This document shows, piece after piece, positions 1 to 64,000 of a stretch of DNA of 64,000 nucleotides. Both the position numbers and the translations under genes were made by a program. Within the stretch, counting starts at the first letter, position 1, and every line of letters begins with the position of its first letter. The notes beneath the pieces were generated by a model. The model did no database searches. It saw nothing but the letters and a program-made list of their open reading frames with translations, and was not told where the DNA came from. This DNA is from Fermentibacter sp963718745 [NCBI: Candidatus Fermentibacterota bacterium] (GTDB taxonomy: Bacteria > Fermentibacterota > Fermentibacteria > Fermentibacterales): assembly GCA_963718745.1 (NCBI GenBank), contig OY970370.1, positions 1,240,001 through 1,304,000 of the forward strand, written 5' to 3'.

Positions 1-227
1 GTGCGCCGGAAAGCGATCCGCTCTCCGGCTTCGCGTGGGGTCTCGAACTCATGGGCAGGAGTTCCGTTGTCGGCATCCGGGTCAGGGTGCCGGAGGTCCG
101 TGTGGATTCGACCTTCTCCGTCGACATGCAGGAGGGGGAGTTCCTGGGGATCCGCGTCTCCGGGGGGGACGGACAGGTCCGATGGCTCTCCCTGGTACAA
201 TCGGGGAGCCCCTTCGGTTATGACTGA
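1..227 (+). CDS. 3' end of an unrecognised protein (partial, cut by window edge)
   Basis: The reading frame that starts at base 3 is open from the window edge and stops at TGA 225-227, giving about 74 residues ending in SGSPFGYD. Third codon positions are GC-rich and the residues alternate hydrophobic and charged in a beta-strand pattern (RVRVPEVRVDSTF), which looks like real coding sequence. A weak hairpin (CCGCCCG/CGGGTGG, 245-261) follows the stop. No family is recognised because only the C-terminus is present. Confidence 0.55.
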   Translation, partial: APESDPLSGFAWGLELMGRSSVVGIRVRVPEVRVDSTFSVDMQEGEFLGIRVSGGDGQVRWLSLVQSGSPFGYD

Positions 228-305
228 GGAAGTACCGGGATCATCCGCCCGTCGCGGGTGGAGCCGGAACAGAAGGCGGATGTGTGGAGCGGGGTACCCG
301 GCCGC

Positions 306-602
306 CTAGAACAACCCGGCTCTCGAGATGACCGCCTCCGCTTCGGCGTCGGGCCTGACCTTCACGCTGTAGAAGGTGTTGATCCAGTTCCTTGTGATCC
401 GCATTTCCGGAGCGAGGTCCCTCGACACCTCGGACCCGGGGAAGATCCACATGGTGCGCTTCTCGGTTATCTTCCCGGAGAGCGCTGCACCCGCTGCCGG
501 TTCGAACCGGACAACCCACTCGGAGGGCACTCCGGTGAAGCTGCTCGAATAGATCGTAGTCCAGACTCCGGCGGGGCATTTGATCCGCTTCTCCCGTGAC
601 AA
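306..602 (-). CDS. small hypothetical protein
   Basis: A 98-residue protein. The start is read as TTG at 602 because GGGGAGG lies about six bases upstream. The sequence is strand-rich with many aromatic residues (WTTIYSSSF, EWVVRFEP, WINTFYSVKV) and has no signal peptide or membrane segment. It lies 25 bp downstream of the next gene on the same strand (628-1152), so the two are probably co-transcribed. No family is recognised; it is accepted as real on ribosome binding site, codon use and spacing. Confidence 0.5.
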   Translation of the reverse strand: MSREKRIKCPAGVWTTIYSSSFTGVPSEWVVRFEPAAGAALSGKITEKRTMWIFPGSEVSRDLAPEMRITRNWINTFYSVKVRPDAEAEAVISRAGLF

Positions 603-627
603 TTCGTACCTCCCCTGTTTCCGGTTC

Positions 628-1152
628 CTACTCGAGTTCCGCCGAGACGAGGGACATCTCGGTCCCTCCGGTCGAAGTCGTGAGGACCAGACCTACTCCC
701 GGAGCATAGTAATAGGTGGTGAAGAAGTTGAGGGACATGGTGCTGCCGTTGAAGACCATCTTGCTCTCCCCCTCGATGACGAGGAGATCCGAATATGTCC
801 TTCCACCTATCTCGCGGGAGGCGCCCTTCTCCTTCACGGCCATCGAGAGAATGCTGTCGATCGTGTTGGCTTTGAACTTGATGTCCCATGAGTCACCAGG
901 GCCGAGGTCGTCCCTGAGCAGGATCTGGAAGTTGCCGGCCTCGAAGCTGTCCGTGAGGTAGGCGGAGCCTTCCTTCCTGATGAACTGGTCCGTCCCGAGT
1001 ACCGAGTTGACCATCGTGAATCTTCCCGGCACCGACGGATCCTCGGCCGTGACAGTGTTCGTGTATTCGCTTCCGTCGGCCTGGCGGTAGGTCCATCTGT
1101 TTCCTGCGGCGAGCGGATAGTAGTCCTGCACCTCTGTCCCTCCCTCCTGCAC
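628..1152 (-). CDS. hypothetical envelope protein, possibly a lipoprotein with a damaged 5' end
   Basis: About 174 residues read from GTG 1152. The N-terminal part, DYYPLAAGNRWTYRQ, is a pattern common near the start of small bacterial lipoproteins, usually just after the lipidated Cys. The codon before the GTG is TGC, so the mature protein might begin C-VQEGG, but no in-frame start or signal peptide precedes it: reading upstream in frame meets TAG within about 60 bases. Either the N-terminus is mutated or the protein starts at GTG without export. The rest is beta-rich and ends at TAG 628. No enzyme motif is seen. Confidence 0.55.
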   Translation of the reverse strand: MQEGGTEVQDYYPLAAGNRWTYRQADGSEYTNTVTAEDPSVPGRFTMVNSVLGTDQFIRKEGSAYLTDSFEAGNFQILLRDDLGPGDSWDIKFKANTIDSILSMAVKEKGASREIGGRTYSDLLVIEGESKMVFNGSTMSLNFFTTYYYAPGVGLVLTTSTGGTEMSLVSAELE

Positions 1153-1496
1153 GCATCCGCTCCGGATGAATGCGTTGGAGCCCTCGCCCGCATCGGGTGG
1201 GCTGGAGGGAAACTATCTCACGGAGAGGAACAGTGCAACTGCCTTGCGATGACCGGCAGTATCCGGTTTGCATTCTGCAAGCCGGGTCGGCGGCCGCCTG
1301 CATGGTACTCCAAGCAGCGTATGCTGTCAGCGGATGCCGGCTCTTTCTCCTCGAAATCCTGCATCCCGACCATCCTCCGTTCCGGCGTGGTTGATTAATT
1401 GCCTATCCGGCTTGTAGTTGACGATCGATTACCCGGGCTGGCAGCAATCTTGCTCTAGGTTCATTCAAAAAGATTTGTCTGAAACCTGGAGGGGGC
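1153..1496. other. divergent intergenic region without a convincing gene
   Basis: 344 bases between the divergent genes at 628-1152 (minus) and 1497-2279 (plus). No open frame here has both coding-like codons and a ribosome binding site. The minus strand carries a hydrophobic stretch (KAVALFLSV) in frame with the downstream gene but cut off from it by TAG. The region must hold the promoters of both genes; no clear -35/-10 pair was identified. Confidence 0.4.
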
Positions 1497-2279
1497 ATGA
1501 AGCTGCAGGACTGGAACGGGCGGTACGTCGGAGCCGAGTGCAGCAGGTGCGGGATCACAGCTGTGCACGATCTGGCTGACAACCTTGTCGGGGTCGACGG
1601 TGGCGGCATCCCTGCGGAGATCACCCGAAGGCTCCGCCCTGCCTCGGAACCGCCACGCTTCGACTGGATCGCGATGGAGAAGCTGTCGGAGAAACTGGGC
1701 TTCTACAGCGAAATGCAGTCTCTCCAGAGTGTCGACCCTCTCGTCTGGTCAGTGTTCGGCACTGCGGATGCAGCGGGGGGGTCGGCGCGTTCTGCCTGGA
1801 TCGAGGAGCTCCTGTCGAGGCTGGGGTTGTCCTACAAGGCGCCGGAACCCGTCGAGATATCCATGTGGAAGACGCTCAACCGCTGCGGTGACGGCGACTC
1901 GACAACGCTCGTGAACGATGCATCAGTGATAACTGGGAACTCGGCCGTCTTCTTCGAGGCTTCCTGGATCCCGGGGCATGAAGATGGTGCTTCGGAATCG
2001 GGCCTCAGCGCCAGGCTGCGGGAGAAACTGTGCTTCCTGGGCGATCTCTGCGGCGGAGGATCACCCAGGAACGGCGACCAGACCCTGCTCGTCCTCCTGA
2101 GTCTCCAGGGCGATCCCTCGATCCGCCCCGGAAGGTATGAAGGCGTCGAACTCCGGCGGATGTCGTGGCAGTATCTGGTATCGCTCGGCAGCCATCCGTC
2201 GCATGACGAGATCAACCGATACTACGACTGGAAGCTCAGGCACCTCGTCTCGGGTGACGTCACCTTCCCGGATCCCTGA
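1497..2279 (+). CDS. hypothetical protein, possibly nuclease-fold
   Basis: 260 residues from an ATG preceded by CTGGAGGGGGC. The N-terminus has a CSRC pair. A mid-protein stretch, FGTADAAGGSARSAWIEELLSRLG, is followed by DASVITGNSAVFFEASW. An Asp about ten residues before a hydrophobic strand ending in E-A-S-W resembles the D...ExK core of PD-(D/E)XK nucleases with the Lys replaced; this is weak and an inference only. There is no signal peptide, so it is probably cytoplasmic. A hairpin at 2280-2306 follows the stop codon. No family name can be given with confidence. Confidence 0.6.
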   Translation: MKLQDWNGRYVGAECSRCGITAVHDLADNLVGVDGGGIPAEITRRLRPASEPPRFDWIAMEKLSEKLGFYSEMQSLQSVDPLVWSVFGTADAAGGSARSAWIEELLSRLGLSYKAPEPVEISMWKTLNRCGDGDSTTLVNDASVITGNSAVFFEASWIPGHEDGASESGLSARLREKLCFLGDLCGGGSPRNGDQTLLVLLSLQGDPSIRPGRYEGVELRRMSWQYLVSLGSHPSHDEINRYYDWKLRHLVSGDVTFPDP

Positions 2280-2306
2280 CAGGCCGGACTCCGGTCCTCT
2301 GGCCTG
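2280..2306 (+). terminator. hairpin after the 1497-2279 gene
   Basis: CAGGCC and GGCCTG enclose an inner GGAC/GTCC pairing immediately after the TGA stop. No T-run follows, so it is a candidate terminator or mRNA 3' stabiliser only. Confidence 0.35.
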
Positions 2307-2375
2307 CACATTCCTTAACTGTACGCCGACAGAGCTGTATGTTAAGGAGTAGGCCGCAAGGACGGGGGTATCGGA

Positions 2376-3926
2376 ATGACCGGATTGCTGGTGCTGGCTT
2401 TCATCGCTCAGGCTCTCCCGGGATCGGGTGATCTTGTTTTCGTCGAGGGTGACATTCGCGACGCGCGCGCAATGCCCTGGATGGATGGCGCGCAGGTGCT
2501 GCACGTCGAATCGGACTGCTTCCTGGTCCTGACAGGAGAGGTCCCGGCAGGCGGCACGCGATGGCGGACGATCGAAGCGGCACCTGTCGATCCGGACATG
2601 TTCAGGATCCTCTACACGGCCCAGTGCGGTGGGACGGTACCTGAGCTTCCCGGCGAGGTAGCGCTCGCGACCGACGACTTCATGCTCATACGTCTCGAGC
2701 GGTCCGTGACAGGGCCGGTGGAGATCCCTGGGGTCGGATTCCTCCGCCCTCTCCGCGTCTTCCGGGAGAGCATCCCGGTTCCCGCCCCGGCGGGGGGCAG
2801 GGCTGACAGCGTGATGGTCGGGGAGATCGTGGCCGCGGTGAACGTGGACAGCATCCTCGCCGATATCTGGCACATGCAGAGCTACGGCACCAGATGGACG
2901 TTCATGCCCGAATACGACGCCTGCGCCGACTGGGCGGACACGTGGATGGGAACGCACTGGATCCCCTGCGAGCTGCAGACCTTCAATTATTCAGGCGACT
3001 CGATGAGCAACGTGGTGGCCGAGATAACGGGAGTCGAGAATCCCGGCCTCGTCTACATCATCTGCGGTCATCTCGATTCAGCCACGAGCAATCCCGCGAT
3101 CGCCCCCGGGGCGGACGACAACGCCAGCGGAAGCGCTGCAGTGCTCGAGGCTGCCAGGGTCATGGCGCCATACCTCTACAGGAATACCGTCAGATTCGTC
3201 CTGTTCGCCGCCGAGGAAGCATGGATGGTCGGCAGCGAGTACTATGTCCAGCAGGCATACGCACAGGGCGACGTCATAGCGGGGGCGGTGAACCTGGACA
3301 TGGTCCTGTGGGCGCCGGGCGTATCCGACTCCGTGTTCATCCCCTACAACGAGCAGTCGTTCCCGCTCGCGGAGGCCGCGGGAGCGGCATTCGCCTCGTA
3401 CTCGCCCTCCATCTCCCCCAGGCTGGTGTACGATCCGGGTGCACCGAGCGACCACGCTTCATTCTGGCAGTACGGATACAGTGCGATCGAGCTTGCCGAG
3501 GGCAGCGCGGAGGAGATCTGGGGCGGCTACAACCCCTACTACCATCAGGATACCGACCTGCTGCTCAACTACATGCCCAGTTTCCCGTACGGCACCGACG
3601 TGATAAGGGCTGCGATCGGCCTGGTCGCCACGCTTGCAGAGCCGGTGGGACCGTCCTCGATCGAGGGCGGCGGGACCGGCCGGTTCCGGATCGGCGTTTC
3701 CCCCAATCCCTGCCGCACCGGTTCCATAAGCGTCATTTCCGATGCACCGGGTGCAGGGGGTGCGGGTTTCGTGCTCGTGGACCTGACCGGCAGGACGGTC
3801 GCCGGCGGAACCCTGGACGAGTCGGGATCGTGCACGATCGATCTGCAGTCGCTCCCAGGAGGCATGTACTCGGTGTGCTGCCCGGGTGCGGGGATGTCCC
3901 CGGTCAGATTCGTCCTGATCAGGTAA
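2376..3926 (+). CDS. secreted M28-family metallopeptidase with C-terminal sorting domain
   Basis: 516 residues. A short signal peptide (MTGLLVLAFIAQAL) leads into an N-terminal propeptide-like region of about 190 residues. The M28 zinc peptidase domain follows, and all expected ligands are visible: H232 and D234 (CGHLDS), D247/D248 (GADDNASG), E280/E281 (AAEEAW), D308 (NLDM) and H360 (PSDHASFW). From about residue 435 comes a sorting-type domain (VSPNPCRTGS, VLVDLTGRTVAGG, LPGGMYSV) of the kind that directs export and anchoring in FCB bacteria. It is probably a secreted aminopeptidase. Three M28 paralogs elsewhere in the window share the architecture, two of them lacking the last His. It converges on the VIT/VWA gene across a strong hairpin. 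Confidence 0.9.
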   Translation: MTGLLVLAFIAQALPGSGDLVFVEGDIRDARAMPWMDGAQVLHVESDCFLVLTGEVPAGGTRWRTIEAAPVDPDMFRILYTAQCGGTVPELPGEVALATDDFMLIRLERSVTGPVEIPGVGFLRPLRVFRESIPVPAPAGGRADSVMVGEIVAAVNVDSILADIWHMQSYGTRWTFMPEYDACADWADTWMGTHWIPCELQTFNYSGDSMSNVVAEITGVENPGLVYIICGHLDSATSNPAIAPGADDNASGSAAVLEAARVMAPYLYRNTVRFVLFAAEEAWMVGSEYYVQQAYAQGDVIAGAVNLDMVLWAPGVSDSVFIPYNEQSFPLAEAAGAAFASYSPSISPRLVYDPGAPSDHASFWQYGYSAIELAEGSAEEIWGGYNPYYHQDTDLLLNYMPSFPYGTDVIRAAIGLVATLAEPVGPSSIEGGGTGRFRIGVSPNPCRTGSISVISDAPGAGGAGFVLVDLTGRTVAGGTLDESGSCTIDLQSLPGGMYSVCCPGAGMSPVRFVLIR

Positions 3927-3943
3927 GGACTCTTTGCGGGAAT

Positions 3944-3980
3944 GACGGGCCGGGCGGTCAGGACGACCGACCGGCCCGTC
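3944..3980. terminator. bidirectional terminator hairpin
   Basis: GACGGGCCGG...GGTC pairs with GACC...CCGGCCCGTC across a 4-5 base loop, giving a stem of about 16 bp with a mismatch. It lies between the convergent ends of the M28 gene (3926) and the VIT/VWA gene (3988) and could serve both. There is no long T-run on either side. Confidence 0.6.
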
Positions 3981-3987
3981 CCTTGCT

Positions 3988-6336
3988 TCAGATCGCTCCG
4001 AGCCATTCCCCGAGAGTCACGCCCTTCCCGGGAGGTGACGGCTCCACAGGGATCTTCGCAAGCCATGCGAGCGCCTTGTCGGCTATCAGGCGCCATTCGT
4101 CCTCCTTGTCGGAGAACTCGGTCCACAGGAGGAAGAGTGCTGCCAGCGTAGCCAGCCTCTCGGGCTCTCCCTGCAGCTCCGGAGATGCTCCGGACAGGGA
4201 CTTCCCGTCGGTCGAGCCTGCAAGCGCGAGCAGCCCGGGGCTCAGGCTCCAGGACCCCTTCGCGCTCTGCATCCCTACGAGCTCGAGGAACCTGCCGGGT
4301 GCGCGGGAGGGCTCCAGCCGCGGTGCTTCGCACCAGATGTCGACCTCCGGTGCTTTTCTCTTCGCCACTCCTTCATCAAGTTTCATCATACTGCTATAAG
4401 TACACCCCAGAAGGTCGAAGGCAGGGGATTTCTTCTTCGCCGTGCCTCTGCATGAAGGCCTGCTCACCATGGCTTGCGACACCTGGAGCGGCATCGGCGC
4501 ACCCATCGGAAGCGAAATGCCTCCCCATCCCCGGGTGAGAGCCACCGGCACGCGCCTTAGGCTTACTTCCCCGCCCTTCTCCGATCCCCGGCGCTCCTCT
4601 ACCGCGACATAGCTCGTTCTGGATGACACCAGGCCGTACTTCAGCGCGATTTCCAGCACTTTGTCCGCCCCGGACTTCCTGCTCCGTGACTTCTGCGCGG
4701 AACCGCCCGGGGAGCCGCCCGTCTCGAACCACCCTATGAGCTCCCTTGCAAGGAGCAGGGCGATCGTGCGGTCATCCGAAACCACAGTCTCCCCGTCCAC
4801 CGGGCACTCCGCGAGCAGCTCGCCCGCGGCGGTGATCAAAGCCACCCTCGTGCTGACGATCCGGGGCACCCGGCAGAAAACGTCGATCTCGTCGCCGGTG
4901 CAGAATGCGGACAGCCGTTCCGGGAGGAACACCTCCGGCTCCAGCCCTCCCCAGTCCAGCCTGGCGCCCGAGGCGGCAGGCGAGGACATCCTGGCCATCT
5001 GGCGCATCACCTTGGGTTCGATCCGCTCTCCGGGGAAGATGAACTCCGCCATCCCGCCGGACGCTTCCGCCACGCCCCGGATCAGCGTGCCGCTGGCCCC
5101 TCTCCCGATGCCGAAGGTGAAGATCCTGGCGTGCGACCTGTGTCTGCCCGCAAGGGCGATGACATCGGCCTCGTTTCCCACCTCCCCGTCCGTCAGCAGG
5201 AGTATGTCCAGCATCCTGCCCCTGGCGGGCTTCCCGAGCACGTCCGAAAGCGGTGCCAGTATCTCCGTTCCTCCGAGGTCCGCGTCCCAGCGGCCGGCGG
5301 CCGACACCGCCCTGTCGAGGTTCTCCTGGTTGTAGTCCACGGGTCCGGGAAAGACCTTCTCCATGCTGGACCCGAACCCGGCGACGTTGAAGCGGTCGCC
5401 CTCGCGGAGCGACTTCAGGCCGAGCAGAAGGGCGGCCCGAGCCTCCGCGATGCTCTCTCCCGCCATGGAGCCGGATCTGTCGACAACGAAAACGACGTCC
5501 CTGGGAGCCTGCACCGTCTCCGGCAGCACGGGCTTGAACCTGAGAAGGAGCGCATGGCCGTCTTCGTCGCGGCATGCAGTCGCTCCCGCCTTCCCTGGTT
5601 CCTCGAGCTCGACCTCGAGCACGAAGTCCTGGTCGAGCTGGCGCTCCCTGCCCGAGAGGCTCGCCTTCGCCTTCCTGCCCCTGATGGACACCTCTACCGG
5701 GAACGAGGGGCAGGATATCGAGCGGATCGCGGATTCCGCGGCTATGTCCACGGAGAGGGAGAGGCCGTAGGGAACAGCTCCGGCGACCGTCGGGGGAAGG
5801 ATGGCGTCCAGTTCGGCGGGATCCATCGAAGCCGCGATCTCGGACGGGATGTACCGCGGGGAGATCGTGGTGGGTATCCGGAGCCTCAGGCCCTTGTCGT
5901 ACCGCTGGGTCTTCGCGACATAGCTGATGCGGACCACGGCCTCCTCGCCGGGGAGCAGCCGGCCCACGGACACCGAGAAGATGTCGGGCCTGTTCTGATC
6001 GAGCAGGAAGGCCGAGTCACCCTTCTGCATGGCTTCGTCATACTTTTCGAAAGCCTTCTCGCGCTCCTCCGCCACTCCTTTGATCCTGCGGCCACCGATC
6101 AGCACCTCGAATCCGCATACCGTGCTTCTCTCCTCGAGAGGGAAGCTGTAAAGGGCCTCGACGGCCGAATCCTCCGTGTTGTGGAAGCGCTGGGACACCG
6201 TAGTGTGGACCGCGACACCACGGACCAGGGCTTCGATGGATACTCCCTTCAGGGGGATCATCACGCCGTCCGCCGAGTACATGGCGCAATCGGGACGAGG
6301 CGGTCCTTCTGCAGGACTCTTCTTCATGTCAGTCAT
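3988..6336 (-). CDS. VIT and von Willebrand factor A domain protein
   Basis: 782 residues. Residues of about 20-150 form a VIT (vault/inter-alpha-trypsin) domain: VHTTVSQRFHNTEDSAVEA, YSFPLEE, FEKYDEAMQKGDSAFLL and LLPGEEAVVRISY are family hallmarks. A VWA domain follows with the metal-binding MIDAS motif DRSGSM near residue 285 and the later LLLTDGEVGNE strand. The C-terminal 250 residues look helical and are unassigned. No signal peptide is evident, so it may act in the cytoplasm. The start overlaps the end of the MerR gene by 8 bases, so the two are translationally coupled, implying regulation by that protein. The role is unknown; VIT/VWA proteins often serve as adhesion or protein-assembly factors. 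Confidence 0.9.
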   Translation of the reverse strand: MTDMKKSPAEGPPRPDCAMYSADGVMIPLKGVSIEALVRGVAVHTTVSQRFHNTEDSAVEALYSFPLEERSTVCGFEVLIGGRRIKGVAEEREKAFEKYDEAMQKGDSAFLLDQNRPDIFSVSVGRLLPGEEAVVRISYVAKTQRYDKGLRLRIPTTISPRYIPSEIAASMDPAELDAILPPTVAGAVPYGLSLSVDIAAESAIRSISCPSFPVEVSIRGRKAKASLSGRERQLDQDFVLEVELEEPGKAGATACRDEDGHALLLRFKPVLPETVQAPRDVVFVVDRSGSMAGESIAEARAALLLGLKSLREGDRFNVAGFGSSMEKVFPGPVDYNQENLDRAVSAAGRWDADLGGTEILAPLSDVLGKPARGRMLDILLLTDGEVGNEADVIALAGRHRSHARIFTFGIGRGASGTLIRGVAEASGGMAEFIFPGERIEPKVMRQMARMSSPAASGARLDWGGLEPEVFLPERLSAFCTGDEIDVFCRVPRIVSTRVALITAAGELLAECPVDGETVVSDDRTIALLLARELIGWFETGGSPGGSAQKSRSRKSGADKVLEIALKYGLVSSRTSYVAVEERRGSEKGGEVSLRRVPVALTRGWGGISLPMGAPMPLQVSQAMVSRPSCRGTAKKKSPAFDLLGCTYSSMMKLDEGVAKRKAPEVDIWCEAPRLEPSRAPGRFLELVGMQSAKGSWSLSPGLLALAGSTDGKSLSGASPELQGEPERLATLAALFLLWTEFSDKEDEWRLIADKALAWLAKIPVEPSPPGKGVTLGEWLGAI

Positions 6337-6730
6337 CCCTTTCGCCGCAGGAGTCCGGGCTCCTCCGGTCTTCGAGTGCTCGGACCAGCTTCCGGAGGAC
6401 CTCGAGGGGGGGGATTCCGCAACCCCGGTCCACCACTAGAGAGTACCCCTCGAGGAGACGGATCGAGATCAACGGTTCGGCTCGGAACTCGCGGGAAGGC
6501 GAGTACCCGGGCGCGGCCCCGTCGGAGATGCCGGATCCCCCGGCCTGTCTTCTACGGATGCGCCTTATGGACTCGAGGTGCGCGGCCGTGTAGTAGCTGC
6601 CCCTGCCGGCTCCGAGAGGGGGGCTGATGAGCCGGCTCTGCACATAGAACCTGACAGTGCGCCTGCTGACGCCGGCCAGCGCGGCAAGCTCGCCAATCGA
6701 ATATCTCTCATTGCCTTCGTAGTCGATCAT
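6329..6730 (-). CDS. MerR-family transcriptional regulator
   Basis: 133 residues. The N-terminal winged helix is clear: YSIGELAALAGVSRRTVRFYVQSRLISPP, then GSYYTAAHLESIRRIRR. The C-terminus is short and has no obvious metal-binding Cys cluster, so the signal it senses is unknown. The stop overlaps the start of the VIT/VWA gene, making a two-gene operon. The promoter region (6741-6774) has an inverted repeat between plausible -35 and -10 boxes, the usual place for a MerR operator, which suggests autoregulation. Confidence 0.9.
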   Translation of the reverse strand: MIDYEGNERYSIGELAALAGVSRRTVRFYVQSRLISPPLGAGRGSYYTAAHLESIRRIRRRQAGGSGISDGAAPGYSPSREFRAEPLISIRLLEGYSLVVDRGCGIPPLEVLRKLVRALEDRRSPDSCGERDD

Positions 6731-6734
6731 GCCC

Positions 6735-6774
6735 TATGATGACAGTCCACTGTCGCATTGTCAACTGTCGCATT
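6735..6774 (-). promoter_or_regulatory. promoter and MerR-type operator of the MerR-VIT/VWA operon
   Basis: On the minus strand TTGACA (6759-6764) is followed after 17 bases by CATCAT (6736-6741), a four-of-six match to TATAAT. Inside the spacer is the inverted repeat GACAGT-GG-ACTGTC (6741-6754). An 11-base direct repeat, ACTGTCGCATT on the plus strand, occurs at 6749 and 6764. The -10 lies only 5 bases before the ATG, so the transcript may be leaderless or nearly so. Confidence 0.5.
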
Positions 6775-6935
6775 CAGGATCGGTTTTAACTATTGGTCCT
6801 AACCTGACGGACCAGCTGCAAACGCCCATCTGAACGGGAGAATCCGCTCCGACTTCTCGCAGGGGATGATGGGGAGCGTTGCCGAGGCTGCACCTGAAGG
6901 CGGGATTCAGGTCCGAAGGCAGCTGCCGGGTGTGC

Positions 6936-6962
6936 GGGAAGGGCCCGGAGGCGGCCCTTCCC
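6936..6962 (-). terminator. hairpin downstream of the FG-GAP gene at 7008
   Basis: A perfect 10-bp stem (GGGAAGGGCC/GGCCCTTCCC) with a 7-base loop, 46 bases past the stop codon of the minus-strand gene ending at 7008. There is no T-run; candidate intrinsic terminator. The rest of 6777-7007 shows nothing recognisable. Confidence 0.5.
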
Positions 6963-7007
6963 TGCATGAAGTGATCGAGATCGAACGAACCGGGATCATG
7001 TCCGGGA

Positions 7008-8225
7008 CTAGGAGCCCAGCTTCACAAGCCTCGTCGAAACGGTTTCCCCGCAGCTCGTCGCGGTTACCAGATATGCGCCCGAGGGGCTTGCGGATAGATC
7101 CAGAACCCCTGGCCCGCCTTCGAGTCCATGCATCGTTTCAATCGTCCTGCCGCAGAGATCCCAGACCGTGATATCGGCCAGACCTCCGTCCGGGAGGACC
7201 AGTTCGAAAGCGAAGATCCCCCGGGAGGGGGATTCCAGGATCGACAGAGACATGCCGTCCGAAGCGGACACGTCTCCGATCCCGAGCTCATAGCCGAGGA
7301 AAACGTAGATCCATCCGCTGCTGCAGCCTGCGAGCACGTCCGGGATGCCGTCGGAGTTGTAGTCGAAGACGTTCTCCCTGGCGCGGCCACCTCCGGGGAA
7401 GGTCGTGTAGACGTTCATCGATCCCGCATCGCACTGCAGGTCGACATAGGACGTGAACTGCGGATCCTCGTTCGTGCCCGTGTTCGAAGCGAAGTAGACG
7501 TTCCCCATCTCGTATCCGAGGACCAGGTCCTTGTCGCCGTCCCGGTCGAGATCGTACGGATGCGCCGTGGTGCGCCAGAGGTTGTAGAAACCTGTGTAGT
7601 CGATGTAGTCTGAATCGAACACGGGCGAGTCCGGATTGTCGCCCGAGCACGGGTACACCCTCACTATGCCTCCGCTCACAGTTTCGGTAAGGTATCCGGT
7701 GAGCAGCAGATCGAGCTTCCCGTCTTCGTTCCAGTCGACGAGGAACGGCGATGAGTTGAAGCCAGTCATTATCTCGGCGTCGCTGTCGTCGAAGATATGC
7801 CCGATGAAGTGCAGGGTCCCGTCCCCGTTGCCGGTGTAGAGGTTCAGATGTCCCTCACGCTCGCCGAAGACGAGATCCAGGATGCCGTCGTTGTTCCAAT
7901 CCACGACCTGTGGATTCGTGCAGCCGGTGCATCAACCATAAGTAGTCGTGATATCCGCTCCGTCGGCCTGGAGATAGGTATAGCCGGAGAATGCCGGCTC
8001 CTGATTCGTTCCGGTGTTCGGGTAGAAGCGGATCTTGCCGCCTGTGAACTGGCCGACGATCAGATCGTTCAGGCCGTCTCCGTTCCAGTCTACCATGAAC
8101 GGATCGGCGATCAGCTCTACGGTCAGATCACCTCCGCCGGCCTGCACCTTGAACGGAGCCGCGAACTGGGGCAGTGCGGCCTGCGATACAGCTGCAGCAA
8201 TCAGTGTAGCAACGATCACTCTCAA
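7008..8225 (-). CDS. secreted FG-GAP repeat protein with in-frame UGA (candidate selenoprotein)
   Basis: A 406-codon frame, start to stop, interrupted once by TGA at 7934-7932 (codon 98). The TTG start at 8225 is chosen because GGAGGAGG lies just upstream and it opens a signal peptide (VIVATLIAAAVSQA). On both sides of the TGA the frame encodes FG-GAP/VCBS blades of one continuous protein: VDWNGDGLNDLIVGQF and YPNTGTNQEPAF before it, then VVDWNNDGILDLVFGE, VDWNEDGKLDLLLTG and DLDRDGDKDLVLGYE after it. A C-terminal sorting domain follows (ITVWDLCGRTIE, SPSGAYLV). The residue encoded by the UGA would be followed by CTGC. A 7-bp hairpin with loop AGGUC begins 15 nt after the UGA, fitting a bacterial SECIS. 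If UGA is not read through, the product is a 97-residue fragment and the gene is a pseudogene; a sequencing error is the third option. Confidence 0.7.
7898..7934 (-). promoter_or_regulatory. UGA codon and SECIS-like hairpin
   Basis: UGA occupies 7934-7932. Fifteen bases later AATCCAC (7916-7910) pairs perfectly with GTGGATT (7904-7898) around the five-base loop AGGTC. The E. coli fdhF SECIS also carries AGGUCU in its apical loop about 17 bases after UGA; here the distance to the loop is 22 bases. Bacterial SECIS elements lie inside the coding sequence just downstream of the UGA, as here. This is an inference from structure; no folding calculation was run. Confidence 0.5.
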
Positions 8226-8388
8226 CCCACCCTCCTCCGTTTGCACGCAAGTGTCCCTGTCTGCTCCCGGGGGACGGCACCGTCAGGATCCGGAAGGCAG
8301 GATCCCGGTGCAGCGTCCGTTCACTCCGTGGAACTTCCCCCATCATAAACCGGTCTCAGAGGCCGATCATGGCGGCGAGCCCGGCGCG

Positions 8389-9900
8389 TCAGCGGCAGAC
8401 CACCAGCCTGCAGGTCCCGATGATTCCGGAGCATCCCGTCACGCTCGCGAAGTACACGCCGTTCGACATGCTAGAGACATCGAGGTCGACATAGCCTCCG
8501 GAGCCGACGGGGATCGATGCTACTAGCCTTCCGGAGAGATCGAAGAGGAAAAGGTCCAGACCAGCGACGTCGGGTCCGGTGACTGTCACATGAACCACCG
8601 ACCGGGCCGGTGACGGGCTCGCGGAAACACCCACGCCCGGCTGTTCGTCCCCGATACCGAGCTCGATGGGCTGGGCAAGGGCCGCGATGCAGGCGACGGC
8701 GCTCCTGGTGACATCGGTGCCGAACGGGAAGTACTCGAGGTAGTTCTCGAGCAGGTCATCGCTCTGATGATAGTAGGGATTGCTCGACAGCATTGTCTCC
8801 CAGAGACCGATCGCCGTGTAGCCGTCGTTCCAGAAGCTCGCGAAGTCGCTTCCGCCCGCGGAGGCAAAGGTGAACGTCCTCTCCAGCTCCGGAACATAGA
8901 TGTCCGTGATCTGGTCGTAGAGAACGCTCAAGGGTTCGGATTCCTTGTCGTACACCACTTCGACGATGTCGCAGCCGATCGGCCCGTAGACCGGGCCGTA
9001 CAGGATCATGTCGAGGTTGATGTAGCCCATGATGGAGTCGCCGGCCGCCGCAGCCTCCGCGACATAGTAGCTGCTCCCGACGAGACCCGCCTCCTCCGCG
9101 CCCCAGAGCGCGAACTTCACCGTGTATGCGAAGCGATACGGCTGCATGGTCCTGGCGGCTTCGAGCACGGCAGCGGACCCCGAGGCGTTGTCATCGGCAC
9201 CGGGGTAGATCCCTTCGGGATCGCTCCCGGAATCCAGATGCGCACCGATGATCCACTCCTGTCCGGGATGGAGCCATCCGGGGACCGTGACGATCAGGTT
9301 CTCGGAATACCCCAGGCTGTAGACAGGGAAGGTCTGCACCTCGACCTCGTAGCCCATGCTCTCGAACTCGGCGATCGCCCAGTCCCTGGCCGCCGGGAAG
9401 GAATCACTGCTCCAGAACCGGCTCTGGAATGCTTCGAGGCTACCGATGATCGAACAGAAGGTCTCCTCGCTCACCTGTTGAACGATCTGCTGCACCAGAG
9501 GGTCGTAGGAGACGTCCAGGGGCAGCCCGGGATGAATCTCGGCATCCTGCAGTGGATAGAGGAACACGACGGCCTCGCTGGGGTGGAACGGCCTGTCGTC
9601 CTCGAGCCTGACGAAGACTGCCCCCTCCCTGTCGTAGATCTCTCTGCCGTAGTCGCCGGGAGAGAGGGAGTCCGGGAGAAAGCGCTCGGAAACAACAACA
9701 TAGTCATCGGGCTCACCCGCTTCGGGATCTATTACCAGGGCTCCCCCGGGAGCACGGCCGAGAACGACGCGGAACTCGGCTCCTCGGAAGAGCAGCACCT
9801 GCCCATCCTCTAGAGCCGCGGGGGGCTCCTGGACAAAGATCTGCAGGGGCACGGCTCCGCAGACCGAGCAGCATGCCAGACACTGGATGATGGAGTACAT
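8389..9900 (-). CDS. secreted M28-family peptidase paralog lacking the last zinc ligand
   Basis: 503 residues from ATG 9900, 10 bases after the stop of the FG-GAP gene at 9911-11734, so the two form an operon. A Cys-rich signal peptide is followed by a propeptide-like region of about 190 residues. The M28 motifs are H221/D223 (GAHLDSG), D236/D237 (GADDNASG), E269/E270 (GAEEAG) and D297 (NLDM). The fifth ligand, normally His in S-D-H, is Phe (SDFASFW, F353), so activity may be lost or altered. The C-terminal sorting domain (SPSPARS, LFLFDLSGRLVAS, MSNGVYFA) ends the protein. Confidence 0.88.
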   Translation of the reverse strand: MYSIIQCLACCSVCGAVPLQIFVQEPPAALEDGQVLLFRGAEFRVVLGRAPGGALVIDPEAGEPDDYVVVSERFLPDSLSPGDYGREIYDREGAVFVRLEDDRPFHPSEAVVFLYPLQDAEIHPGLPLDVSYDPLVQQIVQQVSEETFCSIIGSLEAFQSRFWSSDSFPAARDWAIAEFESMGYEVEVQTFPVYSLGYSENLIVTVPGWLHPGQEWIIGAHLDSGSDPEGIYPGADDNASGSAAVLEAARTMQPYRFAYTVKFALWGAEEAGLVGSSYYVAEAAAAGDSIMGYINLDMILYGPVYGPIGCDIVEVVYDKESEPLSVLYDQITDIYVPELERTFTFASAGGSDFASFWNDGYTAIGLWETMLSSNPYYHQSDDLLENYLEYFPFGTDVTRSAVACIAALAQPIELGIGDEQPGVGVSASPSPARSVVHVTVTGPDVAGLDLFLFDLSGRLVASIPVGSGGYVDLDVSSMSNGVYFASVTGCSGIIGTCRLVVCR

Positions 9901-9910
9901 CGCGCGCCCC

Positions 9911-11734
9911 CTATTCCAGGACCACGGCGCGGCATGAACATGCCGCGCCATTCGCGTCGAAACGGGCTGTGTAGCAACCAACCGGCAGGTCGCGGCTCCG
10001 GAGGGCGTGCTCCCCCGCCGGGAGGAACCCCGAGAAAACAATTTCGACCACCCTGCCGGACATGTCGAAGATCTGCAATGTGGCGACCCCCCCCGAGGGC
10101 TGCCCCAGGAGCACTTCGATGCCGCCCCGGGAGGGGTTCGCACGGGGCCGTACGGACGGTTCCAGGGCAGGGGGATCGCCTTCGATCCCGGTCGGTGAAT
10201 TGGAGATGGAGATCGCTTCGAGCACAGGAGTCCCGTAATAGCCCAGGGAATCGAGGCCGACCCAGTACTGGATGTACTGGTCCCCCGACTCGACCACACC
10301 GGCCAGATGTTCCCACTGCCCTGGATCGACGGGCATCTCCGCGGACCAAGGCCCCATGTCCCCGGGGTCGTCCGAAGCCCTGAAACGCATTCTGACCATA
10401 GCGTCGGCATCGACGTACACGAACCAGGGATTGCCCGTGGAGTTGTCCATCAGGACTATCGACGAGGCCAGGCTCCCGGACGGGTAGTAGACGCACTGCT
10501 CGCCCCACAGCATCATCATGAGCGCCTGTCCCATGTAGGACGAGCCCGCCAGATCCGGGTTCCCGTCGCCATCGAAGTCACCCTGGGACATAGAAAAGAA
10601 TCCGCTAACCCCGACTCCCGTGATGAGCATCGGCGCCCAGACCAGCCCGGACGAGGTGTTCATCAATCGCACGAGGTAGTCCTCCGAGAAGGATGATGAG
10701 ACCAGATCCAGGTCACCGTCCTGGTCCAGGTCCCTGGTGAAGAGGCAGCTCGACGCCCGCGAGGCGGAGGCTTCGACGAGGGTCGGACCCGACGGGGATG
10801 CCGGATCGATGAAACAGACGATCCCTGGAGAGATGATCGAGCCTCCAGCGATGTCGTCCATCCCGTCGCCGTCCAGATCGGCCACGGCAAGCCCGAGCAG
10901 CGTCATCCCGAGGGCGGGTGAAGCCAGCTCGGTCCTCGAGTAGCCCGGGGACAGGTAGATCGCAAGCCTCGGGTCCGCCTCACCTGCGACCGCGACGTCC
11001 GGCGCGCCGTCGCCGTTCATGTCTCCCGTCGCAGCGAAGGCCGGCATCGCGAACTGGTCGTCGATGACGTGAAACGACCATGCGCTGCCGGTGCCGGATT
11101 CGTTCTCGAACCATCCCACCCATCCGTCCGAAGTGCGGGATGTGCAGAGGATGTCGATATCGGCGTCTGCATCGGGGTTCCATGCAACGCAGGAATACGC
11201 CTCAGGGCACGGGCCCACCGTATGCTCCCCCCAGGAGGTGCCCGCTCCCGAGTTCGCGTACCAGACGATCGTGCCTGTTCCGGCCTCGGACAGCGCCATG
11301 TCCGCATCCCCGTCCCCGTCGAAGTCCGCCGCCGCGAGCATCACCGGCTCCTGGGCCTGCGCGTCGACCAGGACAGTCTGCCAGGAAGACCCGAAACCCG
11401 AGTTGACGGCGATTGAAACGGAGCCGGGGTTCCAGAATCCGCCGGCGATATCCGGCACTCCGTCGCCCGAGAAGTCCGCTGAACAAATGGCGGTCACGGG
11501 GCCGTACCCGCTGATGGCGGTGATTCCCGTGAGGTAGCCCTGATCGACGAAGTTCGTGTCGAGGGTCAGCCGGCCTCCGACGGACCAGCACAGCCTCGTC
11601 ACCTGGTAGAAACTCGAGCCCCAGTCCGCCACGGGACCGGACACGCCGGGGCCGCCGCTCCAGTCCGTCTGGGTGTACGAAACACCCGCCGATATCGATG
11701 CAGCAAGGAAAAGCGCAACAAGGGGCGTTTTCAC
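9911..11734 (-). CDS. secreted FG-GAP repeat protein with QTDWSGGPG N-terminal motif
   Basis: 607 residues from GTG 11734, chosen because GGGAGG sits just upstream and the frame opens with a signal peptide (TPLVALFLAASISA). Directly after the cleavage region comes YTQTDWSGGPG, shared by three other FG-GAP proteins in this window. About seven FG-GAP/VCBS units follow (ADFSGDGVPDIAGGFW, ADFDGDGDADMAL, GDMNGDGAPDVAVAG, ADLDGDGMDDIAGG, RDLDQDGDLDLVS, GDFDGDGNPDLAGSS), a calcium-binding beta-propeller. Then come a strand-rich region and a sorting domain (LQIFDMSGRVVE, LPVGCYTA). It is the first gene of a pair with an M28 peptidase. Confidence 0.88.
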   Translation of the reverse strand: MKTPLVALFLAASISAGVSYTQTDWSGGPGVSGPVADWGSSFYQVTRLCWSVGGRLTLDTNFVDQGYLTGITAISGYGPVTAICSADFSGDGVPDIAGGFWNPGSVSIAVNSGFGSSWQTVLVDAQAQEPVMLAAADFDGDGDADMALSEAGTGTIVWYANSGAGTSWGEHTVGPCPEAYSCVAWNPDADADIDILCTSRTSDGWVGWFENESGTGSAWSFHVIDDQFAMPAFAATGDMNGDGAPDVAVAGEADPRLAIYLSPGYSRTELASPALGMTLLGLAVADLDGDGMDDIAGGSIISPGIVCFIDPASPSGPTLVEASASRASSCLFTRDLDQDGDLDLVSSSFSEDYLVRLMNTSSGLVWAPMLITGVGVSGFFSMSQGDFDGDGNPDLAGSSYMGQALMMMLWGEQCVYYPSGSLASSIVLMDNSTGNPWFVYVDADAMVRMRFRASDDPGDMGPWSAEMPVDPGQWEHLAGVVESGDQYIQYWVGLDSLGYYGTPVLEAISISNSPTGIEGDPPALEPSVRPRANPSRGGIEVLLGQPSGGVATLQIFDMSGRVVEIVFSGFLPAGEHALRSRDLPVGCYTARFDANGAACSCRAVVLE

Positions 11735-12062
11735 AAAAGCCTCCCGCCGAGAGGACATCCGTATTGTGCATGACAATGCCTTCATTCCGGCAGAGAGTCA
11801 AACCGACAGCGGTCCCGCAGCCGTACCCGGTTCCTGTTTTTCAACCCCGCATGATATTGGTCTGCTGCTTTTTCGTTCTGGACTGCACTGCAGGCGGGAT
11901 CCTTCCGGGAGCCTTCGAGACTCCGCGGCCGGGTGCAAGCGATTCGAATACCGGGAATACAGCTTTTCGACAAGGATCGGGCATGGCTTCGAGGCGTCCC
12001 CGAAGGGGCCGCCCCCAGGAACCGGCTATATTCCGCAACACACGGACAAGAGAGGAGGACTC
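11735..12062. other. divergent intergenic region
   Basis: 328 bases between the FG-GAP gene (minus) and the small gene at 12063 (plus). No coding-like frame is seen. TATATT at 12027-12032 could be a -10 box for the 12063 gene, but no good -35 is at the right distance. Confidence 0.35.
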
Positions 12063-12353
12063 ATGGAACCGCCCTTCGACAGAGAAAGCGGTATCACCGA
12101 CTCCTGTGCCGCCGGAATGGCGGCGATGCTCCCTCGTTGAGTCTCCTTCCTGATCCCGAGGGTCCCTCGGGAAAAGCTCTGCGACTTCACGGAGGGGATG
12201 CTCGACGCGCTGCTTGGAGGTGGCGGTCCGGACCTGTCCCGGGCTGAATACGACGGGCTGGCGGACTGCATCCGCCGCAAGCTGGAGGAGAACCGGCCGG
12301 CCGCTGACACGCCTGACCCGGAGCCCCGGCAGGCAGCGGCGGGAGGCTGTTGA
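12063..12353 (+). CDS. small hypothetical protein with in-frame UGA (candidate selenoprotein)
   Basis: A 97-codon frame starting at ATG 12063, which has a near-perfect ribosome binding site (GAGAGGAGGA, 3-5 bases spacing). TGA at 12138-12140 (codon 26) interrupts it. The frame then continues with strongly coding-like codons to TGA 12351-12353. The first part contains GITDSCAAGMAAML; the part after the UGA begins VSFLIPRVPREKLCDFTEGML, is predicted mostly helical, and the protein ends GGC. Cys residues at about 15 and 38 flank the UGA. A perfect 7-bp hairpin with loop GGUCC starts 13 nt after the UGA. The good start site with only 25 sense codons before the UGA, and conserved coding character after it, argue for read-through. 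No known family is recognised. Confidence 0.6.
12138..12172 (+). promoter_or_regulatory. UGA codon and SECIS-like hairpin
   Basis: UGA at 12138-12140. TCCCGAG (12154-12160) pairs perfectly with CTCGGGA (12166-12172) around the loop GGTCC (12161-12165). The loop starts 20 bases after the UGA. Stem length, loop length and the GGUC core match the element at 7898-7934, although the two genes are unrelated in sequence. Confidence 0.5.
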
Positions 12354-12472
12354 GGCGGGAGGAAGGACTGAGTTGCAGTCCTGCGAGTTTCCGGACAGAC
12401 GGTCGGTTGCCGCACACCGAGGCCTTCAGGAGCCCGGGCGGGCTGAACGACCGGGTTTCCTCGACCGGCGGG

Positions 12473-12916
12473 CTAGTCCACCCAGCCCTCGGTGAACTCT
12501 CCTGAGTGTATGTCGTAGATCAGGAACAGGCAGACCTTGCCTTCGTAATACATGAATTCGTCGATGAAGGTGAACCAGATCGATCCGTCGGATTCTTCGT
12601 CGATACTGACGAGAGCATCTGGAAAGACTTGCACAGGAGCGCCTTCGAATCTGATCTCCCATGTGTGGACCAGCTCCCAGGCCGTTCCATCCGGGTCGAT
12701 TCGCCCGGACAGCACGTCCATCGATTCGATGCCCTCACGGGAGTACAGCACAGCGTAGAGTATCGATCCGTCTTCGAGCCGGACCATCCCCCTGTCTATC
12801 ACGTCAACTCCCTGGGGGGCCGGGGGAAAGCCGAAGTCGGCGGGAGAGGCCGCATGTACGGTCGACACCGAAACGAGGGCGGCCGTCAGGACTGGCAGGA
12901 ATCCGCGACTGGTCAT
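12473..12916 (-). CDS. small secreted hypothetical protein
   Basis: 147 residues from ATG 12916, preceded by AAAGGGGCGG. A clear signal peptide (GFLPVLTAALVSVSTVHA) is followed by a beta-rich domain with repeated acidic-aromatic strands (GMVRLEDGSILYAVLYS, VSIDEESDGSIWFTFIDEF). It may be a small propeller-like or immunoglobulin-like periplasmic protein; no named family is recognised. It lies about 78 bp downstream of the small membrane protein at 12994-13215 on the same strand. Confidence 0.65.
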   Translation of the reverse strand: MTSRGFLPVLTAALVSVSTVHAASPADFGFPPAPQGVDVIDRGMVRLEDGSILYAVLYSREGIESMDVLSGRIDPDGTAWELVHTWEIRFEGAPVQVFPDALVSIDEESDGSIWFTFIDEFMYYEGKVCLFLIYDIHSGEFTEGWVD

Positions 12917-12993
12917 TCCGCCCCTTTCATGCTCCGCCGCACCCCCCTGAAGTCGATCCCGGGAAAGCCTGTGCATCAGGATTCCTGCAACTC

Positions 12994-13215
12994 CTAGACC
13001 ACGGGTCTGAGCCTGATGTACAGGAAGATCGAGACTGCGATGCAGAGCAGCCCGACGAAGACCCTGCCGGCGGGCATGACCCACCTGTCGGGGAGGAAGA
13101 CGAATATCGAGGGCACCTTGAAGAAATGGTCGAGAGCCTCGGGTGGCTTCTTGAATGCGAAGAAGATGGAAAAGGCTCCGTAGACGCACATCATGGCGAA
13201 GAACACCCAGGGCAT
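12994..13215 (-). CDS. small two-helix membrane protein
   Basis: 73 residues from ATG 13215, which follows GGGAGGTAGTG. Two hydrophobic helices (PWVFFAMMCVYGAFSIFFAF and VFVGLLCIAVSIFLYI) flank a short loop containing KKPPEALDHFFKVPSIF. It is probably an inner-membrane protein of unknown function. Its promoter region lies between it and the divergent Spo0M-like gene. Confidence 0.65.
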   Translation of the reverse strand: MPWVFFAMMCVYGAFSIFFAFKKPPEALDHFFKVPSIFVFLPDRWVMPAGRVFVGLLCIAVSIFLYIRLRPVV

Positions 13216-13438
13216 CACTACCTCCCGCGATCCGCCGACCGCCGGAACCCCCCGGCGGCATCCGAATATGCACTCCCCCAGGCCGCCTACAAATGCCCGC
13301 GACCGTTGCCGCAGGATCTTTCTCGCTAGCCATGTCCATCCAAAAGAGTGTTCCCGTTGCATTTGATCCGGGGAGCCAGGACGGGTATGTTCATACATTC
13401 GTTTGTCGAGTGTGGATCACAGCAACAAGGGAGGGGAC

Positions 13439-13909
13439 ATGTCCTTTTTCGGCAAGATCAAGCAGGGTCTGGGCATCGGAACGGCGTCGCTGGAGCTGGA
13501 GGTGTCTCCCAACTTCTCGAGGAGCGCTTCGGAGATCACCGGGAAGGTCGTCCTCGTCGCGAAGAGCCCCCAGAAGGTGAAATCCGTCAGGGTCAGGATG
13601 GTCGAGCTCTATACGACCGGCCAGGGCGAGAACAAGACGACCAAGGAGTACGTCCTCGGCGACATGCCCCTGGGCCAGCCGTTCGACCTCGCGGATCAGG
13701 AGCGCAGGGAAATCGAGTTCAAGCTCCCCTTCTCGATGAACCTCTCCAGTACGCAGTCGCTGGCCGAGAAGGGCGGGATGCTCGGAGCGATAGGCAAGGT
13801 CGCCTCCTTCGCCAGCTCGGAGAAGTCCGTCTACCAGATCAGGGCTGTGGCCGACCTGGACGGCGTGGCGATCGACCCCAACGACACGAAGTCGATCAGG
13901 CCGGAGTAG
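13439..13909 (+). CDS. Spo0M/arrestin-like protein
   Basis: 156 residues from ATG 13439 with GGGAGGGGAC upstream. The N-terminus (MSFFGKIKQGLGIGTASLELEVSP) and the following strands (SASEITGKVVLVAKSPQKVKSVRVRMVE) resemble the Spo0M family, which has an arrestin-like beta-sandwich fold. Family members are cytoplasmic and thought to act as scaffolds; the Bacillus protein affects sporulation, which need not apply here. The protein is shorter than Bacillus Spo0M (about 258 residues) and corresponds to the N-terminal arrestin-like half. It is a single gene converging on the M28 gene at 13928. Confidence 0.6.
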   Translation: MSFFGKIKQGLGIGTASLELEVSPNFSRSASEITGKVVLVAKSPQKVKSVRVRMVELYTTGQGENKTTKEYVLGDMPLGQPFDLADQERREIEFKLPFSMNLSSTQSLAEKGGMLGAIGKVASFASSEKSVYQIRAVADLDGVAIDPNDTKSIRPE

Positions 13910-13927
13910 CTCCGGGCACCTGACAGG

Positions 13928-15178
13928 TCACAGGGCGAGGTCTGCGACCGAGGATAGCGCCCGGGCGAGCTCTCCGAGCCTCGCGGGATCCGCGAGTTCT
14001 GCGCGGTCCCGGTCAGTATGCGCTATTTCCGACCACAGCATGCCCATCTGTTCGGATGTGAACGCCGCGGCCGGTACTCCGTTCATCACGAAGAGGGAGT
14101 GGTCTCCCTGGACCCACTGCTCTCCGGGGATGATGCCTGGGAAGGCAGCGAGCGCCGACATGCATCTCCGTTCGAGGCGCTTACCGCACCCGTAGAACGA
14201 GCAGGCTGTAGCCCCGTCCCGGTATCCTGCGCCGTCCACGTTCATCGCGAGAGCGATCCCGTCCCAGCTGCCGTCGTTTGCCGCCATGTAGGCCATCTCG
14301 CCGGAGGCGGCGAAGTAGTCCTCGCCGTTCAGGATGGCGATCTCCAGGTCCGGGCCCGACCGGCCCGGGCCGGCGTGGGCTTTCGCCTGCAGCTCGGCCG
14401 CGGCAAGCAGGGTGGCTACACCCGAGGCGTCGTCCAGGGCGCCCGGTGTTCCGGGGCGGGTGTCGATATGGGCGGTGAGCACGATCCTGCGCGGCCGCCC
14501 GGCTCCCCGGAGAGTGCCTATCACGTTGCATCCGGTGGCCGCATGGCGATTGGAGACGATCTCCAGCCTGACGGTGGAGCCTGCTAGATGCAGCAGCCTC
14601 TCCCCGTCCACATCCTTCATGCAGGCGGACGGGATGTCGAAATCGCCGTCGTCGAAGAGGGCGAACGGGTAGACTGCTCCGGCGGTGGAGGGGCAGACCC
14701 CCGTCGCGGCGATTACGGCAGCCGGCTTCCTTCTCTCCAGGAGGCTGTAGATCGCCTTGTGTTCATCGGGGTTGTAGAAGAAGTAGTTCTTCGGAGCGAG
14801 GGGCTCCCCTGCGATCTCTCCGTGCAGAAGCAGTATGCACCCCTCAGGATCGATTGATTCCAGCTCGGTAAGCGTCTTCGCAGCCACGAGGGGCGCGCTG
14901 CCTGCGAACGGGAGGGAGTAGGGTCCTGGAAGGACGGGGAGGTGTTCCGATCCTGCATCCAGGGAGGCTCCGCCCGCATCCCAGCCGAGGCAGTCGAACT
15001 CCGGGCAGTCCACCTCGAAACCAAGCCTGTCCAGAACCGCTGCTGCCAGGTCGGTCGCTGCACGGTTGCCGGGGGTTCCCACCAGCCGCTCGCCTATGCC
15101 CACGCTGAGGGCCTCGAGATGCCCGGCGACGATGGCGGAGGCATCCAGGGAGGCATCCGGAAGAGCAGCGCGCTTCAT
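13928..15178 (-). CDS. M28-type zinc peptidase, cytoplasmic
   Basis: 416 residues from ATG 15178, overlapping the PadR stop by ATGA. Unlike the other M28 proteins in the window it has no signal peptide and no sorting domain. Visible zinc ligands are HIDTRPG (His, Asp), GALDDASG (Asp), NGEDYFAASGE (Glu), NVDGAG (Asp) and GDHSLF (His), so the active site looks complete. A region of about 100 residues (ESIDPEGCILLLHGEIAGE to VCPSTAGAVYPFA) before the catalytic ligands resembles a PA-type insertion. Translational coupling to a PadR regulator suggests induction by a small molecule or peptide. Confidence 0.8.
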   Translation of the reverse strand: MKRAALPDASLDASAIVAGHLEALSVGIGERLVGTPGNRAATDLAAAVLDRLGFEVDCPEFDCLGWDAGGASLDAGSEHLPVLPGPYSLPFAGSAPLVAAKTLTELESIDPEGCILLLHGEIAGEPLAPKNYFFYNPDEHKAIYSLLERRKPAAVIAATGVCPSTAGAVYPFALFDDGDFDIPSACMKDVDGERLLHLAGSTVRLEIVSNRHAATGCNVIGTLRGAGRPRRIVLTAHIDTRPGTPGALDDASGVATLLAAAELQAKAHAGPGRSGPDLEIAILNGEDYFAASGEMAYMAANDGSWDGIALAMNVDGAGYRDGATACSFYGCGKRLERRCMSALAAFPGIIPGEQWVQGDHSLFVMNGVPAAAFTSEQMGMLWSEIAHTDRDRAELADPARLGELARALSSVADLAL

Positions 15179-15720
15179 GACTGCCCCGATTCCGCGATGA
15201 ACTCCTCCACCCAGCGCAGGTCGCCCTCGAGAAGGTGGATGGCTCTGCGCGCCACGGCGTGGCGATGCCGGGGGCAGCCGCAGTCCGCAAGATACTTCTC
15301 CAGCTCGCGGTAGCGGCGGACGGCGTCGACGAGATCCCGCCTGTAGCTCTCCAGGCAGGCCGCCGCATCCCCGGCGGGGATCAGGTCGAAATTGTATGTG
15401 GCGAGGTCGATCTGCCACTTCTGGTGCTGCAGCCCGCTCAGGATGGAGCACAGGCTCTCGCGGAGCGACTCCCTTCCGTCATCGGTTATCGAGAAGGTCC
15501 GGCGGAGCCTCCCGTTCACGACCTCTTCGCTCGAGTCGACGCATCCGGCCTTCTTCAGCGCTGCGAGGTGCTTGTAGATCGTGGACTGGGACAGATCCGT
15601 CCATGACCGCATGTCACGGTGCTCCACGGTCCGCTCGATCTCCCACGCATGCATCGGCTCCTCGCAGAGAAGCCCGAGAAGCGCGACCTGTGCGTCGTTT
15701 ATCCTGGCAGTCCACGCCAT
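15175..15720 (-). CDS. PadR-family transcriptional regulator
   Basis: 181 residues from ATG 15720 (GGAGG four bases upstream). The N-terminal winged helix is typical of PadR: VALLGLLCEEPMHAWEIERTVE, DLSQSTIYKHLAALKKAGCVDSS, then a wing with RLRRTFSITDDGRESL. The C-terminal half is helical, as in the Vir_act_alpha_C dimerisation domain. It is the first gene of a two-gene operon with the M28 peptidase. A palindrome in its promoter region is a likely operator. Confidence 0.88.
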   Translation of the reverse strand: MAWTARINDAQVALLGLLCEEPMHAWEIERTVEHRDMRSWTDLSQSTIYKHLAALKKAGCVDSSEEVVNGRLRRTFSITDDGRESLRESLCSILSGLQHQKWQIDLATYNFDLIPAGDAAACLESYRRDLVDAVRRYRELEKYLADCGCPRHRHAVARRAIHLLEGDLRWVEEFIAESGQS

Positions 15721-15745
15721 GGTTCCTCCATCCTGTGAACGAAAC

Positions 15746-15765
15746 ATATTACCAATAGATAATAT
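15746..15765 (-). promoter_or_regulatory. candidate PadR operator
   Basis: ATATTA and TAATAT are separated by 8 bases in an unusually AT-rich stretch 26-45 bases before the padR ATG. PadR proteins typically bind palindromes with an 8-base spacer (ATGT-N8-ACAT), so the geometry fits although the arms differ. Confidence 0.45.
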
Positions 15766-15962
15766 TCTTTGATGACAATATGATAGTTGGATAAGACCTG
15801 GTCGTCCAGCGGCGGCGGGCTTCAGTCGTGGCTTGATTGCGGGGAGGAGACCCTCCTGCTCAAATGGATGCAGTCACGCGGTCTCCCGGATCTCGAAGTA
15901 CCCAGGCAGCATGGCGCCTCCCGCTGACCCGGGCGGGAGGCACCGCGCGGTTAAAATCCACT

Positions 15963-17072
15963 TCAGTCCTCGAATCTGACCATCCAGTACTTGGCGACCT
16001 TGGCGGGGTGGAGCTTGAGCCATACGCCGTCGGGCAGGTAGACGTCCACGTTGCAGTACTTGCACGGCACCGTGCGTTCGCAGTCGGCGGTTATGACAAG
16101 CCCTCCTCCGCACTGGGGGCAGGCGAGGGCGATGGGGCGCGCTTCTCCGGCGTCCTTCGCCTCTTCCGGCTGATCTGACTCCTTCTCGGCAAAGAAGATC
16201 TGCCTTGCGGAGGGTACGACCTCCGTGAGCCACGAAGGCGCGGGGAAGACGGGGGTGGTATGCCCGCACTTGCTGCAGGCGTGCATGCGGCTGGCTCCGT
16301 TCTCCACCGAATCCAGATCCCAGTTCTCCTCGCACTTGGGACAGGCGGGATCCGGCGGCGGGAGCTTGATGCAGCTGTATTTTACCGTCAGGCCGCCGCT
16401 CATCATGGTGCCCTCGTTGCCGGAACCGGGCTCGTTGTCCTCGTATTCCTCGACGTAGTCCCCGATGATGTCGGACCAGATGTCGGGAGAGAGTTCCAGC
16501 TCCTTCCGGCATGACGGACACTTCGGGGCTGTCATGGGCCCGTTGACTACGACAGGGTTTCCGCAGTGGGTGCATGTGGCGATCACCTTGAAGATCCCGT
16601 AGCGAGTGCTTCTTGCCATTCCATCTCCTCGATCCGTGGGTACCCCCTGTCCCGGAGATACGGCCTCCCGGACGACTGTAGAAGTTTCGTCGATACCGGA
16701 GGAACCTGCAACAGTACACAAGGACGTGGCGGCGGCATCCGGCCCGGCTGCGCCGTTCTGAAGGCGGCGCATGGTGAAGGCCAGGACAAGCGCCGCCAGC
16801 GCGGAGAAAACCGCCCAGTCGATACAAAGGCTCGCCGGAAAGACGTCGTCTCCGGAGCCGATCGAACCCTGTTCGCCGACTGCAGGGGAGTCGCGGACGA
16901 AAGAGAGAGGCCATCCCCAGACGGAGACCTCCAGGTAGGTGCTCTCGTGGAGCGGCACTCCCGCATCCCACTCCGATGCATGGATGTAATCGGAACCACG
17001 GATCGCGAGAGAGGCCGCCGACAGAACGCCTCCGGCCACCAGAGCAAGAATCCCCGCATGTAGCCTCTTCAT
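15963..17072 (-). CDS. membrane protein with C-terminal zinc ribbons
   Basis: 369 residues from ATG 17072 (GGAGGGCGG upstream). There are two membrane helices (LHAGILALVAGGVLSAASLA and IDWAVFSALAALVLAF) with about 70 residues between them, then a linker. From residue 152 the protein is soluble with six CxxC pairs (CTHC, CPSC, CPKC, CSKC, CPQC, CKYC), enough for three zinc ribbons. An internal ATG (16619) with its own GGAG at good spacing begins MARSTRYGIF exactly at the soluble domain, so a second, cytosolic product may be made from the same gene. The function is unknown. The next upstream gene, BchD-like, ends 61 bases away. Confidence 0.65.
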   Translation of the reverse strand: MKRLHAGILALVAGGVLSAASLAIRGSDYIHASEWDAGVPLHESTYLEVSVWGWPLSFVRDSPAVGEQGSIGSGDDVFPASLCIDWAVFSALAALVLAFTMRRLQNGAAGPDAAATSLCTVAGSSGIDETSTVVREAVSPGQGVPTDRGDGMARSTRYGIFKVIATCTHCGNPVVVNGPMTAPKCPSCRKELELSPDIWSDIIGDYVEEYEDNEPGSGNEGTMMSGGLTVKYSCIKLPPPDPACPKCEENWDLDSVENGASRMHACSKCGHTTPVFPAPSWLTEVVPSARQIFFAEKESDQPEEAKDAGEARPIALACPQCGGGLVITADCERTVPCKYCNVDVYLPDGVWLKLHPAKVAKYWMVRFED

Positions 17073-17133
17073 CCGCCCTCCCTGCATGCGAACCCGTCCT
17101 CTGCCCGGGAACCTCATCTGCCCCATCCCGGTC

Positions 17134-19065
17134 CTAGCTCATGCCCGAAAGCTGCTCCAGCACGCTGAGCAGTTCGGCTGATGCCTTGTCCAGAACTGCC
17201 TTCGAATCCGGGTCCCGTTTCTCGAAACCGCAGATCGAGGCCAGGCTTCTTCCGGGGTTCGAGAGTTTCAGCGAGGGTATCGACACCAGCTCGCCACCCG
17301 ACACCCCGGCCAGGTACCTCCCGAGCCGCCGCCCGGGGCTCTTCTCGATGTACCCCGCGATGAAGGACATCGGATCGACTACCACTATGGGGAAGCCCAT
17401 CCTGCCCAGGACTACGCCCGCGTTCCTCGATGCCTCGTACGCGGTGCTCTTCCAGGGATCTCCCGGAGGGAAGGGTTCGGGATAGCAGTCCGACACGAGA
17501 AGTACGAAACCTCTCGCCGAACCTGCGGACCCGGCCTTGGCGAGCTCTCTGCCCGCAAGCAGCAGAGTGTCGGCGAGCGGCGTCTCTCCGGATGGAGCGA
17601 GCTCTCCGAGCTTCCCCAGCACGCGGAGGCGGTTTCTGGTGGGTGCGAACACGAGTACCGGCCTGCCCGACTCGATCGTCACCAGGCCGATCTTCGAGTT
17701 CCTGTCGAGGACCCTCTCGAACAGGGACTCGACCGTCGCCCCCAGCCCGACGAGGTATCCGGCGGACGACCGGCTCGCGTCGATGACCAGCATGGCGACG
17801 ACCGACGGCTTCTGATGCTTCTCCCACCGCCTCCAGTATTCCCTGGAAAGAGGGAGGAGAGGAGGCTTCATGCCGTGGAGGACAGCCACCTTCGCGGTCT
17901 GGACGGGATCCATTCCCTCCGGACGATCCGTGGCTATCAGACGGTAGGACCTACCGAAGCCGGACGGTTTCGAGATCCGCATGCGCCTGGAGCTTCCCAC
18001 GCTGCTGCGGGTCCCGGACTTCGACGAGAAGCGGAGAATCGCATTCTCGAGCTTTTGCGACAGCCTGGGCGGGAATCCTCCCGTTGCGGGCACCGGGTCG
18101 AAATGGTCCTTCCTCCTCGCGCCTTCCCCCGGCTCTTCCGCGGAGGCTGCGAATGCATTCCGGGCCGCCTCGAGTATGAGCGCCGAGAGATCGTCGATGG
18201 TTGCCTGTGCGGTAGTCCTGAGCCCGTCCCGCACCGCCGCGACGGCCGACTTGACTGCGGATGCCGCCTCGGAGGCGGTGGGAGGAGCCTCCTGTCCGTC
18301 ATTCCTGGTCCTGTGGCACAGCGCGAGAGGCGCGACCTTCAGGACATGACTCTCATCGACCACCGTCTCCCGGCGAAGCGCTGCCAATGCGATCGATGCC
18401 CTCACGAGTGCGATTTCTCCACGCTGGCCGTCCAGCTTGAGGCCGGTCGCGGCGACAGCCGCCGCAGGGACGAGCCAGGAGGGCAGCCGCATCTTCTCCA
18501 GGCAGGAGCGGGTTCCATCCAGCAGGGACTCGATACCCGACTCGCCCTGGCTACTGCCGAAATGCGCGAGAAGAGCATCAAGCCTCCCCCCGGCGGTCCG
18601 AAGCGGCTCCATGGTTACGGCGAGATCGAACCTGTCGGCCTGGGCGGGCCTTATCGACTCCGAGTTCAGGCCGGAACTCGCGAAGACGCGATAACTTCCG
18701 GAGAATGGACCACAGAGGATCTCCCCCGCGATCACCTCCGGCATCTGGAAAAGGTCATCGACGATCAGGAGGCCTCCTGCCGCCCGCTCCAGCAGCCCTT
18801 TGCGGAAGACCTCGCGGCCCTCGGCGAGCAGCACGCCATAGTCTGTCGAACCGAGGAGATTCTCCAGCGCCGTGCCGAAGGGGACCTCTACTGTGTTCTC
18901 CCGGCAGAGGCGGCGCGCCTGACCGAGCAGTGCGCTCTTGCCGGTCCCATTGTGCCCGCTGACGAGAACGCCCCTGATACCGGGATCGGCAAGACCGATG
19001 AGAATTGCCAGAATCGCGGAGTTTTGGCCAGCGGGGAGAGGCAGCGTTGCACCCCGCTCAGGCAT
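17134..19065 (-). CDS. BchD-like AAA+/VWA chelatase-type protein
   Basis: 643 residues. The N-terminal AAA+ domain has a Walker A-like GHNGTGKS (37-44) and LLIVDDLFQMPE. A linker and a C-terminal VWA domain follow, with the MIDAS motif DASRSS near residue 427 and VLLVSDCYPEPF. This is the layout of the D subunit of magnesium or cobalt chelatases. It lies directly after the BchI-like gene. No large catalytic subunit (BchH/CobN) is in the window and nothing indicates chlorophyll synthesis, so the pair may act with a distant CobN or as a MoxR-like chaperone pair. The 5' end, including start codon and ribosome binding site, lies in the last unit of a three-copy tandem repeat. Confidence 0.8.
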   Translation of the reverse strand: MPERGATLPLPAGQNSAILAILIGLADPGIRGVLVSGHNGTGKSALLGQARRLCRENTVEVPFGTALENLLGSTDYGVLLAEGREVFRKGLLERAAGGLLIVDDLFQMPEVIAGEILCGPFSGSYRVFASSGLNSESIRPAQADRFDLAVTMEPLRTAGGRLDALLAHFGSSQGESGIESLLDGTRSCLEKMRLPSWLVPAAAVAATGLKLDGQRGEIALVRASIALAALRRETVVDESHVLKVAPLALCHRTRNDGQEAPPTASEAASAVKSAVAAVRDGLRTTAQATIDDLSALILEAARNAFAASAEEPGEGARRKDHFDPVPATGGFPPRLSQKLENAILRFSSKSGTRSSVGSSRRMRISKPSGFGRSYRLIATDRPEGMDPVQTAKVAVLHGMKPPLLPLSREYWRRWEKHQKPSVVAMLVIDASRSSAGYLVGLGATVESLFERVLDRNSKIGLVTIESGRPVLVFAPTRNRLRVLGKLGELAPSGETPLADTLLLAGRELAKAGSAGSARGFVLLVSDCYPEPFPPGDPWKSTAYEASRNAGVVLGRMGFPIVVVDPMSFIAGYIEKSPGRRLGRYLAGVSGGELVSIPSLKLSNPGRSLASICGFEKRDPDSKAVLDKASAELLSVLEQLSGMS

Positions 19066-19173
19066 CGCCAGTCCTCAGCCAGCGGGGAGCGGCAGCGTTG
19101 CACCCCGCTCAGGCATCGTCAGTCCTACAGCCAGCGGGGAGAGGCAGCGTTGCACCCCGCTCAGGCATCGGCA
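19028..19173. repeat. three-copy 51-52 bp tandem repeat at the BchD-like gene start
   Basis: Units begin at 19028, 19079 and 19131 and are nearly identical. Each contains the inverted pair AGCGGGG/CCCCGCT, so each unit can form a hairpin. On the minus strand each unit contains ATG followed by codons for PERGATLPLPAG. Only the copy nearest the gene (ATG 19065) continues into the long frame; the other two encode peptides of 13 and about 19 residues. The repeat fills most of the gap between the BchI-like and BchD-like genes. Confidence 0.85.
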
Positions 19174-19195
19174 GACTCACCGCTCGTGGATGGCA

Positions 19196-20299
19196 TCAGC
19201 GCTTCCCGATATCCAGGCTCCGGTCCCAGGTCCAGGCCGCCTGGGAATCCGCCTTCCTCTCGCTCGCGAGTGCGGCTCGATGGAGGGCGTCGGCCACATC
19301 CTCCTCCTTGGGAGGCTGGCTGAATCCGCCTCCTCTGGTCCTGTGCAGGACGGAGAGCGGGGCGACGCGCACCAGATGATCCAGCTCGATTCCCGGGGCT
19401 CCCTCGAGCGCGGCCAGGGCTCTCGCTGCGCGGAGCGTCACGATGTCCGGCCTCTGTCCGTCGAGTTCGAGCGAGGCCATCGCACCCGCGACGGTCGAGA
19501 GGGTCCCCAGCCGGATCTTCACCTTGTCCAGCCTCCTGCGGGCTGTGGATATCCTGCTTTTCAGGGATTCGTCATGTCTCGTGAAGGCGGAGGCGAAACC
19601 CTCGGGGTTGGCGGAGAAGGACAGCGACCTCGAGATGATCTCGGTCCGCTGCTCGGGGTCGGTAATGGTCTCGATCCTGACGGATAGTGCGAACCTGTCC
19701 AGGAGCTGCGGCCGCAGCCTGCCCTCTTCGGGGTTCATGGTTCCCACGAGGGTGAAACCTGCGGGATGGGAGACGGAGACGCTCTCCCGCTCGACCGTGT
19801 TCCAGCCGCTGGCGCACGCATCCAGGAGGTCGTCGGCGATGCTGTCCGGGAGGAGGTTCACCTCGTCGACGTAGAGGATCTGGTTGTTGGCCTCGCCGAG
19901 CAGGCCGACCTCGAACCGGACCGAACCGTCACGGAGGAGCTTCTCCATGTCGATGCTCCCCAGGAGGCTGTCCTCCGTCGTCCCCAGAGGAAGCGTGACG
20001 ATGGAGGGCTGGAAGTCGATCGCCTCGCCCTGCCCGCGCGAGCAGTCCTCGCAGAGATTCCTGGGTGAATCGGCATTGCAGTGGAACCTGCATCCGGAGC
20101 GGACTCTGAGCGGAGGGACGATGCCGGGTAGAGCCCGCACGAGCGTGGATTTCGCCGTGCCTTTGACTCCGGACAGCAGCACGCCGCCCATCCCGGGATC
20201 AATCAGGGCGAGCGTGAGAGCGAGCTTGGCCTGGTTCTGCCCGACTATCGCCGAGAAGGGGAAGATCCTTGGAGCAGCTGCACCTGCCAGCCTGGGCAT
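19196..20299 (-). CDS. BchI-like AAA+ ATPase (magnesium-chelatase subunit I type)
   Basis: 367 residues. FPFSAIVGQNQAKLALTLALIDPGMGGVLLSG opens the AAA+ domain. Walker A is GVKGTAKS (44-51), Walker B is ILYVDEVN (141-148), and a sensor region follows (FTLVGTMNPEEGRLRPQLLDRFALSV). A four-Cys insert (C70, C74, C83, C86) could bind zinc. Its start shares one base with the stop of the propeller lipoprotein gene, and the BchD-like gene follows, so the three form one operon. The partner metal and substrate are unknown. Confidence 0.85.
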   Translation of the reverse strand: MPRLAGAAAPRIFPFSAIVGQNQAKLALTLALIDPGMGGVLLSGVKGTAKSTLVRALPGIVPPLRVRSGCRFHCNADSPRNLCEDCSRGQGEAIDFQPSIVTLPLGTTEDSLLGSIDMEKLLRDGSVRFEVGLLGEANNQILYVDEVNLLPDSIADDLLDACASGWNTVERESVSVSHPAGFTLVGTMNPEEGRLRPQLLDRFALSVRIETITDPEQRTEIISRSLSFSANPEGFASAFTRHDESLKSRISTARRRLDKVKIRLGTLSTVAGAMASLELDGQRPDIVTLRAARALAALEGAPGIELDHLVRVAPLSVLHRTRGGGFSQPPKEEDVADALHRAALASERKADSQAAWTWDRSLDIGKR

Positions 20300-21426
20300 C
20301 AGCGCAGCTCCATCCTGTAAAGCCTGTGGTAGTCCTCGGTCATCAGGTCCATCGCGTAGACCCCCTCTTCCGATGCAGCGAGCAGAACGTATGAGGTCGA
20401 GTCATCCAGAGCCAGGTGGAACCTCCCGACAGGCTCGCCGGAAGGGGTTATCACGTCGAACTCGGTTGATGGCAGGCCGCCCTGCCTGACCCAGAGATTA
20501 CCCCCGGAGCCGATCTGGATCTCGCTAACGAAGGGATGGAATGCAGGCGTGTTTGTGGTCCCGCTCGCCATGTTCCCCGCATCCTCGTCCTGGTACATGT
20601 AGCGGATGGAGGGGACTCCCGGCACCGACTGCGAATCGGACTCGACCGCGAGACGCTGCCTGTCCTGGAAGAGGATCAGGGTGTCCAGCGGCTCCGCCTC
20701 CGCGCCGATCACCTCGATCATCCACGCGGGGGAGGCGGCTCTCGAGAGATAGAGCCTGCCCTCGCCGTCGGCTGCGAAGACGAAATACGCGTCCGTGAAG
20801 TCGGTCGAAGCGGATGACGGGGCGTCCCAGGTCATGAGTTCCGACAGCACCTCCCCTGTCATGGCATCGTATCTCCAAAGGGAGAAGCGGATCGAGAGCT
20901 CGTCGTCGTCCATCAGCATCGAGAAGTTGTGGCTGACGAAAGAGGAGTCGTCGAAGGCCTGGACCTGCAAGGGATAGATGCCCATGCCCTCCATCTGCCA
21001 GCTCGTAACGAAGGATCCCTGCGGATCGAACACGTTGACCTTCCCCGAGGCGCCTTCCAGGACAAGAGTGACGCCCGTCGGGAGAACTTCGATAGCAACA
21101 GGCCACTGGAATTCCCCCGGTGCCTCGCCGTGCCCGCCGAAGCTCCTCGTGAACAAGCCATCCCCGTCGTAGAAGGTGACCTTCTCCGTGATCCTGTCCA
21201 GGACGGCCGCACCACCGCCGGGAACAGGCGTGAAGTCCGCGATGGAACCGAACATGTAGTTGCTGTCACCCATCATGATGCCGATGGAGTCGACCACCAC
21301 GAGGGTATCCACAGGTATTGCCACGGGCTGGTCGACCGGGGACGGAGCCGGGCCGCAGGCCGCCGTCAGCGCCGTCAGTACGAGAGCTGATCCCACCGGG
21401 GTCAGGCTTCTTTCGAGAGCATGCAT
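20299..21426 (-). CDS. 6-bladed beta-propeller lipoprotein
   Basis: 375 residues. The signal peptide ends in a lipobox (LTAAC, C24), so the protein is lipid-anchored. The body has repeated propeller units with GEAPGEFQWPVAIEVLPTG, a signature of 6-bladed propeller (NHL-like) proteins: FYDGDGLFTRSFGGHGEAPGEF and VNVFDPQGSFVTSW. A second member of the family is in the RiPP-like operon (39346-40464). It leads the operon with BchI-like and BchD-like genes; the functional link is not evident. Confidence 0.75.
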   Translation of the reverse strand: MHALERSLTPVGSALVLTALTAACGPAPSPVDQPVAIPVDTLVVVDSIGIMMGDSNYMFGSIADFTPVPGGGAAVLDRITEKVTFYDGDGLFTRSFGGHGEAPGEFQWPVAIEVLPTGVTLVLEGASGKVNVFDPQGSFVTSWQMEGMGIYPLQVQAFDDSSFVSHNFSMLMDDDELSIRFSLWRYDAMTGEVLSELMTWDAPSSASTDFTDAYFVFAADGEGRLYLSRAASPAWMIEVIGAEAEPLDTLILFQDRQRLAVESDSQSVPGVPSIRYMYQDEDAGNMASGTTNTPAFHPFVSEIQIGSGGNLWVRQGGLPSTEFDVITPSGEPVGRFHLALDDSTSYVLLAASEEGVYAMDLMTEDYHRLYRMELR

Positions 21427-21545
21427 CTTCCATCTCCCATCCTGACAAAGCTTGATACGAAACGTTCCGCTGCCGGCAGCCTGAGCCCGCTATCGTCACT
21501 TGCATGAAAATTACGGTTGCCCCCCGTTATTGTCACGCCGCAATC

Positions 21546-21636
21546 GGGGTCAGACTACTTACAGCGGAGTGCCGCACGTAAAGCATTGCCAGTCATGAAA
21601 TAGCAACTTGCGTGTGTTGGTAGGTAGTCTGACCCC
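21546..21636. repeat. inverted-repeat element, copy 1 (91 bp variant)
   Basis: GGGGTCAGACTACTTA at the left is mirrored by GGTAGTCTGACCCC at the right. It is longer than the other copies (69-70 bp) and lies alone in the intergenic space 21427-21806, which otherwise shows no gene. Confidence 0.85.
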
Positions 21637-21806
21637 AAACGGGTTTATCTGAGTGAAACGAGGTCAAAGCGACATGGAAGCAATAGTGCTTTTACAGTCT
21701 GCAGTTCGGTCGATTGCGTTCGGTGGTAAAGGCGGATACCGGTCATATCAGGAATACAGGTTAGAGGTGTCCATCGAGACTCCAACCAAAGCAGGGCAGG
21801 TTTGAC

Positions 21807-22178
21807 ATGTGGATCATGACAGACTTCGGCTTCTTCAGCGTTATCCGGACGCCACACTGTGGGAAGGACGTGACGCTTACCGTGAGAGGAAGGGTCAGGT
21901 CCGACCTGGAGGCGCTCAGGAAGCGGCATCTCCCTGGATCGACGCCTGTATCTGAACAGAAGAAGGCCGACTATCGCTACTCATTCGAGGTTTCATCGGC
22001 GGAGTTCGGAGAAGCGCTCGGGAGGATCGTCCGCGAACTGGATTACGACGATTTCAAGTCCGCGGTCGAGAAGAAGCAGGGATGGATCCGCCACGACATC
22101 TACGAACAGGTCAGATCCGTCCTGCGGCAGCTCTACTGCTGCGACCAGCCGGCGGAGAAGGAGGAGGCAGCGGTCTGA
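21807..22178 (+). CDS. conserved hypothetical protein
   Basis: 123 residues. The start MWIMTDFGFFSVI, then TLTVRGRVRSDLEALRKRHLPG and a later YSFEVSSAEFGEALGRIVRELDYDDFKSAVEKKQG, matches a pattern I recall from a widespread uncharacterised family of about 120 residues that begins M-W-[LI]-x-T-x-F-G-F-F-S-V. The C-terminal segment (RHDIYEQVRSVLRQLY) is helical. It is a small alpha/beta cytoplasmic protein, function unknown. It converges on the M28 gene at 22183 with 4 bases between stops. Confidence 0.75.
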   Translation: MWIMTDFGFFSVIRTPHCGKDVTLTVRGRVRSDLEALRKRHLPGSTPVSEQKKADYRYSFEVSSAEFGEALGRIVRELDYDDFKSAVEKKQGWIRHDIYEQVRSVLRQLYCCDQPAEKEEAAV

Positions 22179-22182
22179 GGTC

Positions 22183-23691
22183 CTACCGGCAGACCACCAG
22201 CCTGGCCGAGCCCCTGGTTCCAGACCCCTCCACGCGGGCGACATAGACTCCCGGAGGCAGGGTTCCGACATCGAGTACCGCATTTCCATCCGTGCCCAGA
22301 GTACTGATACCCATCCTCCGGCCCGTGACGTCGTACAGGGCGACAGTCGCGCCCGCCGCATCCCCACCCGCCGAAACCGATACGGTCGATACAGCCGGAC
22401 ACGGGGTCAGAGACACCGAGAACCCAACGCACTCTCCGTCCGCCACGCCCCCGGATCCTGAGGGAAGAGCCACCGCGGCCATGAAGGCCACGGCGCTCCT
22501 CGTTACGTTCGTGCCGAATGGGAAGTACTCCATGTAGTTGGCCAGCAGATCCTGGGAATTGTGGTAGTACGGGTTCCCGGACAGCATGCTCTCGCAGAGA
22601 TCGACTGAGGTGAAACCGTTCTGCCAGAACGAGACATGGTCGCTGCCACCCGAGGTCGCATACGTGTACAACCTCTCCAGTTCAGGCACGTACATGTCCG
22701 TGGTCTGGTCGAACAGGCCGGCTATCGGTTCCGACTGGGAGTTGTAATAGACCCTCAGCACGTCGTAGCTTATCGGGCCTGTCGTCGGACCGAACAGGAT
22801 CATGTCGAGGTTGACGTAGCCCATGATCGAATCGCCAGCGGCCGCAGCCTGCCCGGCGAACCAGCTGCTCCCGACCAGGCCGGCCTCCTCAGCCCCCCAG
22901 AGAGCCATCTTCACGGTGTACTGGAACTCACAGAGGCGCATGACCCTGGCCGCTTCCATGACGGTGGCCGATCCGGAGGCGTTGTCGTCCGCTCCCGGGA
23001 AGAGGCCGAAGGGATAACTCCCGGAGTCCAGGTGGGCGCCGACCAGCCAGTACCTGTCCGGATAAACCGTTCCGGGTATGGTGATGATGAGATTCTGCGA
23101 CACACCGGGTGAATCGACGTAGAACTCCTGCACCTCGACCTCGTACCCCATCGCCTCGAGCTCCGCCATCGCCCAGTCCCTCGCGGCGGGGAAGGAATCG
23201 TTGCTCCAGAACCTGTTCTCGAACAGCTCGAGCCTGCCTGTTATGGCGCAGATCGAGTCCTGGCTAACGGAAGCCACCATTTCCTCGACGAAGGGATCGG
23301 CCGCCACAGTGGGCGGATACTCCGGGAGCATGACGCGGTCAGGGAGCCGGCTCAGCATCCGGACAGCTTCGCTGCACGGGCGTGGTTCTCCGGGTTCGAA
23401 CCTGACGAAGAGCACCCCCTCCCTTTCATAGACCGTCCTGCCGTAGTCGTCGGGGGAAAGCCACGGCGGCAGCCAGTCGACCGCCACAGCGGCGTAGTCG
23501 GAAGGCTCTCCTGCATCAAAGTCGATTACGGCCGAGTTCCCGGGGGACGATCCCAGGGCAAGGCCGAACTCGATTCCTCTGTAGATCAATGCGTCGCCTT
23601 CCGGCAGCCCGGCATCGTCCTCCAGAACGTAGAGCTGTGCGGGATTCCCTGAAGCGACGGCACAGACGGATATCAGCAGGATACATCCCAT
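22183..23691 (-). CDS. secreted M28-family peptidase with C-terminal sorting domain
   Basis: 502 residues. The ribosome binding site AGGAGG overlaps the stop codon of the upstream FG-GAP gene (23702), so the two are co-translated. A signal peptide (CILLISVCAVASG) and propeptide-like region precede the M28 domain, which has a full ligand set: H220/D222 (GAHLDSG), D235/D236 (GADDNASG), E268/E269, D296 (NLDM) and H352 (GSDHVSFW). Of the three paired paralogs this is the only one with the last His, so it is the one most likely to be active. The sorting domain ends the protein (VALYDVTGRRMG, LPPGVYVARVEG). Confidence 0.9.
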   Translation of the reverse strand: MGCILLISVCAVASGNPAQLYVLEDDAGLPEGDALIYRGIEFGLALGSSPGNSAVIDFDAGEPSDYAAVAVDWLPPWLSPDDYGRTVYEREGVLFVRFEPGEPRPCSEAVRMLSRLPDRVMLPEYPPTVAADPFVEEMVASVSQDSICAITGRLELFENRFWSNDSFPAARDWAMAELEAMGYEVEVQEFYVDSPGVSQNLIITIPGTVYPDRYWLVGAHLDSGSYPFGLFPGADDNASGSATVMEAARVMRLCEFQYTVKMALWGAEEAGLVGSSWFAGQAAAAGDSIMGYVNLDMILFGPTTGPISYDVLRVYYNSQSEPIAGLFDQTTDMYVPELERLYTYATSGGSDHVSFWQNGFTSVDLCESMLSGNPYYHNSQDLLANYMEYFPFGTNVTRSAVAFMAAVALPSGSGGVADGECVGFSVSLTPCPAVSTVSVSAGGDAAGATVALYDVTGRRMGISTLGTDGNAVLDVGTLPPGVYVARVEGSGTRGSARLVVCR

Positions 23692-23701
23692 GATGTGCCT
23701 C

Positions 23702-25513
23702 CTATCTCAGCAGGACGACGCGGATCGAGCCGTCCGTCGCGCTGGTTCCATAGACGACCGTGTAGCATCCTGAGGGGAGCGGGCTGCTGTTGATGACACT
23801 CTCCCCCGCCCCCAACTCTCCGGAGTACAACGTCTCGACAAGCCTGCCGGTCATGTCGAAGACCGCCAGGTTTACGATGCCGTCTTCAGGCATGTCGACC
23901 AGGACTCCGATCGAACCATGAGAGGGGTTGGCTACCGGGGACACCCCCGGGGGCGGAGGGACAACCGGTCCCTCGATCCCGGTCAGGTCGTCGGAGAAGG
24001 TGATCTCGGTCATGATGGGCGATACTGACGGCAGGATCCGCGGCATACTTGCCAGGTACTGCAGATAGTCCGCGCCCGGCTCAACGAGGTCTGCGAGGGG
24101 ATACCAGGACCCAGGAACCATCGAGACCTGCTGAACATACTCCATCTGTCCAGGATCGTCGGAGTAGTAGAAGACGAACGTCATCTCTCCTTCACCCTCG
24201 AAACGCACGAACAAGGGCTGCCCCGAAGCCTCTTCGACATGCAGAATCGAGGAGTATATCACTGCATAATATTGGTACAGGTTCCTTTCCCCCCAGAGCA
24301 TCGTCAGAATCGCCTCGCCATAGTAGGACGATCCAGCCAGATCCGTCTCCCCGTCAGAATCGAAGTCGCCGGTTCCCATTGCGAAAAATCCGTTCATACC
24401 TACGTAGGCCTCTGGTATAGAACCCCATGCTGTCCCAGTGCCCTGGTTTTTAGCCAACCACAGGTAGTTCTCGAGCGTGTTGGAGGAGACGATGTCCTGG
24501 TCGCCATCGGAATCGAGGTCCATGGCGAACAGGTTGCTCGACCCCACGGAGGATGCTTTCACGAAGAGCCAGGGCGACTGGATGCCGGGGTTCACGAAGC
24601 ATGCGATCATGTTCGAAATGCCCGACCCGCCGGCGAGGTCGTCCAGCCCGTCGCCTGAAAAGTCGGCTGCCGTGAGGCCGTGGAATATGGCGCCGATGGA
24701 ATCGGTGGCGATCGTGGTCCTGGAGTATCCCGGCGACCTGTACACGGCAAGCCTTACGCCACCCTCGCCAGCGACTGCGAAGTCCGGCCAGGGGTCACCG
24801 TTGAAGTCGCCCGTCACTGCGGTCACAGGCAGCGCAATCTGCACGTCCACGACATGAATTCCCCACGAGGATCCGGATCCGTCGGTGTTCTCGTACCATC
24901 CCACCCAGCCGCCCTCGCGGGCCGTGCAGAGTATGTCCGGGTCGCCGTCGAGATCGGGATCCCATGCAACGCAGGAATAGGCGCCGGGGCAGGAGCCAAC
25001 GTAATGCTCGGCCCAGAGGGTGCCCGAACCGGAGTTCGAGTACCATACGATTCCGTCACCGTTCATTTCCGAGAGTGCGATATCCTCGTCGCCGTCACCA
25101 TCGTAGTCGGAAACGGCCAGCATCACGGGTCCTTCCGCTGAATCATCGACTTCGACGGTCTGCCATGCCCCGGAACCCAGGTTGATTGCCACGGCGACCC
25201 TGCCAGTGTCCCAGAATCCACCGGCTATATCCGGAATGCCGTCGCCCGAGAAATCCGATACGCATATGGCTGTCGGAGATCCGAATCCGGAAACCACGGT
25301 CGAGCCCGGCTGGAAAGCCTCCCCTACGGATGCTACTCCGATCGATATCTGACCGGGGACGCTCCAGTCGAGTTGGGTTTGTTGGCTGAAACCAGTCCCC
25401 CACTCCTCCACCGGACCGGGAGTACCGGGTCCGCCGCTCCAGTCGGTCTGTATCCAGGAGGTGCCCGTCGAAACCGATGCAACTGAAAGAATGATCGCAG
25501 CCGCAATCTTCAT
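23702..25513 (-). CDS. secreted FG-GAP repeat protein with QTDWSGGPG N-terminal motif
   Basis: 603 residues from ATG 25513 (CGGGAGGCGACC upstream). Signal peptide AAAIILSVASVSTG, then WIQTDWSGGPG as in the paralogs at 9911, 33893 and 45157. Repeated FG-GAP/VCBS units follow (SDFSGDGIPDIAGGFW, SDYDGDGDEDIALSE, GDFNGDPWPDFAVAG, ADFSGDGLDDLAGGS, MDLDSDGDQDIVSS, GDFDSDGETDLAGSS). The C-terminal sorting domain is LAVFDMTGRLVETLY, LPSGCYTVV. It is the best full-length comparator for the collapsed copy at 33893-34240. Confidence 0.88.
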   Translation of the reverse strand: MKIAAAIILSVASVSTGTSWIQTDWSGGPGTPGPVEEWGTGFSQQTQLDWSVPGQISIGVASVGEAFQPGSTVVSGFGSPTAICVSDFSGDGIPDIAGGFWDTGRVAVAINLGSGAWQTVEVDDSAEGPVMLAVSDYDGDGDEDIALSEMNGDGIVWYSNSGSGTLWAEHYVGSCPGAYSCVAWDPDLDGDPDILCTAREGGWVGWYENTDGSGSSWGIHVVDVQIALPVTAVTGDFNGDPWPDFAVAGEGGVRLAVYRSPGYSRTTIATDSIGAIFHGLTAADFSGDGLDDLAGGSGISNMIACFVNPGIQSPWLFVKASSVGSSNLFAMDLDSDGDQDIVSSNTLENYLWLAKNQGTGTAWGSIPEAYVGMNGFFAMGTGDFDSDGETDLAGSSYYGEAILTMLWGERNLYQYYAVIYSSILHVEEASGQPLFVRFEGEGEMTFVFYYSDDPGQMEYVQQVSMVPGSWYPLADLVEPGADYLQYLASMPRILPSVSPIMTEITFSDDLTGIEGPVVPPPPGVSPVANPSHGSIGVLVDMPEDGIVNLAVFDMTGRLVETLYSGELGAGESVINSSPLPSGCYTVVYGTSATDGSIRVVLLR

Positions 25514-25789
25514 GGTCGCCTCCCGTACGTTGAAGGCATTACATGGCAATAAGTAACATACCGGGCGTATGACGCTGGTCAAACATGCGCCTGTGACAAT
25601 TGACCCGGCCATATTTCCAGGGCTCGGCGGAATAATATCGGTTTCAGCTTCTCTGTGTGCAGGATGCATTTCGAATGCGCCACGGCCGCGAGGCAGACGC
25701 CGGAGGCACCCGGCGCAATATTACGCTGCTGGCCGGATTGGTCGTCTATTTCGTCCACCGGTGGAGGGCTCACAGCGGAGGTGGCGCAG

Positions 25790-26662
25790 ATGGTGTTGGT
25801 TCTCTTGTTCTCCCTCTCTCTCGCGGGTTCGTTCGACGTGCTGCCCGTACCGCTCGCCGAGCCGCCGTTCGAGGCGCAGTACGCACCGGCCCGGTCCGGG
25901 ACGTACGACATCCCCGACCTTCTGCTCCTCGAGAGCACGCCGAACGATGGCACGGACTATGACGAATGGTTCGGTCTCTTCGATGACTGGCCTTCGATCA
26001 CGTACAATGCCGGAGGAATCGTCGACGCGATAAGGGGGACCAGGACGCCGAACGGCGTTCCGCCGGTCCTCCACGTTCCCGGGAACGACGAGTTCAACAT
26101 CCACCAGTTCATCTATGGAGAAGAAGCCGACATCGCGATCTACGGCGATCCGCCCAACAGGTACGGCGTCGTGCTGTGCCCGAGGCTCCTGGCCCTGTAC
26201 TCCGACCCGACCGATCAGGACGCCTCGGCGGTCCTCGACTTCCTGACCTATGCCCACGGCCCGGCCGACGTCGAGGAGGACCTCCCCTACACATTCCAGC
26301 AGATCAGGTGGGCGGATGTGATCGACGGCGTCCTCTACGTCTCGAATGCTCACAGGACCTACGCCGAAAGCTCGGGCAGGCTCAACGGCTTCATCACGGC
26401 CATAGACCCGGTGTCCCTCGAGGTCCTCTGGAGGAGCGAGCCTCTGGTGAGCAACTCCGAGAACTTCGTCGTGGCAGGCGATGCGATCATCTCCGGCTAC
26501 GGATTCACGGACGAGGACGACTTCGTGTACATCCTGAACCGGCACACCGGGCACACCGTCGAGAGGATACCGGTCCCGACCGCACCCGAGTACTTCCGTG
26601 TCGAAGGCGGCCGTCTCTACGTGCGCTGTCGCGACACCGACCTGGTGTACACGTTCCAGTAG
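25790..26662 (+). CDS. secreted protein with propeller-like repeats
   Basis: 290 residues from ATG 25790 (GGAGGTGG upstream). Signal peptide VLVLLFSLSLAGS. The C-terminal 150 residues contain strand repeats of PQQ/WD-like type: VIDGVLYVSNAHRTY, FITAIDPVSLEVLWRSEPL, FVVAGDAIISGYGFTDEDDFVYILNRHTGHTVERIPV, FRVEGGRLYVRCRDTDLVYTFQ. Four-stranded blades with 'D..tG..v' turns suggest a small beta-propeller that may bind a ligand or partner protein. No sorting domain is present, so it is probably periplasmic. The DUF1905 gene starts 8 bases downstream. Confidence 0.65.
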   Translation: MVLVLLFSLSLAGSFDVLPVPLAEPPFEAQYAPARSGTYDIPDLLLLESTPNDGTDYDEWFGLFDDWPSITYNAGGIVDAIRGTRTPNGVPPVLHVPGNDEFNIHQFIYGEEADIAIYGDPPNRYGVVLCPRLLALYSDPTDQDASAVLDFLTYAHGPADVEEDLPYTFQQIRWADVIDGVLYVSNAHRTYAESSGRLNGFITAIDPVSLEVLWRSEPLVSNSENFVVAGDAIISGYGFTDEDDFVYILNRHTGHTVERIPVPTAPEYFRVEGGRLYVRCRDTDLVYTFQ

Positions 26663-26670
26663 AGCCGGAC

Positions 26671-26925
26671 ATGAACCGGGAGTTCACTGCGGTGATCGAG
26701 GATGCAGGAGGCGGAGGGGCCTATGTCAGGGTACCCTTCGATGCGGAGGCGGAGTTCGGGAGCAGGCGCCCGGCGGTCCTCGCCACGATCGACGACATCC
26801 CCTACAGGGGTCGTCTGATCCGGATGGGGCTTCCATGCCACCTGCTCCCGGTGGTCAAGGACATCAGGAGCAGGCTCGGCAAGGGCCCCGGCGACGAGGT
26901 CCGCATCACGATCAGTGCAGGATGA
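26671..26925 (+). CDS. DUF1905-domain protein
   Basis: 84 residues. The pattern F-x-A-x-I-E...GGGAYVRVPFDAEAEFGSRRPAVLATIDDIPYRGRLIRMGLPCHLLPV, then KDIRSRLGKGPGDEVRITI, is that of DUF1905, a small beta-barrel often fused to a YdeI-type domain; here it stands alone. It starts 8 bases after the preceding secreted protein and its last 14 bases overlap the end of the convergent ASST-like gene. The function of the family is unknown. Confidence 0.8.
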   Translation: MNREFTAVIEDAGGGGAYVRVPFDAEAEFGSRRPAVLATIDDIPYRGRLIRMGLPCHLLPVVKDIRSRLGKGPGDEVRITISAG

Positions 26926-29008
26926 CCAGCCGCGCCGTACCCGAGAAGCCGCCTGCCCTTACAGAGACAAGATATAGCCCTGCGGGGAGATCCCCCGTAT
27001 CCATCGCAAGAGACGCCCTGTCCGAGAACCGGGCTTCGAGAGTCCCGTGTCCGGCCACCCTTCCTGCGCAGTCGAGGATCTCCACGACGGCGTCCTCACC
27101 GGGCACACATGGCCAGACCGCCGTGAAACCGGATTCCGCCGGGTTGGGGAACACTCCGACCCGCGCGGATCCGTCCTGCAGTGCTGCGTGGTCCTCCTCG
27201 ATTCCCGTCCAGGTGACCATGGCCGAATCCACGTTGGAGAATCCCGTGGGGATCCCCTGCATGTCCCGCGCCTTGACCGCGAAGTAGTTCATGCCTGTCG
27301 GCAGGCTCCAGAGGTTGATCTGCCTCAGGGGGGTGTTCTGGAGGAACTGGAGGCTTCCGGGCGAGGTTCCCTGGTAGATGTCGTACGAAGAGTAATCGAC
27401 ATCGCCGAAGACGTTGTAGGTCAGCTGGACGCAGTTCTGTGCGGGAAGCACGAGCGCGACCAGATAGGGGACAAGTGCCTGCCCGATCCAGTCGAAACGG
27501 TACGACCTGTAGCTCTCCATCGAGAGCTGGTTCAACCGGCCGCTGAAGACGATCGTGCCCGACGGAGTCACCTCGCTGATGTCGGGTCTCGGCTGATAGC
27601 CGGTGACGTCCCCCCAGCCGACTAGGATGTTCCCGTTGGGGAGGCTCTGTGTCGATCCCATGTGCGACCCGTACAGCCCCGTGATCTGGAAGCTCCAGAC
27701 CAGGTCGGCCGTCATCCCCTGCGTATCCAGCTCGTAGATGCACGCCCTAGAGATCAACGGCGAGTGATGGCAGCCGTTGTCGAACACAGAGTAGAGATTC
27801 CCGGACACGTGCCTGAAGTCGTGCTGGGCGCTGAATCCGCCCAGAGGATCATTCAGGATGTCGAAATCAGGGTTGTCCGAGAGGTAGCCTCCGAAGCGCC
27901 ATACGATATCTCCCGTATTCCTGTCGATCTTCGTGCACTCCGTCATCGCGTTGCATGAGAACAGGAGCCCCCCGTCGGAGTCTTCCGTTATCGAGTTGCA
28001 ATGGACGTAGTCCACGTACGAACCCGTCAGGTTGACGTAGTCGCAGGCGTCCGTGATCTCGAAATGATCGAAGCTGCTCCACTGGAACACCGGCATGTGG
28101 TTCCTGTCCTGCTCCTGGATGAGAAGGCCTGTCACCAGAGCATCCGGGTTGCCGCCGGGCACCACCTGCGACATGTCGACATACCTCCTGTCCAGGCCGA
28201 TCAGCAGGAGGTTTCCGTTCTGTGCAACGGTGAAGGCGTGTATGTCCGTGTCGTACCCGATAACCGCGAAGGAGTCCACCTTCGCATAGCTGTCGTCCAG
28301 CACCATCCACTGGTTGTCAGCCCCCGAGAGGCTTCCCGATATGAAGGACAGACACCCGTCCGACTGGACCTCGATGTCGTAGAAGATGCTGTGCGCGTGG
28401 CGGTAGGAGAGGACCTGCCCCGAATTGTCGGCGATCACGAAATAGGTGCTGTTGTTCGAACCGGACATGTTCATCGGCCCGAAGAAGAGGTTGCCCGGGG
28501 CGGTGGAGCCGGACGCCTCGAAGGTGATTGCAGGGAAGTCCGCCGGCAGTGTGACCGAGTTGACGGAACCACCGGCCGTGGATGCCTCCGGAGGACCGGG
28601 GACGGTCTCCTCTGGCAGATGAGCGTCCTGCATGGCGAGGTCCGGGAGGAGTGCGGGGGGATCCTCGGGCCTGACGCCGAAGCTCCATTCTGCGGTACCG
28701 CGGCCGGGGGCGTGTACCGAGACCGTCACGTACTCCCCGTACTCGAAAGGCTGCGAGGGAGTTAGCACGAGCCTTGCCCCGTCCCCGGAGACGTATTCCG
28801 AACAGGCGACGGCGCCTGAGGCGGTTCCCGCAACTTCGACCGAGAGTCCCTCCGGAACAGCTCCCTCGAAGCCCAGGATCAGCACCGTCCCGGTGCTCTG
28901 CCAGTCGGAGCCAGCGACGGGGCAGACATACACGAGGCCGTCCAGCGAGCCTTCCAGCCCCGCCGGAGATGTTCCGAGAAGAAGAAGAAGCAGTGCCATG
29001 CCCGACAT
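26912..29008 (-). CDS. secreted arylsulfotransferase (ASST)-like propeller protein with sorting domain
   Basis: 698 residues with signal peptide (ALLLLLLGTSPAG). An immunoglobulin-like N-terminal region of about 110 residues precedes a six-bladed domain of arylsulfotransferase type: HSIFYDIEVQSDGCLSF, DIHAFTVAQNGNLLLIG, DYVHCNSITEDSDGGLLFS, DRNTGDIVWRFGG, FSAQHDFRHVSGNLYSVFDNG and STQSLPNGNILVGWGD. The conserved His residues (DIHAF, VHCNSI, QHDF, CHHS) fit catalytic or ligand sites of that family, but which reaction it performs cannot be told. A fibronectin-like segment (YDIYQGTSPGSL) and a sorting domain (VEILDCAGRVAGHG, LPAGLYLVSV) end the protein. Confidence 0.75.
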   Translation of the reverse strand: MSGMALLLLLLGTSPAGLEGSLDGLVYVCPVAGSDWQSTGTVLILGFEGAVPEGLSVEVAGTASGAVACSEYVSGDGARLVLTPSQPFEYGEYVTVSVHAPGRGTAEWSFGVRPEDPPALLPDLAMQDAHLPEETVPGPPEASTAGGSVNSVTLPADFPAITFEASGSTAPGNLFFGPMNMSGSNNSTYFVIADNSGQVLSYRHAHSIFYDIEVQSDGCLSFISGSLSGADNQWMVLDDSYAKVDSFAVIGYDTDIHAFTVAQNGNLLLIGLDRRYVDMSQVVPGGNPDALVTGLLIQEQDRNHMPVFQWSSFDHFEITDACDYVNLTGSYVDYVHCNSITEDSDGGLLFSCNAMTECTKIDRNTGDIVWRFGGYLSDNPDFDILNDPLGGFSAQHDFRHVSGNLYSVFDNGCHHSPLISRACIYELDTQGMTADLVWSFQITGLYGSHMGSTQSLPNGNILVGWGDVTGYQPRPDISEVTPSGTIVFSGRLNQLSMESYRSYRFDWIGQALVPYLVALVLPAQNCVQLTYNVFGDVDYSSYDIYQGTSPGSLQFLQNTPLRQINLWSLPTGMNYFAVKARDMQGIPTGFSNVDSAMVTWTGIEEDHAALQDGSARVGVFPNPAESGFTAVWPCVPGEDAVVEILDCAGRVAGHGTLEARFSDRASLAMDTGDLPAGLYLVSVRAGGFSGTARLVILH

Positions 29009-29300
29009 GTGTCCCCCTTCCTTCGAAGCGTGTCACCGGACAGACGGGGACCGCCTCCGGCCACCGCTGCGGCCCGAGGGGATGGGACGGCATCCGGATG
29101 CTGCTCATGCTCCGAAGTGATACTCGTTTACGATACCCGGGGGTCCGGGAGCGGTCAATGAACCATGCGGCTCCCTGGCGAACGGGTCCCGGCCCTTCAG
29201 CCTGCGTTCCTGAAGGCGACGGCGACCATCTTCCGGCTGCGGCCCTCGGGAACCGGATCGCACCCGTCCCTGAGCCGGCCGGGGGTCCGGCGACGTCAGA

Positions 29301-32231
29301 CTACCTGAAAACCCTCTCCAGGCTGCCGAAGAGACCCCGACTCTGCAACAGCCTCTCCTCGTTCCCTATCACGCAGTAGCGATCCCGATCCAGGGCCTCC
29401 CGGATCACCTCTGCGATACGCCTGACGTCCTCCGCGCCCGTCGAGAGAACCTCGTCCCTGACTCTCTGCACATCTGCGGCGCTCACTCCCTCCAGCCAGC
29501 GCTCAGCGGCAGCAGCGCCCTTCATGGCCGGGGTGAGCGGCCTGTCCAGCCGGGCGATGGTTCCGAGGACGGCCCTGGTCATCTCGTCATCACTGGGATC
29601 GAGCGCACGGAGGAAGCCGGGCACGCCGTCGTAGACCTCGAGAGTGCGGTCCAGGTTGGGGTCCCTGAAGGAGCCCATGTAGAACCAGCCATTCCGTTGG
29701 AAGACGATGTAAGCGTTGTAAGCGCCGCCCTGTACGCGGATCCTGTTCCAGAGGTAGTCGAGATTGGCTATCGTGGCGGCAATCTCCATCGCCCCGCAGT
29801 AGCCGTGCCCCAGGAGGCTGAGATCGTATCCCTTGGCAACATACTGGACGTTCCCGGGAGTCGTGAAGCCCTCGTTCAATGCCTCTTCGGTGGAGGCGGG
29901 GCGCATCACGGCAGGTCCGGCGTCCGACAGGGGAAGGCTCCCGAGTAGACCCGGCAGCAGCCTCTCGACGGCGGGCAGGTCCGCCTCCTGGATCGTCACG
30001 CTGGCCGTCAGGCGATTCCGGCAGAAGACTGCCGCTGCAGTCCGCGTGAGCCCGTCAACCATCTCCCCGGCCTTGGAGTCGAAGTTGGCGGACATATCCG
30101 CGATCGCCCGGTATTGGGAGATCCCGCGGGTCAGCTCGATGTATCTGCCTGTGTCGGAGATGTGGGAGAAGAGCCTGCGGATCGCCATGGTGTCGGGACG
30201 GACGTTCAGCCTCATCTCCATCCTGGACTTCGTCTCCTGGACGATCTCGTTCAGGCGTGCCCTGTTCCCGTAGACTGTCCTGGCGAGGACCTCGCCCAGC
30301 AGGTCGACGAGTTCGGGCAGCTTCCGCACGAGAGCCTTCGACCTGACCGTCAGGGTGGGCACGAACGCCCCCGTTCCCAGATGCCTGCGCGCCTGGACCT
30401 CGAGTTCGATCCCGCCGGTATGAAGGTTCAGCTCGCGGGAGAGATCGCCGTAGGTGAAGTGCTCGGTGTCTGTCCTGGAGACGACTTCCGTCAGCAGGGC
30501 GAGATAGGGCAGGTCCTCCTCCGGGACCGCCCCGCTGTCGAAATACAGGTCGAGGTACGCTATGCCCTTCGTGAACAGGTCGTGCACGAGGACCTTCACC
30601 CCATCCACGAACGTTTCCCGCAGGGGCAGTTCCTCTGCTTCCCGTCCGATGTCCCCGCGGGTCAGCATGGGGATCTTCGCGAGATCCTCGGGAGAATCGG
30701 GGTCCGCCTGCCTTTTCCTGAGCTCTGCCGTCTGCGACACCAGGCCGGCGATCTCCGCCTCCGAGAGACCCGCCTTGAATCCGTCGAGCTTCCGGCGGAG
30801 CTCCGCGTTCCGTGCCTCGGACAGGCCCTGCCTGGGCTGCACCACAACTGTGGACCGGTGGGTGTTCCGTACCAGCCGCTCCTCCACGAGCCGCTCGAAG
30901 TATCCTTCAGCCATGCCCTTCCGGAGGGATTCGAAGATCTTCCCGTACTCCAGCGGATCGAAGGGGGATCCGCCGTGGATCATGCTCGGGAAGGCACTGG
31001 AGGCGTATTCGAGCCCCTCCGGCATTCCTCCCGGGTCCGCCTCGCGCCTCCTGAACTCGACGGCGTTGACCGATGCCTCGAGGAGCTTCGGGTCGATGCC
31101 TTTCCGCGCGAGGTCCGAAAGGGTGTCGAGCACCAGCTTCTCGAATGCGGCCTTGCTCCCTGTATCTGCGTTCTTCACCAACACGCTGAACGGAGTCTGG
31201 AGGAGGCTGTCGCTGTAGAAGGAGAGCACGTCCTTCCCGATGCCCGACTCCACTATCGCCTTCCGCAGAGGGGCGGCCGGAGTCTCCATCAGCATGTGCC
31301 CCAGTATCTCGAAGGCCAGGGACTCGACCGGATCGAGAACGGAGGAGACGACCCAGTTCAGGCTGAGATACGCCTTCCCCTCCTCGGGCTCCCCCGGGGA
31401 CAGCGGATAGTCGTATGCGAACTCGACAGGCCGGTCGAACGCTCGCTGGATTCCCAACGCCGAGTCGACCTCCCTGCGGTCGAAGGCCGAGAGGTATTCC
31501 CCGTCGATAAAGGCCAGTTCCGACATCGTATCGCCGTCGCCGTACAGGATGATGACGCTGTTCGAGGGATGGTAGAAGCGCCTATGGAACGCAGCGAAGC
31601 GCTCCTGAGTGAGCTCCGGGATCACGTCGGGATCGCCACCCGAGTCCACCCCGTAGGCCGTGTCGGGGAAAAGGGACTGCTTGATCCTCCTGAACAGCAG
31701 GCTTTCGGGCATCGAGTAGGCGCCGCGCATCTCGTTGTAGACCACACCCTTGTAGTTGACTGCGCCACCGGGCTCATCCAGTTCGTGGTGCCAGCCCTCC
31801 TGCATCAGGATCCGTGGGTCTTCGAGCAGCCTGGGGTACAGGACGGCGTCGAGGTAGACGTCCATGAGGTTCGTGAAATCCCTGGCGTTCCTGCTTGCGA
31901 CGGGGTACCCGGTCCGGTCGGGGGAGGTGAAGGCGTTGAGGAATGTCTTGAGGGATCCCTTGAGGAGGGCGACGAAGGGCTCCTTCGACGGGAACTTCCG
32001 CGAGCCGCAGAGGACCGAGTGCTCGAGGATGTGCGGGAGGCCGGTGCTGTCGGGCGGCGGGGTGCGGAACCCGATCATGAAGACCTTGTCGTCGTCGCGG
32101 TTCTCGAACTTGACCAGGCGTGCGCCGCTCCTGACGTGCTCGAACAGGAGACCCCTCGAATCGATCTCGCTGATGGAACGTGCCTCGACGAGCCTGAACC
32201 CGTGGCGGGTCATCCCGGCTTCGAATTCCAT
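29301..32231 (-). CDS. M16C (presequence protease, PreP-type) metalloprotease
   Basis: 976 residues, close to the usual PreP length of about 970, from ATG 32231 (GGGGAGGGC upstream). The inverted zinc motif HILEH (H67, E70, H71) sits in TGLPHILEHSVLCGSRKFPSKEPF, a PreP hallmark, followed by LKTFLNAFTSPDRTGYPVAS. The two homologous halves form a closed chamber that degrades peptides. There is no signal peptide, so it is cytoplasmic or an exported form without a leader. Role: clearance of short peptides such as signal peptides. It is a single gene downstream of the 32385 M28 gene on the same strand. Confidence 0.92.
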   Translation of the reverse strand: MEFEAGMTRHGFRLVEARSISEIDSRGLLFEHVRSGARLVKFENRDDDKVFMIGFRTPPPDSTGLPHILEHSVLCGSRKFPSKEPFVALLKGSLKTFLNAFTSPDRTGYPVASRNARDFTNLMDVYLDAVLYPRLLEDPRILMQEGWHHELDEPGGAVNYKGVVYNEMRGAYSMPESLLFRRIKQSLFPDTAYGVDSGGDPDVIPELTQERFAAFHRRFYHPSNSVIILYGDGDTMSELAFIDGEYLSAFDRREVDSALGIQRAFDRPVEFAYDYPLSPGEPEEGKAYLSLNWVVSSVLDPVESLAFEILGHMLMETPAAPLRKAIVESGIGKDVLSFYSDSLLQTPFSVLVKNADTGSKAAFEKLVLDTLSDLARKGIDPKLLEASVNAVEFRRREADPGGMPEGLEYASSAFPSMIHGGSPFDPLEYGKIFESLRKGMAEGYFERLVEERLVRNTHRSTVVVQPRQGLSEARNAELRRKLDGFKAGLSEAEIAGLVSQTAELRKRQADPDSPEDLAKIPMLTRGDIGREAEELPLRETFVDGVKVLVHDLFTKGIAYLDLYFDSGAVPEEDLPYLALLTEVVSRTDTEHFTYGDLSRELNLHTGGIELEVQARRHLGTGAFVPTLTVRSKALVRKLPELVDLLGEVLARTVYGNRARLNEIVQETKSRMEMRLNVRPDTMAIRRLFSHISDTGRYIELTRGISQYRAIADMSANFDSKAGEMVDGLTRTAAAVFCRNRLTASVTIQEADLPAVERLLPGLLGSLPLSDAGPAVMRPASTEEALNEGFTTPGNVQYVAKGYDLSLLGHGYCGAMEIAATIANLDYLWNRIRVQGGAYNAYIVFQRNGWFYMGSFRDPNLDRTLEVYDGVPGFLRALDPSDDEMTRAVLGTIARLDRPLTPAMKGAAAAERWLEGVSAADVQRVRDEVLSTGAEDVRRIAEVIREALDRDRYCVIGNEERLLQSRGLFGSLERVFR

Positions 32232-32384
32232 GCCCTCCCCTTCCCGGGACCGGTTCATCGGTCCGACGCCCTTCCGCAGACTCGTCTCGATACTCGATGA
32301 GGGGAAGTTTACTCCATCGGGCCAGAGGATCAAAGTGCTGCCCGCCGCTCCCGATCAGTCCTCAGCGGAACCTGAATCTCCTCT

Positions 32385-33893
32385 TCAGCGGCAGACCACG
32401 AGCCTGGCGGCGCCTGCAGAGCCTGCTCCGCCCGTGACCCTGACGAGATACACGCCCGGCTGGAGAGTGGATGCGTCGAGTCCGGCCGTGCCGTCCGCCT
32501 CCATGGAAACCGTCTCCACGATCCTTCCAGACAGGTCGTAGAGCACGACCAATGCCGGTGCTGCGCCGATCCCTGAAGCCCGCACGAATGCGACAGATCC
32601 GGCAGGCGAAGGGGAAACGCTGACCGATACGGTTTCCGGCGCCCCCTCTTCGATGCCCAGGCCTACCGGTACGGCGAGTGCAGCGATGAAGGCCACGGCG
32701 CTCCTGGCGACATTAGTGCCGAACGGGAAGCATTCGAGGTAGTTCTCGATCAGATCGGTGCTCGTGTGGTAGTACGGGTTCTCGGAGGCCATGCTCTCGA
32801 ACAGGCCCAGCGTGATGAATCCATTGTAGAAGAACGAGGTATCGTCACTCCCCGACACCCCGGAGAAGAAGAACTTGTCGAGATCCCCGACGTACGTTCC
32901 GGATATCTGGTCGTACAGCTCCAGCATCGGTTCGGATATCTCGGTGTACCCGATCATGATGTCGTCGAATACGATCGGCCCTATCTCGTGCACGTAGAGG
33001 ATCATGTCGAGATTAAGGTAGCACATGATGGAATCCCCGGCGGCCGCAGCCGCGGCAGCGTAGTATTCGCTGCCGACCAGATCGGGCTCCTCCGCTCCCC
33101 AGAGAGCAAACTTCACCGTGTACTCGAACTGATACGGCCGCATGACCCTTGCGGCCTCCAGCACGGCAGCGGATCCGGAGGCGTCGTCGTCGGCACCGGG
33201 ATAAATTCCGAAGCCGTCCTCCCCCGAATCGAGGTGGCTGCCGATCATCCAGTACCTGTCGGGGTACACCGTGCCGGGAATCGTGACGATGAGGTTCTGC
33301 GAGTATCCGCCGGGTGAGTCGACGAGAAATTCCTGAACCTCGACCTCGTACCCCATGCTCTCGAGCCGTGCGATCGTCCAGTCTCGCGCCGCGGGGAACG
33401 AGTCGCTGCTCCAGAACCTGTTCTCGAACTGCTCGAGCCTCCCGATGATGGAGATGAGCGAGTCCTGGCTCACGGCGGCCACGATCTGCTCGACCCATGG
33501 ATCGAATGACACGCTCTGCGGCAATACTGGCTGCATCGATCTGTCTACGAGGGGTCTCAGCCTGACCGTGGCCTCCGCGAACCTGGCGGTCCGCTCCGGA
33601 TCGAGCCTCACGAAGCTGACGCCGTCCCTCCGGTACAGCACCTCTCCGAAGTCGACGGCCGTGAGTGGACTGCGCAGGAAGCCCTCGGCTATCGCCGCAT
33701 AGTCCTCCGGTGATCCGGCTTCGGGATCGATGACGAGGCTCCCCTCCGGGGCCGGGCCGATCGCCAGGCGGAACCCGGCGCCCCGGAACACTAGAATGCT
33801 TCCGTCGGACAGCTGAGCGGCATCCTCCAGGACATGGAGCTGCGAAGGGGTACCTGCCAGGACGCAGGCAAGAATCAGCATCAATGCGCCCAT
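32385..33893 (-). CDS. secreted M28-family peptidase paralog with His-to-Asp change
   Basis: 502 residues from ATG 33893, whose A is the last base of the upstream stop codon, so translation is coupled. The layout is the same as the 8389 and 22183 paralogs: signal peptide (MLILACVLAGT), propeptide, M28 domain and sorting domain (VVLYDLSGRIVETVS, LQPGVYLVRV). Ligands seen: H220/D222 (GSHLDSG), D235 (GADDDASG), E268/E269 (GAEEPD) and D296 (NLDM). The final His is replaced by Asp (GSDDTSFF, D351) and the neighbourhood is less conserved than in the other copies, so catalysis is doubtful. Confidence 0.87.
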   Translation of the reverse strand: MGALMLILACVLAGTPSQLHVLEDAAQLSDGSILVFRGAGFRLAIGPAPEGSLVIDPEAGSPEDYAAIAEGFLRSPLTAVDFGEVLYRRDGVSFVRLDPERTARFAEATVRLRPLVDRSMQPVLPQSVSFDPWVEQIVAAVSQDSLISIIGRLEQFENRFWSSDSFPAARDWTIARLESMGYEVEVQEFLVDSPGGYSQNLIVTIPGTVYPDRYWMIGSHLDSGEDGFGIYPGADDDASGSAAVLEAARVMRPYQFEYTVKFALWGAEEPDLVGSEYYAAAAAAAGDSIMCYLNLDMILYVHEIGPIVFDDIMIGYTEISEPMLELYDQISGTYVGDLDKFFFSGVSGSDDTSFFYNGFITLGLFESMASENPYYHTSTDLIENYLECFPFGTNVARSAVAFIAALAVPVGLGIEEGAPETVSVSVSPSPAGSVAFVRASGIGAAPALVVLYDLSGRIVETVSMEADGTAGLDASTLQPGVYLVRVTGGAGSAGAARLVVCR

Positions 33894-34240
33894 CACGGCC
33901 CCTTTCTCAGCAGGACGACATAGATCCTGCCAGTCGACCAGAATCCCCCCGCTATGTCCTCGAGTCCGTCTCCGTTGAAGTCGGAGGTGCAGATCGCGGT
34001 GGGCGAGCCCTGCCCGGAGAGGATCGGAATCCCGGGCATGAAGCTCTGCTCGACGTAGTTAGTGTCGAGGCCGATCAGGCCGGGTGTGGACCAGCAGACG
34101 TGCGTCTCCTGCTGGAAGGCCGATCCCCATTCCTCGACCGGTCCGGGGAGGCCGGGTCCGGCGCTCCAGTCCGTCTGGGTGTACGTGGCGGCGGATGCGG
34201 CAAACGGCAGGAGAAGCATCGGAACCAGGATTCTACTCAT
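33893..34240 (-). pseudogene. internally deleted FG-GAP gene
   Basis: 115 residues. It has a signal peptide and the start of the FG-GAP family (YTQTDWSAGPG, then SDFNGDGLEDIAGGFWSTGR), then jumps straight to YVVLLR, which matches the last residues of the 23702 paralog (RVVLLR). About 490 residues of propeller and sorting domain are missing, as expected from an in-frame internal deletion. Ribosome binding site (AGGAGG) and start are intact, and the stop overlaps the M28 start (TGATG), so translation still couples to the peptidase. It may survive only as a leader for that gene, or as a short secreted peptide. Confidence 0.75.
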
Positions 34241-34486
34241 GGAGCCTCCTGAATCCCGTCACGGATTGGATTATCCTGCAGTCATGATACGCCCGCGTCG
34301 CCCGGGGGTCAATGCAGCCGCAAGGGATATTCGGACGCGGATGGCTCTGCATGCCATGACTTTGATCCGCTGGCTCTGAAGCTGGTGCAACGCTTCGTCA
34401 TCCTTGCAGAAATGGAGTGTGACTCCATGATTTGCAAGGATCAGGCGACCGACGAAGGCTCTGTCGGTCCAGATCGACAAAGAGGC

Positions 34487-34512
34487 GGCGCCGGCCCGGG
34501 TGGGCCGGCGCC
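34487..34512 (-). terminator. strong hairpin after the M16 protease gene
   Basis: A perfect 11-bp stem (GGCGCCGGCCC/GGGCCGGCGCC) with a GGGT loop, 15 bases past the stop codon at 34528. No T-run. The remainder of 34241-34486 shows nothing recognisable. Confidence 0.6.
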
Positions 34513-34527
34513 GTGTCACCCGAAGCC

Positions 34528-37191
34528 CTACTCCAGCAGCTGGAGGTCCTCGCCGATCCCGCCCGCTGCAGAGACGAACCACTCGCCGGTGAAGTACTTC
34601 GATGCAACCTCTCTTATGTCGTCGATACCGAGCGAGAGGATCTCGCGCAGATTCGAGAGGTCGGAGTCCAGAGGCTGGCCCAGTGTCTCCCTCGTTGCCA
34701 GGTATGTCGCCACTTCATCGTAAGTGTCGAATCCCAGGGAGTGTCGCCCGATATTCATGTACTGCCTCAGGACCAGTTCCTCCTCCAGCACTCCCTCGCC
34801 GGCCATCAGGGCGCATTCCTGCTGCGCGGCCTCGAGCGCCCTCGCAGCGAACGGGGCTCCGGTCATGAACATCGTGATGAAGATCGACGGTGACTCGTTG
34901 ATCGCGCTCTGCACGTATGCCCCGACCGAGTAGGTCAGCCCCTGCCTCTCGCGTAGGTTCATGCCCATCCGGGAGCTGATCCCGCCTCCGAGGATGGTCG
35001 TCATCATCCTGAAGGCCTGGTAGTCCGGGGAGCCATAGGCCGGAGCCTCGCAGCCGAACATCACGCCCGCCTCCATGCGCCCTTCGATGGTTTCGACGAG
35101 AGTTTCGCCAGGACCCTGCCTGAACACGAGCGGCTGCGGCGGAGGCAGCGGTTCGTCAGGATCGCTCCATTCCCCGAAGTTCTCCTCGACGAAACCGAGA
35201 GCCTCGCTGGGCGTGATGTCGCCCACCACCGCGACGACTGATCCCTCGGGCCTGACGCAGAGCCCGTACCAGTCCTTCATCTCCTGGTAGTCGATCCCGG
35301 CTATCGTCGCCGTGTCGGGCACCCATCTCGAGCCCTCCACGAACAGCACCGCATCGAAACGCGACGAGGCGAGGCTCATGGGATCCTCCCGCACGAGCCG
35401 GTACTCTTCCACCATCCGACCCCGCACCTGCTCGAAGTCGGCCTCGAGGAGGTTCGGGCGCATCAGCAGGTCGGCGAGCGATTCGAAGTAGAGCGCTGCG
35501 TTCTCGCTGGGCCCGTAGCAGTTGCCCATCGTGAACTCGGTTGCCGGACTCAGCCAGATCCCGCCGCCGGTGCGCATCAGCCGTGAGGAGAAGTCCGTCT
35601 GGCTCATGCCGTCCGCACCCCACTGCATCGTCTCCGCCACGAGCGCGGAGATGCCGGAACTGCCGTCGCTGGTCCTGCAGTCGCCCATAGGCACGGTGGC
35701 CATGATCTCGACGATCGGGAAGCTGTGGTCCTCCTTGACTAGCAAGGTGAGGCCGTTGTCCAGCTCGAACCTCACGGTGCCCTCGGAGGCCGAGCGCTCC
35801 GGTACCGCGAGTCCCGCCGGGTCGAGATCGAGCCCCTCCCAGTCCGTCACCTGGGGAACTTCGATGTCGGTGACGCCCTCAGTCGATGTCTCGCGCCCGG
35901 ATCCGCCCGGCTGTGCGCTAAGCACGGCTACCACCATGCGGTCGGGTGAGAAGTGCCGTGAGGCGACGTCCATGACCTGCTCCGGGGTCAGCGCCATAAC
36001 GCTCTCGCGCACCCTCCGGTAGCCCAGCGGGTCCCCGGTCTCGGTCATGCCGAAGGCGAGCTGCCTCGCCACGGAGAGAGGGTTGTTCTCGTCCATCACC
36101 TGACGGCCGGCGTAGTAGCCCGTGATCACGCCCAGCCTGTCGGGATCGAGGGGTTCGCGGGTCAGGCGGAAGACTTCATCGCACACGATCTCCTCGAGGC
36201 TGTCCAGGGTAACTCCGGGTGCGGGCTGGAGCCAGATGCCGAACGGACCCACGCCGCTGTTGTAAGGTGACATAGCCCAGGCTTCCGAGGCCAGCCCGGT
36301 CGCGACGAGGTTCTCCTGGAACCATGCGTTGCGGCTGCTGCTGAAGTAGGCGGCGATGGCTACGAGCGCCGGATAGTCCGGATCGGAGTAGCCGCAGCCG
36401 TCGAAGTAGATCAGCATCCTGTCGGCCTCGGCGGGGAACTCCACAGTCACTTCCGATCTGCCCGCGAGCGGAGGCGCCTCCTCGAACTCGATGTCCGGCG
36501 TGTTCCCGGCGGGGATGGGTCCGAACAGCCTCTCTATCGCTGCAAGGGCCTCGGCGCTGTCGAAGTCGCCTACTACCGCCAGGACTGCGTTACCGGGAGT
36601 GTACCAGGTCCGGTAGTAGTCCGAGACCTTTGCACTGTCGAGGGCGGCAATGGCCTCGCTGGTGCCTACGGGGCTCATCGAGTAGGGGGTGTCACCGTAG
36701 TAGATGGAGTCGGCAGCATCGAACAGCGCAGTGTAGGGACTGTCCTGGTTCAGGCGCCACTCGTCCGTGACGACCCCGATCTCCTGTGCCACTTCGTCAG
36801 GATCGAGCCGGAGATTGGCCATCCTGTCGCTCTCGATGGCAAGAGCCTCCTCGAGCGAGCCCGCGGGCATGTACAGGAAGTAGGAGGTCATGTCGCTCCC
36901 CGTGCCGCCGTTGGCCTGTCCGCCGTTCCTCTGCACGAGCTGCCAGAACCTGGGGCCCGGCATCGTGGGCGTGCCGTTGAACATCATGTGCTCGAGGAAG
37001 TGGCTTATGCCGGCTATTTCATCGGTCTCGTTGCGCGCTCCGACGTCGTATACGACCACCACGGCCACGGTGGGCGCGTAGTGCATCTCCTGGAGGATGA
37101 CTGTGAGCCCGTTGTCCAGCACCACGACCTCCGGGTCCGATCCCGAGGCGCTCAGTGCAACGGCGAGGCATAGCAGGATGACCTTCTTCAC
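34528..37191 (-). CDS. secreted M16 metalloprotease (two-domain, PqqL/insulinase type)
   Basis: 887 residues from GTG 37191. Signal peptide VILLCLAVALSASG. The N-terminal half has the zinc motif HFLEH (H64, E67, H68) in AGISHFLEHMMFNGT, with a downstream Glu in the expected helix. The second half (ISALVAETMQWG at the matching place) lacks the motif, as in fused M16 proteins where it only forms the chamber. It acts in the periplasm on peptides. It lies downstream of the small membrane gene 37321 and the RiPP-like operon on the same strand; because M16 proteases process some modified peptides (PqqF), a role there is possible but unproven. Confidence 0.88.
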   Translation of the reverse strand: MKKVILLCLAVALSASGSDPEVVVLDNGLTVILQEMHYAPTVAVVVVYDVGARNETDEIAGISHFLEHMMFNGTPTMPGPRFWQLVQRNGGQANGGTGSDMTSYFLYMPAGSLEEALAIESDRMANLRLDPDEVAQEIGVVTDEWRLNQDSPYTALFDAADSIYYGDTPYSMSPVGTSEAIAALDSAKVSDYYRTWYTPGNAVLAVVGDFDSAEALAAIERLFGPIPAGNTPDIEFEEAPPLAGRSEVTVEFPAEADRMLIYFDGCGYSDPDYPALVAIAAYFSSSRNAWFQENLVATGLASEAWAMSPYNSGVGPFGIWLQPAPGVTLDSLEEIVCDEVFRLTREPLDPDRLGVITGYYAGRQVMDENNPLSVARQLAFGMTETGDPLGYRRVRESVMALTPEQVMDVASRHFSPDRMVVAVLSAQPGGSGRETSTEGVTDIEVPQVTDWEGLDLDPAGLAVPERSASEGTVRFELDNGLTLLVKEDHSFPIVEIMATVPMGDCRTSDGSSGISALVAETMQWGADGMSQTDFSSRLMRTGGGIWLSPATEFTMGNCYGPSENAALYFESLADLLMRPNLLEADFEQVRGRMVEEYRLVREDPMSLASSRFDAVLFVEGSRWVPDTATIAGIDYQEMKDWYGLCVRPEGSVVAVVGDITPSEALGFVEENFGEWSDPDEPLPPPQPLVFRQGPGETLVETIEGRMEAGVMFGCEAPAYGSPDYQAFRMMTTILGGGISSRMGMNLRERQGLTYSVGAYVQSAINESPSIFITMFMTGAPFAARALEAAQQECALMAGEGVLEEELVLRQYMNIGRHSLGFDTYDEVATYLATRETLGQPLDSDLSNLREILSLGIDDIREVASKYFTGEWFVSAAGGIGEDLQLLE

Positions 37192-37320
37192 GGTTCCCCC
37201 TTCGAACGCGGCGCTCATGAGGCTCGCGAATTGCAGACAGATATCCGCTTTATGCATTGGGTGAGAGATGCGCCGCAAGTACCGGACGCCGGTCCGGAAG
37301 TGCGGCAGCGATGCCCGTTC

Positions 37321-37569
37321 CTAGCTCTTCGCCAGGTACTTCCTCAGGAACTCGCCGAAGAGCAGGAGCATGGCGGAGCAGAACAGGCCCTTCGCGAAGA
37401 AGTAGAGGGAGAAGCCCATCTCGCTGGGATCGATGATGCTGACACCCTCCTGGAAACTGGTCTCTCCGCCGTCAAAGTTCAGGAAATAGCCGCCCAGCCA
37501 GATCCAGGTGCAGATCAGCAGGATGGCCAGTGCCACGATAGGGTTGATCCTCCTGAGGTAGAACTCCAT
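37321..37569 (-). CDS. small membrane protein
   Basis: 82 residues from ATG 37569 (GAAGGAGGTTCCG upstream). Two hydrophobic segments (PIVALAILLICTWIWLGGYFL and FSLYFFAKGLFCSAMLLLFGEFL) flank a periplasmic-looking loop with FDGGETSFQEGVSIIDPSEMG. It lies 115 bp downstream of the ABC transporter gene on the same strand. Function unknown. Confidence 0.7.
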   Translation of the reverse strand: MEFYLRRINPIVALAILLICTWIWLGGYFLNFDGGETSFQEGVSIIDPSEMGFSLYFFAKGLFCSAMLLLFGEFLRKYLAKS

Positions 37570-37684
37570 CGGAACCTCCTTCGGGTGCCTGTCCCCTCGC
37601 AAACCTCACGAAATACGGACCGGGCGGGAGCCTTCCTGACCATTGGAGGCTTCCCGGAGTCCGTCGATGCCCCATGCCGGAAAT

Positions 37685-39349
37685 CTACTGGACCGGTCGA
37701 CCCAGCGTGACGGTGCGGTCGGTTATATGGTCGATGTTCTCGTTGTGGGTGACGATAAGCACGATGGTCCCTTTTTCCGCAAGCTCCTTCACCGTCTCCA
37801 GGATCAGGTCCTCCGTGTCGACATCGAGCTGCGAGGTCGGCTCGTCGAGCAGGAGCACCTGCGGATTCCGGAGGATCACCGCTGCAAGGGCCAGGCGCTG
37901 CTTCTCGCCTCCGGAGATGTTCGATCCACCGTCGGTGATGTCGGTGGCGGCGGGTGACCCGGAATCGAGCCTGTCATCGAGGTGGAGCTCCCTGAACACG
38001 GAGGACAGCCGTTCACCATCGGGAGCGGAGCCCGACAGCATCTCCATGTTCCACTCGATCGAGCCGTTGAAGAATCTTATGTCCTGAGGCAGCAGGACCG
38101 CCGGATCGCCCAGGTCCCTCAGCCCGTCCACCGGCTTGCCGTTGACCAGGATGCTCCCGTTCGAGCGAGGATGGAGCCCGAACAGGGTCTTCAGGAGGGT
38201 CGTCTTGCCCGCCCCGCTCTGCCCCCGGATGGCAACGATCTCACCTTTCCTGGCGGAGAAGCTGACGTTCTCGAAGATCACATGGCCGTCTATCGACCCG
38301 GAAAGACCCATGACTTCGATCGTATCGACGCTCATCCCGGCTTTTCGATCCTGTCTTTCGGCAGCGGTTTCGGGCAGGTCCAGGAATTCCGCCATCCTGT
38401 CCAGGCTCGCGATGGAACCCTGGATCTTGCCTATGACCGTGGTCACGCCGCCGAGCCTTCCCGCGAAGAGGGCGAGATATGCAAGGAAGGCGACTACTGT
38501 CCCGACTTCGGCCGTGGCGATCCCGGGTGACCCTTCCGCATAGAGCAGGAATGCGATCATCCCTCCGATCGTGAGGACCGCCAGGCAGGCCATGTAGAAG
38601 AGCATCCTCAGCGTGTTCCGCAGGTCGACCCGCGTCGCCTGCCGCACCTTCCCGGAGACGTGGTCGCACATCCTCCCGTCCGCCGAGAACGCCCTCAACT
38701 GGTACTGAGAAACGACGAGATTGGTCGTGGCCCCCTCGAGCTGCGACCTCTTCTCCAGGATCTCCTTCATCAGCGCTCTGGACCTCCTGGCGACGAAGAT
38801 CCCCGCCGGCAGGAGAAGCAGGCCGGCTGCCACCAGCACGAGCGTCACGCCGGGAAGCAGGACGATCAGCATCACGAGGCTGGCCGCAAGGACCAGCACC
38901 GATTCGATCAGGCCGGGGACCTCTACCGAGAACAGCGTCGGCACGGGGTAGATCTCGGAGGCGATCCTCCTGTTCAGGTAGCCCGCCTCGAACGAGTCCA
39001 GGATCCGGAGGTCGACCCTGCTCATCTTCTCACAGACCCGGGGGATCCAGTTGTCGAGGAACGATCGGTCGAAGGTCTTCCTCAGGATCTGGTTGAAGAA
39101 CTGCACCAGAAGTGCACCGATCCCGACGAGAAGAAGCGTGCGGAGGCCGGAGAACGACAGGGTCACGGCGCTGGACTGGCCCAGGATGCCGGCGATGGAG
39201 TCCCCGAGGACGATCGGAGCCACGATCGAGAGACCGGAACCCGCCAGGACCATCAGGACAAGGATCGCCAGCGGGGCTCTGCCCCTCCGGAGGGTTTCGG
39301 AAACGATCCGCGCCCTCGTCCGGCTGCCCTGTGCCGACACCATCTTCAC
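37685..39349 (-). CDS. ABC exporter, fused membrane and ATPase domains
   Basis: 554 residues. Six membrane helices fill the first 300 residues. The ATPase domain has Walker A GQSGAGKT (near residue 387), signature ISGGEKQR and Walker B VLLLDEPTS. There is no N-terminal C39 peptidase domain, so it would export material without trimming it. The GTG start overlaps the stop of the propeller lipoprotein (GTGA), making it the last gene of the translationally coupled operon that begins with the 39-residue peptide. The likely role is export of the modified peptide; lipid or drug export is the alternative. Its base composition is host-like. Confidence 0.88.
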   Translation of the reverse strand: MKMVSAQGSRTRARIVSETLRRGRAPLAILVLMVLAGSGLSIVAPIVLGDSIAGILGQSSAVTLSFSGLRTLLLVGIGALLVQFFNQILRKTFDRSFLDNWIPRVCEKMSRVDLRILDSFEAGYLNRRIASEIYPVPTLFSVEVPGLIESVLVLAASLVMLIVLLPGVTLVLVAAGLLLLPAGIFVARRSRALMKEILEKRSQLEGATTNLVVSQYQLRAFSADGRMCDHVSGKVRQATRVDLRNTLRMLFYMACLAVLTIGGMIAFLLYAEGSPGIATAEVGTVVAFLAYLALFAGRLGGVTTVIGKIQGSIASLDRMAEFLDLPETAAERQDRKAGMSVDTIEVMGLSGSIDGHVIFENVSFSARKGEIVAIRGQSGAGKTTLLKTLFGLHPRSNGSILVNGKPVDGLRDLGDPAVLLPQDIRFFNGSIEWNMEMLSGSAPDGERLSSVFRELHLDDRLDSGSPAATDITDGGSNISGGEKQRLALAAVILRNPQVLLLDEPTSQLDVDTEDLILETVKELAEKGTIVLIVTHNENIDHITDRTVTLGRPVQ

Positions 39350-40464
39350 GGTTCTTCGAATTCCATCAGGAACAGCGTAGAGCCTCCGTCTTCACGGGTT
39401 TCGCAGGCGATGATGCCCGAGGAGCCGATCCTGATATCGAAGTGGCTGGTCGCGTCGGTAAGGGTCGGCGCACGGACGAACATCACGGTGTCCTCCAGGG
39501 AATGCGAGAGGACGAGGAAGGTGGGGTAGTCGGATGCGGCGGTCTCCAACCACACATTCCCGAGGGAGTCGACACCTATCGAAGCGACCTGGGGTTTGAA
39601 CTCGTCGATTTCGATCATCGAGGAGAACGCCCCCATAAGCGGATGGCTCTCGAGGGCGATGAGTTCGGACTCGACCTCTGCGGCGTTCCTCTCAACCCTA
39701 TCGCAGTCCTCGTTATAAGTCGCGAATTCATCACCCTCCCGATGGAAGCCAGTGATCGACATCCCGTCGACACTGCTCCGGGAGACGTACACGTCCCCGT
39801 TGGATTCGTCTGATGCATAGCGGAGGGCGCTCATAACACGGTAAAAAGAGTTGCCGACCTCCTCCAGATCCATTGGCTGGTCAAAGCAGTAATATTCAAC
39901 TAGGGATGCGCTCGAGTCTCCGTAAAGCCCAACGGACACTTCAGCAACCAGTGCGTTGTTATCGTCGAAGCTGTTCGCGGATCTGAGGCCGAGGAAACCC
40001 GAGCCACCGGCCGGACGGAGGTCGAGAGGCAAATTGCTATCGAAGTACGACAGTTCTTCCAGATATTCGCGGTCTGATCCGTAACAGACTAACCCGTTGC
40101 TTGCATCTACCACCCTAACTATTCCGCCACACGAAACCAGGCTGACGGGGTTCATCAGGTCGCCCGGAGCCTCGCCAGAAGACCCTAACGAAGAGGTCGA
40201 ATCTGTCTGCAGATCGATATAGAACACCTTGTGAGCGGCGTTATCGAGGACCAGCACCCGCCCTTGGTCCATTTGGAACTCGCCGATCGAGAGGACATCG
40301 CCAAGCGTGTCTGTGAAGATTGATAGAACAGTGTCCGACGGAGTAATAGTCCTTGCTGGATAGGCAGTCAGTTCGGGATGCTCCGCGCAGCCCAGCACCG
40401 ATACAAGCACGCAGAAGACAACCAGGGGCACCAGATGCTCTCCTCTGTGGTCTAGGCCCTTCAT
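39346..40464 (-). CDS. 6-bladed beta-propeller lipoprotein of the RiPP-like operon
   Basis: 372 residues with signal peptide and lipobox (VLGC, C26). Propeller units are visible: GEFQMDQGRVLVLDNAAHKVFYIDLQTDS, SSGEAPGDLMNPVSLVSCGGIVRVVDASNGLVCYGSD. The overall pattern matches the lipoprotein at 20299-21426. ATGA and GTGA overlaps join it to the B12 radical SAM gene before it and the ABC exporter after it. In this setting it may bind the peptide product or its target outside the membrane (inference). Codon use is less GC-rich than in the surrounding regions. Confidence 0.75.
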   Translation of the reverse strand: MKGLDHRGEHLVPLVVFCVLVSVLGCAEHPELTAYPARTITPSDTVLSIFTDTLGDVLSIGEFQMDQGRVLVLDNAAHKVFYIDLQTDSTSSLGSSGEAPGDLMNPVSLVSCGGIVRVVDASNGLVCYGSDREYLEELSYFDSNLPLDLRPAGGSGFLGLRSANSFDDNNALVAEVSVGLYGDSSASLVEYYCFDQPMDLEEVGNSFYRVMSALRYASDESNGDVYVSRSSVDGMSITGFHREGDEFATYNEDCDRVERNAAEVESELIALESHPLMGAFSSMIEIDEFKPQVASIGVDSLGNVWLETAASDYPTFLVLSHSLEDTVMFVRAPTLTDATSHFDIRIGSSGIIACETREDGGSTLFLMEFEEP

Positions 40465-41777
40465 CTCGTGACCTCCACAGGCATTGCCGCCCTCTCGTCT
40501 GAACCACCACCAGTTCCGAGCACTTCCTGAACCTTATGGACGGCATACATCATCATGCCTATCAGTTCGCTCCTCGTCATGCTGGCACTGGGGAAGCAAA
40601 GTGGATACTCATTTTCCTGCTCCCACCAGTTCGAGACGTTCCCGTAGCCGAACTCTCCTGAACGCTGGTAGATCGCAGTGCCCGGAAACGGTCTGAGAAA
40701 CCCGAACTCGATGACCCTCACTCCCAGATCTGCGAGACCAACTGCCCGAGCGATCCTCTTCCGGACAGAGTCGACCGTGTCTCCAGGAAGGCCAATCATT
40801 AGAGAGACCGCGACATCGATACCAAGATCGACGGCATCTCCCAGCACCCTCGGGATATCTCCGGATCTGATGTTCTTGCCGATTAGATCAAGAGTATCCT
40901 GCTCGAAACACTCCACTCCGAACTGGATCTCTGAGCAACCAGCTTCTCTCATCATCTGCAGTTTGTGACGATCAACGCAATCCAGTCGAGACTCACAAAA
41001 CCAATTGAGGTTGTTCTCACCGAGAAACCTACACAGAGCTCCCAGACGGCCGGACATCTGCGTAAAGGAATCGTCCAGAACTGCAATTTTTTGTGCCATG
41101 AACTCACTTTTAAGTAAGGCGATCTCGCTCTCTATTGATTCGATACTTCTGATATGGATCAACCCGTTGTTGATAGCTGGAGAGGAGCAGAAAACACATC
41201 GTCCAGGGCATCCGCGTGCTGTCATAATGGTGAAGGGATACTGGTACTCCTTCAGGTCGACACATCGTCTGTCTGGGAAGGAATCCGGGAAATTGAGATC
41301 TTCTGGCCTTACGAGGGGTGCATTCACGATCATGCATTCGTCCCGACATACGTCGGATCTCTCCAGTTCCTCCGCGATCGACAGAATTAGATCCTGAAAG
41401 TACCTATCCCCGGGGCCTCTAAACACCACATCGGCACCCAGGGTTCTGGCGCACGATTCTGATGCCAGAGTCGCATGCGGCCCTCCTACTACGATTCTGG
41501 TCCTCTTCTCGGCGATCTTTCTGCATCGGGCGATCAGTCTCGAGAGGACATAGTGCTGTTCGGTGAGGGTTGTGAAGCAGAGGATATCCGAATTCTCCGA
41601 AGCGATTCTTGATGCAACCGATTCAACAGAGTCGATGCTGTAGGGATCAATCATCTCATCGAGCAACACAAACTGCAGTCTCTCTTTTAGTTTAAGTTTT
41701 GCAGCCAAGTACATCAAACCGAGTGGTGGCATCTGTTTCGTTGCCGACCGGTGCAAGTTCACCAGTGCGACTCTCAC
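40461..41777 (-). CDS. B12-binding-domain radical SAM enzyme
   Basis: 438 residues from GTG 41777, which overlaps the upstream stop (GTGA). The N-terminal cobalamin-binding-type Rossmann domain (VRVALVNLHRSATKQMPPLGLMYLAAKL, IVVGGPHATL) lacks the DxHxxG lower-ligand motif, as many family members do. The radical SAM cluster is C190, C194, C197 (GCPGRCVFC). Later motifs are FCESRLDCV, EIQFGVECFEQDTL and VSLMIGLPGDT. Family members carry out C- or P-methylation and other rearrangements. Position between the SPASM maturase and the exporter suggests it modifies the operon's peptide. Confidence 0.9.
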   Translation of the reverse strand: MRVALVNLHRSATKQMPPLGLMYLAAKLKLKERLQFVLLDEMIDPYSIDSVESVASRIASENSDILCFTTLTEQHYVLSRLIARCRKIAEKRTRIVVGGPHATLASESCARTLGADVVFRGPGDRYFQDLILSIAEELERSDVCRDECMIVNAPLVRPEDLNFPDSFPDRRCVDLKEYQYPFTIMTARGCPGRCVFCSSPAINNGLIHIRSIESIESEIALLKSEFMAQKIAVLDDSFTQMSGRLGALCRFLGENNLNWFCESRLDCVDRHKLQMMREAGCSEIQFGVECFEQDTLDLIGKNIRSGDIPRVLGDAVDLGIDVAVSLMIGLPGDTVDSVRKRIARAVGLADLGVRVIEFGFLRPFPGTAIYQRSGEFGYGNVSNWWEQENEYPLCFPSASMTRSELIGMMMYAVHKVQEVLGTGGGSDERAAMPVEVTR

Positions 41778-43105
41778 TTCGCCCAATAACCCTTCACTAT
41801 CTGGCAGAAAGGGTTCTCCCCGGTGATGCTTCCCGTATTCCAGTATGCTGCGGTCCTGCACCCACCGCCGCATTGCGCTTTGATGTCGCAGTCCCTGCAG
41901 TGATCAAGACGATCAACCGTCACTTTCCTGATAGAATTGAGGATCGGTGACTCTCTCCAAGTATTCCTGAGTTCCGAAATCGTCGTTCGGCCACTCACAG
42001 CCCCAAGACGGAATTCATCAGAAAGGAGCGCAGAACATGGATACAACGAGCCATCAGGCTCTATATGAAGAATCCCTGTTCCAAGATAGCAGAAGTGCCG
42101 TCTTTCCTGCGAGTTGACAGGGGTATCCGATGGATTACCTAGCCCATCGACGAACTGGACTGGGATTCCTGTCTCATTCGAAAGCTTCTCAGCGAGTAAG
42201 GAAGCTTGCATTACTTCGGTTGGAGTCGTCTGAACAGTTGAGCAGCCCGGATGTACGTTCATGAGAGGGCCGAGCCTTATCGAAGATGCTCCAGATTTGG
42301 AAGATAGCTTGAAGATCGTATCAAGATCGCCAATGGTATTGCAGGTCAGAACGACTCCGACTGTTACTCGTATTCCCTCTTCGCAGGCAGTCCGGATTGC
42401 GTCGAATACCCTCATTGCTAAGTCCCGGTCTAAGTCCGGACCGGAATCATAGACAGCGTTCAACCCTATCTGGAGATTTCTAACACCTCCTTGTCCCAGA
42501 GAGCGCAGAATCGCCCTATCGAGTAGTATGCCATTAGTGGAAATCGTTACACTATTTACCATGGATGCTGCATGCACGGCCAGATCCACCGTGTGCTCAA
42601 AAAGAAACGGCTCCCCGCCAGTGATGTTCAGAAGAGCAATATCCATCTTTGAGAGGGTCTCGATGACAGCAGAATACTCAGCCCGACCGAGAGCTTGCCC
42701 ACATGAAACGCCTTCTCGGTAACAGTGTCTGCACTCTCGGTTGCATGCATCTGTGACGGCAAGGCTTACCATGACGGGAGTCGAGAAGGAATCTGCAGCA
42801 AAAGGGAGATTCTGTGCCAAACGTGCCTTTCGCGGTTGCTCTAAACAAGTGCTTCCAAGGGTAATGATCCCGTCGCGAGTCATCATCATTACTCGTATTA
42901 GATTGCATGCAAGATCGGAATCGGAGATGGAGATTCGTTTCGCAATTGCATATGCTGTCTCGCACCCGTCGATTTCCTTCAGCAAATCTAAATCGCTTGC
43001 GCTTACTGTACTGAAGAAGCCTTTCCCGCTGATGAAGATCCCTCCCTCGGCCTCTGTACGTAGAACGCTTCCTTCTGGAAGAATCGGGATCAGTTGTGAG
43101 TTCAT
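41774..43105 (-). CDS. radical SAM/SPASM peptide maturase with N-terminal RRE-like domain
   Basis: 443 residues. The first ~95 residues resemble PqqD (GGIFISGKGFFSTVSASDLDLLKEIDG), a peptide-recognition fold. The radical SAM motif is C121-x3-C125-x2-C128 (CNRECRHC), followed by ITGGEPF and STNG. The C-terminal SPASM region supplies Cys for auxiliary iron-sulfur clusters (YPCSAL, HCRDCDIKAQCGGGC, NPFC). SPASM maturases make sactipeptide thioethers, C-C bonds and similar changes in ribosomal peptides. ATGA overlap with the PqqD-like gene before it and GTGA with the B12 enzyme after it show coupled translation. Confidence 0.92.
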   Translation of the reverse strand: MNSQLIPILPEGSVLRTEAEGGIFISGKGFFSTVSASDLDLLKEIDGCETAYAIAKRISISDSDLACNLIRVMMMTRDGIITLGSTCLEQPRKARLAQNLPFAADSFSTPVMVSLAVTDACNRECRHCYREGVSCGQALGRAEYSAVIETLSKMDIALLNITGGEPFLFEHTVDLAVHAASMVNSVTISTNGILLDRAILRSLGQGGVRNLQIGLNAVYDSGPDLDRDLAMRVFDAIRTACEEGIRVTVGVVLTCNTIGDLDTIFKLSSKSGASSIRLGPLMNVHPGCSTVQTTPTEVMQASLLAEKLSNETGIPVQFVDGLGNPSDTPVNSQERRHFCYLGTGILHIEPDGSLYPCSALLSDEFRLGAVSGRTTISELRNTWRESPILNSIRKVTVDRLDHCRDCDIKAQCGGGCRTAAYWNTGSITGENPFCQIVKGYWAK

Positions 43106-43371
43106 ATCGCTTCTTCCAGTGAGACAAGAAGACCCGACTGTTCCAGGCAGGCGAGGAACTCTGCAACATCCTCAGGGTGAAGTTGCAGATTACCTCTATC
43201 GTCGAGCAGCTTTGTCTGTAGTTCTCGAAGCGATACTGGGCCGGCGTTGAGATGGGAAATGATCAGGCAGGCGGACTCGTTATACTTCCGCAAAGCCTTC
43301 TTTTCGGTATCGATTATCATTCTCTCATCGGCCAGGAAAATGGTCGAAGACTTGAGACAATAGCTCTTCAC
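43102..43371 (-). CDS. PqqD-like RiPP recognition element protein
   Basis: 89 residues from GTG 43371, chosen over upstream options because GGGAGGC lies just before it and the length is that of PqqD (about 90). The pattern STIFLADERMIIDTEKKALRKYNESACLIISHLNAGPVSLRELQTKLLDDRG..., ending in EDVAEFLACLEQSGLLV, matches the winged-helix PqqD fold that binds leader peptides and hands them to the radical SAM enzyme. It follows the 39-residue peptide gene by 65 bases containing a hairpin, and overlaps the SPASM gene by ATGA. Confidence 0.82.
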   Translation of the reverse strand: MKSYCLKSSTIFLADERMIIDTEKKALRKYNESACLIISHLNAGPVSLRELQTKLLDDRGNLQLHPEDVAEFLACLEQSGLLVSLEEAI

Positions 43372-43389
43372 AAGCCTCCCGTCTTGGAG

Positions 43390-43420
43390 GCGCAGGGGAC
43401 ACCTCCGGCGCCCCCTGCGC
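43390..43420 (-). promoter_or_regulatory. intercistronic hairpin between peptide gene and PqqD-like gene
   Basis: A perfect 9-bp stem (GCGCAGGGG/CCCCTGCGC) with a 13-base loop lies in the 65-base gap. Without a T-run it may act as a partial terminator or as an mRNA-stability element that keeps peptide expression above that of the enzymes, an arrangement common in RiPP operons. Confidence 0.6.
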
Positions 43421-43436
43421 TCCACAGTATTCCGAC

Positions 43437-43556
43437 CTATGGGTGCGGAATAGCCGCGAAGTTCAGCAAACCGCAAAGGATGTACAATGCGATGCATTTT
43501 GCGGTGTCCCCAGGATCGACATACTCGATCGCAACTTCGGCCGGTTTCTCGATCAT
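43437..43556 (-). CDS. 39-residue candidate RiPP precursor peptide
   Basis: A short gene with the best ribosome binding site of the operon (GGAGGTGA, 4 bases before ATG 43556). The peptide starts MIEKPAEVAIEYVDPGD; this half is charged and leader-like, and a KP-x-V element near the start is seen in other RRE-bound leaders. The second half is hydrophobic with Cys21 and Cys28 and ends FAAIPHP. It is the first gene of the operon PqqD-SPASM-B12 enzyme-lipoprotein-ABC, exactly where a precursor is expected. The alternative is a small membrane peptide or translation leader. No homology search was possible. Confidence 0.75.
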   Translation of the reverse strand: MIEKPAEVAIEYVDPGDTAKCIALYILCGLLNFAAIPHP

Positions 43557-43592
43557 CGATTCACCTCCTTCAAGCATTCAATGCCAATATGA

Positions 43593-43620
43593 ACTATTTC
43601 TATCCTGTCATCTCTGTCAA
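43593..43620 (-). promoter_or_regulatory. promoter of the RiPP-like operon
   Basis: TTGACA (43615-43620, perfect -35) is followed after 16 bases by AATAGT (43593-43598, four of six matches to TATAAT). Predicted transcription start is near 43586, leaving a leader of about 30 bases before the precursor ATG. Confidence 0.6.
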
Positions 43621-44043
43621 GATATCGGAAAGATCTGCACGCATGAAAAATTCCATACATGCGCTGAATAGACGATTTATGCTGTTATGGTCTATTTGAT
43701 AAGCATAATACTGCACTGATAATACAAATATTACATTTTGAGCATTTTGGGAATCATGCCTGTTAGGGCATTTTACCGCGCTTGCTAATGCTACGGTATC
43801 CAGAATTGGTGTTTAGCGAATTATTGATTCTTGGTTGAGCATTCAGATTTCAAGCGTTGCATGGAAGTCTCCGATAATTGCGTGGCGTCTTCAGTTCTGA
43901 TGTTCTTGATCAACTAGGGGACCGATCGGCGACCTTTCGCAACGATACGGATGAGTTGGGGCAAGAATCAGACTATCATAAGGATAGGTCGGATTGTGTT
44001 CGTAAACATGTCGATATGAACAATTCGTCTTGAGAATCCTTGC
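43621..44043. other. AT-rich intergenic region upstream of the RiPP-like operon
   Basis: About 420 bases, parts of which are near 28% GC (for example 43681-43740) in otherwise GC-rich DNA. No open frame with a ribosome binding site was found on either strand. It probably holds upstream regulatory sequence, or is the flank of a transferred segment. Confidence 0.5.
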
Positions 44044-45048
44044 TCAGCTCCCCGGGAAGCCCAGGTGGACCTCCAGATCCTTCGCCAGGAGCATGACCGA
44101 ATCCTCGTCGTCCAGCGTGCGGGGGCGGGGCATCTCGGCAAGCCTCTCTACGAATCCGGGCAGGCCATTGAGGAACGTGGAGAGCTTGATCTGGAGCCAG
44201 CTAGCGGACTGGGGGTCCGGATCGGCTACGACGCTCTGAATGAAGCACTGCAGGGCGATCTTTTCGAGATTCCTCTGCCGGCATGCCCATGCGACCCTGG
44301 CCCAGGCGCCATGCCGCTCGGCGGGCGGAAACCCCCTCAGCTCCAGCTGAAGCTCTCTGAAGCCTTTTGCGCCGATCTTCCCGATCTCTGCGGTGAAGCT
44401 GTCGGCAACCGACTCCCAGGTAGCATTCTTCGATGATGCGGTTCTCCGGGGTCTGCGGGGTGCAGCAACCTTCGTCACCAGCAGGATCTCGTCGATCCTG
44501 ACCCTCACCTCGTGCCTGTCAGCCGGGAGTGCCTTTGATATCTTCAGAAGCGCACTCTTCACGAAATCACGGTAGGAGTCGCTCCGGGTCGCATGGTAGG
44601 CTTCGATGAGCGAGTCGGCGGCCCGCCAGTCCTTGATTCTGCCTAAGGCTTCGGGGATCGCATCCACCTCGAAAACCCTGCTTGAGGCAGCCAGGAGGGA
44701 CGGGACCGCGTCCGGGTCCCCGATCTCTCCCATTGCGATGGCGATAGCCTTCACCACCCAGCGGCTGGATTCCTTCTCCATCGCCTGGATGAGTTGAGGG
44801 AGGGCGCTCGTGCCCATCATTCCCATTGCGGCTCCGGCCTCGACAAGAACCCCGTATCCATGTTTGCGTGAGGCTTTGAGCAGCGCGGGGATCGCAGAAG
44901 GCCCGATGGCGGCGAGGGCGGATTCTGTAAGTGGTTTCAATTCCTCCCGACCGCCCCGAAGGACCGCTACCAGCGGGGCGACCCGTCTCTTCTCCTGCCA
45001 GACGGCGATCCTCTTCTTGCTGGCCAGCATGTCGTGCAGCCACTGCAT
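44044..45048 (-). CDS. HEAT-repeat protein
   Basis: 334 residues from ATG 45048 (GGGAGGGCG upstream). Residues of about 25-190 are helical pairs of HEAT type: ALAAIGPSAIPALLKASRKH, AGAAMGMMGTSALPQLIQAME, AIAMGEIGDPDAVPSLLAAS and ALGRIKDWRAADSLIEAY. A basic linker (PRRPRRTASSK) separates a helical C-terminal domain with EIGKIGAKGFRELQLELRGF. Probably a cytoplasmic protein-binding scaffold. An inverted-repeat element lies just upstream of its start. Confidence 0.75.
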   Translation of the reverse strand: MQWLHDMLASKKRIAVWQEKRRVAPLVAVLRGGREELKPLTESALAAIGPSAIPALLKASRKHGYGVLVEAGAAMGMMGTSALPQLIQAMEKESSRWVVKAIAIAMGEIGDPDAVPSLLAASSRVFEVDAIPEALGRIKDWRAADSLIEAYHATRSDSYRDFVKSALLKISKALPADRHEVRVRIDEILLVTKVAAPRRPRRTASSKNATWESVADSFTAEIGKIGAKGFRELQLELRGFPPAERHGAWARVAWACRQRNLEKIALQCFIQSVVADPDPQSASWLQIKLSTFLNGLPGFVERLAEMPRPRTLDDEDSVMLLAKDLEVHLGFPGS

Positions 45049-45066
45049 TTTCGCCCTCCCGGGAAT

Positions 45067-45135
45067 GGGGTCAGACTACTGACAGAGGTTTCCTACAAAA
45101 ATGTAGAGGCTTCAAGTTTGTAAATAGACTGACCG
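45067..45135. repeat. inverted-repeat element, copy 2 (69 bp)
   Basis: Left arm GGGGTCAGACTACTGACAG; right arm ATAGACTGACC is partly degenerate. The interior (GGTTTCCTACAAAAATGTAG) is shared with copies 3 and 5. It lies directly upstream of the HEAT-repeat gene. Confidence 0.8.
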
Positions 45136-45156
45136 CAATCTCCACCGGCATGGCTC

Positions 45157-46953
45157 CTAGCGCCCGGATGGGATGACCGTGAAGCGCCCCGTGGCCTCCT
45201 GATCTCCAGCCCGGACCACCACAAGATAGACCCCGGGAGTCAGGTCCTGGAGCCCGATCGATTGCCAGCCCTGCTGATACGTGGTTTCTGAAGTCTGGAC
45301 CAGCCTTCCCGCGACATCGAACACCGAGACGCACACCACAGCATCGACTGGAAGCCCCACGACCAGCCCGGGTGCTCCCGAACAGGGATTCGGGGTCACC
45401 GGAAGCAGCTCGAGGGAGGATGGCATATCTCCCTCGCCTGTTCCGAATGCGTTCCACTGAACCGTGACATCCTTCAGCACCGGCGAGACTTCCTCGTCGT
45501 CCGGCACGAGGATGGCCCGGTACTGGAAGTAGTCAGTGCCTTCGTCGAGGATTCCGCCGAGGCTGCCAGGGGTCCAGAGGGTGTCGGACCACGCTCCCAT
45601 CGAACCGGGATCCTCCGAGGACCGGACCAGGAAACCCAGTGCCGTCATCCCGGGAGTCGAGTACGACCAGAGTAGGTAGTTCCACACGTAGTTGTCTCCG
45701 GCGTCGAGAATGCTCGAAGTGAGGCTGCCGGCGGGCGCGAGGCTCCACCAGTAGATGTCGTCCTCGTACCAGGAGCAGCCGGCTGCATCCGTCCATCCAT
45801 CCCCGTCGAAATCGGCGTTCGTTACGTAACTGGCGGAGGCGTAGCCTGCCATCTCCTTGAGAATGTGCGCCTCCCAGGAGGTCCCCTGTCCGTCCGCGTT
45901 CTCCAGCCAGCAGAAGCAGCCGGGAGAGAAGGTGGTGGCCGAGATGTCGAAGTCGCCGTCCATGTCGAGATCGGCGATGTCCAGGATGCTGTTGAACTCC
46001 ATGCCCAGTCCGGCATCAATAGTTCTGCGCGTCCAGCTCCTGCCCGAGCCGTCCAGGTTCTCCCACCAGGACATCCCGGTGCCGGAGAAGTCGCGGGTGC
46101 CTATGACGTCGGAGTCCCCGTCCCCGTCGAGATCGGTCGTGTAGATCATCATCGCGCTGTCGAAGGAGGCGTCGATCGTCACCCGGAGCCAGTCGGTGCC
46201 CAGCCCGTCCCTGTTCTCGAGCCAGATCATGTCGCTGTCGTACACCGCCGCGGCCAGGATGTCGCAGTCTCCGTCACCGTCGATGTCGTCTGCTGATACG
46301 CCCATGTAGCCGTGTGAAGCGGCAGCAAAACCGTGCACCTCCCAGTCCAGTGCGCTGCCGTCCAGGTTCTCCCACCATAGAATCACTCCGTCGTTGTAGA
46401 TGAAGTCGGCGCAGACCACGTCACAGTCACCATCTCCATCGATATCCGCGGGAAACGGAGCGACGGACCTGGACATGGAGCCATCGATCTGGTGGACGGA
46501 CCATTCGGTGCCGGTCCCGTCGTTCTCGAGCCAGAGGACCTCCTCGTTCGTCGAAGCGAGTACGTCCAGGTCCGAGTCGGCATCCAGGTCGACCATGACG
46601 GGATCGATCCCGCCGACGACCGTGATCGGGTGTTCGATCCATTCAGTGCCGCAGAAGTCGGCGTTCTCCCACCACGAGGTGCTTGTGTACCTCGATCCGA
46701 GTAGATCGATGTCACCGGGTGCGAGACAGTCGATGTCCTCGGACTCCCCTTCGATGAGGTGTTCGATGTCCGGATCGACGAGGAGCTGGCCCGGGACCGA
46801 GTCCCACAGCACCCTGGCGCCCGAGAGGAAGCTATCTCCCAAGTCCGTGACCGGGCCGGCCACACCGGGTCCGCCCGACCAGTCGGTCTGATATGCGGAA
46901 TCGCCTGCGGAGAGGGAGATCGCGAAGAGGATCGGCAGCGTGAACAGCCTCAT
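45157..46953 (-). CDS. secreted FG-GAP repeat protein with sorting domain
   Basis: 598 residues. Signal peptide PILFAISLSAGDS, then AYQTDWSGGPGVAGPV, the N-terminal motif shared with 9911, 23702 and 33893. VCBS units follow (VDLDADSDLDVLAS, ADIDGDGDCDVVCADF, DDIDGDGDCDILAAAV, TDLDGDGDSDVIGTRDF, ADLDMDGDFDISATTF, ADFDGDGWTDAAGCSW), each followed by W[WL]EN-type strands. Then a beta region with SSEDPGSMGAWSDTLW and a sorting domain (VSVFDVAGRLVQ, LTPGVYLVVV). Unlike its relatives it has no adjacent M28 gene. Confidence 0.87.
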   Translation of the reverse strand: MRLFTLPILFAISLSAGDSAYQTDWSGGPGVAGPVTDLGDSFLSGARVLWDSVPGQLLVDPDIEHLIEGESEDIDCLAPGDIDLLGSRYTSTSWWENADFCGTEWIEHPITVVGGIDPVMVDLDADSDLDVLASTNEEVLWLENDGTGTEWSVHQIDGSMSRSVAPFPADIDGDGDCDVVCADFIYNDGVILWWENLDGSALDWEVHGFAAASHGYMGVSADDIDGDGDCDILAAAVYDSDMIWLENRDGLGTDWLRVTIDASFDSAMMIYTTDLDGDGDSDVIGTRDFSGTGMSWWENLDGSGRSWTRRTIDAGLGMEFNSILDIADLDMDGDFDISATTFSPGCFCWLENADGQGTSWEAHILKEMAGYASASYVTNADFDGDGWTDAAGCSWYEDDIYWWSLAPAGSLTSSILDAGDNYVWNYLLWSYSTPGMTALGFLVRSSEDPGSMGAWSDTLWTPGSLGGILDEGTDYFQYRAILVPDDEEVSPVLKDVTVQWNAFGTGEGDMPSSLELLPVTPNPCSGAPGLVVGLPVDAVVCVSVFDVAGRLVQTSETTYQQGWQSIGLQDLTPGVYLVVVRAGDQEATGRFTVIPSGR

Positions 46954-47032
46954 ATCCTCCCACCTTCAGAAAGAGTGTCATCCTAGTGAATATGCATTCC
47001 ATCACGGCAACAGCCACCGCAGTCCGGGATGT

Positions 47033-47101
47033 GGGGTCAGACTACTGACAAAGGTTTCCTACAAAAAAAGAGAGGCTTCAGCTTGAAAGAAGCTCGACCC
47101 C
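47033..47101. repeat. inverted-repeat element, copy 3 (69 bp)
   Basis: Left arm GGGGTCAGACTACTGACA; right arm AGCTCGACCCC is degenerate. Interior as in copy 2 (GGTTTCCTACAAAAAA, then AGAGGCTTCA). It lies between the 45157 FG-GAP gene and the ferredoxin gene. Confidence 0.75.
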
Positions 47102-47236
47102 ATTCACAACAGACATCTGCCAATAGATAGATCGGGGAGGGATGATCAGCCGGGGAGATCGGAAGAGGGGAAGGGTTGACTCCTCGCGGATGCATATTCC
47201 CTATTCGATGAATCGCCAGCAATCGAGGAGGATGGA

Positions 47237-47782
47237 ATGAGCAGCGGGGAACTCTGCATGCACTATGTCTGCACGCATGATGAAGCCGAGAGCCTTATAC
47301 GCGGGAGCAGCACGTTCAGCATCAGCAACTGCGGATGCAGGGAGTCCCGCGGCGCCTGCGGGAGGTCGCGGATGGACCTATGCCTGTCGTTCGACCCGGC
47401 CGATCCCGGCAGCGGCTCCGGGTCCCGTCCCGTCGGTCTCGAGGAGGCTCTCGGCGTTCTGGCTGAGGCGAAGGCCCGGCAGCTGGTCACGCGGCCTTGG
47501 CGCAATTCCGACAGGACTGCAACCGCGGGCGTCTGCAACTGCTGCGACGATTGCTGCGGATACTTCACGAGTGACGAGGAGAAGTGCGACAAGGGCGCGA
47601 TGATCGAGCATACGGACATGGCCGCCTGCACCGGTTGCGGGGCATGCGAACCCGCCTGTCACTTCGGTGCGAGGAAGATGGCTGGAGATGCCATCGAGGT
47701 CGACCGGTACCAGTGCTACGGATGCGGGCTCTGCGTCGAGACCTGCCCGGTGGGATGCATTTCGATGGTCGGCAGGAGCTGA
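47237..47782 (+). CDS. 4Fe-4S ferredoxin-type protein
   Basis: 181 residues from ATG 47237 (GAGGAGGATGGA upstream). The C-terminal 60 residues hold two classic 4Fe-4S motifs (CTGCGACEPAC and CYGCGLCVETCP). The N-terminal part carries further Cys clusters: SNCGCRESRGACG and CNCCDDCCGYF, so an additional cluster or metal site is likely. Probably a cytoplasmic electron carrier or subunit of a redox enzyme. The VOC protein gene follows 20 bases later, suggesting co-transcription. Confidence 0.85.
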   Translation: MSSGELCMHYVCTHDEAESLIRGSSTFSISNCGCRESRGACGRSRMDLCLSFDPADPGSGSGSRPVGLEEALGVLAEAKARQLVTRPWRNSDRTATAGVCNCCDDCCGYFTSDEEKCDKGAMIEHTDMAACTGCGACEPACHFGARKMAGDAIEVDRYQCYGCGLCVETCPVGCISMVGRS

Positions 47783-47802
47783 AACCTGCAGGAAGGGAAG
47801 AC

Positions 47803-48210
47803 ATGAACAGGGTCATCCATTTCGAGATCCACTCGGCCGATCCCGAGAGGGCGGCCAGGTTCTACAGCGACGTGTTCGGCTGGCAGATCAGGGAGTGGAT
47901 AATCCCGGGCATCACGCTCCCCGCCGAGAGTCGGTACTGGATGGTGACCACCGGCTCGGGGGAGCCAGGCATCGATGGCGGGCTTGTCTTCAGGAAAGGG
48001 CAGGCTCCTGCCAGAGGGCTGGATGCCAACGCCTTTGTCTGCACGATCGGTGTGGCTTCGTTGGATGAGAGTGTGTTGAAGGCCACACGGGCCGGGGCAA
48101 CCCTGTCGGTTCCTAAGATGCCCATTCCCGGAGTGGGCTGGCTAGCCTACTGCAACGATCCGGACGGCAACACCTTCGGCCTGATGCAGGACGACCCGAC
48201 GGCGCACTAG
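47803..48210 (+). CDS. VOC (glyoxalase/bleomycin-resistance) family protein
   Basis: 135 residues. FEIHSADPERAARFYSDVFGWQI and a second half ending CNDPDGNTFGLMQDD are typical of the VOC superfamily, whose paired beta-alpha-beta-beta-beta units bind a metal. His and Glu ligand candidates (H6/E8 region) are present, but the substrate cannot be told. It lies 20 bases after the ferredoxin gene. Confidence 0.88.
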   Translation: MNRVIHFEIHSADPERAARFYSDVFGWQIREWIIPGITLPAESRYWMVTTGSGEPGIDGGLVFRKGQAPARGLDANAFVCTIGVASLDESVLKATRAGATLSVPKMPIPGVGWLAYCNDPDGNTFGLMQDDPTAH

Positions 48211-48215
48211 GCATT

Positions 48216-48285
48216 GAGGTCAGGCAACTTACAAGCGTGAGGCTTCTCTAATTCTGTTGGATACTGCTGTCAGTAGCCTGACCCC
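48216..48285. repeat. inverted-repeat element, copy 4 (70 bp)
   Basis: Left arm GAGGTCAGGCAACTTAC; right arm CAGTAGCCTGACCCC. It lies between the convergent VOC and membrane-protein genes and could act as their terminator. Confidence 0.8.
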
Positions 48286-48290
48286 ATTGG

Positions 48291-48728
48291 CTACATCCTC
48301 GTCCTGACCCAGATGCTCGAGACGAGCTTGGTGACGGCCATGACCCCCAGGATCCCCAGGAACAGGGGGTCGAAGGGGATCGATTCATCAACCGACGGGA
48401 CGCCGCGCCAGGTTTCATACACCATGGCGGCCACCACCGCGAACACGGCGGCTATGGAGCAGTTGCGCTCGATGATCAGCTGGTGCAGGCGCTCGCGCTC
48501 GTCGTGGTGCCTGCCCATGACCGTCCAGATCGAGATGACGTCCATCACAAGGAGACCGATCACAGTGAGGGACAGTGCATCGCGGATGCCCTCCGGGAGG
48601 GGCGCCAGGCTGATCAGTCCCCAGGCAGCCATGAAGCACGCAATGTAGACCCATCCCTGCCAGGTCCTGGGGGCCAGCCCCCAGCCAGCGGTACGGTAAG
48701 TGAACCACTCAGGCCTGCCCAGCATCAT
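48291..48728 (-). CDS. four-helix membrane protein coupled to an XRE regulator
   Basis: About 145 residues from ATG 48728 (or 48725), starting inside the last codons of the XRE gene. Hydrophobic segments: GWVYIACFMAAWGLISLA, ALSLTVIGLLVMDVISIWTVM, IAAVFAVVAAMVYETW and LFLGILGVMAVTKLVSSIW. A charged loop (GRHHDERERLHQLI) lies between helices 2 and 3. Pairs of a small XRE regulator and a membrane protein of this kind are common; the function is unknown. Confidence 0.75.
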   Translation of the reverse strand: MMLGRPEWFTYRTAGWGLAPRTWQGWVYIACFMAAWGLISLAPLPEGIRDALSLTVIGLLVMDVISIWTVMGRHHDERERLHQLIIERNCSIAAVFAVVAAMVYETWRGVPSVDESIPFDPLFLGILGVMAVTKLVSSIWVRTRM

Positions 48729-48933
48729 CCACCTCCGGGATGCCGAACAGGTCCTCCACCCGGCATCCGAAAACGCGTCCAAGTTTGAGCGCAAGCTCCA
48801 GCGAGGGAACGTACCTGCCTGCTTCGATAGAGTTGATGGTCTGGCGCGACACTCGCACGCACCCGGCCAGCCGGTCCTGCGTCAGCCCGGCCTTCTCGCG
48901 GAACTCCTTCAGCTTGTTCCTGGAGAGCCCCAT
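48709..48933 (-). CDS. XRE-family helix-turn-helix regulator
   Basis: 74 residues from ATG 48933 (GGGGAGG upstream). KLKEFREKAGLTQDRLAGCVRVSRQTINSIEAGRYVPSLELALKLGRVFGCRVEDLF is a complete HTH_3 domain, so the protein is essentially just the DNA-binding unit. It overlaps the membrane-protein gene and has twin palindromes in its promoter, suggesting autoregulation. Confidence 0.9.
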   Translation of the reverse strand: MGLSRNKLKEFREKAGLTQDRLAGCVRVSRQTINSIEAGRYVPSLELALKLGRVFGCRVEDLFGIPEVDDAGQA

Positions 48934-48954
48934 GCGCGACCTCCCCTCTCGTAT

Positions 48955-48988
48955 GTAAAGCATACTTTACGACAAGCGTACTTGTCAA
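48955..48988 (-). promoter_or_regulatory. promoter with two adjacent palindromic operators
   Basis: GTAAAGCATACTTTAC (48955-48970) and GACAAGCGTACTTGTC (48971-48986) are abutting 16-bp palindromes with related half-sites. On the minus strand TTGACA (48983-48988) and TATGCT (48959-48964) are 18 bases apart, so the operators cover both boxes. This fits repression by the XRE protein encoded 22 bases downstream. Confidence 0.65.
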
Positions 48989-49000
48989 CCGAGAAGATGT

Positions 49001-49070
49001 TGGTTCAGTCCGCGTTCGAACTTGGAGCGTCTACAATTTTGTAGGAAACTACGGTTGGTAGTCTGACCCC
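49001..49070 (-). repeat. inverted-repeat element, copy 5 (70 bp, reversed)
   Basis: Read on the minus strand it starts GGGGTCAGACTACC and shares the interior TTTCCTACAAAATTGTAG with copies 2 and 3, in opposite orientation to them. Its distal arm (GGACTGAACCA) is degenerate. It overlaps the 3' end of the DUF3592 gene. Confidence 0.8.
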
Positions 49071-49651
49071 ACTAAAAACAGGAGGATCAGGCCGATGACG
49101 ACGAGCACAGCGCCCGCGAGGATCGATCCCCGGCCGTCCGTCGGTGCGGTGTCGAGATCTATCACGTCGGGATCCCCCGGCTTGTAGAAGACGGCCACCG
49201 GATCCCCCGGATGGATGCCCGCAAGCTTCTCTCCCGCCGCGTCGCCGTCCGTCGACGAGAAGCGATGGCAGCCCTCGTTCTCGAACCGTGCTCCATCGAC
49301 CTCGTATGAGACGATGCTGTAGACGTAGTACTCGGTTCCACCGTCCGATGGAAACGAGCGGATGCTGCTGCTCCGGATCGTTCCTGGCACCATCGACTTC
49401 AGCAGGGCGTTGCTCATTCCCATGAAGCCGACGGACACGCCTGCCGCAAGGCAGACCAGAGACCCGCCGAACATCAGGATCGCCATCCCGGGGGGGACCG
49501 GGCTCATACCGAGCGCCGGCCCGCCAGCGTCGAGCGCACGAATAATCGCGTCGCCCGCCAGCAAGCCGGAAAGCAGTGCAGCGACTGCCAGCCCGAGGGT
49601 GGCCGCTACCAGGATTCTGAAAATGCGCCTGTGGGTGAGTGCCCTGGTCAT
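49049..49651 (-). CDS. DUF3592 membrane protein
   Basis: 200 residues from ATG 49651 (GGAAGG upstream). Two N-terminal membrane segments (FRILVAATLGLAVAALLSGLLAG and GMAILMFGGSLVCLAAGVSVGFMG) precede a soluble beta domain with YYVYSIVSYEVDGARFENEG and GDPVAVFYKPGDPDVIDLD, which is characteristic of DUF3592. A final helix follows (ILAGAVLVVIGLILLFL). The last residues (VGSDYQP) and the stop codon are encoded by the inverted-repeat element at 49001-49070, so the original C-terminus was probably altered by its insertion. Confidence 0.8.
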   Translation of the reverse strand: MTRALTHRRIFRILVAATLGLAVAALLSGLLAGDAIIRALDAGGPALGMSPVPPGMAILMFGGSLVCLAAGVSVGFMGMSNALLKSMVPGTIRSSSIRSFPSDGGTEYYVYSIVSYEVDGARFENEGCHRFSSTDGDAAGEKLAGIHPGDPVAVFYKPGDPDVIDLDTAPTDGRGSILAGAVLVVIGLILLFLVGSDYQP

Positions 49652-49734
49652 CCTTCCAGAAAACCTCCCTGTCGCGGAAACATGCGGGCTCCCTTCAGTC
49701 ACCGGATGGATCAAAGGAACATGTTCAAACGATT

Positions 49735-49804
49735 GGTGATCAGGCTACTCACAGGTTGAACTGTCTCCATATTTGCAATATCCATCGGTGAGTAGTCTGA
49801 CCCC
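49735..49804. repeat. inverted-repeat element, copy 6 (70 bp)
   Basis: Left arm GGTGATCAGGCTACTCAC; right arm GGTGAGTAGTCTGACCCC. It lies upstream of the DUF3592 gene; no gene is seen in the rest of 49652-49902. Confidence 0.8.
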
Positions 49805-49902
49805 GATCACAGGTGGATGGCCACCGGCCGGGAGGGGACCATCCCGGTGTGCGAAGAGTGCTGGTACCGGGACAGGTCCGGGACGCCGCCCGCGCAAGGC
49901 TC

Positions 49903-50526
49903 CTAGTTGTCGAACTCGACGGGCTGGGCGTCGGCGAAGACCAGCCTGAAACCCGTCGAGCCAGTCGGCACCTCGAACCCGAACCTCATCACGGTGACGG
50001 TGTCGAAGAAGCTCAGGATCGACTCCTGGTCAGGCATCGCCGCCGACAGGGCGAAGAGCGTCACATCGACGCCATCGACGGTATCCATGTACTGGATGCT
50101 GTAGTCTGAATCGCGCGGCCCGTAGACGTTGAAACCCTCTTCCGGCTCCATCTGGGCGCTGCCGATCCCGTAGATCGGGCACTCCTCCCCATCGGACGTG
50201 GTCAGCACGACCTGCTGCAGCGTCCCGAGGACGGGTTCGCCCCCGCCCCTGTATTCGATGGAGAGCTCCACCGACAGGATGCTGCTGCCCTCTCCCACGA
50301 AGTCCGTTTCCGGATCGACAGGGATGGTCTGCGCTCCGAGGACCTGCACGGCCCAGCGCGAGTCGGCATAGGCCGCCGAATTGTCGTCGGAGCGGTCCGT
50401 GGCCGGAGCCTCGACATCGGCGCCGGTCTCCGGCTGTCCGGTCCCTCCGCATGAGGCCGGGATCAGGACCAGGATGGAGGACAGGAAGACTGATGACACC
50501 CGAAGAAGCACTGCATGCTGTTTCAT
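49903..50526 (-). CDS. hypothetical lipoprotein
   Basis: 207 residues. Signal peptide VFLSSILVLIPASC with a near-lipobox (PASC, C26), then a low-complexity linker (GTGQPETGADVEAPATDRSDD). The mature domain is beta-rich (WAVQVLGAQTIPVDPETDFVGEGSSILSVELSIEYRGGGEPV, FGFEVPTGSTGFRLVFADAQPVEF). The order of motifs resembles DUF4352-type immunoglobulin-fold lipoproteins, without certainty. Single gene. Confidence 0.7.
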   Translation of the reverse strand: MKQHAVLLRVSSVFLSSILVLIPASCGGTGQPETGADVEAPATDRSDDNSAAYADSRWAVQVLGAQTIPVDPETDFVGEGSSILSVELSIEYRGGGEPVLGTLQQVVLTTSDGEECPIYGIGSAQMEPEEGFNVYGPRDSDYSIQYMDTVDGVDVTLFALSAAMPDQESILSFFDTVTVMRFGFEVPTGSTGFRLVFADAQPVEFDN

Positions 50527-50686
50527 CGCGCTGTCCCTTCCCTGACGGGGTATGCTGCGGGGGTCGAACAGAACCCCGGGTTATCATACGAGTTTATTCC
50601 AAATTGCATGACTTCACAAGAGAAGGGGAATCGCTTGCCCTGCAGGCAGGACAGGTGCCGCGGACAGCCCTTCGATATGGCGATAT

Positions 50687-50755
50687 GGGGTCAGACTACT
50701 AACAGAGGATTATGCAGTAATGGACAGGGAAACCTTCTGCAAGTAGTCTGACCCC
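50687..50755. repeat. inverted-repeat element, copy 7 (69 bp)
   Basis: Left arm GGGGTCAGACTACTAACAG; right arm GCAAGTAGTCTGACCCC. The 12-base terminal arms match perfectly. It lies between the lipoprotein gene and the end of the BNR-repeat gene. Confidence 0.88.
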
Positions 50756-50773
50756 GGTTCGACCCGGTTCCAG

Positions 50774-53041
50774 CTACCGCAGCAGGGTCAGCCTCACGGT
50801 TTCGCCACCCTGAACCGACTCCATCCTGATCAGGTAGACCCCGTTGCCGAGAGGGTGACCGTCTTCCGACTCGGCACTCCACTGGAGAGACTGCATCCCG
50901 GCTGATCCCGGTTCGGATGAGAACCTCGAGACGACTCTGCCGGCCAGGTCGAAGACCGTGAAAACCACCGGGTCGGTAGATCCAGCATCGAAGATGATCG
51001 AGCAGCTTCCAGTAACCGGGTTGGGCGATACCGACAGCCTTCGCATGCCCTGAGAAGGAGCACCGCCGCCGATGCCTTCCTCCACCAGATCGAGACGATA
51101 GGCCCCGCAGCCCGTCGAGGCGAACAGGTACTGGCCCGGGAAGAGGGCGAGTGCGTCCAGGAGGCTCCAGGTCAACATGCCCTCGTTCCAGATCGTCCAT
51201 GTCAGTCCGGCATCCTGGCTGAAGCAGACCCCCTGGAGAGGCATGTCCTTCTGATAGTACCACGCAGTCTGGGGCAGAGCGGGATCGAAGAGGACCGTTG
51301 TCGGGTAGTAGCAGTCCACGACCTTGGTCCAGCTCTCGCCGAAGTCCGCGCTCCTGAAGAGGCCGTCGTTCCCGGCCACGAGAAGGAGCTCCGGATCTTC
51401 GGGGCTCACGGCAATGTCTAAGATGTCCGTCTGCACAGAGGTCTGGACTTCCTGCAGGCTGGCTCCGCCGTCTGTGCTCCGGAGCATGATGACGCCCTGC
51501 ATATTGTAATACTCGCCTGCGACATAGAAGGTGTCCGGATGCACGGGATCGAAGGCGATGGCAGTTGCTCTCGAATCCGAGTCGCCGTAGTCGTCGAACG
51601 CCCATGAGAGGCCGCCGTCATCGGATGCACCGATCATCATCCGTTGCCCGCCCGGGACAGGGATACTTCCGCAGGCCAGGAAGAAGCCCTCCTGCGACGG
51701 ATGTGCTACAACATCACCGCCCCAGTCCATGCTCGAGTCAGCAACAGACCAGGACCATCCACCGTCACCGCTCCTGAAGATGCACCCATTGTAGTCGGTG
51801 GCGACCACTTCGTCGGGATCGGCAGTGCTGGCGGCCATTGATGCGGTGTAGGTATTCATCCCTGAAGGGGTGATGCGCTGGGACCATGTCGAGCCCATGT
51901 CGTCGGATGCGGAGAACACGCCGTCGAGGAACGCGTAGAGCCTCTGGGACGAACCCGCACAGGCGGTCATGCACTCCGTCCTGACCAGCATCATCCCGTC
52001 GTTGTCCAGGAGCCATGTGTCACCGCCGTCGGTGCTGTACCTGAATCCTTCCGCAGTGCAGGCGAAGACTCGTCCCGCCTCGGTCCTGGAGGGGCAGACA
52101 GCTCTCACGACGTCGCCCGGACTGCCGACCGTCTCCCTGGTCCATGTGGCTCCCGCATTGCTGCTCCGGAGCACTGCGCCGTCCCCGCCGGCGAAGACCA
52201 GGTCGGCGTCCGTCTGGGAGAACTCGATGTCCCTCAGCCAGTCCTCGCCGCTGACGACGGTCCAGGTATGTGCTCCGTCCGTGCTCCTGTAGAGGTTGTG
52301 TCGGGTGCTGAACAGGACTATGAGCGGATTCTCGGGACTGACGGCAACCGCCAGCCCGATGCTGTCGGAGAGGGCGGCGGCGGGAGTCTGCACGATCCAG
52401 CTGCCCCCTCCGTCGGTTGAACCGAGCAACAGGGGTTTGACCGGCCCGTTCATCATGCCTGCAACGAAGATGCGGGACGGGTCGCTGGTGCAGACCGAGA
52501 TCCTGAATGCTGCGGAGGAAGTGGTTATCATGTCGTCGCCACTCCAGCCGAGACCGGAGTCATCAGAATCCCAGAACCAGGCACGGGTGCTTCCTCCGCT
52601 GGTGCTCTGCGCACTGCCCACTGCCCAGGCGTGGCCCGTGCCGCCGGGTGCGGTGCACATGTCATTCACCGATTCATAGAGACCGGGTATGTTCACCCAC
52701 GACCAGGTCAGCCCCATGTCCGTCGACCTTGCGATCTGATTCTGGTTGTACTGCGTATAGAGCAGTACTCCGTCGGGAGTCATGGCGATCAGACCGGGGT
52801 GGCTCTGGAGTGAATAGGCAGGCGAGGCGAGGAGGATCCAGTCGCCTCCGAGGTTCTCGGAAGATAGCACGAAGTTGCCTGCCGACTCCGGACCACCCAC
52901 CGAGTAGAGGGTTCCGGGATCACCGTACGACTGTACTATCGACATGAGGCCGTAACCGGAGCCCTCGGGACCTATCGCCTCCCATGCCGGGAAGGATAAG
53001 GCCGATCCGGCCACGAGCAGGACGAGCGGCAGACTGCGCAT
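50774..53041 (-). CDS. secreted BNR/sortilin-like repeat protein with sorting domain
   Basis: 755 residues from ATG 53041 (GAGGAGGGATC upstream). Signal peptide SLPLVLLVAGSALS. At least eight repeats of S-x-D-x-G-x-T-W type (BNR/Asp-box): STDMGLTWSWV, STDGGGSWIVQT, STDGAHTWTVVSG, SSNAGATWTRET, STDGGDTWLLD, SASDDMGSTWSQRI, SGDGGWSWSVAD and SADFGESWTKV. These build a large beta-propeller of the kind in sialidases and sortilin-like proteins, but no catalytic set is evident. It ends with a sorting domain (FTVFDLAGRVVSRFS, LGNGVYLIRM). Confidence 0.88.
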   Translation of the reverse strand: MRSLPLVLLVAGSALSFPAWEAIGPEGSGYGLMSIVQSYGDPGTLYSVGGPESAGNFVLSSENLGGDWILLASPAYSLQSHPGLIAMTPDGVLLYTQYNQNQIARSTDMGLTWSWVNIPGLYESVNDMCTAPGGTGHAWAVGSAQSTSGGSTRAWFWDSDDSGLGWSGDDMITTSSAAFRISVCTSDPSRIFVAGMMNGPVKPLLLGSTDGGGSWIVQTPAAALSDSIGLAVAVSPENPLIVLFSTRHNLYRSTDGAHTWTVVSGEDWLRDIEFSQTDADLVFAGGDGAVLRSSNAGATWTRETVGSPGDVVRAVCPSRTEAGRVFACTAEGFRYSTDGGDTWLLDNDGMMLVRTECMTACAGSSQRLYAFLDGVFSASDDMGSTWSQRITPSGMNTYTASMAASTADPDEVVATDYNGCIFRSGDGGWSWSVADSSMDWGGDVVAHPSQEGFFLACGSIPVPGGQRMMIGASDDGGLSWAFDDYGDSDSRATAIAFDPVHPDTFYVAGEYYNMQGVIMLRSTDGGASLQEVQTSVQTDILDIAVSPEDPELLLVAGNDGLFRSADFGESWTKVVDCYYPTTVLFDPALPQTAWYYQKDMPLQGVCFSQDAGLTWTIWNEGMLTWSLLDALALFPGQYLFASTGCGAYRLDLVEEGIGGGAPSQGMRRLSVSPNPVTGSCSIIFDAGSTDPVVFTVFDLAGRVVSRFSSEPGSAGMQSLQWSAESEDGHPLGNGVYLIRMESVQGGETVRLTLLR

Positions 53042-53111
53042 GATCCCTCCTCTGTAATCAAATCCACTATTCGATAAGCAATGACGCCACCTGTGGCAAG
53101 CATCCGGGATC

Positions 53112-53180
53112 GGTGTCAGGCCGCTGACAAGAGGGTCGTGCCATCCATCCTGCATGATTCTCTGAAAGCAGCCTGACCAC
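53112..53180. repeat. inverted-repeat element, copy 8 (about 69 bp, diverged)
   Basis: Left arm GGTGTCAGGCCGCTGACA; right arm AAGCAGCCTGACC. It lies between the divergent BNR and nitroreductase genes. Confidence 0.65.
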
Positions 53181-53285
53181 CCTTCCCACTTCCGGGCGGA
53201 GCCGGCAGCACCGATATCCCGGATGACCGGGGCGGCTCGGCCGTGATCTGAATCGCATTTTCACCGATATCGCGGAGGTGTGTCC

Positions 53286-54176
53286 GTGGCAGAAGACAGG
53301 ATCAGCGTTCTGCTCGACCGCTCGAGCCTCAGGCAGTTCGCGGACAGGCCGGTGGAGCAGGCGGTCCTCGACTCGATCCTGGATGCGGGGGTCCACGCCG
53401 CCTCCGGCGGCAACCTGCAGCCCTGGAGCGCGATACTGGTACGGGACGGCGGGACCCGCGAAAAACTCGCCGGGATGTGCGGGCAGGAGTTCATGGCGGC
53501 GGCGCCGGTGCATCTGCTGTTCTGCATCGATCTGCACCGCAACGAGGTGATAGCGCGGGCGGGCCAGGCGCCCTGCACCGCGCGCCATGCCATGCGACAC
53601 TTCTGGATCTCGTTCCAGGATGTCGTCATAGCTGCACAGAGCATGAGCACCGCAGCGGACATGCTCGGTCTGGGCTCGGTCTACATCGGGACCATCATGG
53701 AGTTCCCCGACGAGGTGCGGGGGATGTTCGCCCTCCCGGAGGGGGTGTATCCTGTGGTTCTCGTGTGCATGGGGTATCCCCCGGATGGCGCGGAGCGGGG
53801 ATCAACCAGGAAGCTGCCCCGGCACTGGCTGGTCCACGAGGAGAAGTATGCCGAGCCCGATCCCCCGGCGCTCTGGGCCGACTATCTGGTACGCGAGGAG
53901 AACAGGCTGACCCCGATCAACGAGAGGACGGAGGCGGCGTTCAGGACCGCATGCACCGTCTCGGTCGACGAGGCTTTCGCAGAGAGTTGCATGGAGCGGG
54001 CGAGGGAGCAGGGAGGGTTCAATCCGATCCAGCGCCGTTTCGGCCTGCACTACAGGGCCGACGGGATGCCGTGCGACAACCTGGACTTCCTCAGGGCCAT
54101 GCGGGATGCGGGTCTCTACTTCTTCGAGCGCTGGGAGCGCGAGGAGAAGGCGGCAGCGGCGGGCGGCGGCGATTGA
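53286..54176 (+). CDS. nitroreductase-family flavoprotein
   Basis: 296 residues from GTG 53286 (GGAGGT seven bases upstream; the in-frame GTG at 53280 would be too close). RSSLRQFADRPVEQAVLDSILDAGVHAASGGNLQPWSAILV is the FMN-binding start of nitroreductases, and GLGSVYIGTIMEFPDEVRGMFALPEGVYPVVLVCMGYP the usual later motif. About 100 residues follow the standard domain (EEKYAEPDPPALWADYLV, then NPIQRRFGLHYRADGMPCDNLDFLRAMRDAGLYFFERWE), an extension of unknown role. FMN- and NAD(P)H-dependent reduction is expected; the substrate is unknown. Confidence 0.85.
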   Translation: MAEDRISVLLDRSSLRQFADRPVEQAVLDSILDAGVHAASGGNLQPWSAILVRDGGTREKLAGMCGQEFMAAAPVHLLFCIDLHRNEVIARAGQAPCTARHAMRHFWISFQDVVIAAQSMSTAADMLGLGSVYIGTIMEFPDEVRGMFALPEGVYPVVLVCMGYPPDGAERGSTRKLPRHWLVHEEKYAEPDPPALWADYLVREENRLTPINERTEAAFRTACTVSVDEAFAESCMERAREQGGFNPIQRRFGLHYRADGMPCDNLDFLRAMRDAGLYFFERWEREEKAAAAGGGD

Positions 54177-54209
54177 CCATGCCAGGGGCGGGTCGCCTGA
54201 CACTCCGGA

Positions 54210-54767
54210 TCAGGGGGCGGAGTCCGAACCGCCCAGGGTGGAGACGAGCCCGGTCATCTCTACGATCTCCTCCTGCTGGGCTGTGATGATGCCGGCCGCA
54301 AGAACCCGCAGCTCCTCGTGCTCCGCACTCTCCAGGGCGGCCTGAGCCATGGGGATGGCACCCTGGTGATGCGAGATCATCGCCTGCAGGAACCGTACGT
54401 CCCAGGATACGCCGTCTGAAGCTGCGACCTCCATGGAACCCATGCTCATACCCATCCCGCCGGTCGCCCCGAGACCGGGATACCACCGCTCACGCCAGGC
54501 GGCCATGCTGTCGATCTCGATCGACTGGCCCGCGATTATACCTTCGGCCAGCGCGACGATCTCGGGCTGCACGGTCGAATCGAGCGCCTCCCCGGCCATG
54601 GCGACCGCTCCCAGGTGATGATCCGTCATCGCATCGATGAATCTCGCATCGAAGGGCGCCGGCTGCTCATCGGGGACCTGGACCGCAGGCTGTCCCGGGT
54701 CTTCGCGGCCACCGCAGGACATGGCGAGGATGCAGATGAAGAATGACGGGAGAAGAATCTTCTTCAT
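54210..54767 (-). CDS. DUF305 lipoprotein
   Basis: 185 residues. Signal peptide LLPSFFICILAMSC with a lipobox-like end (C18). The mature part contains two DUF305 repeats, each with the diagnostic His pair: FIDAMTDHHLGAVAMAGEAL and FLQAMISHHQGAIPMAQAAL, each followed by a helix with Q-x-x-E-I-x-x-M. DUF305 proteins are ferritin-like helical bundles that bind metals such as copper. A Met-rich stretch (GGMGMSMGSM) would fit copper binding. It faces the nitroreductase gene convergently. Confidence 0.88.
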   Translation of the reverse strand: MKKILLPSFFICILAMSCGGREDPGQPAVQVPDEQPAPFDARFIDAMTDHHLGAVAMAGEALDSTVQPEIVALAEGIIAGQSIEIDSMAAWRERWYPGLGATGGMGMSMGSMEVAASDGVSWDVRFLQAMISHHQGAIPMAQAALESAEHEELRVLAAGIITAQQEEIVEMTGLVSTLGGSDSAP

Positions 54768-54888
54768 GAGAACGCCTCCTTGGGTCTGGCGTACATTCAG
54801 CGGGCTTCATGGACCGTGTTTCGCCCGATATCGATCCGGAGCCTGTCGAATCGCCGCGTGATGGCCTTCTGCGGCTGGCCGGCGGCAA

Positions 54889-55584
54889 TCAGCGGCCGGA
54901 GTAGTACCTGATGGCCTTCCTGCCGACGGCCTGGGTCGCGAACCAGTCGAATGCGAAACCGATGGGGGCTCCGATCAGCGGGGTCGCCCTGTCGAACCTC
55001 GTGAGGGACTTCCGCCCGACCCTCGAGGCGACCTTGCGTCCAAGCCCCCCCCAGATCTTGACCATGATCTCCTGGGAGACCTCCTTCTGGACGGCCTTCC
55101 GCGTCATCGCCCTGGTGACCTCGATACCGACGCGCTTGAGGGCCTCCTTGGCGGAGTCGCCGGCCAGGACTATCAGGACGTCGGTCTTGAGATCCGCCGG
55201 ATCGGCTTCCGTCCGGAACGCCTGGGCGACAGCCAGGATCATCGTTATCTGGATCCTCCAGGACGCGAAGAGATCTGCGGGAACCGCGATGGGAAGGGTC
55301 ATGAACCCGCCCATCCCCGTGACTGCGCCGACCAGACCGTTCTTGAAGGCCTTCCTCCTCACGATCTTCCTGGCCAGTTCGAGGTCGGTGACGCCGGGAT
55401 ATCGTGCCCTGATCCTCTCCACGTAGGGAGCGATCTTCGGATGCGCCGATATCACCATCCGGTCGATCATCCTCTCGAGCGCACCGGCCTTCTCCGCAAC
55501 TCCAGGATTTACGGGGGGTGCTTCTCCAGCCACGGGCAGGGCCGGGACGGCGGGTGCGTCCGAAACGGGCAGGTTGTCGTTCAT
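54889..55584 (-). CDS. EcsC-family protein
   Basis: 231 residues. KNGLVGAVTGMGGFMTLPIAVPADLFASWRIQITMILAVAQAF is the core of the EcsC family, named after a protein beside a Bacillus ABC transporter. A Pro/Ala-rich N-terminus precedes it, and the end (DRATPLIGAPIGFAFDWFATQAVGRKAIRYY) is also typical. The two Gly-rich hydrophobic stretches suggest membrane association. Function is unknown. Inverted-repeat element copy 9 lies 27 bases upstream of the start. Confidence 0.82.
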   Translation of the reverse strand: MNDNLPVSDAPAVPALPVAGEAPPVNPGVAEKAGALERMIDRMVISAHPKIAPYVERIRARYPGVTDLELARKIVRRKAFKNGLVGAVTGMGGFMTLPIAVPADLFASWRIQITMILAVAQAFRTEADPADLKTDVLIVLAGDSAKEALKRVGIEVTRAMTRKAVQKEVSQEIMVKIWGGLGRKVASRVGRKSLTRFDRATPLIGAPIGFAFDWFATQAVGRKAIRYYSGR

Positions 55585-55610
55585 GAATAAACTACCGGAT
55601 TTCTGTAGAT

Positions 55611-55679
55611 GGGGTCAGACTACTTTCAAGAGGAAAGCCTCTCCATGAGGACATAATCCGCTGTAAGTAGCCTGACCCC
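55611..55679. repeat. inverted-repeat element, copy 9 (69 bp)
   Basis: Left arm GGGGTCAGACTACTTTCA; right arm GTAAGTAGCCTGACCCC. It occupies the gap between the EcsC gene and the C25 peptidase gene. Confidence 0.87.
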
Positions 55680-55687
55680 GAATTCAA

Positions 55688-58072
55688 CTATCTGACTATG
55701 ACGGCCTGCGCGGAGGCGCCTGCACCGCCCGACGACACCCTGAGCCTGTAGATGCCCGAAGGGAGCGGAGTGCCGTCATCCGCCGAGAGGTTCCACTGGA
55801 TCTCGTGATCGCCGGCTGAGAGCTCGCCCTCGAACACCCTCGAAACCATCCTGCCCGCCAGGTCGAAGGCCTCGACCGCAACCTTACCCGCCGAAGGGGT
55901 GCTGAATGTGACGGACAGTGAAACCGACGCGGGGCAGGGGACGACTGGATGCACGGTGAGGGTTCCGGATGGGGTCCCGCCCCCGCCGACCCCGAGTTCG
56001 GTGACCGTGATGATGCCCTGGAGCGGGTTGCAGTTGTGTGCAGTCACCGTTACGGTGATGTCGCCCGTCGATTCGGGGCCGGCATAGAGGGTCACCTGAC
56101 CGGAAGCATCAGTGAGCCCGACCTCGTAGATGTCGCCGGTCTGCCAGTCGCCCTTCTGGAGGCAGACCCTCGCGTCCGCGACCGGCGCACCGCCGGCTGT
56201 CACCGTGACGGTGACCTGGGTGTTCCCGGAGATGGATGCGGGATGATCGATGGACAGGTCCCGCGCCGTCTCGGTCCACATCGGGATCTCGGGATCTCCG
56301 AACAGGTTGTACTCCTTGATGCACCAGTCCAGGATGGCGACATCGAAGCTGTCGGCATGGGCCTCCGGCGGCGCGAAGTGGTCCATGCTCACGAGATGGG
56401 CCTGCCCGAGAGGGATCACGCCTGCGACGAGGTGCTCGTAGTAGAACCGCTCGCAGATGCGCTCGCTGGGCCCGTAGCCGGGCTCGCCGTAATGTCCCCA
56501 TCCGTATCTCGAGTTGAAGGCGCCGAAGCCGCCGCCGCCGGGACTCGCCAGCCATGCGTCCCCGCAGCACTCGTACTCGTCGAGTTGTCCGATCTCGCAT
56601 GCGATGGAGTTCCAGATGGCCGGCAGGCCGCCTGAGGAGATGTTGGTCTGGGCCATGATGTCATCGGTCGTGTAGAGGCTGCCGTAGGACGTGTACATCA
56701 TGGTCGGGCCGCCGTGGCTCGAGTGGAATACGTGATGCGGCCCGGTGTCTATCATCTCGAAGGTGATATCCCGGGAGTTGCCGGTCTCCTCGTAGCACTT
56801 GGTCTCCTCCCAGCCTGAAGCCGGCAGGTAGCCCGAGATGATCTCCGCGCCCGCGGCACCGGAGTAGCCTTCCCAGAGGATTCCCGTGGAGTAGCCTATG
56901 CGCATCTCCCTGGAGGCGGCCTCGATGCTGTTCTGAACGGACGGCGCGGCTTCGTACAGCAGGACCTTGTCCAGGAATATCTCAGCTTCTTCAACAGTGC
57001 TGACGCTCGCCCTGCCCACCCACATGTCCGGATGATAGTCGACCCGGTCGTCGGGTCCGCCCCAGACACGGTCGGAGTTCAGGTCCCACAGATCGGTATC
57101 GACATCGTTGATGTCTGCGAAATAGAGGTCGCTGGGTGCGTAGTCCTGCTCATAGCCGTCGCTCATGTAGACGTCGCGGGCTTCGACCATGTCGTCGTCC
57201 CCGAAGATCAGGACCCAGTCCGTCCCCTCGTCGCGGCAGAGTGCGAGGAAGTGCCTGATCTTCTGCTGCAGGTCGAATCCCGGGAACGAACTCTCGATCC
57301 ACGTGGTCGTGAATACCCTGGCGGGAACACCCTTGGCCGTCTTCCAGTCGGCGAGTTCCTGTGCAGTCTCGGTGAAATCCGGGTGGGTGATGATGATATA
57401 CTGCCCGAATTTGAGGTCGCGCTCCGCCAGGAGTGAGGCTCCCGAACGAGAGACATCCCCGGGGTTCACGACCATGCTCCGCGCGAGCTCCATCGCGTCC
57501 CGCTCGCTCGATGCAGCACGGCGGGAGATCAGCATCGAAGCCGGGTCCGGCCCGTACTCGATTTCGACAGTCAGGTTCTGCAGGATCTCGAGCTCCATAC
57601 GGACGGGATTCCACCTGACGGGATAGACCATGGCCCATGCCATCGGTATGCCCCAGACCACACCCGAGCTGGAGAGCTCGCACGTCACGGACGGGAAGGC
57701 CTCGTCCCTGGAGTAGATGCGCTGGTCAGGGGTGGACGGCACAACCTGGTCCGCAAGCGACAGCGGGAAGCAGGGACCCGCCGGGGCGATGCGATACCTT
57801 CCGGGAACGGCTGCGAAGACTGCGTCCACGACTTCGAGCGAGGTCGCACGGCAGCCGGTGGGAAGAGCCACCCGCACGGGGAGTGTAGGCAGCCTGGGCT
57901 GCCCGTCGACCTCGACGAGCGACATCCCGGGAAGCTGCGGATGCGTGTAGACCCCGTCGGAAGACAGCGTCACGGAGGATGGATCGAATGGTATCGTGAT
58001 CTCCATCGTATCGGCTGAGACCGATGCTGCGAACAGCGTCAGCGCCATAACGGACAGCAGGGAATACCTCAC
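55688..58072 (-). CDS. secreted C25 (gingipain-type) cysteine peptidase with sorting domain
   Basis: 794 residues from GTG 58072. Signal peptide LLSVMALTLFAASVSA, then a gingipain propeptide-like region of about 200 residues (QPRLPTLPVRVALPTG, VYPVRWNPVRMELEILQNLTVEIEY). The C25 domain has YIIITHPDFTETAQELADWKTAKGVPARVFTT, LIFGDDDMVEAR and the catalytic dyad candidates His in VFHSSHGG (near 450) and Cys in NSIACEIGQ (near 491). Immunoglobulin-like domains (VTVTVTAGGAPVADARVCL) precede the sorting domain (VEAFDLAGRMVSRVFEG, LPSGIYRLRV). Specificity cannot be inferred. Confidence 0.9.
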   Translation of the reverse strand: MRYSLLSVMALTLFAASVSADTMEITIPFDPSSVTLSSDGVYTHPQLPGMSLVEVDGQPRLPTLPVRVALPTGCRATSLEVVDAVFAAVPGRYRIAPAGPCFPLSLADQVVPSTPDQRIYSRDEAFPSVTCELSSSGVVWGIPMAWAMVYPVRWNPVRMELEILQNLTVEIEYGPDPASMLISRRAASSERDAMELARSMVVNPGDVSRSGASLLAERDLKFGQYIIITHPDFTETAQELADWKTAKGVPARVFTTTWIESSFPGFDLQQKIRHFLALCRDEGTDWVLIFGDDDMVEARDVYMSDGYEQDYAPSDLYFADINDVDTDLWDLNSDRVWGGPDDRVDYHPDMWVGRASVSTVEEAEIFLDKVLLYEAAPSVQNSIEAASREMRIGYSTGILWEGYSGAAGAEIISGYLPASGWEETKCYEETGNSRDITFEMIDTGPHHVFHSSHGGPTMMYTSYGSLYTTDDIMAQTNISSGGLPAIWNSIACEIGQLDEYECCGDAWLASPGGGGFGAFNSRYGWGHYGEPGYGPSERICERFYYEHLVAGVIPLGQAHLVSMDHFAPPEAHADSFDVAILDWCIKEYNLFGDPEIPMWTETARDLSIDHPASISGNTQVTVTVTAGGAPVADARVCLQKGDWQTGDIYEVGLTDASGQVTLYAGPESTGDITVTVTAHNCNPLQGIITVTELGVGGGGTPSGTLTVHPVVPCPASVSLSVTFSTPSAGKVAVEAFDLAGRMVSRVFEGELSAGDHEIQWNLSADDGTPLPSGIYRLRVSSGGAGASAQAVIVR

Positions 58073-58182
58073 TTCGACCCCTCTCGCGCCCGTCCCCTGA
58101 CGGACGGCTACCTTCTCACTTCTGTGCGGGAAGAACCAGATGCAATGATACTGCACGAACCGGGCCGCCACCACGTAGAATC

Positions 58183-58252
58183 GGGTTCAGACTACCTACC
58201 GGACAACATCAATCCAATCCGCTACAGTCCATGTATTTGCCTGAGTTGCCCC
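58183..58252. repeat. inverted-repeat element, copy 10 (degenerate)
   Basis: Left arm GGGTTCAGACTACCTACC is clear; the right arm (TGCCTGAGTTGCCCC) is diverged. The length (70 bp) matches the other copies. It lies upstream of the Fic gene. Confidence 0.55.
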
Positions 58253-58277
58253 GGCGGCATGCATGTCCGTCGATGCC

Positions 58278-58315
58278 GTTTGTCGGTCAGTATCGAATAC
58301 TTGCTGCCGATAAAC
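58278..58315 (+). promoter_or_regulatory. inverted repeats upstream of the Fic gene
   Basis: GTTTGTCGG (58278) and CCGATAAAC (58307) form a spaced inverted repeat with one mismatch, enclosing the palindrome GTATCGAATAC (58290-58300). They lie 23-60 bases before the ATG. A possible operator for the winged-helix domain of the Fic protein. Confidence 0.35.
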
Positions 58316-58337
58316 TATTTACTCTATCTTTTGTATC

Positions 58338-59450
58338 ATGTATTTGCGACCGAGATTCACGCCGGTTGCCCTGCCCGTCGAAAGCCTCGACTGGAAGACG
58401 ATTTCCGCGCCTCTCGGCCGGGCCAGCCGGGCACTCTCCCGCCTGGACGTCTTCGTCTCGACGCTCCCGAACCCCGGGCACCTGATGGATCCCCTCTATC
58501 TTTCAGAAGCAGTGATCTCTTCGAGGATCGAAGGCAGCATGTCCACGCTCGAGTCCGCACTGCGCCACCAGGCTCTGGGTAGAAGGATCGCGAACGACGA
58601 CGACAACGAGGCTCTCAGCTACCGCAGGGCGCTTGCCTCCGCGCTCATCGCACTCGAGAACGGGCCGTTGTCGCTCGAGATCATCAGGGACATCCACCAC
58701 ATCCTGCTCTCGGAGAGCGGGAAGGGCCGGCACGCGAGCCCCGGCATGATCAGGACGCGGCCTGTCTGGATCGGACGGCCCGGGTCGGGAATGGAGGAGG
58801 CATCGTTCGTTCCACCCGAGCCCGGAGACATCCTGCCCCTCCTCGAGTCCCTGATAACCTGGGTGAACGGCTCTGCCGACGATCCACTGGTGAATGCCGC
58901 CGTCTTCCACGGGCAGTTCGAGCTGATACACCCCTTCGTCGATGGGAACGGACGAGTCGGGCGCCTCCTCCTTCCACTGCTCCTCGTCAAATCGGGAGCA
59001 ACGGCCGCCCCGCTGCCAGCCATCAGCAGCCACCTCGAAGCCAACCGCGCAGAATACTACACGAGGCTGCAGGGGCTTTCACGCGGAGCGGACTGGACCG
59101 GCTGGGTCCTGTTCCTGCTGGAGGCGCTCGAAAGACAGTCCGACGCCGACGGGGAAAAGGCCGCCGACATCCTCGATCTGCGTGAGAGGCTCACGGTCCG
59201 GATTTCGCAGAATCATGGAGGGATGAGCCCTGCAGCGGTGCTGGACGCGGCCTTCGCAAGCCCCGTGTTCACCGTGCCTGACCTGGCAGTTTCGGCCGGG
59301 ATTTCCGAACGTACTGCACGGAGGACGGTTTCGATGCTGGTCGGTGAAAGCGTCTTCAGCGAACTGAGTCCAGGCGCCGGACGGCGGCCGGGGCTCTATT
59401 CCTTCGACGAGCTGATAGCCATCCTCTCGAAACGCCACCCAGCAGCCTGA
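58338..59450 (+). CDS. Fic-domain AMP-transferase, class II, with C-terminal winged helix
   Basis: 370 residues. The N-terminal Fic_N region carries the inhibitory motif S61-x3-E65-G66 (SSRIEGS), which places it in class II of self-inhibited Fic proteins. The catalytic motif is HPFVDGNGRVGR near residue 198, complete with His and the anion-binding residues. The C-terminal 80 residues look like a winged helix (VFTVPDLAVSAGISERTARRTVSMLVGE), common in this subgroup. It would transfer AMP from ATP to a Ser/Thr/Tyr of a target; the target is unknown. It is a solitary gene, and no antitoxin is needed because the inhibitory helix is built in. Confidence 0.92.
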   Translation: MYLRPRFTPVALPVESLDWKTISAPLGRASRALSRLDVFVSTLPNPGHLMDPLYLSEAVISSRIEGSMSTLESALRHQALGRRIANDDDNEALSYRRALASALIALENGPLSLEIIRDIHHILLSESGKGRHASPGMIRTRPVWIGRPGSGMEEASFVPPEPGDILPLLESLITWVNGSADDPLVNAAVFHGQFELIHPFVDGNGRVGRLLLPLLLVKSGATAAPLPAISSHLEANRAEYYTRLQGLSRGADWTGWVLFLLEALERQSDADGEKAADILDLRERLTVRISQNHGGMSPAAVLDAAFASPVFTVPDLAVSAGISERTARRTVSMLVGESVFSELSPGAGRRPGLYSFDELIAILSKRHPAA

Positions 59451-59533
59451 AGTTTTCCGCCATCCTTCGATACCGGACGCGGGGCATGCCCCGGTTGGAG
59501 TATAATCGGGGGACTCGAACCGGGAGGGATGGC

Positions 59534-61519
59534 ATGGCTTCAGGGACGCGATGCGACTGGACGGCAACTCTAGAGCAGGTGAGGAATGCTGCGGCCAGGC
59601 TGAGGGGCAGGACCGATCCGATGGCCCTGTACCTCTCGGAGGCCGCGGACAGGATCCTGTATCTCGCTTCCATGGAGGAGCGGCTGGACGACGACTACTT
59701 CTCGGACACGCCTCTCGAGAAGCTAGCCCTGGACAACGCGTTGCTGTTCCCGGTGATCGAGGGCGACGCCTATAAGAACAGCCCGGTGAATCCCGCCGTG
59801 GCCGCCCGGGTGCTGGGCAGGGAGGCCGGTCAGGCCTTCGCGCTGTGGAGATCGCAGATAGAATCCTGTGCCCACTGGGCGTTCAGGCACGACACCGACC
59901 GGTTGGCGAGCGTATTCGGGATTCTTCCGGCACTAGTCTCGCTGGACGGTCCCGACGGCATCCCGGCCGTGGTCGCCGAATCCTCCCGGAGGGCGTGGGC
60001 TGCCAGATTCCTCCGGAACAACCTCGACAGGATGGATCCGGCCTTTACCTTCTACCGGGACACAGTCTTCTCCGCCGTCCCCGGCGATTCCAGATACCTG
60101 TACCGCTACGGCGTCCGTATCAGCGCCGACGACATAGCGATGGCCAGGCACGTCGAGGGTCTTTCCGCCGAACAGGCCGACCTCATCGCCTTCACCATAG
60201 TCAACTCCTTCGTGCTCGGCTTCACGACCGAGGGCAAGGACCTCTCGAAGAAGAGGACCGCTTCGCTGAACATCCCCGCGGGCTTCGAGAGGATAGGGCG
60301 GAAGATCGACGCAGAGATGACCCGACGCTCCCTGAAGGCGGTCTTCAACGGCATCGAGGTGAGACAGAGGAACGAGCAGTGGAACTACGACCACAGGTTC
60401 GACTGGGCGCTGTTCCTGGACGCGGCAACGCGCGACGCCTTCCTCGCCGACGCCCGGAAGGGATTCGAGGACGCGGGCGCCAGGCCCTCGGCCTACGCTG
60501 GCCCCATGCTTGTCAACACCTTCGGCCACGAACCCTTCGATCCCGTCCCCAACCCGGATGCGGTCTCCCCTGACGAGGCGACGACGAAGCTCTACCGGGA
60601 GCTGTCCATGGGAATCAACGAACTCGTAGACGGCTTCACCCCCCGGGCCGAGACCGGTTTCGTAATGGCAGACTTCCCCGCCCCGGGCATAAGGGGCGAT
60701 TTCGGTGCGATCTTCGACGAAACCGTGACGATCAACACACTGGACAACGACGAGTACGCCGTCATCCAGAAGGCGCTAATCGACGCCCTGGACAAGGGCG
60801 AGTGCGTAAGGGTGAAGGGCGTGGAGGGCAACCGCACGGATCTCGAGATCCGGCTGCACCACCTGGACGATCCGGCCCGTCAGACCAACTTCCTCAACTG
60901 CCTCGCGACGGTCAACATCCCTGTCGGCGAAGTCTTCACATCCCCCGTCCTGTCGGGAACCAGGGGAACCCTGCACGTCGAGGAGGCCTTCATCAGCGGC
61001 CTCAAGTACCGCGACCTAGTGATGGAGTTCACGGACGGATACGTGAGCGGGTACGGATGCGCGAACTTCGACGATCCGGAGGAGGGGAGGCGGTACGTCT
61101 ACGAGAACATGCTGCACCCCCACAAGACGCTGCCGATGGGCGAGTTCGCGATAGGCACCAACACGTGGGCATACCGCATGGCGACGAGGCACGGGATCAT
61201 GGACCTCCTGCCGGTGCTCATCCTGGAGAAGACGGGCCCCCATCTGGCGATAGGCGATACGTGCTTCTCCTGGGAGGAGGACCACCCCGTCCACAATCCG
61301 ATCGACGGCAAGGAGGTCATAGCGCGGGAGAACGAGAAGACCTGCACGAGAAAGACGGATCCGATGCAGGCCTACACCTCGACACACACGGACATAACCC
61401 TGCCGTACACCACGCTGGGCAGCATCACGGCAGTGGCGGCCGACGGGTCCGAGGTCGTCATCTACAGCGGAGGCAGGTTCGTTCTGGCAGGCACGGAGAA
61501 GCTCAACGAAGCGCTATAG
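59534..61519 (+). CDS. M29-family aminopeptidase with long N-terminal extension
   Basis: 661 residues from ATG 59534 (GGGAGGGATGGC upstream). The C-terminal ~370 residues match thermophilic M29 aminopeptidases: NCLATVNIPVGEVFTSP (first Glu), MGEFAIGTN (second Glu), HLAIGDT (His) and HTDITLP (His-x-Asp), the dinuclear metal site. Classic M29 enzymes are about 410 residues long; here about 270 extra residues precede, including FALWRSQIESCAHWAFRHD and FLRNNLDRMDPAFTFYRDTVF, with no recognised family. No signal peptide, so cytoplasmic, removing N-terminal residues from peptides. Single gene. Confidence 0.85.
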   Translation: MASGTRCDWTATLEQVRNAAARLRGRTDPMALYLSEAADRILYLASMEERLDDDYFSDTPLEKLALDNALLFPVIEGDAYKNSPVNPAVAARVLGREAGQAFALWRSQIESCAHWAFRHDTDRLASVFGILPALVSLDGPDGIPAVVAESSRRAWAARFLRNNLDRMDPAFTFYRDTVFSAVPGDSRYLYRYGVRISADDIAMARHVEGLSAEQADLIAFTIVNSFVLGFTTEGKDLSKKRTASLNIPAGFERIGRKIDAEMTRRSLKAVFNGIEVRQRNEQWNYDHRFDWALFLDAATRDAFLADARKGFEDAGARPSAYAGPMLVNTFGHEPFDPVPNPDAVSPDEATTKLYRELSMGINELVDGFTPRAETGFVMADFPAPGIRGDFGAIFDETVTINTLDNDEYAVIQKALIDALDKGECVRVKGVEGNRTDLEIRLHHLDDPARQTNFLNCLATVNIPVGEVFTSPVLSGTRGTLHVEEAFISGLKYRDLVMEFTDGYVSGYGCANFDDPEEGRRYVYENMLHPHKTLPMGEFAIGTNTWAYRMATRHGIMDLLPVLILEKTGPHLAIGDTCFSWEEDHPVHNPIDGKEVIARENEKTCTRKTDPMQAYTSTHTDITLPYTTLGSITAVAADGSEVVIYSGGRFVLAGTEKLNEAL

Positions 61520-61628
61520 CCAGTCCTGCGGGTGAAGGGATGATGCTCCGCGGCCCCTCGAAACGGGCCTGATCGAGCGCGTCTGAACAAGGATGTCGGC
61601 GCCGGTTACGCCTCGGGGCGAGTCCGGA

Positions 61629-62192
61629 TCAGTTCGTCCGAGTCTTCAGGGCTCCCCAGGTGGCGCTGTCCAGGTCGAGGCCCCAGATCACTATCCCGGT
61701 CATCGTCATGAACTCGTGCTGGGTCGTGAAATTGTCGGCCCCGTTCGGTCCTCTGGCGAGAAGAATCGTATAGCCGGACCCGACGAACAGGGGTTTGTCG
61801 TAAGGGTCGCCCGAGTCGAGCGGGATGCTGAACATGATCTCGGTGATACCGCCGGATTCGCTTCCACCATCGATGGTTACGTCGCTCGTACCTCCGAGCA
61901 GCGTGTCGTCCCTGTGGGAGGTCGGCTGCCACCCGTAGTCGTCCCGCAGGAAGGCGGTCCCCCCGGAGACGTATCCGATGATGATGTTGGCCCCGAGCAT
62001 CATGCTGTCAGGGTCGAAACCCACCGCCACCCAGCCCGTCGTCGGGGCTGAAAGTTCGACCGCGAGCTCGTTGGCGCCGGTCGTGGCCCATCTGAGGGTG
62101 AACCCTTCATGTACAAGTTCCTGCCAGCCCTGCGCCCGGGCGGACCCCGCCAGGCACAGGACCATGGCCGCAGTCGCTGCAAAAAGCTTCAT
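61629..62192 (-). CDS. secreted DOMON-domain protein
   Basis: 187 residues. Signal peptide TAAMVLCLAGSARA, then a DOMON-like sandwich: FTLRWATTGANELAVELSAPTTGWVAVGFDPDSMMLGANIIIGYVSGGTAFLRDDYG, a pattern of heme- or sugar-binding DOMON domains (Met in SMML as possible ligand). It ends DLDSATWGALKTRTN, similar to the end of the partial gene at the right edge. Probably a periplasmic or surface ligand-binding or electron-transfer domain. Confidence 0.8.
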   Translation of the reverse strand: MKLFAATAAMVLCLAGSARAQGWQELVHEGFTLRWATTGANELAVELSAPTTGWVAVGFDPDSMMLGANIIIGYVSGGTAFLRDDYGWQPTSHRDDTLLGGTSDVTIDGGSESGGITEIMFSIPLDSGDPYDKPLFVGSGYTILLARGPNGADNFTTQHEFMTMTGIVIWGLDLDSATWGALKTRTN

Positions 62193-62380
62193 GCCGCCCT
62201 CCGTTCAAATCCGGAAACCTGCCGGACCCATGCATCGGCCGGGTATTTCCCACCGGTTCGGTAAGAAATAGAAGCGTCAAACGGCCCGTCTGGTTCCAGG
62301 GAGGAGTTTACACCATTCGTCGGCGCATCGTAAGGGATGCTCCCGGGAGCAATTCCGTGGATTTCCGGAGAGTACCCCAG

Positions 62381-62866
62381 TTAGCGTTGCTTCCCGCTTT
62401 CGAGGATGTCCCTGATCTTCCCGGCTGCTTCCTCCCCGGACTGCGCCTCGTCGCGCGACCTGCCGCCCAGGATCACGCCGGGAAGAACTGTTGCACCCGC
62501 CTTCCCGAGGAGAGCGCCGAGGCGCCTCACGGCCCTGGTCCCGCCCATGAACGGGAAGGGGAACGCCATGGTCGCGAAAGGCACCACCTTCATTCCTGCG
62601 AGGTCCTTCAGGCTTCCTGCGAATGACAGAACCACGGGAGACATGTCGAACGCCCAGACAGGGCCGCCGATCATCATAGCGTCGAAGGCGCTGCAGTCCG
62701 GAACTCTAACGAGCGCGACATCCCTCTGGTGCGGCTGGACCTCGCCCGCGGCCTCCAGCGGAATGACCTCCACCTCGTGACCGCCCGCCTTCAGCCTCTC
62801 GGCGAGCACCCCGGCGAAGCGTCGCGTGATCCCGGTACCCGAATGAACCAGTATGCCGATCTTCAT
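62381..62866 (-). CDS. flavodoxin-family protein
   Basis: 161 residues. MKIGILVHSGTGITRRFAGVLAERLKAGGHEVEVIPL is the flavodoxin fold with the phosphate-binding loop HSGTGITR for FMN. AFDAMMIGGPVWAFDMSPVVLSF and VVPFATMAFPFPFMGG follow as the 60s and 90s loops. It resembles flavodoxins that serve oxidative-stress or menaquinone-type electron transfer; the partner is unknown. Single gene. Confidence 0.9.
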   Translation of the reverse strand: MKIGILVHSGTGITRRFAGVLAERLKAGGHEVEVIPLEAAGEVQPHQRDVALVRVPDCSAFDAMMIGGPVWAFDMSPVVLSFAGSLKDLAGMKVVPFATMAFPFPFMGGTRAVRRLGALLGKAGATVLPGVILGGRSRDEAQSGEEAAGKIRDILESGKQR

Positions 62867-63015
62867 GACACACCTCCACTGAACGAATCCCCGGAAGCGG
62901 GACCGGACCGCCCGTTCCGCCGATCCTCCGACCGAGTCAGGACGATGAGTCCCCCTGCCGTCAACCCAGCATATTCGATACGTAATCTACTGCTCTCTGG
63001 ATCGAGAGGTGGGGC

Positions 63016-63534
63016 ATGGCCGGAGTCCAGCTACGTATCATGTGGATTTGTTTCCTGTTCACAGCACTGACTGCGTCGATCCCCACTCCAGCGCATGCAT
63101 CGGCTGCGGATCCGGTCGGTACCGGGCCGGGGGCGCCCGGTCTGAACGCCCTGGGGGCGGCAGCCGGCACGCCCCAGTTCCTAGGAGTCAGCTACGAACG
63201 GATCCTGGGATCGGAATTCGCGCTGGACGTCCATGCAGGGACCATGATCCTGCTGTCCGGGTACGGTGCGAGGATCGCCTGGGGTTCCGTCTCCGAGGGC
63301 TTCCGCCCCAGGCTCTCGTTCGGGCTTGCGGCGATCGATGTCACCCATGTGGAGGATTACGGCTCCCCCGACGGCACGGCCTTCTATTCCTGGCCGGGTG
63401 TCGGCCTGGCCTGGAGGACCCGTGGATACACGACACTGCTGGACGCCGGCTGGCTCTTCACGGGCAACGACGAGGACGGGCTGGGGGAGTCCAGCTTCCC
63501 GGCAGTCTCGCTCGCGATCATGGCCAGGTTCTGA
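63016..63534 (+). CDS. small outer-membrane beta-barrel-like protein
   Basis: 172 residues (GAGAGGTGGGGC upstream of ATG 63016). Signal peptide WICFLFTALTASIPTPAHA. Alternating strands follow (FLGVSYERILGSEFALDVHAGTMILLSGYGARIAWG, PRLSFGLAAIDVTHVEDYG, VGLAWRTRGYTTLLDAGWLF) and the protein ends with Phe (AIMARF), as outer-membrane barrels do. Function unknown. Confidence 0.7.
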   Translation: MAGVQLRIMWICFLFTALTASIPTPAHASAADPVGTGPGAPGLNALGAAAGTPQFLGVSYERILGSEFALDVHAGTMILLSGYGARIAWGSVSEGFRPRLSFGLAAIDVTHVEDYGSPDGTAFYSWPGVGLAWRTRGYTTLLDAGWLFTGNDEDGLGESSFPAVSLAIMARF

Positions 63535-63613
63535 CGGGAAGTCGGCAGACTGTTCGGGACACAGGCGGAAAGCTCATCTCCGAAGAGGTCCGGGACGTTT
63601 CCGGGGTGCTGCG

Positions 63614-64000
63614 TCAGGGCGCCTGCGTCTGTCCTGTCTTGATCGAGGCCCAGGTAGATGACTCGAGGTCGGCGATGTCCCCGTAGGCCGTCACGACGAA
63701 GTTCCAGATGTGGAAGACGGCTGTCGACTGCGGTCCGGGGCCGGGGGGCGGCGTCGGCGGAGGGGGATCGCAGATGGCTGAGCAGAGGAGGATCACCTTG
63801 AGCGTGTCCCCCGCCGAGGCCGGGGGTACGACGAAGATGGGCGTGGAGTCCGAGGCTCCCGCAGAGACGTTCCAGTAGATGTTGTACTGGCCGTTTATCC
63901 CGAGATTCATCCTGCACAAAGAGAAGGTGTTAGGGAGTTCGGTCTCCCATGTCGCACTTGTCTGCTGGGCCGAGATGCTCACGGAATCAGTGCCGGGCGG
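63614..64000 (-). CDS. 3' part of a secreted protein, cut by window edge
   Basis: The frame is open to the right edge (residues PGTDSVSISAQQTSATWE at the edge) and ends at TGA 63614. The visible 128 residues are beta-rich with a proline linker (DPPPPTPPPGPGP). They end VVTAYGDIADLESSTWASIKTGQTQAP, whose DLESSTWASIKT resembles DLDSATWGALKT at the end of the 61629 protein. It may be a DOMON-type or related secreted protein; the N-terminus is outside the window. Confidence 0.6.
   Translation of the reverse strand, partial: PPGTDSVSISAQQTSATWETELPNTFSLCRMNLGINGQYNIYWNVSAGASDSTPIFVVPPASAGDTLKVILLCSAICDPPPPTPPPGPGPQSTAVFHIWNFVVTAYGDIADLESSTWASIKTGQTQAP

What the first reader, a model, noticed from the sequence alone, without database searches (positions are those of the whole stretch)
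37685..43620. Candidate new RiPP operon: 39-residue peptide, RRE, SPASM maturase, B12 radical SAM, propeller lipoprotein, ABC exporter
Six genes on the minus strand. The five after the peptide gene overlap by ATGA or GTGA at every junction (43105/43102, 41777/41774, 40464/40461, 39349/39346), so they are translationally coupled. The operon starts with a perfect TTGACA promoter, a tiny gene with the best ribosome binding site in the region, and a hairpin before the enzyme genes. A SPASM maturase, a free PqqD-like protein and a PqqD-like N-terminus on the maturase are established signs of peptide modification. The B12 enzyme suggests a second modification such as methylation. A 6-bladed propeller lipoprotein inside such an operon is unusual, and I do not recognise the combination as a named class.
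Basis: partly seen in the sequence, partly recalled or inferred. Interest (0 to 1): 0.92.

Follow-up and report, generated by a model that had tools for sequence, protein, structure and literature searches.

The report
Fermentibacter radical-SAM peptide operon
A little-known sludge bacterium carries an intact six-gene unit that appears to make, chemically modify and export a small peptide, and two relatives carry the same peptide, which points to an undescribed peptide natural product.

Summary
On the minus strand of a Candidatus Fermentibacter relative lie six intact genes: 39-residue precursor (43556-43437), PqqD-like RRE (43371-43102), radical-SAM/SPASM enzyme, B12-binding radical-SAM enzyme, propeller lipoprotein and ABC half-exporter. 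A strong RNA hairpin follows the precursor; the other four junctions are 4-bp overlaps. Two of 42 Fermentibacterota genomes carry the precursor: G003 beside RRE and a cut SPASM gene, G006 with all six genes on two contigs. The precursor is better conserved than its enzymes (79% against 54-56% to G003; 17 of 22 base changes in 37 codons at third positions), with K-P-A-E in the leader half and Y-x-L-C-G-L-L-N in the core. The RRE model (pLDDT 90) matches leader-bound lasso RREs; the lipoprotein model has 24 strands and a lipobox. Among the best NCBIfam models shown, no named maturase cut-off is met. Low G+C of the window, G003, G041 and G042 copies suggests lateral transfer. G042 pairs the same exporter family and a propeller-like lipoprotein with another radical-SAM enzyme and a Cys-rich peptide. 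Best reading: a new radical-SAM RiPP family; chemistry and role remain inference.

The parts
43437..43556 (-). Precursor peptide gene, 39 aa; leader-like half with invariant K4 P5 A6 E7, core-like half with invariant Y25, L27-C28-G29-L30-L31-N32, A34
   Evidence: homologues at 84% (37 aa) in G003 and 61% (32 aa) in G006; 17 of 22 differences in 37 codons at third positions
43561..43570 (-). Ribosome-binding site AAGGAGGTGA four bases before the precursor ATG
   Evidence: read directly
43386..43424 (-). G+C-rich RNA hairpin between precursor and RRE, without a T-run; attenuator or processing site by inference
   Evidence: -39 kcal/mol for the 67 bases folded, z -4.2, 0 of 200 shuffles as stable; hairpins at the same place in G003 (z -1.3, 25 of 200 shuffles as stable) and G006 (z -1.7, 12 of 200), so not significant there on their own; no Rfam match
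43102..43371 (-). PqqD-like RiPP recognition element, 89 aa, GTG start
   Evidence: Pfam PqqD below cut-off here (18.6 bits, cut-off 23.4) and in G003 (19.3), above it in G006 (26.7); model pLDDT 90, best PDB hit 6jx3_B lasso RRE with leader
41774..43105 (-). Radical SAM/SPASM peptide maturase, 443 aa; CxxxCxxC at 121-128, SPASM cysteines 339, 357, 403, 406, 412, 416, 434
   Evidence: closest NCBIfam model mycofactocin MftC, 104.5 bits against a cut-off of 265
40461..41777 (-). B12-binding-domain radical SAM enzyme, 438 aa; CxxxCxxC at 190-197; putative C-methyltransferase or other B12 radical chemistry
   Evidence: 41-42% identical orthologue in G006; nearest solved sequence 6fd2, an apramycin oxidoreductase
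39346..40464 (-). Lipoprotein (lipobox Cys26), predicted six-bladed beta-propeller
   Evidence: junctions; Cys26 invariant in 16 of 16 aligned; model pLDDT 86, 24 strands, hits to NHL and Drp35 propellers; no Pfam family above cut-off
37685..39349 (-). ABC half-exporter (membrane part and ATPase fused), no C39 peptidase among Pfam matches; ATPase motifs present by eye
   Evidence: orthologues at 45-51% in 4 of 42 genomes

Best explanation
An intact biosynthesis and export operon for a radical-SAM RiPP of a family not described in what I searched. SHOWN by sequence: gene order, overlapping genes, conserved precursor, RRE fold (model), iron-sulfur motifs and B12-binding domain, lipobox, exporter domains. 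INFERRED: the hairpin after the precursor lets much more precursor than enzyme be made; the free RRE holds the conserved leader (K-P-A-E...V...G) and hands the precursor to the SPASM enzyme, which makes one radical crosslink in the conserved Y-x-L-C-G-L-L-N-[F/Y]-A core, most likely involving Cys28; the B12 enzyme adds a C-methyl or similar group on an unactivated carbon of the core; the ABC protein exports the hydrophobic product; the propeller lipoprotein binds it outside the inner membrane as receptor, chaperone or immunity protein. Leader removal is by an enzyme outside the operon. Because the precursor changes more slowly than its enzymes, I favour one fixed product with a dedicated partner (signal or cofactor-like) over a fast-changing bacteriocin.
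For: Pfam domains on maturase, B12 enzyme and exporter. Precursor, RRE and SPASM gene in the same order in G003 and in G006, whose second contig carries the rest of SPASM, then B12 enzyme, lipoprotein and exporter. Precursor identity 79% to G003 against 56% (RRE) and 54% (first 193 codons of SPASM), although third positions differ at 49%, 70% and 61%. RRE fold. Exporter family in only 4 of 42 genomes; next to it lies a propeller-type lipoprotein clearly in G006, by a weak match in G041 (6.6e-5) and by resemblance only in G042 (19% in alignment, DUF5128 at E 0.1), where another radical-SAM enzyme and a Cys-rich small peptide precede it.
Against: No product or expression data. RRE is below Pfam's cut-off in the window and G003 copies. 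Few copies: 2 of 42 genomes carry the precursor, one with a cut SPASM gene and one split over two contigs; the two genomes closest by the M16 gene, G001 and G002 (83 and 77%), have no precursor. The hairpins of G003 and G006 are not significant alone. The G042 lipoprotein gives no tblastn match to the window's at E 1. No protease in the operon. Crosslink site and B12 chemistry are guesses. The slower change of the precursor rests on 37-39 codons and three species, and its third positions also differ somewhat less (49% against 61-70%).
Confidence: 0.75

Rival explanations
1. A cofactor pathway of the mycofactocin/PQQ type: RRE and SPASM enzyme cut and crosslink a peptide tail into a small redox cofactor, with the B12 enzyme decorating it.
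For: Closest NCBIfam model of the SPASM enzyme is mycofactocin MftC (104.5 bits); 5 of the 6 plasmid rows listed are annotated mftC; a free PqqD-like partner; precursor strongly conserved. From recall: the mycofactocin precursor ends in C-G-V-Y, and this core holds C-G-L-L-N.
Against: MftC cut-off (265) not met; none of the operon's other genes is of mycofactocin or PQQ type by Pfam or NCBIfam; a dedicated exporter and an extracytoplasmic lipoprotein sit in the same operon, odd for a cytosolic cofactor.
Confidence: 0.15
2. A bacteriocin-type RiPP: the same steps as the best explanation, but the exported peptide is antimicrobial, with exporter and lipoprotein giving self-immunity (this overlaps the best explanation except in role).
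For: Exporter plus lipoprotein; low-G+C, patchy, apparently laterally spread cassette; G042 pairs the same exporter family and a propeller-like lipoprotein with a quite different Cys-rich peptide.
Against: Within the family the precursor is more conserved than its enzymes, unlike the usual diversification of bacteriocins (recalled).
Confidence: 0.25
3. The propeller lipoprotein serves the B12 enzyme as a corrinoid binder, like surface lipoprotein BtuG, rather than the peptide.
For: BtuG1 and BtuG2 with cyanocobalamin (8ptd, 8ptf) are among the fold matches (ranks 30 and 36).
Against: TM-scores 0.39, below the top NHL and Drp35 rows; the G042 cassette has a propeller-like lipoprotein and no B12-enzyme match; in 14 other loci with such lipoproteins (L110-L123) no B12-enzyme match lies within the flank held.
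Confidence: 0.05
4. The 39-residue ORF is not a substrate but a chance or leader-type ORF, and the two radical-SAM enzymes act on a small molecule.
For: B12 radical-SAM relatives are common in these genomes (41 of 42 at 1e-20) and may serve lipids or small molecules (inference).
Against: ORF conserved by protein sequence with third-position changes in G003 and found again in G006, both times next to the RRE; RRE fold.
Confidence: 0.05

Closest known systems
Mycofactocin pathway (MftA/B/C)
   Same: SPASM radical-SAM enzyme whose best NCBIfam model is MftC; small precursor and free RRE-like partner MftB (recalled; mftB is named beside mftC in plasmid rows)
   Different: Far below MftC's cut-off; adds a B12 radical-SAM enzyme, a lipoprotein and an exporter
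PQQ pathway (PqqA/D/E)
   Same: Free PqqD-type RRE working with a SPASM enzyme (PqqD as trans-RRE: PMC8326336, passages seen)
   Different: PqqE and PqqD equivalog cut-offs not met; different precursor and neighbours
ApyD-type B12 radical-SAM RiPP clusters (Burkholderia)
   Same: RRE-dependent RiPP cluster with a B12 radical-SAM enzyme and overlapping genes (PMC10635010, passages seen); ApyD model scores 92.7 bits
   Different: ApyD cut-off 750 not met; partners there are MNIO, P450 and methyltransferase, here a SPASM enzyme, propeller lipoprotein and exporter
Sactipeptide/ranthipeptide systems (SkfB, CteB, PapB)
   Same: SPASM or twitch radical-SAM maturase and RRE; SkfB is the top PDB sequence hit
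   Different: Only one Cys is invariant in this precursor; maturase cut-offs not met
Bacteroidales radical-SAM RiPP clusters (PMC10352776, passages seen)
   Same: Radical-SAM RiPP with ABC exporter
   Different: There most of the nine clusters have an exporter with a C39 peptidase and GG-motif precursors; here neither; the words propeller and lipoprotein do not occur in that paper's main text

Membership tests
RiPP (general) | Short ribosomal precursor beside modifying enzymes | tested here: met
   39-aa ORF with RBS, conserved in 2 of 42 genomes beside RRE and SPASM
RiPP (general) | Leader-binding RRE | tested here: met
   Fold match of the model to 6jx3, 5v1v, 5v1u and TruD, with only 6jx3 at E under 0.001 and ToxR-type domains mixed in; Pfam PqqD above cut-off in 1 of 3 orthologues. 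Binding itself not tested
RiPP (general) | Modified peptide product | not testable with these tools
   needs mass spectra
Mycofactocin | MftC equivalog score of 265 bits | tested here: not met
   104.5 bits
PQQ | PqqE (381.35) and PqqD (46) equivalog scores | tested here: not met
   PqqE 73.5 bits; no PqqD match for the window RRE, 15.5 bits for the G006 one
SCIFF/ranthipeptide, sactipeptide | Maturase cut-off (SCIFF 425, PapB 340, SkfB 300) and Cys-rich core | tested here: not met
   45.8, 61.2 and 43.8 bits; a single invariant Cys
SCIFF/ranthipeptide, sactipeptide | Thioether crosslink | not testable with these tools
   chemistry
RiPP B12 radical-SAM C-methyltransferases (rSAM_ocin_1, ApyD) | Family cut-offs 281.85 and 750 | tested here: not met
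   69.4 and 92.7 bits
Radical SAM/SPASM proteins | CxxxCxxC core and SPASM cysteine pattern | tested here: met
   SPASM domain model TIGR04085 52.2 bits, cut-off 27
Six-bladed propeller lipoprotein | Lipobox and 24-strand propeller fold | tested here: met
   a model, not a solved structure
Six-bladed propeller lipoprotein | Pfam DUF5128 (6-bladed beta-propeller) cut-off | tested here: not met
   no DUF5128 match for the window protein; E 0.1, 12.2 of 22.9 bits for the G042 one
C39-peptidase exporter (PCAT) | N-terminal C39 domain and GG leader | tested here: not met
   no C39 among the 12 Pfam matches; no GG in the precursor

The most novel reading that the evidence does not exclude
Founding case of a RiPP family of Fermentibacterota in which one near-fixed hydrophobic core (Y-x-L-C-G-L-L-N-aromatic-A) is crosslinked by a SPASM enzyme, then modified at carbon by a B12 radical-SAM enzyme, and delivered by an exporter to its own propeller lipoprotein; exporter plus propeller lipoprotein is a delivery-and-reception unit that also serves unrelated precursors (G042), so the 2 to 25 matches to this lipoprotein per genome of the phylum could include receptors for a family of peptide messages.
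Probability: 0.25. Interest if true: 0.7.

Novelty: new variant of a known kind. Interest (0 to 1): 0.5.

Why it matters
Radical-SAM RiPPs are a known kind, but a SPASM enzyme, a B12 radical-SAM enzyme, a free RRE and a propeller lipoprotein with its own exporter in one compact operon, in a phylum for which my paper searches listed no RiPP study by title, gives a small, well bounded system in which two radical enzymes seem to share one conserved ten-residue core. It also offers a handle on the many propeller lipoproteins of this phylum, whose role is not known to me.

Tried and rejected
Genome-collection scan with the SPASM protein found no relative (20 pattern matches, none confirmed), so the second scan used the neighbouring M16 peptidase and named the host group. 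Viral contigs: nothing for SPASM or for the precursor alignment (45 pattern matches, none confirmed). Plasmids: 34 records with SPASM matches, every one under 60% identity, 6 rows listed, 5 of them annotated mftC. Other phyla with the SPASM protein: 0 of 14 genomes from various phyla (E 1e-20); at E 1e-25, 0 of 147 (phylum of L053, WOR-3), 0 of 80 (L056, Krumholzibacteriota), 16 of 132 (L023, Zixibacteriota) and 2 of 395 drawn from a larger group (L078, Bacteroidetes). Those 18 matches (best 5e-33) cover only residues from 81 onward at 25-29% identity, and 8 of the 18 loci, as many as were fetched, show no other operon gene in the flanks held; set aside as generic. The query rings in G003 and G006, so these negatives are weak but not empty.

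Set aside: the G019 precursor match (E 0.004, inside a 241-codon frame) as chance and the G032 SPASM match (27%, residues 95-434) as generic. An N-terminal RRE on the SPASM enzyme was suspected, but residues 1-105 match no Pfam family, and residues 1-100 alone match only G003 among the loci searched; not claimed. M16 peptidase (34528-37191) as leader protease: rejected as part of the operon, since Ca. F. daniensis has it at 83% without the operon beside it; it stays possible as a general protease. Promoter scan: 3 sites against 3.6 expected, so the -35-like TTGACA at 43620 is not evidence. RRE profile against PDB sequences: nothing below E 0.029, top rows urease, TfuB1 (an RRE) at 0.045, so sequence alone does not show the RRE.

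Papers: searches (NVEALA, none; five terms, none). Seen: listings, one abstract with outline and passages; no paper was read whole.

Own errors: the precursor was given one base out of frame and the RRE with its upstream extension; the precursor was repeated in frame (Pfam; NCBIfam), the RRE likewise. In one search the line '43102 43436' is out of frame and was ignored.
Full report
Host and setting. The window has 62% G+C and no tRNA gene. Its M16 peptidase at 34528-37191 is 83% identical over its whole length to that of Candidatus Fermentibacter daniensis (L001; the next best of 79 loci is at 36% or less), so the window comes from a relative of that genus. In the 10 kb of L001 upstream of that peptidase gene the only significant match to an operon protein is two ABC proteins at 23-27% identity. 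No whole genome is held for the window.

The operon. Six genes run on the minus strand. Precursor 43556-43437, 39 aa, behind AAGGAGGTGA. Then 65 bases with a hairpin (43424-43386), -39 kcal/mol for the stretch folded, z -4.2, none of 200 shuffles as stable. Then the RRE from GTG 43371; this start is chosen because the G003 orthologue has an ATG at the matching place and G006 a TTG. RRE/SPASM, SPASM/B12, B12/lipoprotein and lipoprotein/exporter each overlap by four bases, so the five downstream genes look translationally coupled. None is broken.

What the proteins are. Maturase: Radical_SAM and SPASM domains, CxxxCxxC at 121-128 and SPASM-region cysteines at 339, 357, 403, 406, 412, 416 and 434. 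Of 72 NCBIfam models matched 25 are shown; MftC is best, and only the general SPASM domain model passes its cut-off. B12 enzyme: B12-binding and Radical_SAM domains, CxxxCxxC at 190-197; best models HpnJ, PhpK, ladderane B12 and ApyD, far below cut-off (25 of 36 shown); nearest solved sequence 6fd2, an apramycin oxidoreductase. RRE: AlphaFold model of mean pLDDT 90, four strands, three helices and a last strand; the best PDB matches are lasso RREs solved with their leader (6jx3 at 7.5e-4; 5v1v and 5v1u at about 0.01-0.06), with ToxR DNA-binding domains of the same winged-helix shape mixed in among ranks 3 to 17. Lipoprotein: lipobox Cys26, invariant in 16 of 16 aligned relatives; model pLDDT 86 with 24 strands of three or more residues; NHL, Drp35 and designed Pizza propellers in the best rows, TM-scores to the query 0.36-0.54, so the fold class is clear and the exact relative is not. 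Exporter: fused membrane and ATPase parts without a C39 match, with ATPase motifs (named from recall) conserved in four aligned copies.

Relatives in the phylum. I searched 42 genomes of the phylum of L001. Precursor: 3 of 42 at E 0.1 or better; G003 (9e-18) and G006 (1e-5) accepted, G019 (0.004) set aside. SPASM: 3 of 42 at 1e-20, of which G003 and G006 accepted and G032 set aside. In G003 the order is precursor, RRE, SPASM; the SPASM frame ends at a stop 193 codons in, about 100 bases from the contig end, and likeness to the window's gene ends there, so this copy is cut, by an insertion or by an assembly fault. No further SPASM match at 1e-20 and only generic B12 and lipoprotein matches and no exporter match at 1e-40 were found in G003. 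In G006 contig C25 holds precursor, RRE and SPASM to about residue 312, where the contig ends, and contig C155 begins with SPASM from residue 312, followed by B12 enzyme (42%, 3.6e-101), lipoprotein (37%, 2.6e-58) and exporter (49%, 2.5e-165). That these are one operon is inference from the matching cut point. B12 and lipoprotein relatives are common otherwise (41 of 42 genomes at 1e-20; 42 of 42 at 1e-5), but the G006 copies stand far above the rest (next best 3.2e-40 and 1.4e-25).

The exporter family is rare: 4 of 42 at 1e-40 (G006, G018, G041, G042). In G042 it follows a lipoprotein and a radical-SAM enzyme, with a 42-aa peptide holding four cysteines just upstream of that enzyme. The G042 enzyme matches Radical_SAM (2.5e-18) but no Pfam SPASM; its C-terminal cysteines look SPASM-like by eye. 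The G042 lipoprotein gives no tblastn match to the window's at E 1; I call it propeller-like from its lipobox, length, 19% identity in alignment and DUF5128 at E 0.1. In G041 a lipoprotein ORF with a weak match (6.6e-5) precedes the exporter, and no SPASM or B12 match at E 0.5 or better lies in the 18 kb searched. In G018 the exporter lies on a 4.6-kb contig beside a transposase-like fragment (by eye) and an ORF with a lipobox that looks like an adaptor protein (by eye), without a match to the propeller lipoprotein; one search counts two stops in its match, while the ORF list shows one open frame of 552 codons.

Conservation. Three precursors share 16 invariant positions: K4 P5 A6 E7, V13, G16, K20, I22, Y25, L27 C28 G29 L30 L31 N32, A34. 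Window to G003: precursor 79% identical over 39 aligned residues, RRE 56%, SPASM (first 193 codons) 54%, with third-position differences of 49%, 70% and 61%. Over the 37 residues of the BLAST match 19 codons are the same, 12 synonymous and 6 changed. So the precursor is translated and under purifying selection, and is held tighter than its enzymes; its third positions also differ somewhat less, so a part of the gap may not be protein selection. Window to G006: precursor 54%, RRE 34%, B12 42%, lipoprotein 36%, exporter 48%.

Lateral spread. G+C falls from 62% to 50-53% over precursor, RRE, SPASM and B12 genes, is 57% in the lipoprotein and 63% in the exporter, with third-position G+C of 51-65%, 69% and 85% (the M16 neighbour: 85%). 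The G003 copy is also low (50% against 61% for its contig), as are G042 (41% against 61%), G041 (47% against 63%) and the G018 exporter (40% against 50% for the rest of its short contig). The G006 copy is near its contigs (57-63% against 63%). G001 and G002, closest by the M16 gene (83 and 77%), lack the precursor, while G003 and G006 have only 37-38% M16 matches. I read this as transfer between hosts, with an exporter gene in the window that is older in its host or of other origin.

Mechanism. Shown: parts and their motifs. Inferred: RRE-guided crosslinking of the core by the SPASM enzyme, C-methylation or related chemistry by the B12 enzyme (B12 radical-SAM enzymes methylate sp3 carbons in RiPPs, e.g. 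PoyC: PMC5682303, passages seen; ApyD: PMC10635010, passages seen), export, and binding by the lipoprotein. PqqD as a free RRE for a SPASM enzyme is the precedent (PMC8326336, passages seen).

Novelty. No NCBIfam model matches the three precursors or the G042 peptide; no Pfam model matches the window or G042 peptide. Paper searches for Fermentibacter with RiPP (3 papers) or with biosynthetic gene cluster (1 paper) listed no study of such an operon by title; in the one opened, Fermentibacterota is named once, in a list of taxa. Searches for propeller with radical SAM/SPASM gave none or five papers off topic by title. The library lacks most subscription journals, so absence is weak. I rate it a new variant of a known kind.

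Noticed in passing
L142:7774-12042 (G042, minus strand): A second cassette: 42-aa peptide with four Cys, radical-SAM enzyme, propeller-like lipoprotein, exporter of the same family; 41% G+C against 61% in the rest of the locus.
   Followed up: partly
L142 about 11800-12150: A perfect 18-bp inverted repeat (TGGGATAGGAGTCCCTAC) flanks the G042 peptide gene, arms 178 bases apart; 0 of 300 first-order Markov shuffles had one as long (largest 11).
   Followed up: partly
window 43395-43511: Nine bases inside the precursor gene (GGGGACACC) are complementary to the 3' arm of the hairpin, so two RNA folds could compete; 56 of 300 shuffles had a perfect repeat as long, so possibly chance.
   Followed up: no
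42 Fermentibacterota genomes: Matches to the propeller lipoprotein number 2 to 25 per genome in 42 of 42 (E 1e-5); in 6 of 14 further loci examined (L111, L113, L114, L115, L122, and weakly L116) an ABC ATPase domain matches close by.
   Followed up: partly
L087:1-111 (G003): The SPASM gene is cut near a contig end; what follows the stop does not resemble the gene; cause not resolved.
   Followed up: no
window 45078-45103 and 47044-47069: A short intergenic sequence (ACTGACAGAGGTTTCCTACAAAAATG) occurs twice, 3 mismatches in 26; none expected by chance; a 20-base part has no exact match in 150 fetched loci.
   Followed up: partly
window 37321-37602: A 93-aa ORF, hydrophobic by eye, between the exporter and the M16 peptidase; no relative at E 0.05 in L001 and L080-L150 (a 31-residue match in L142 at E 0.006 in the smaller search); an immunity protein or an unrelated host gene.
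   Followed up: partly
window 9911-11785, 33893-34240, 45157-46953: By eye these ORFs share an N-terminal QTDWS-GPG motif; that at 33893-34240 looks like a shortened copy.
   Followed up: no
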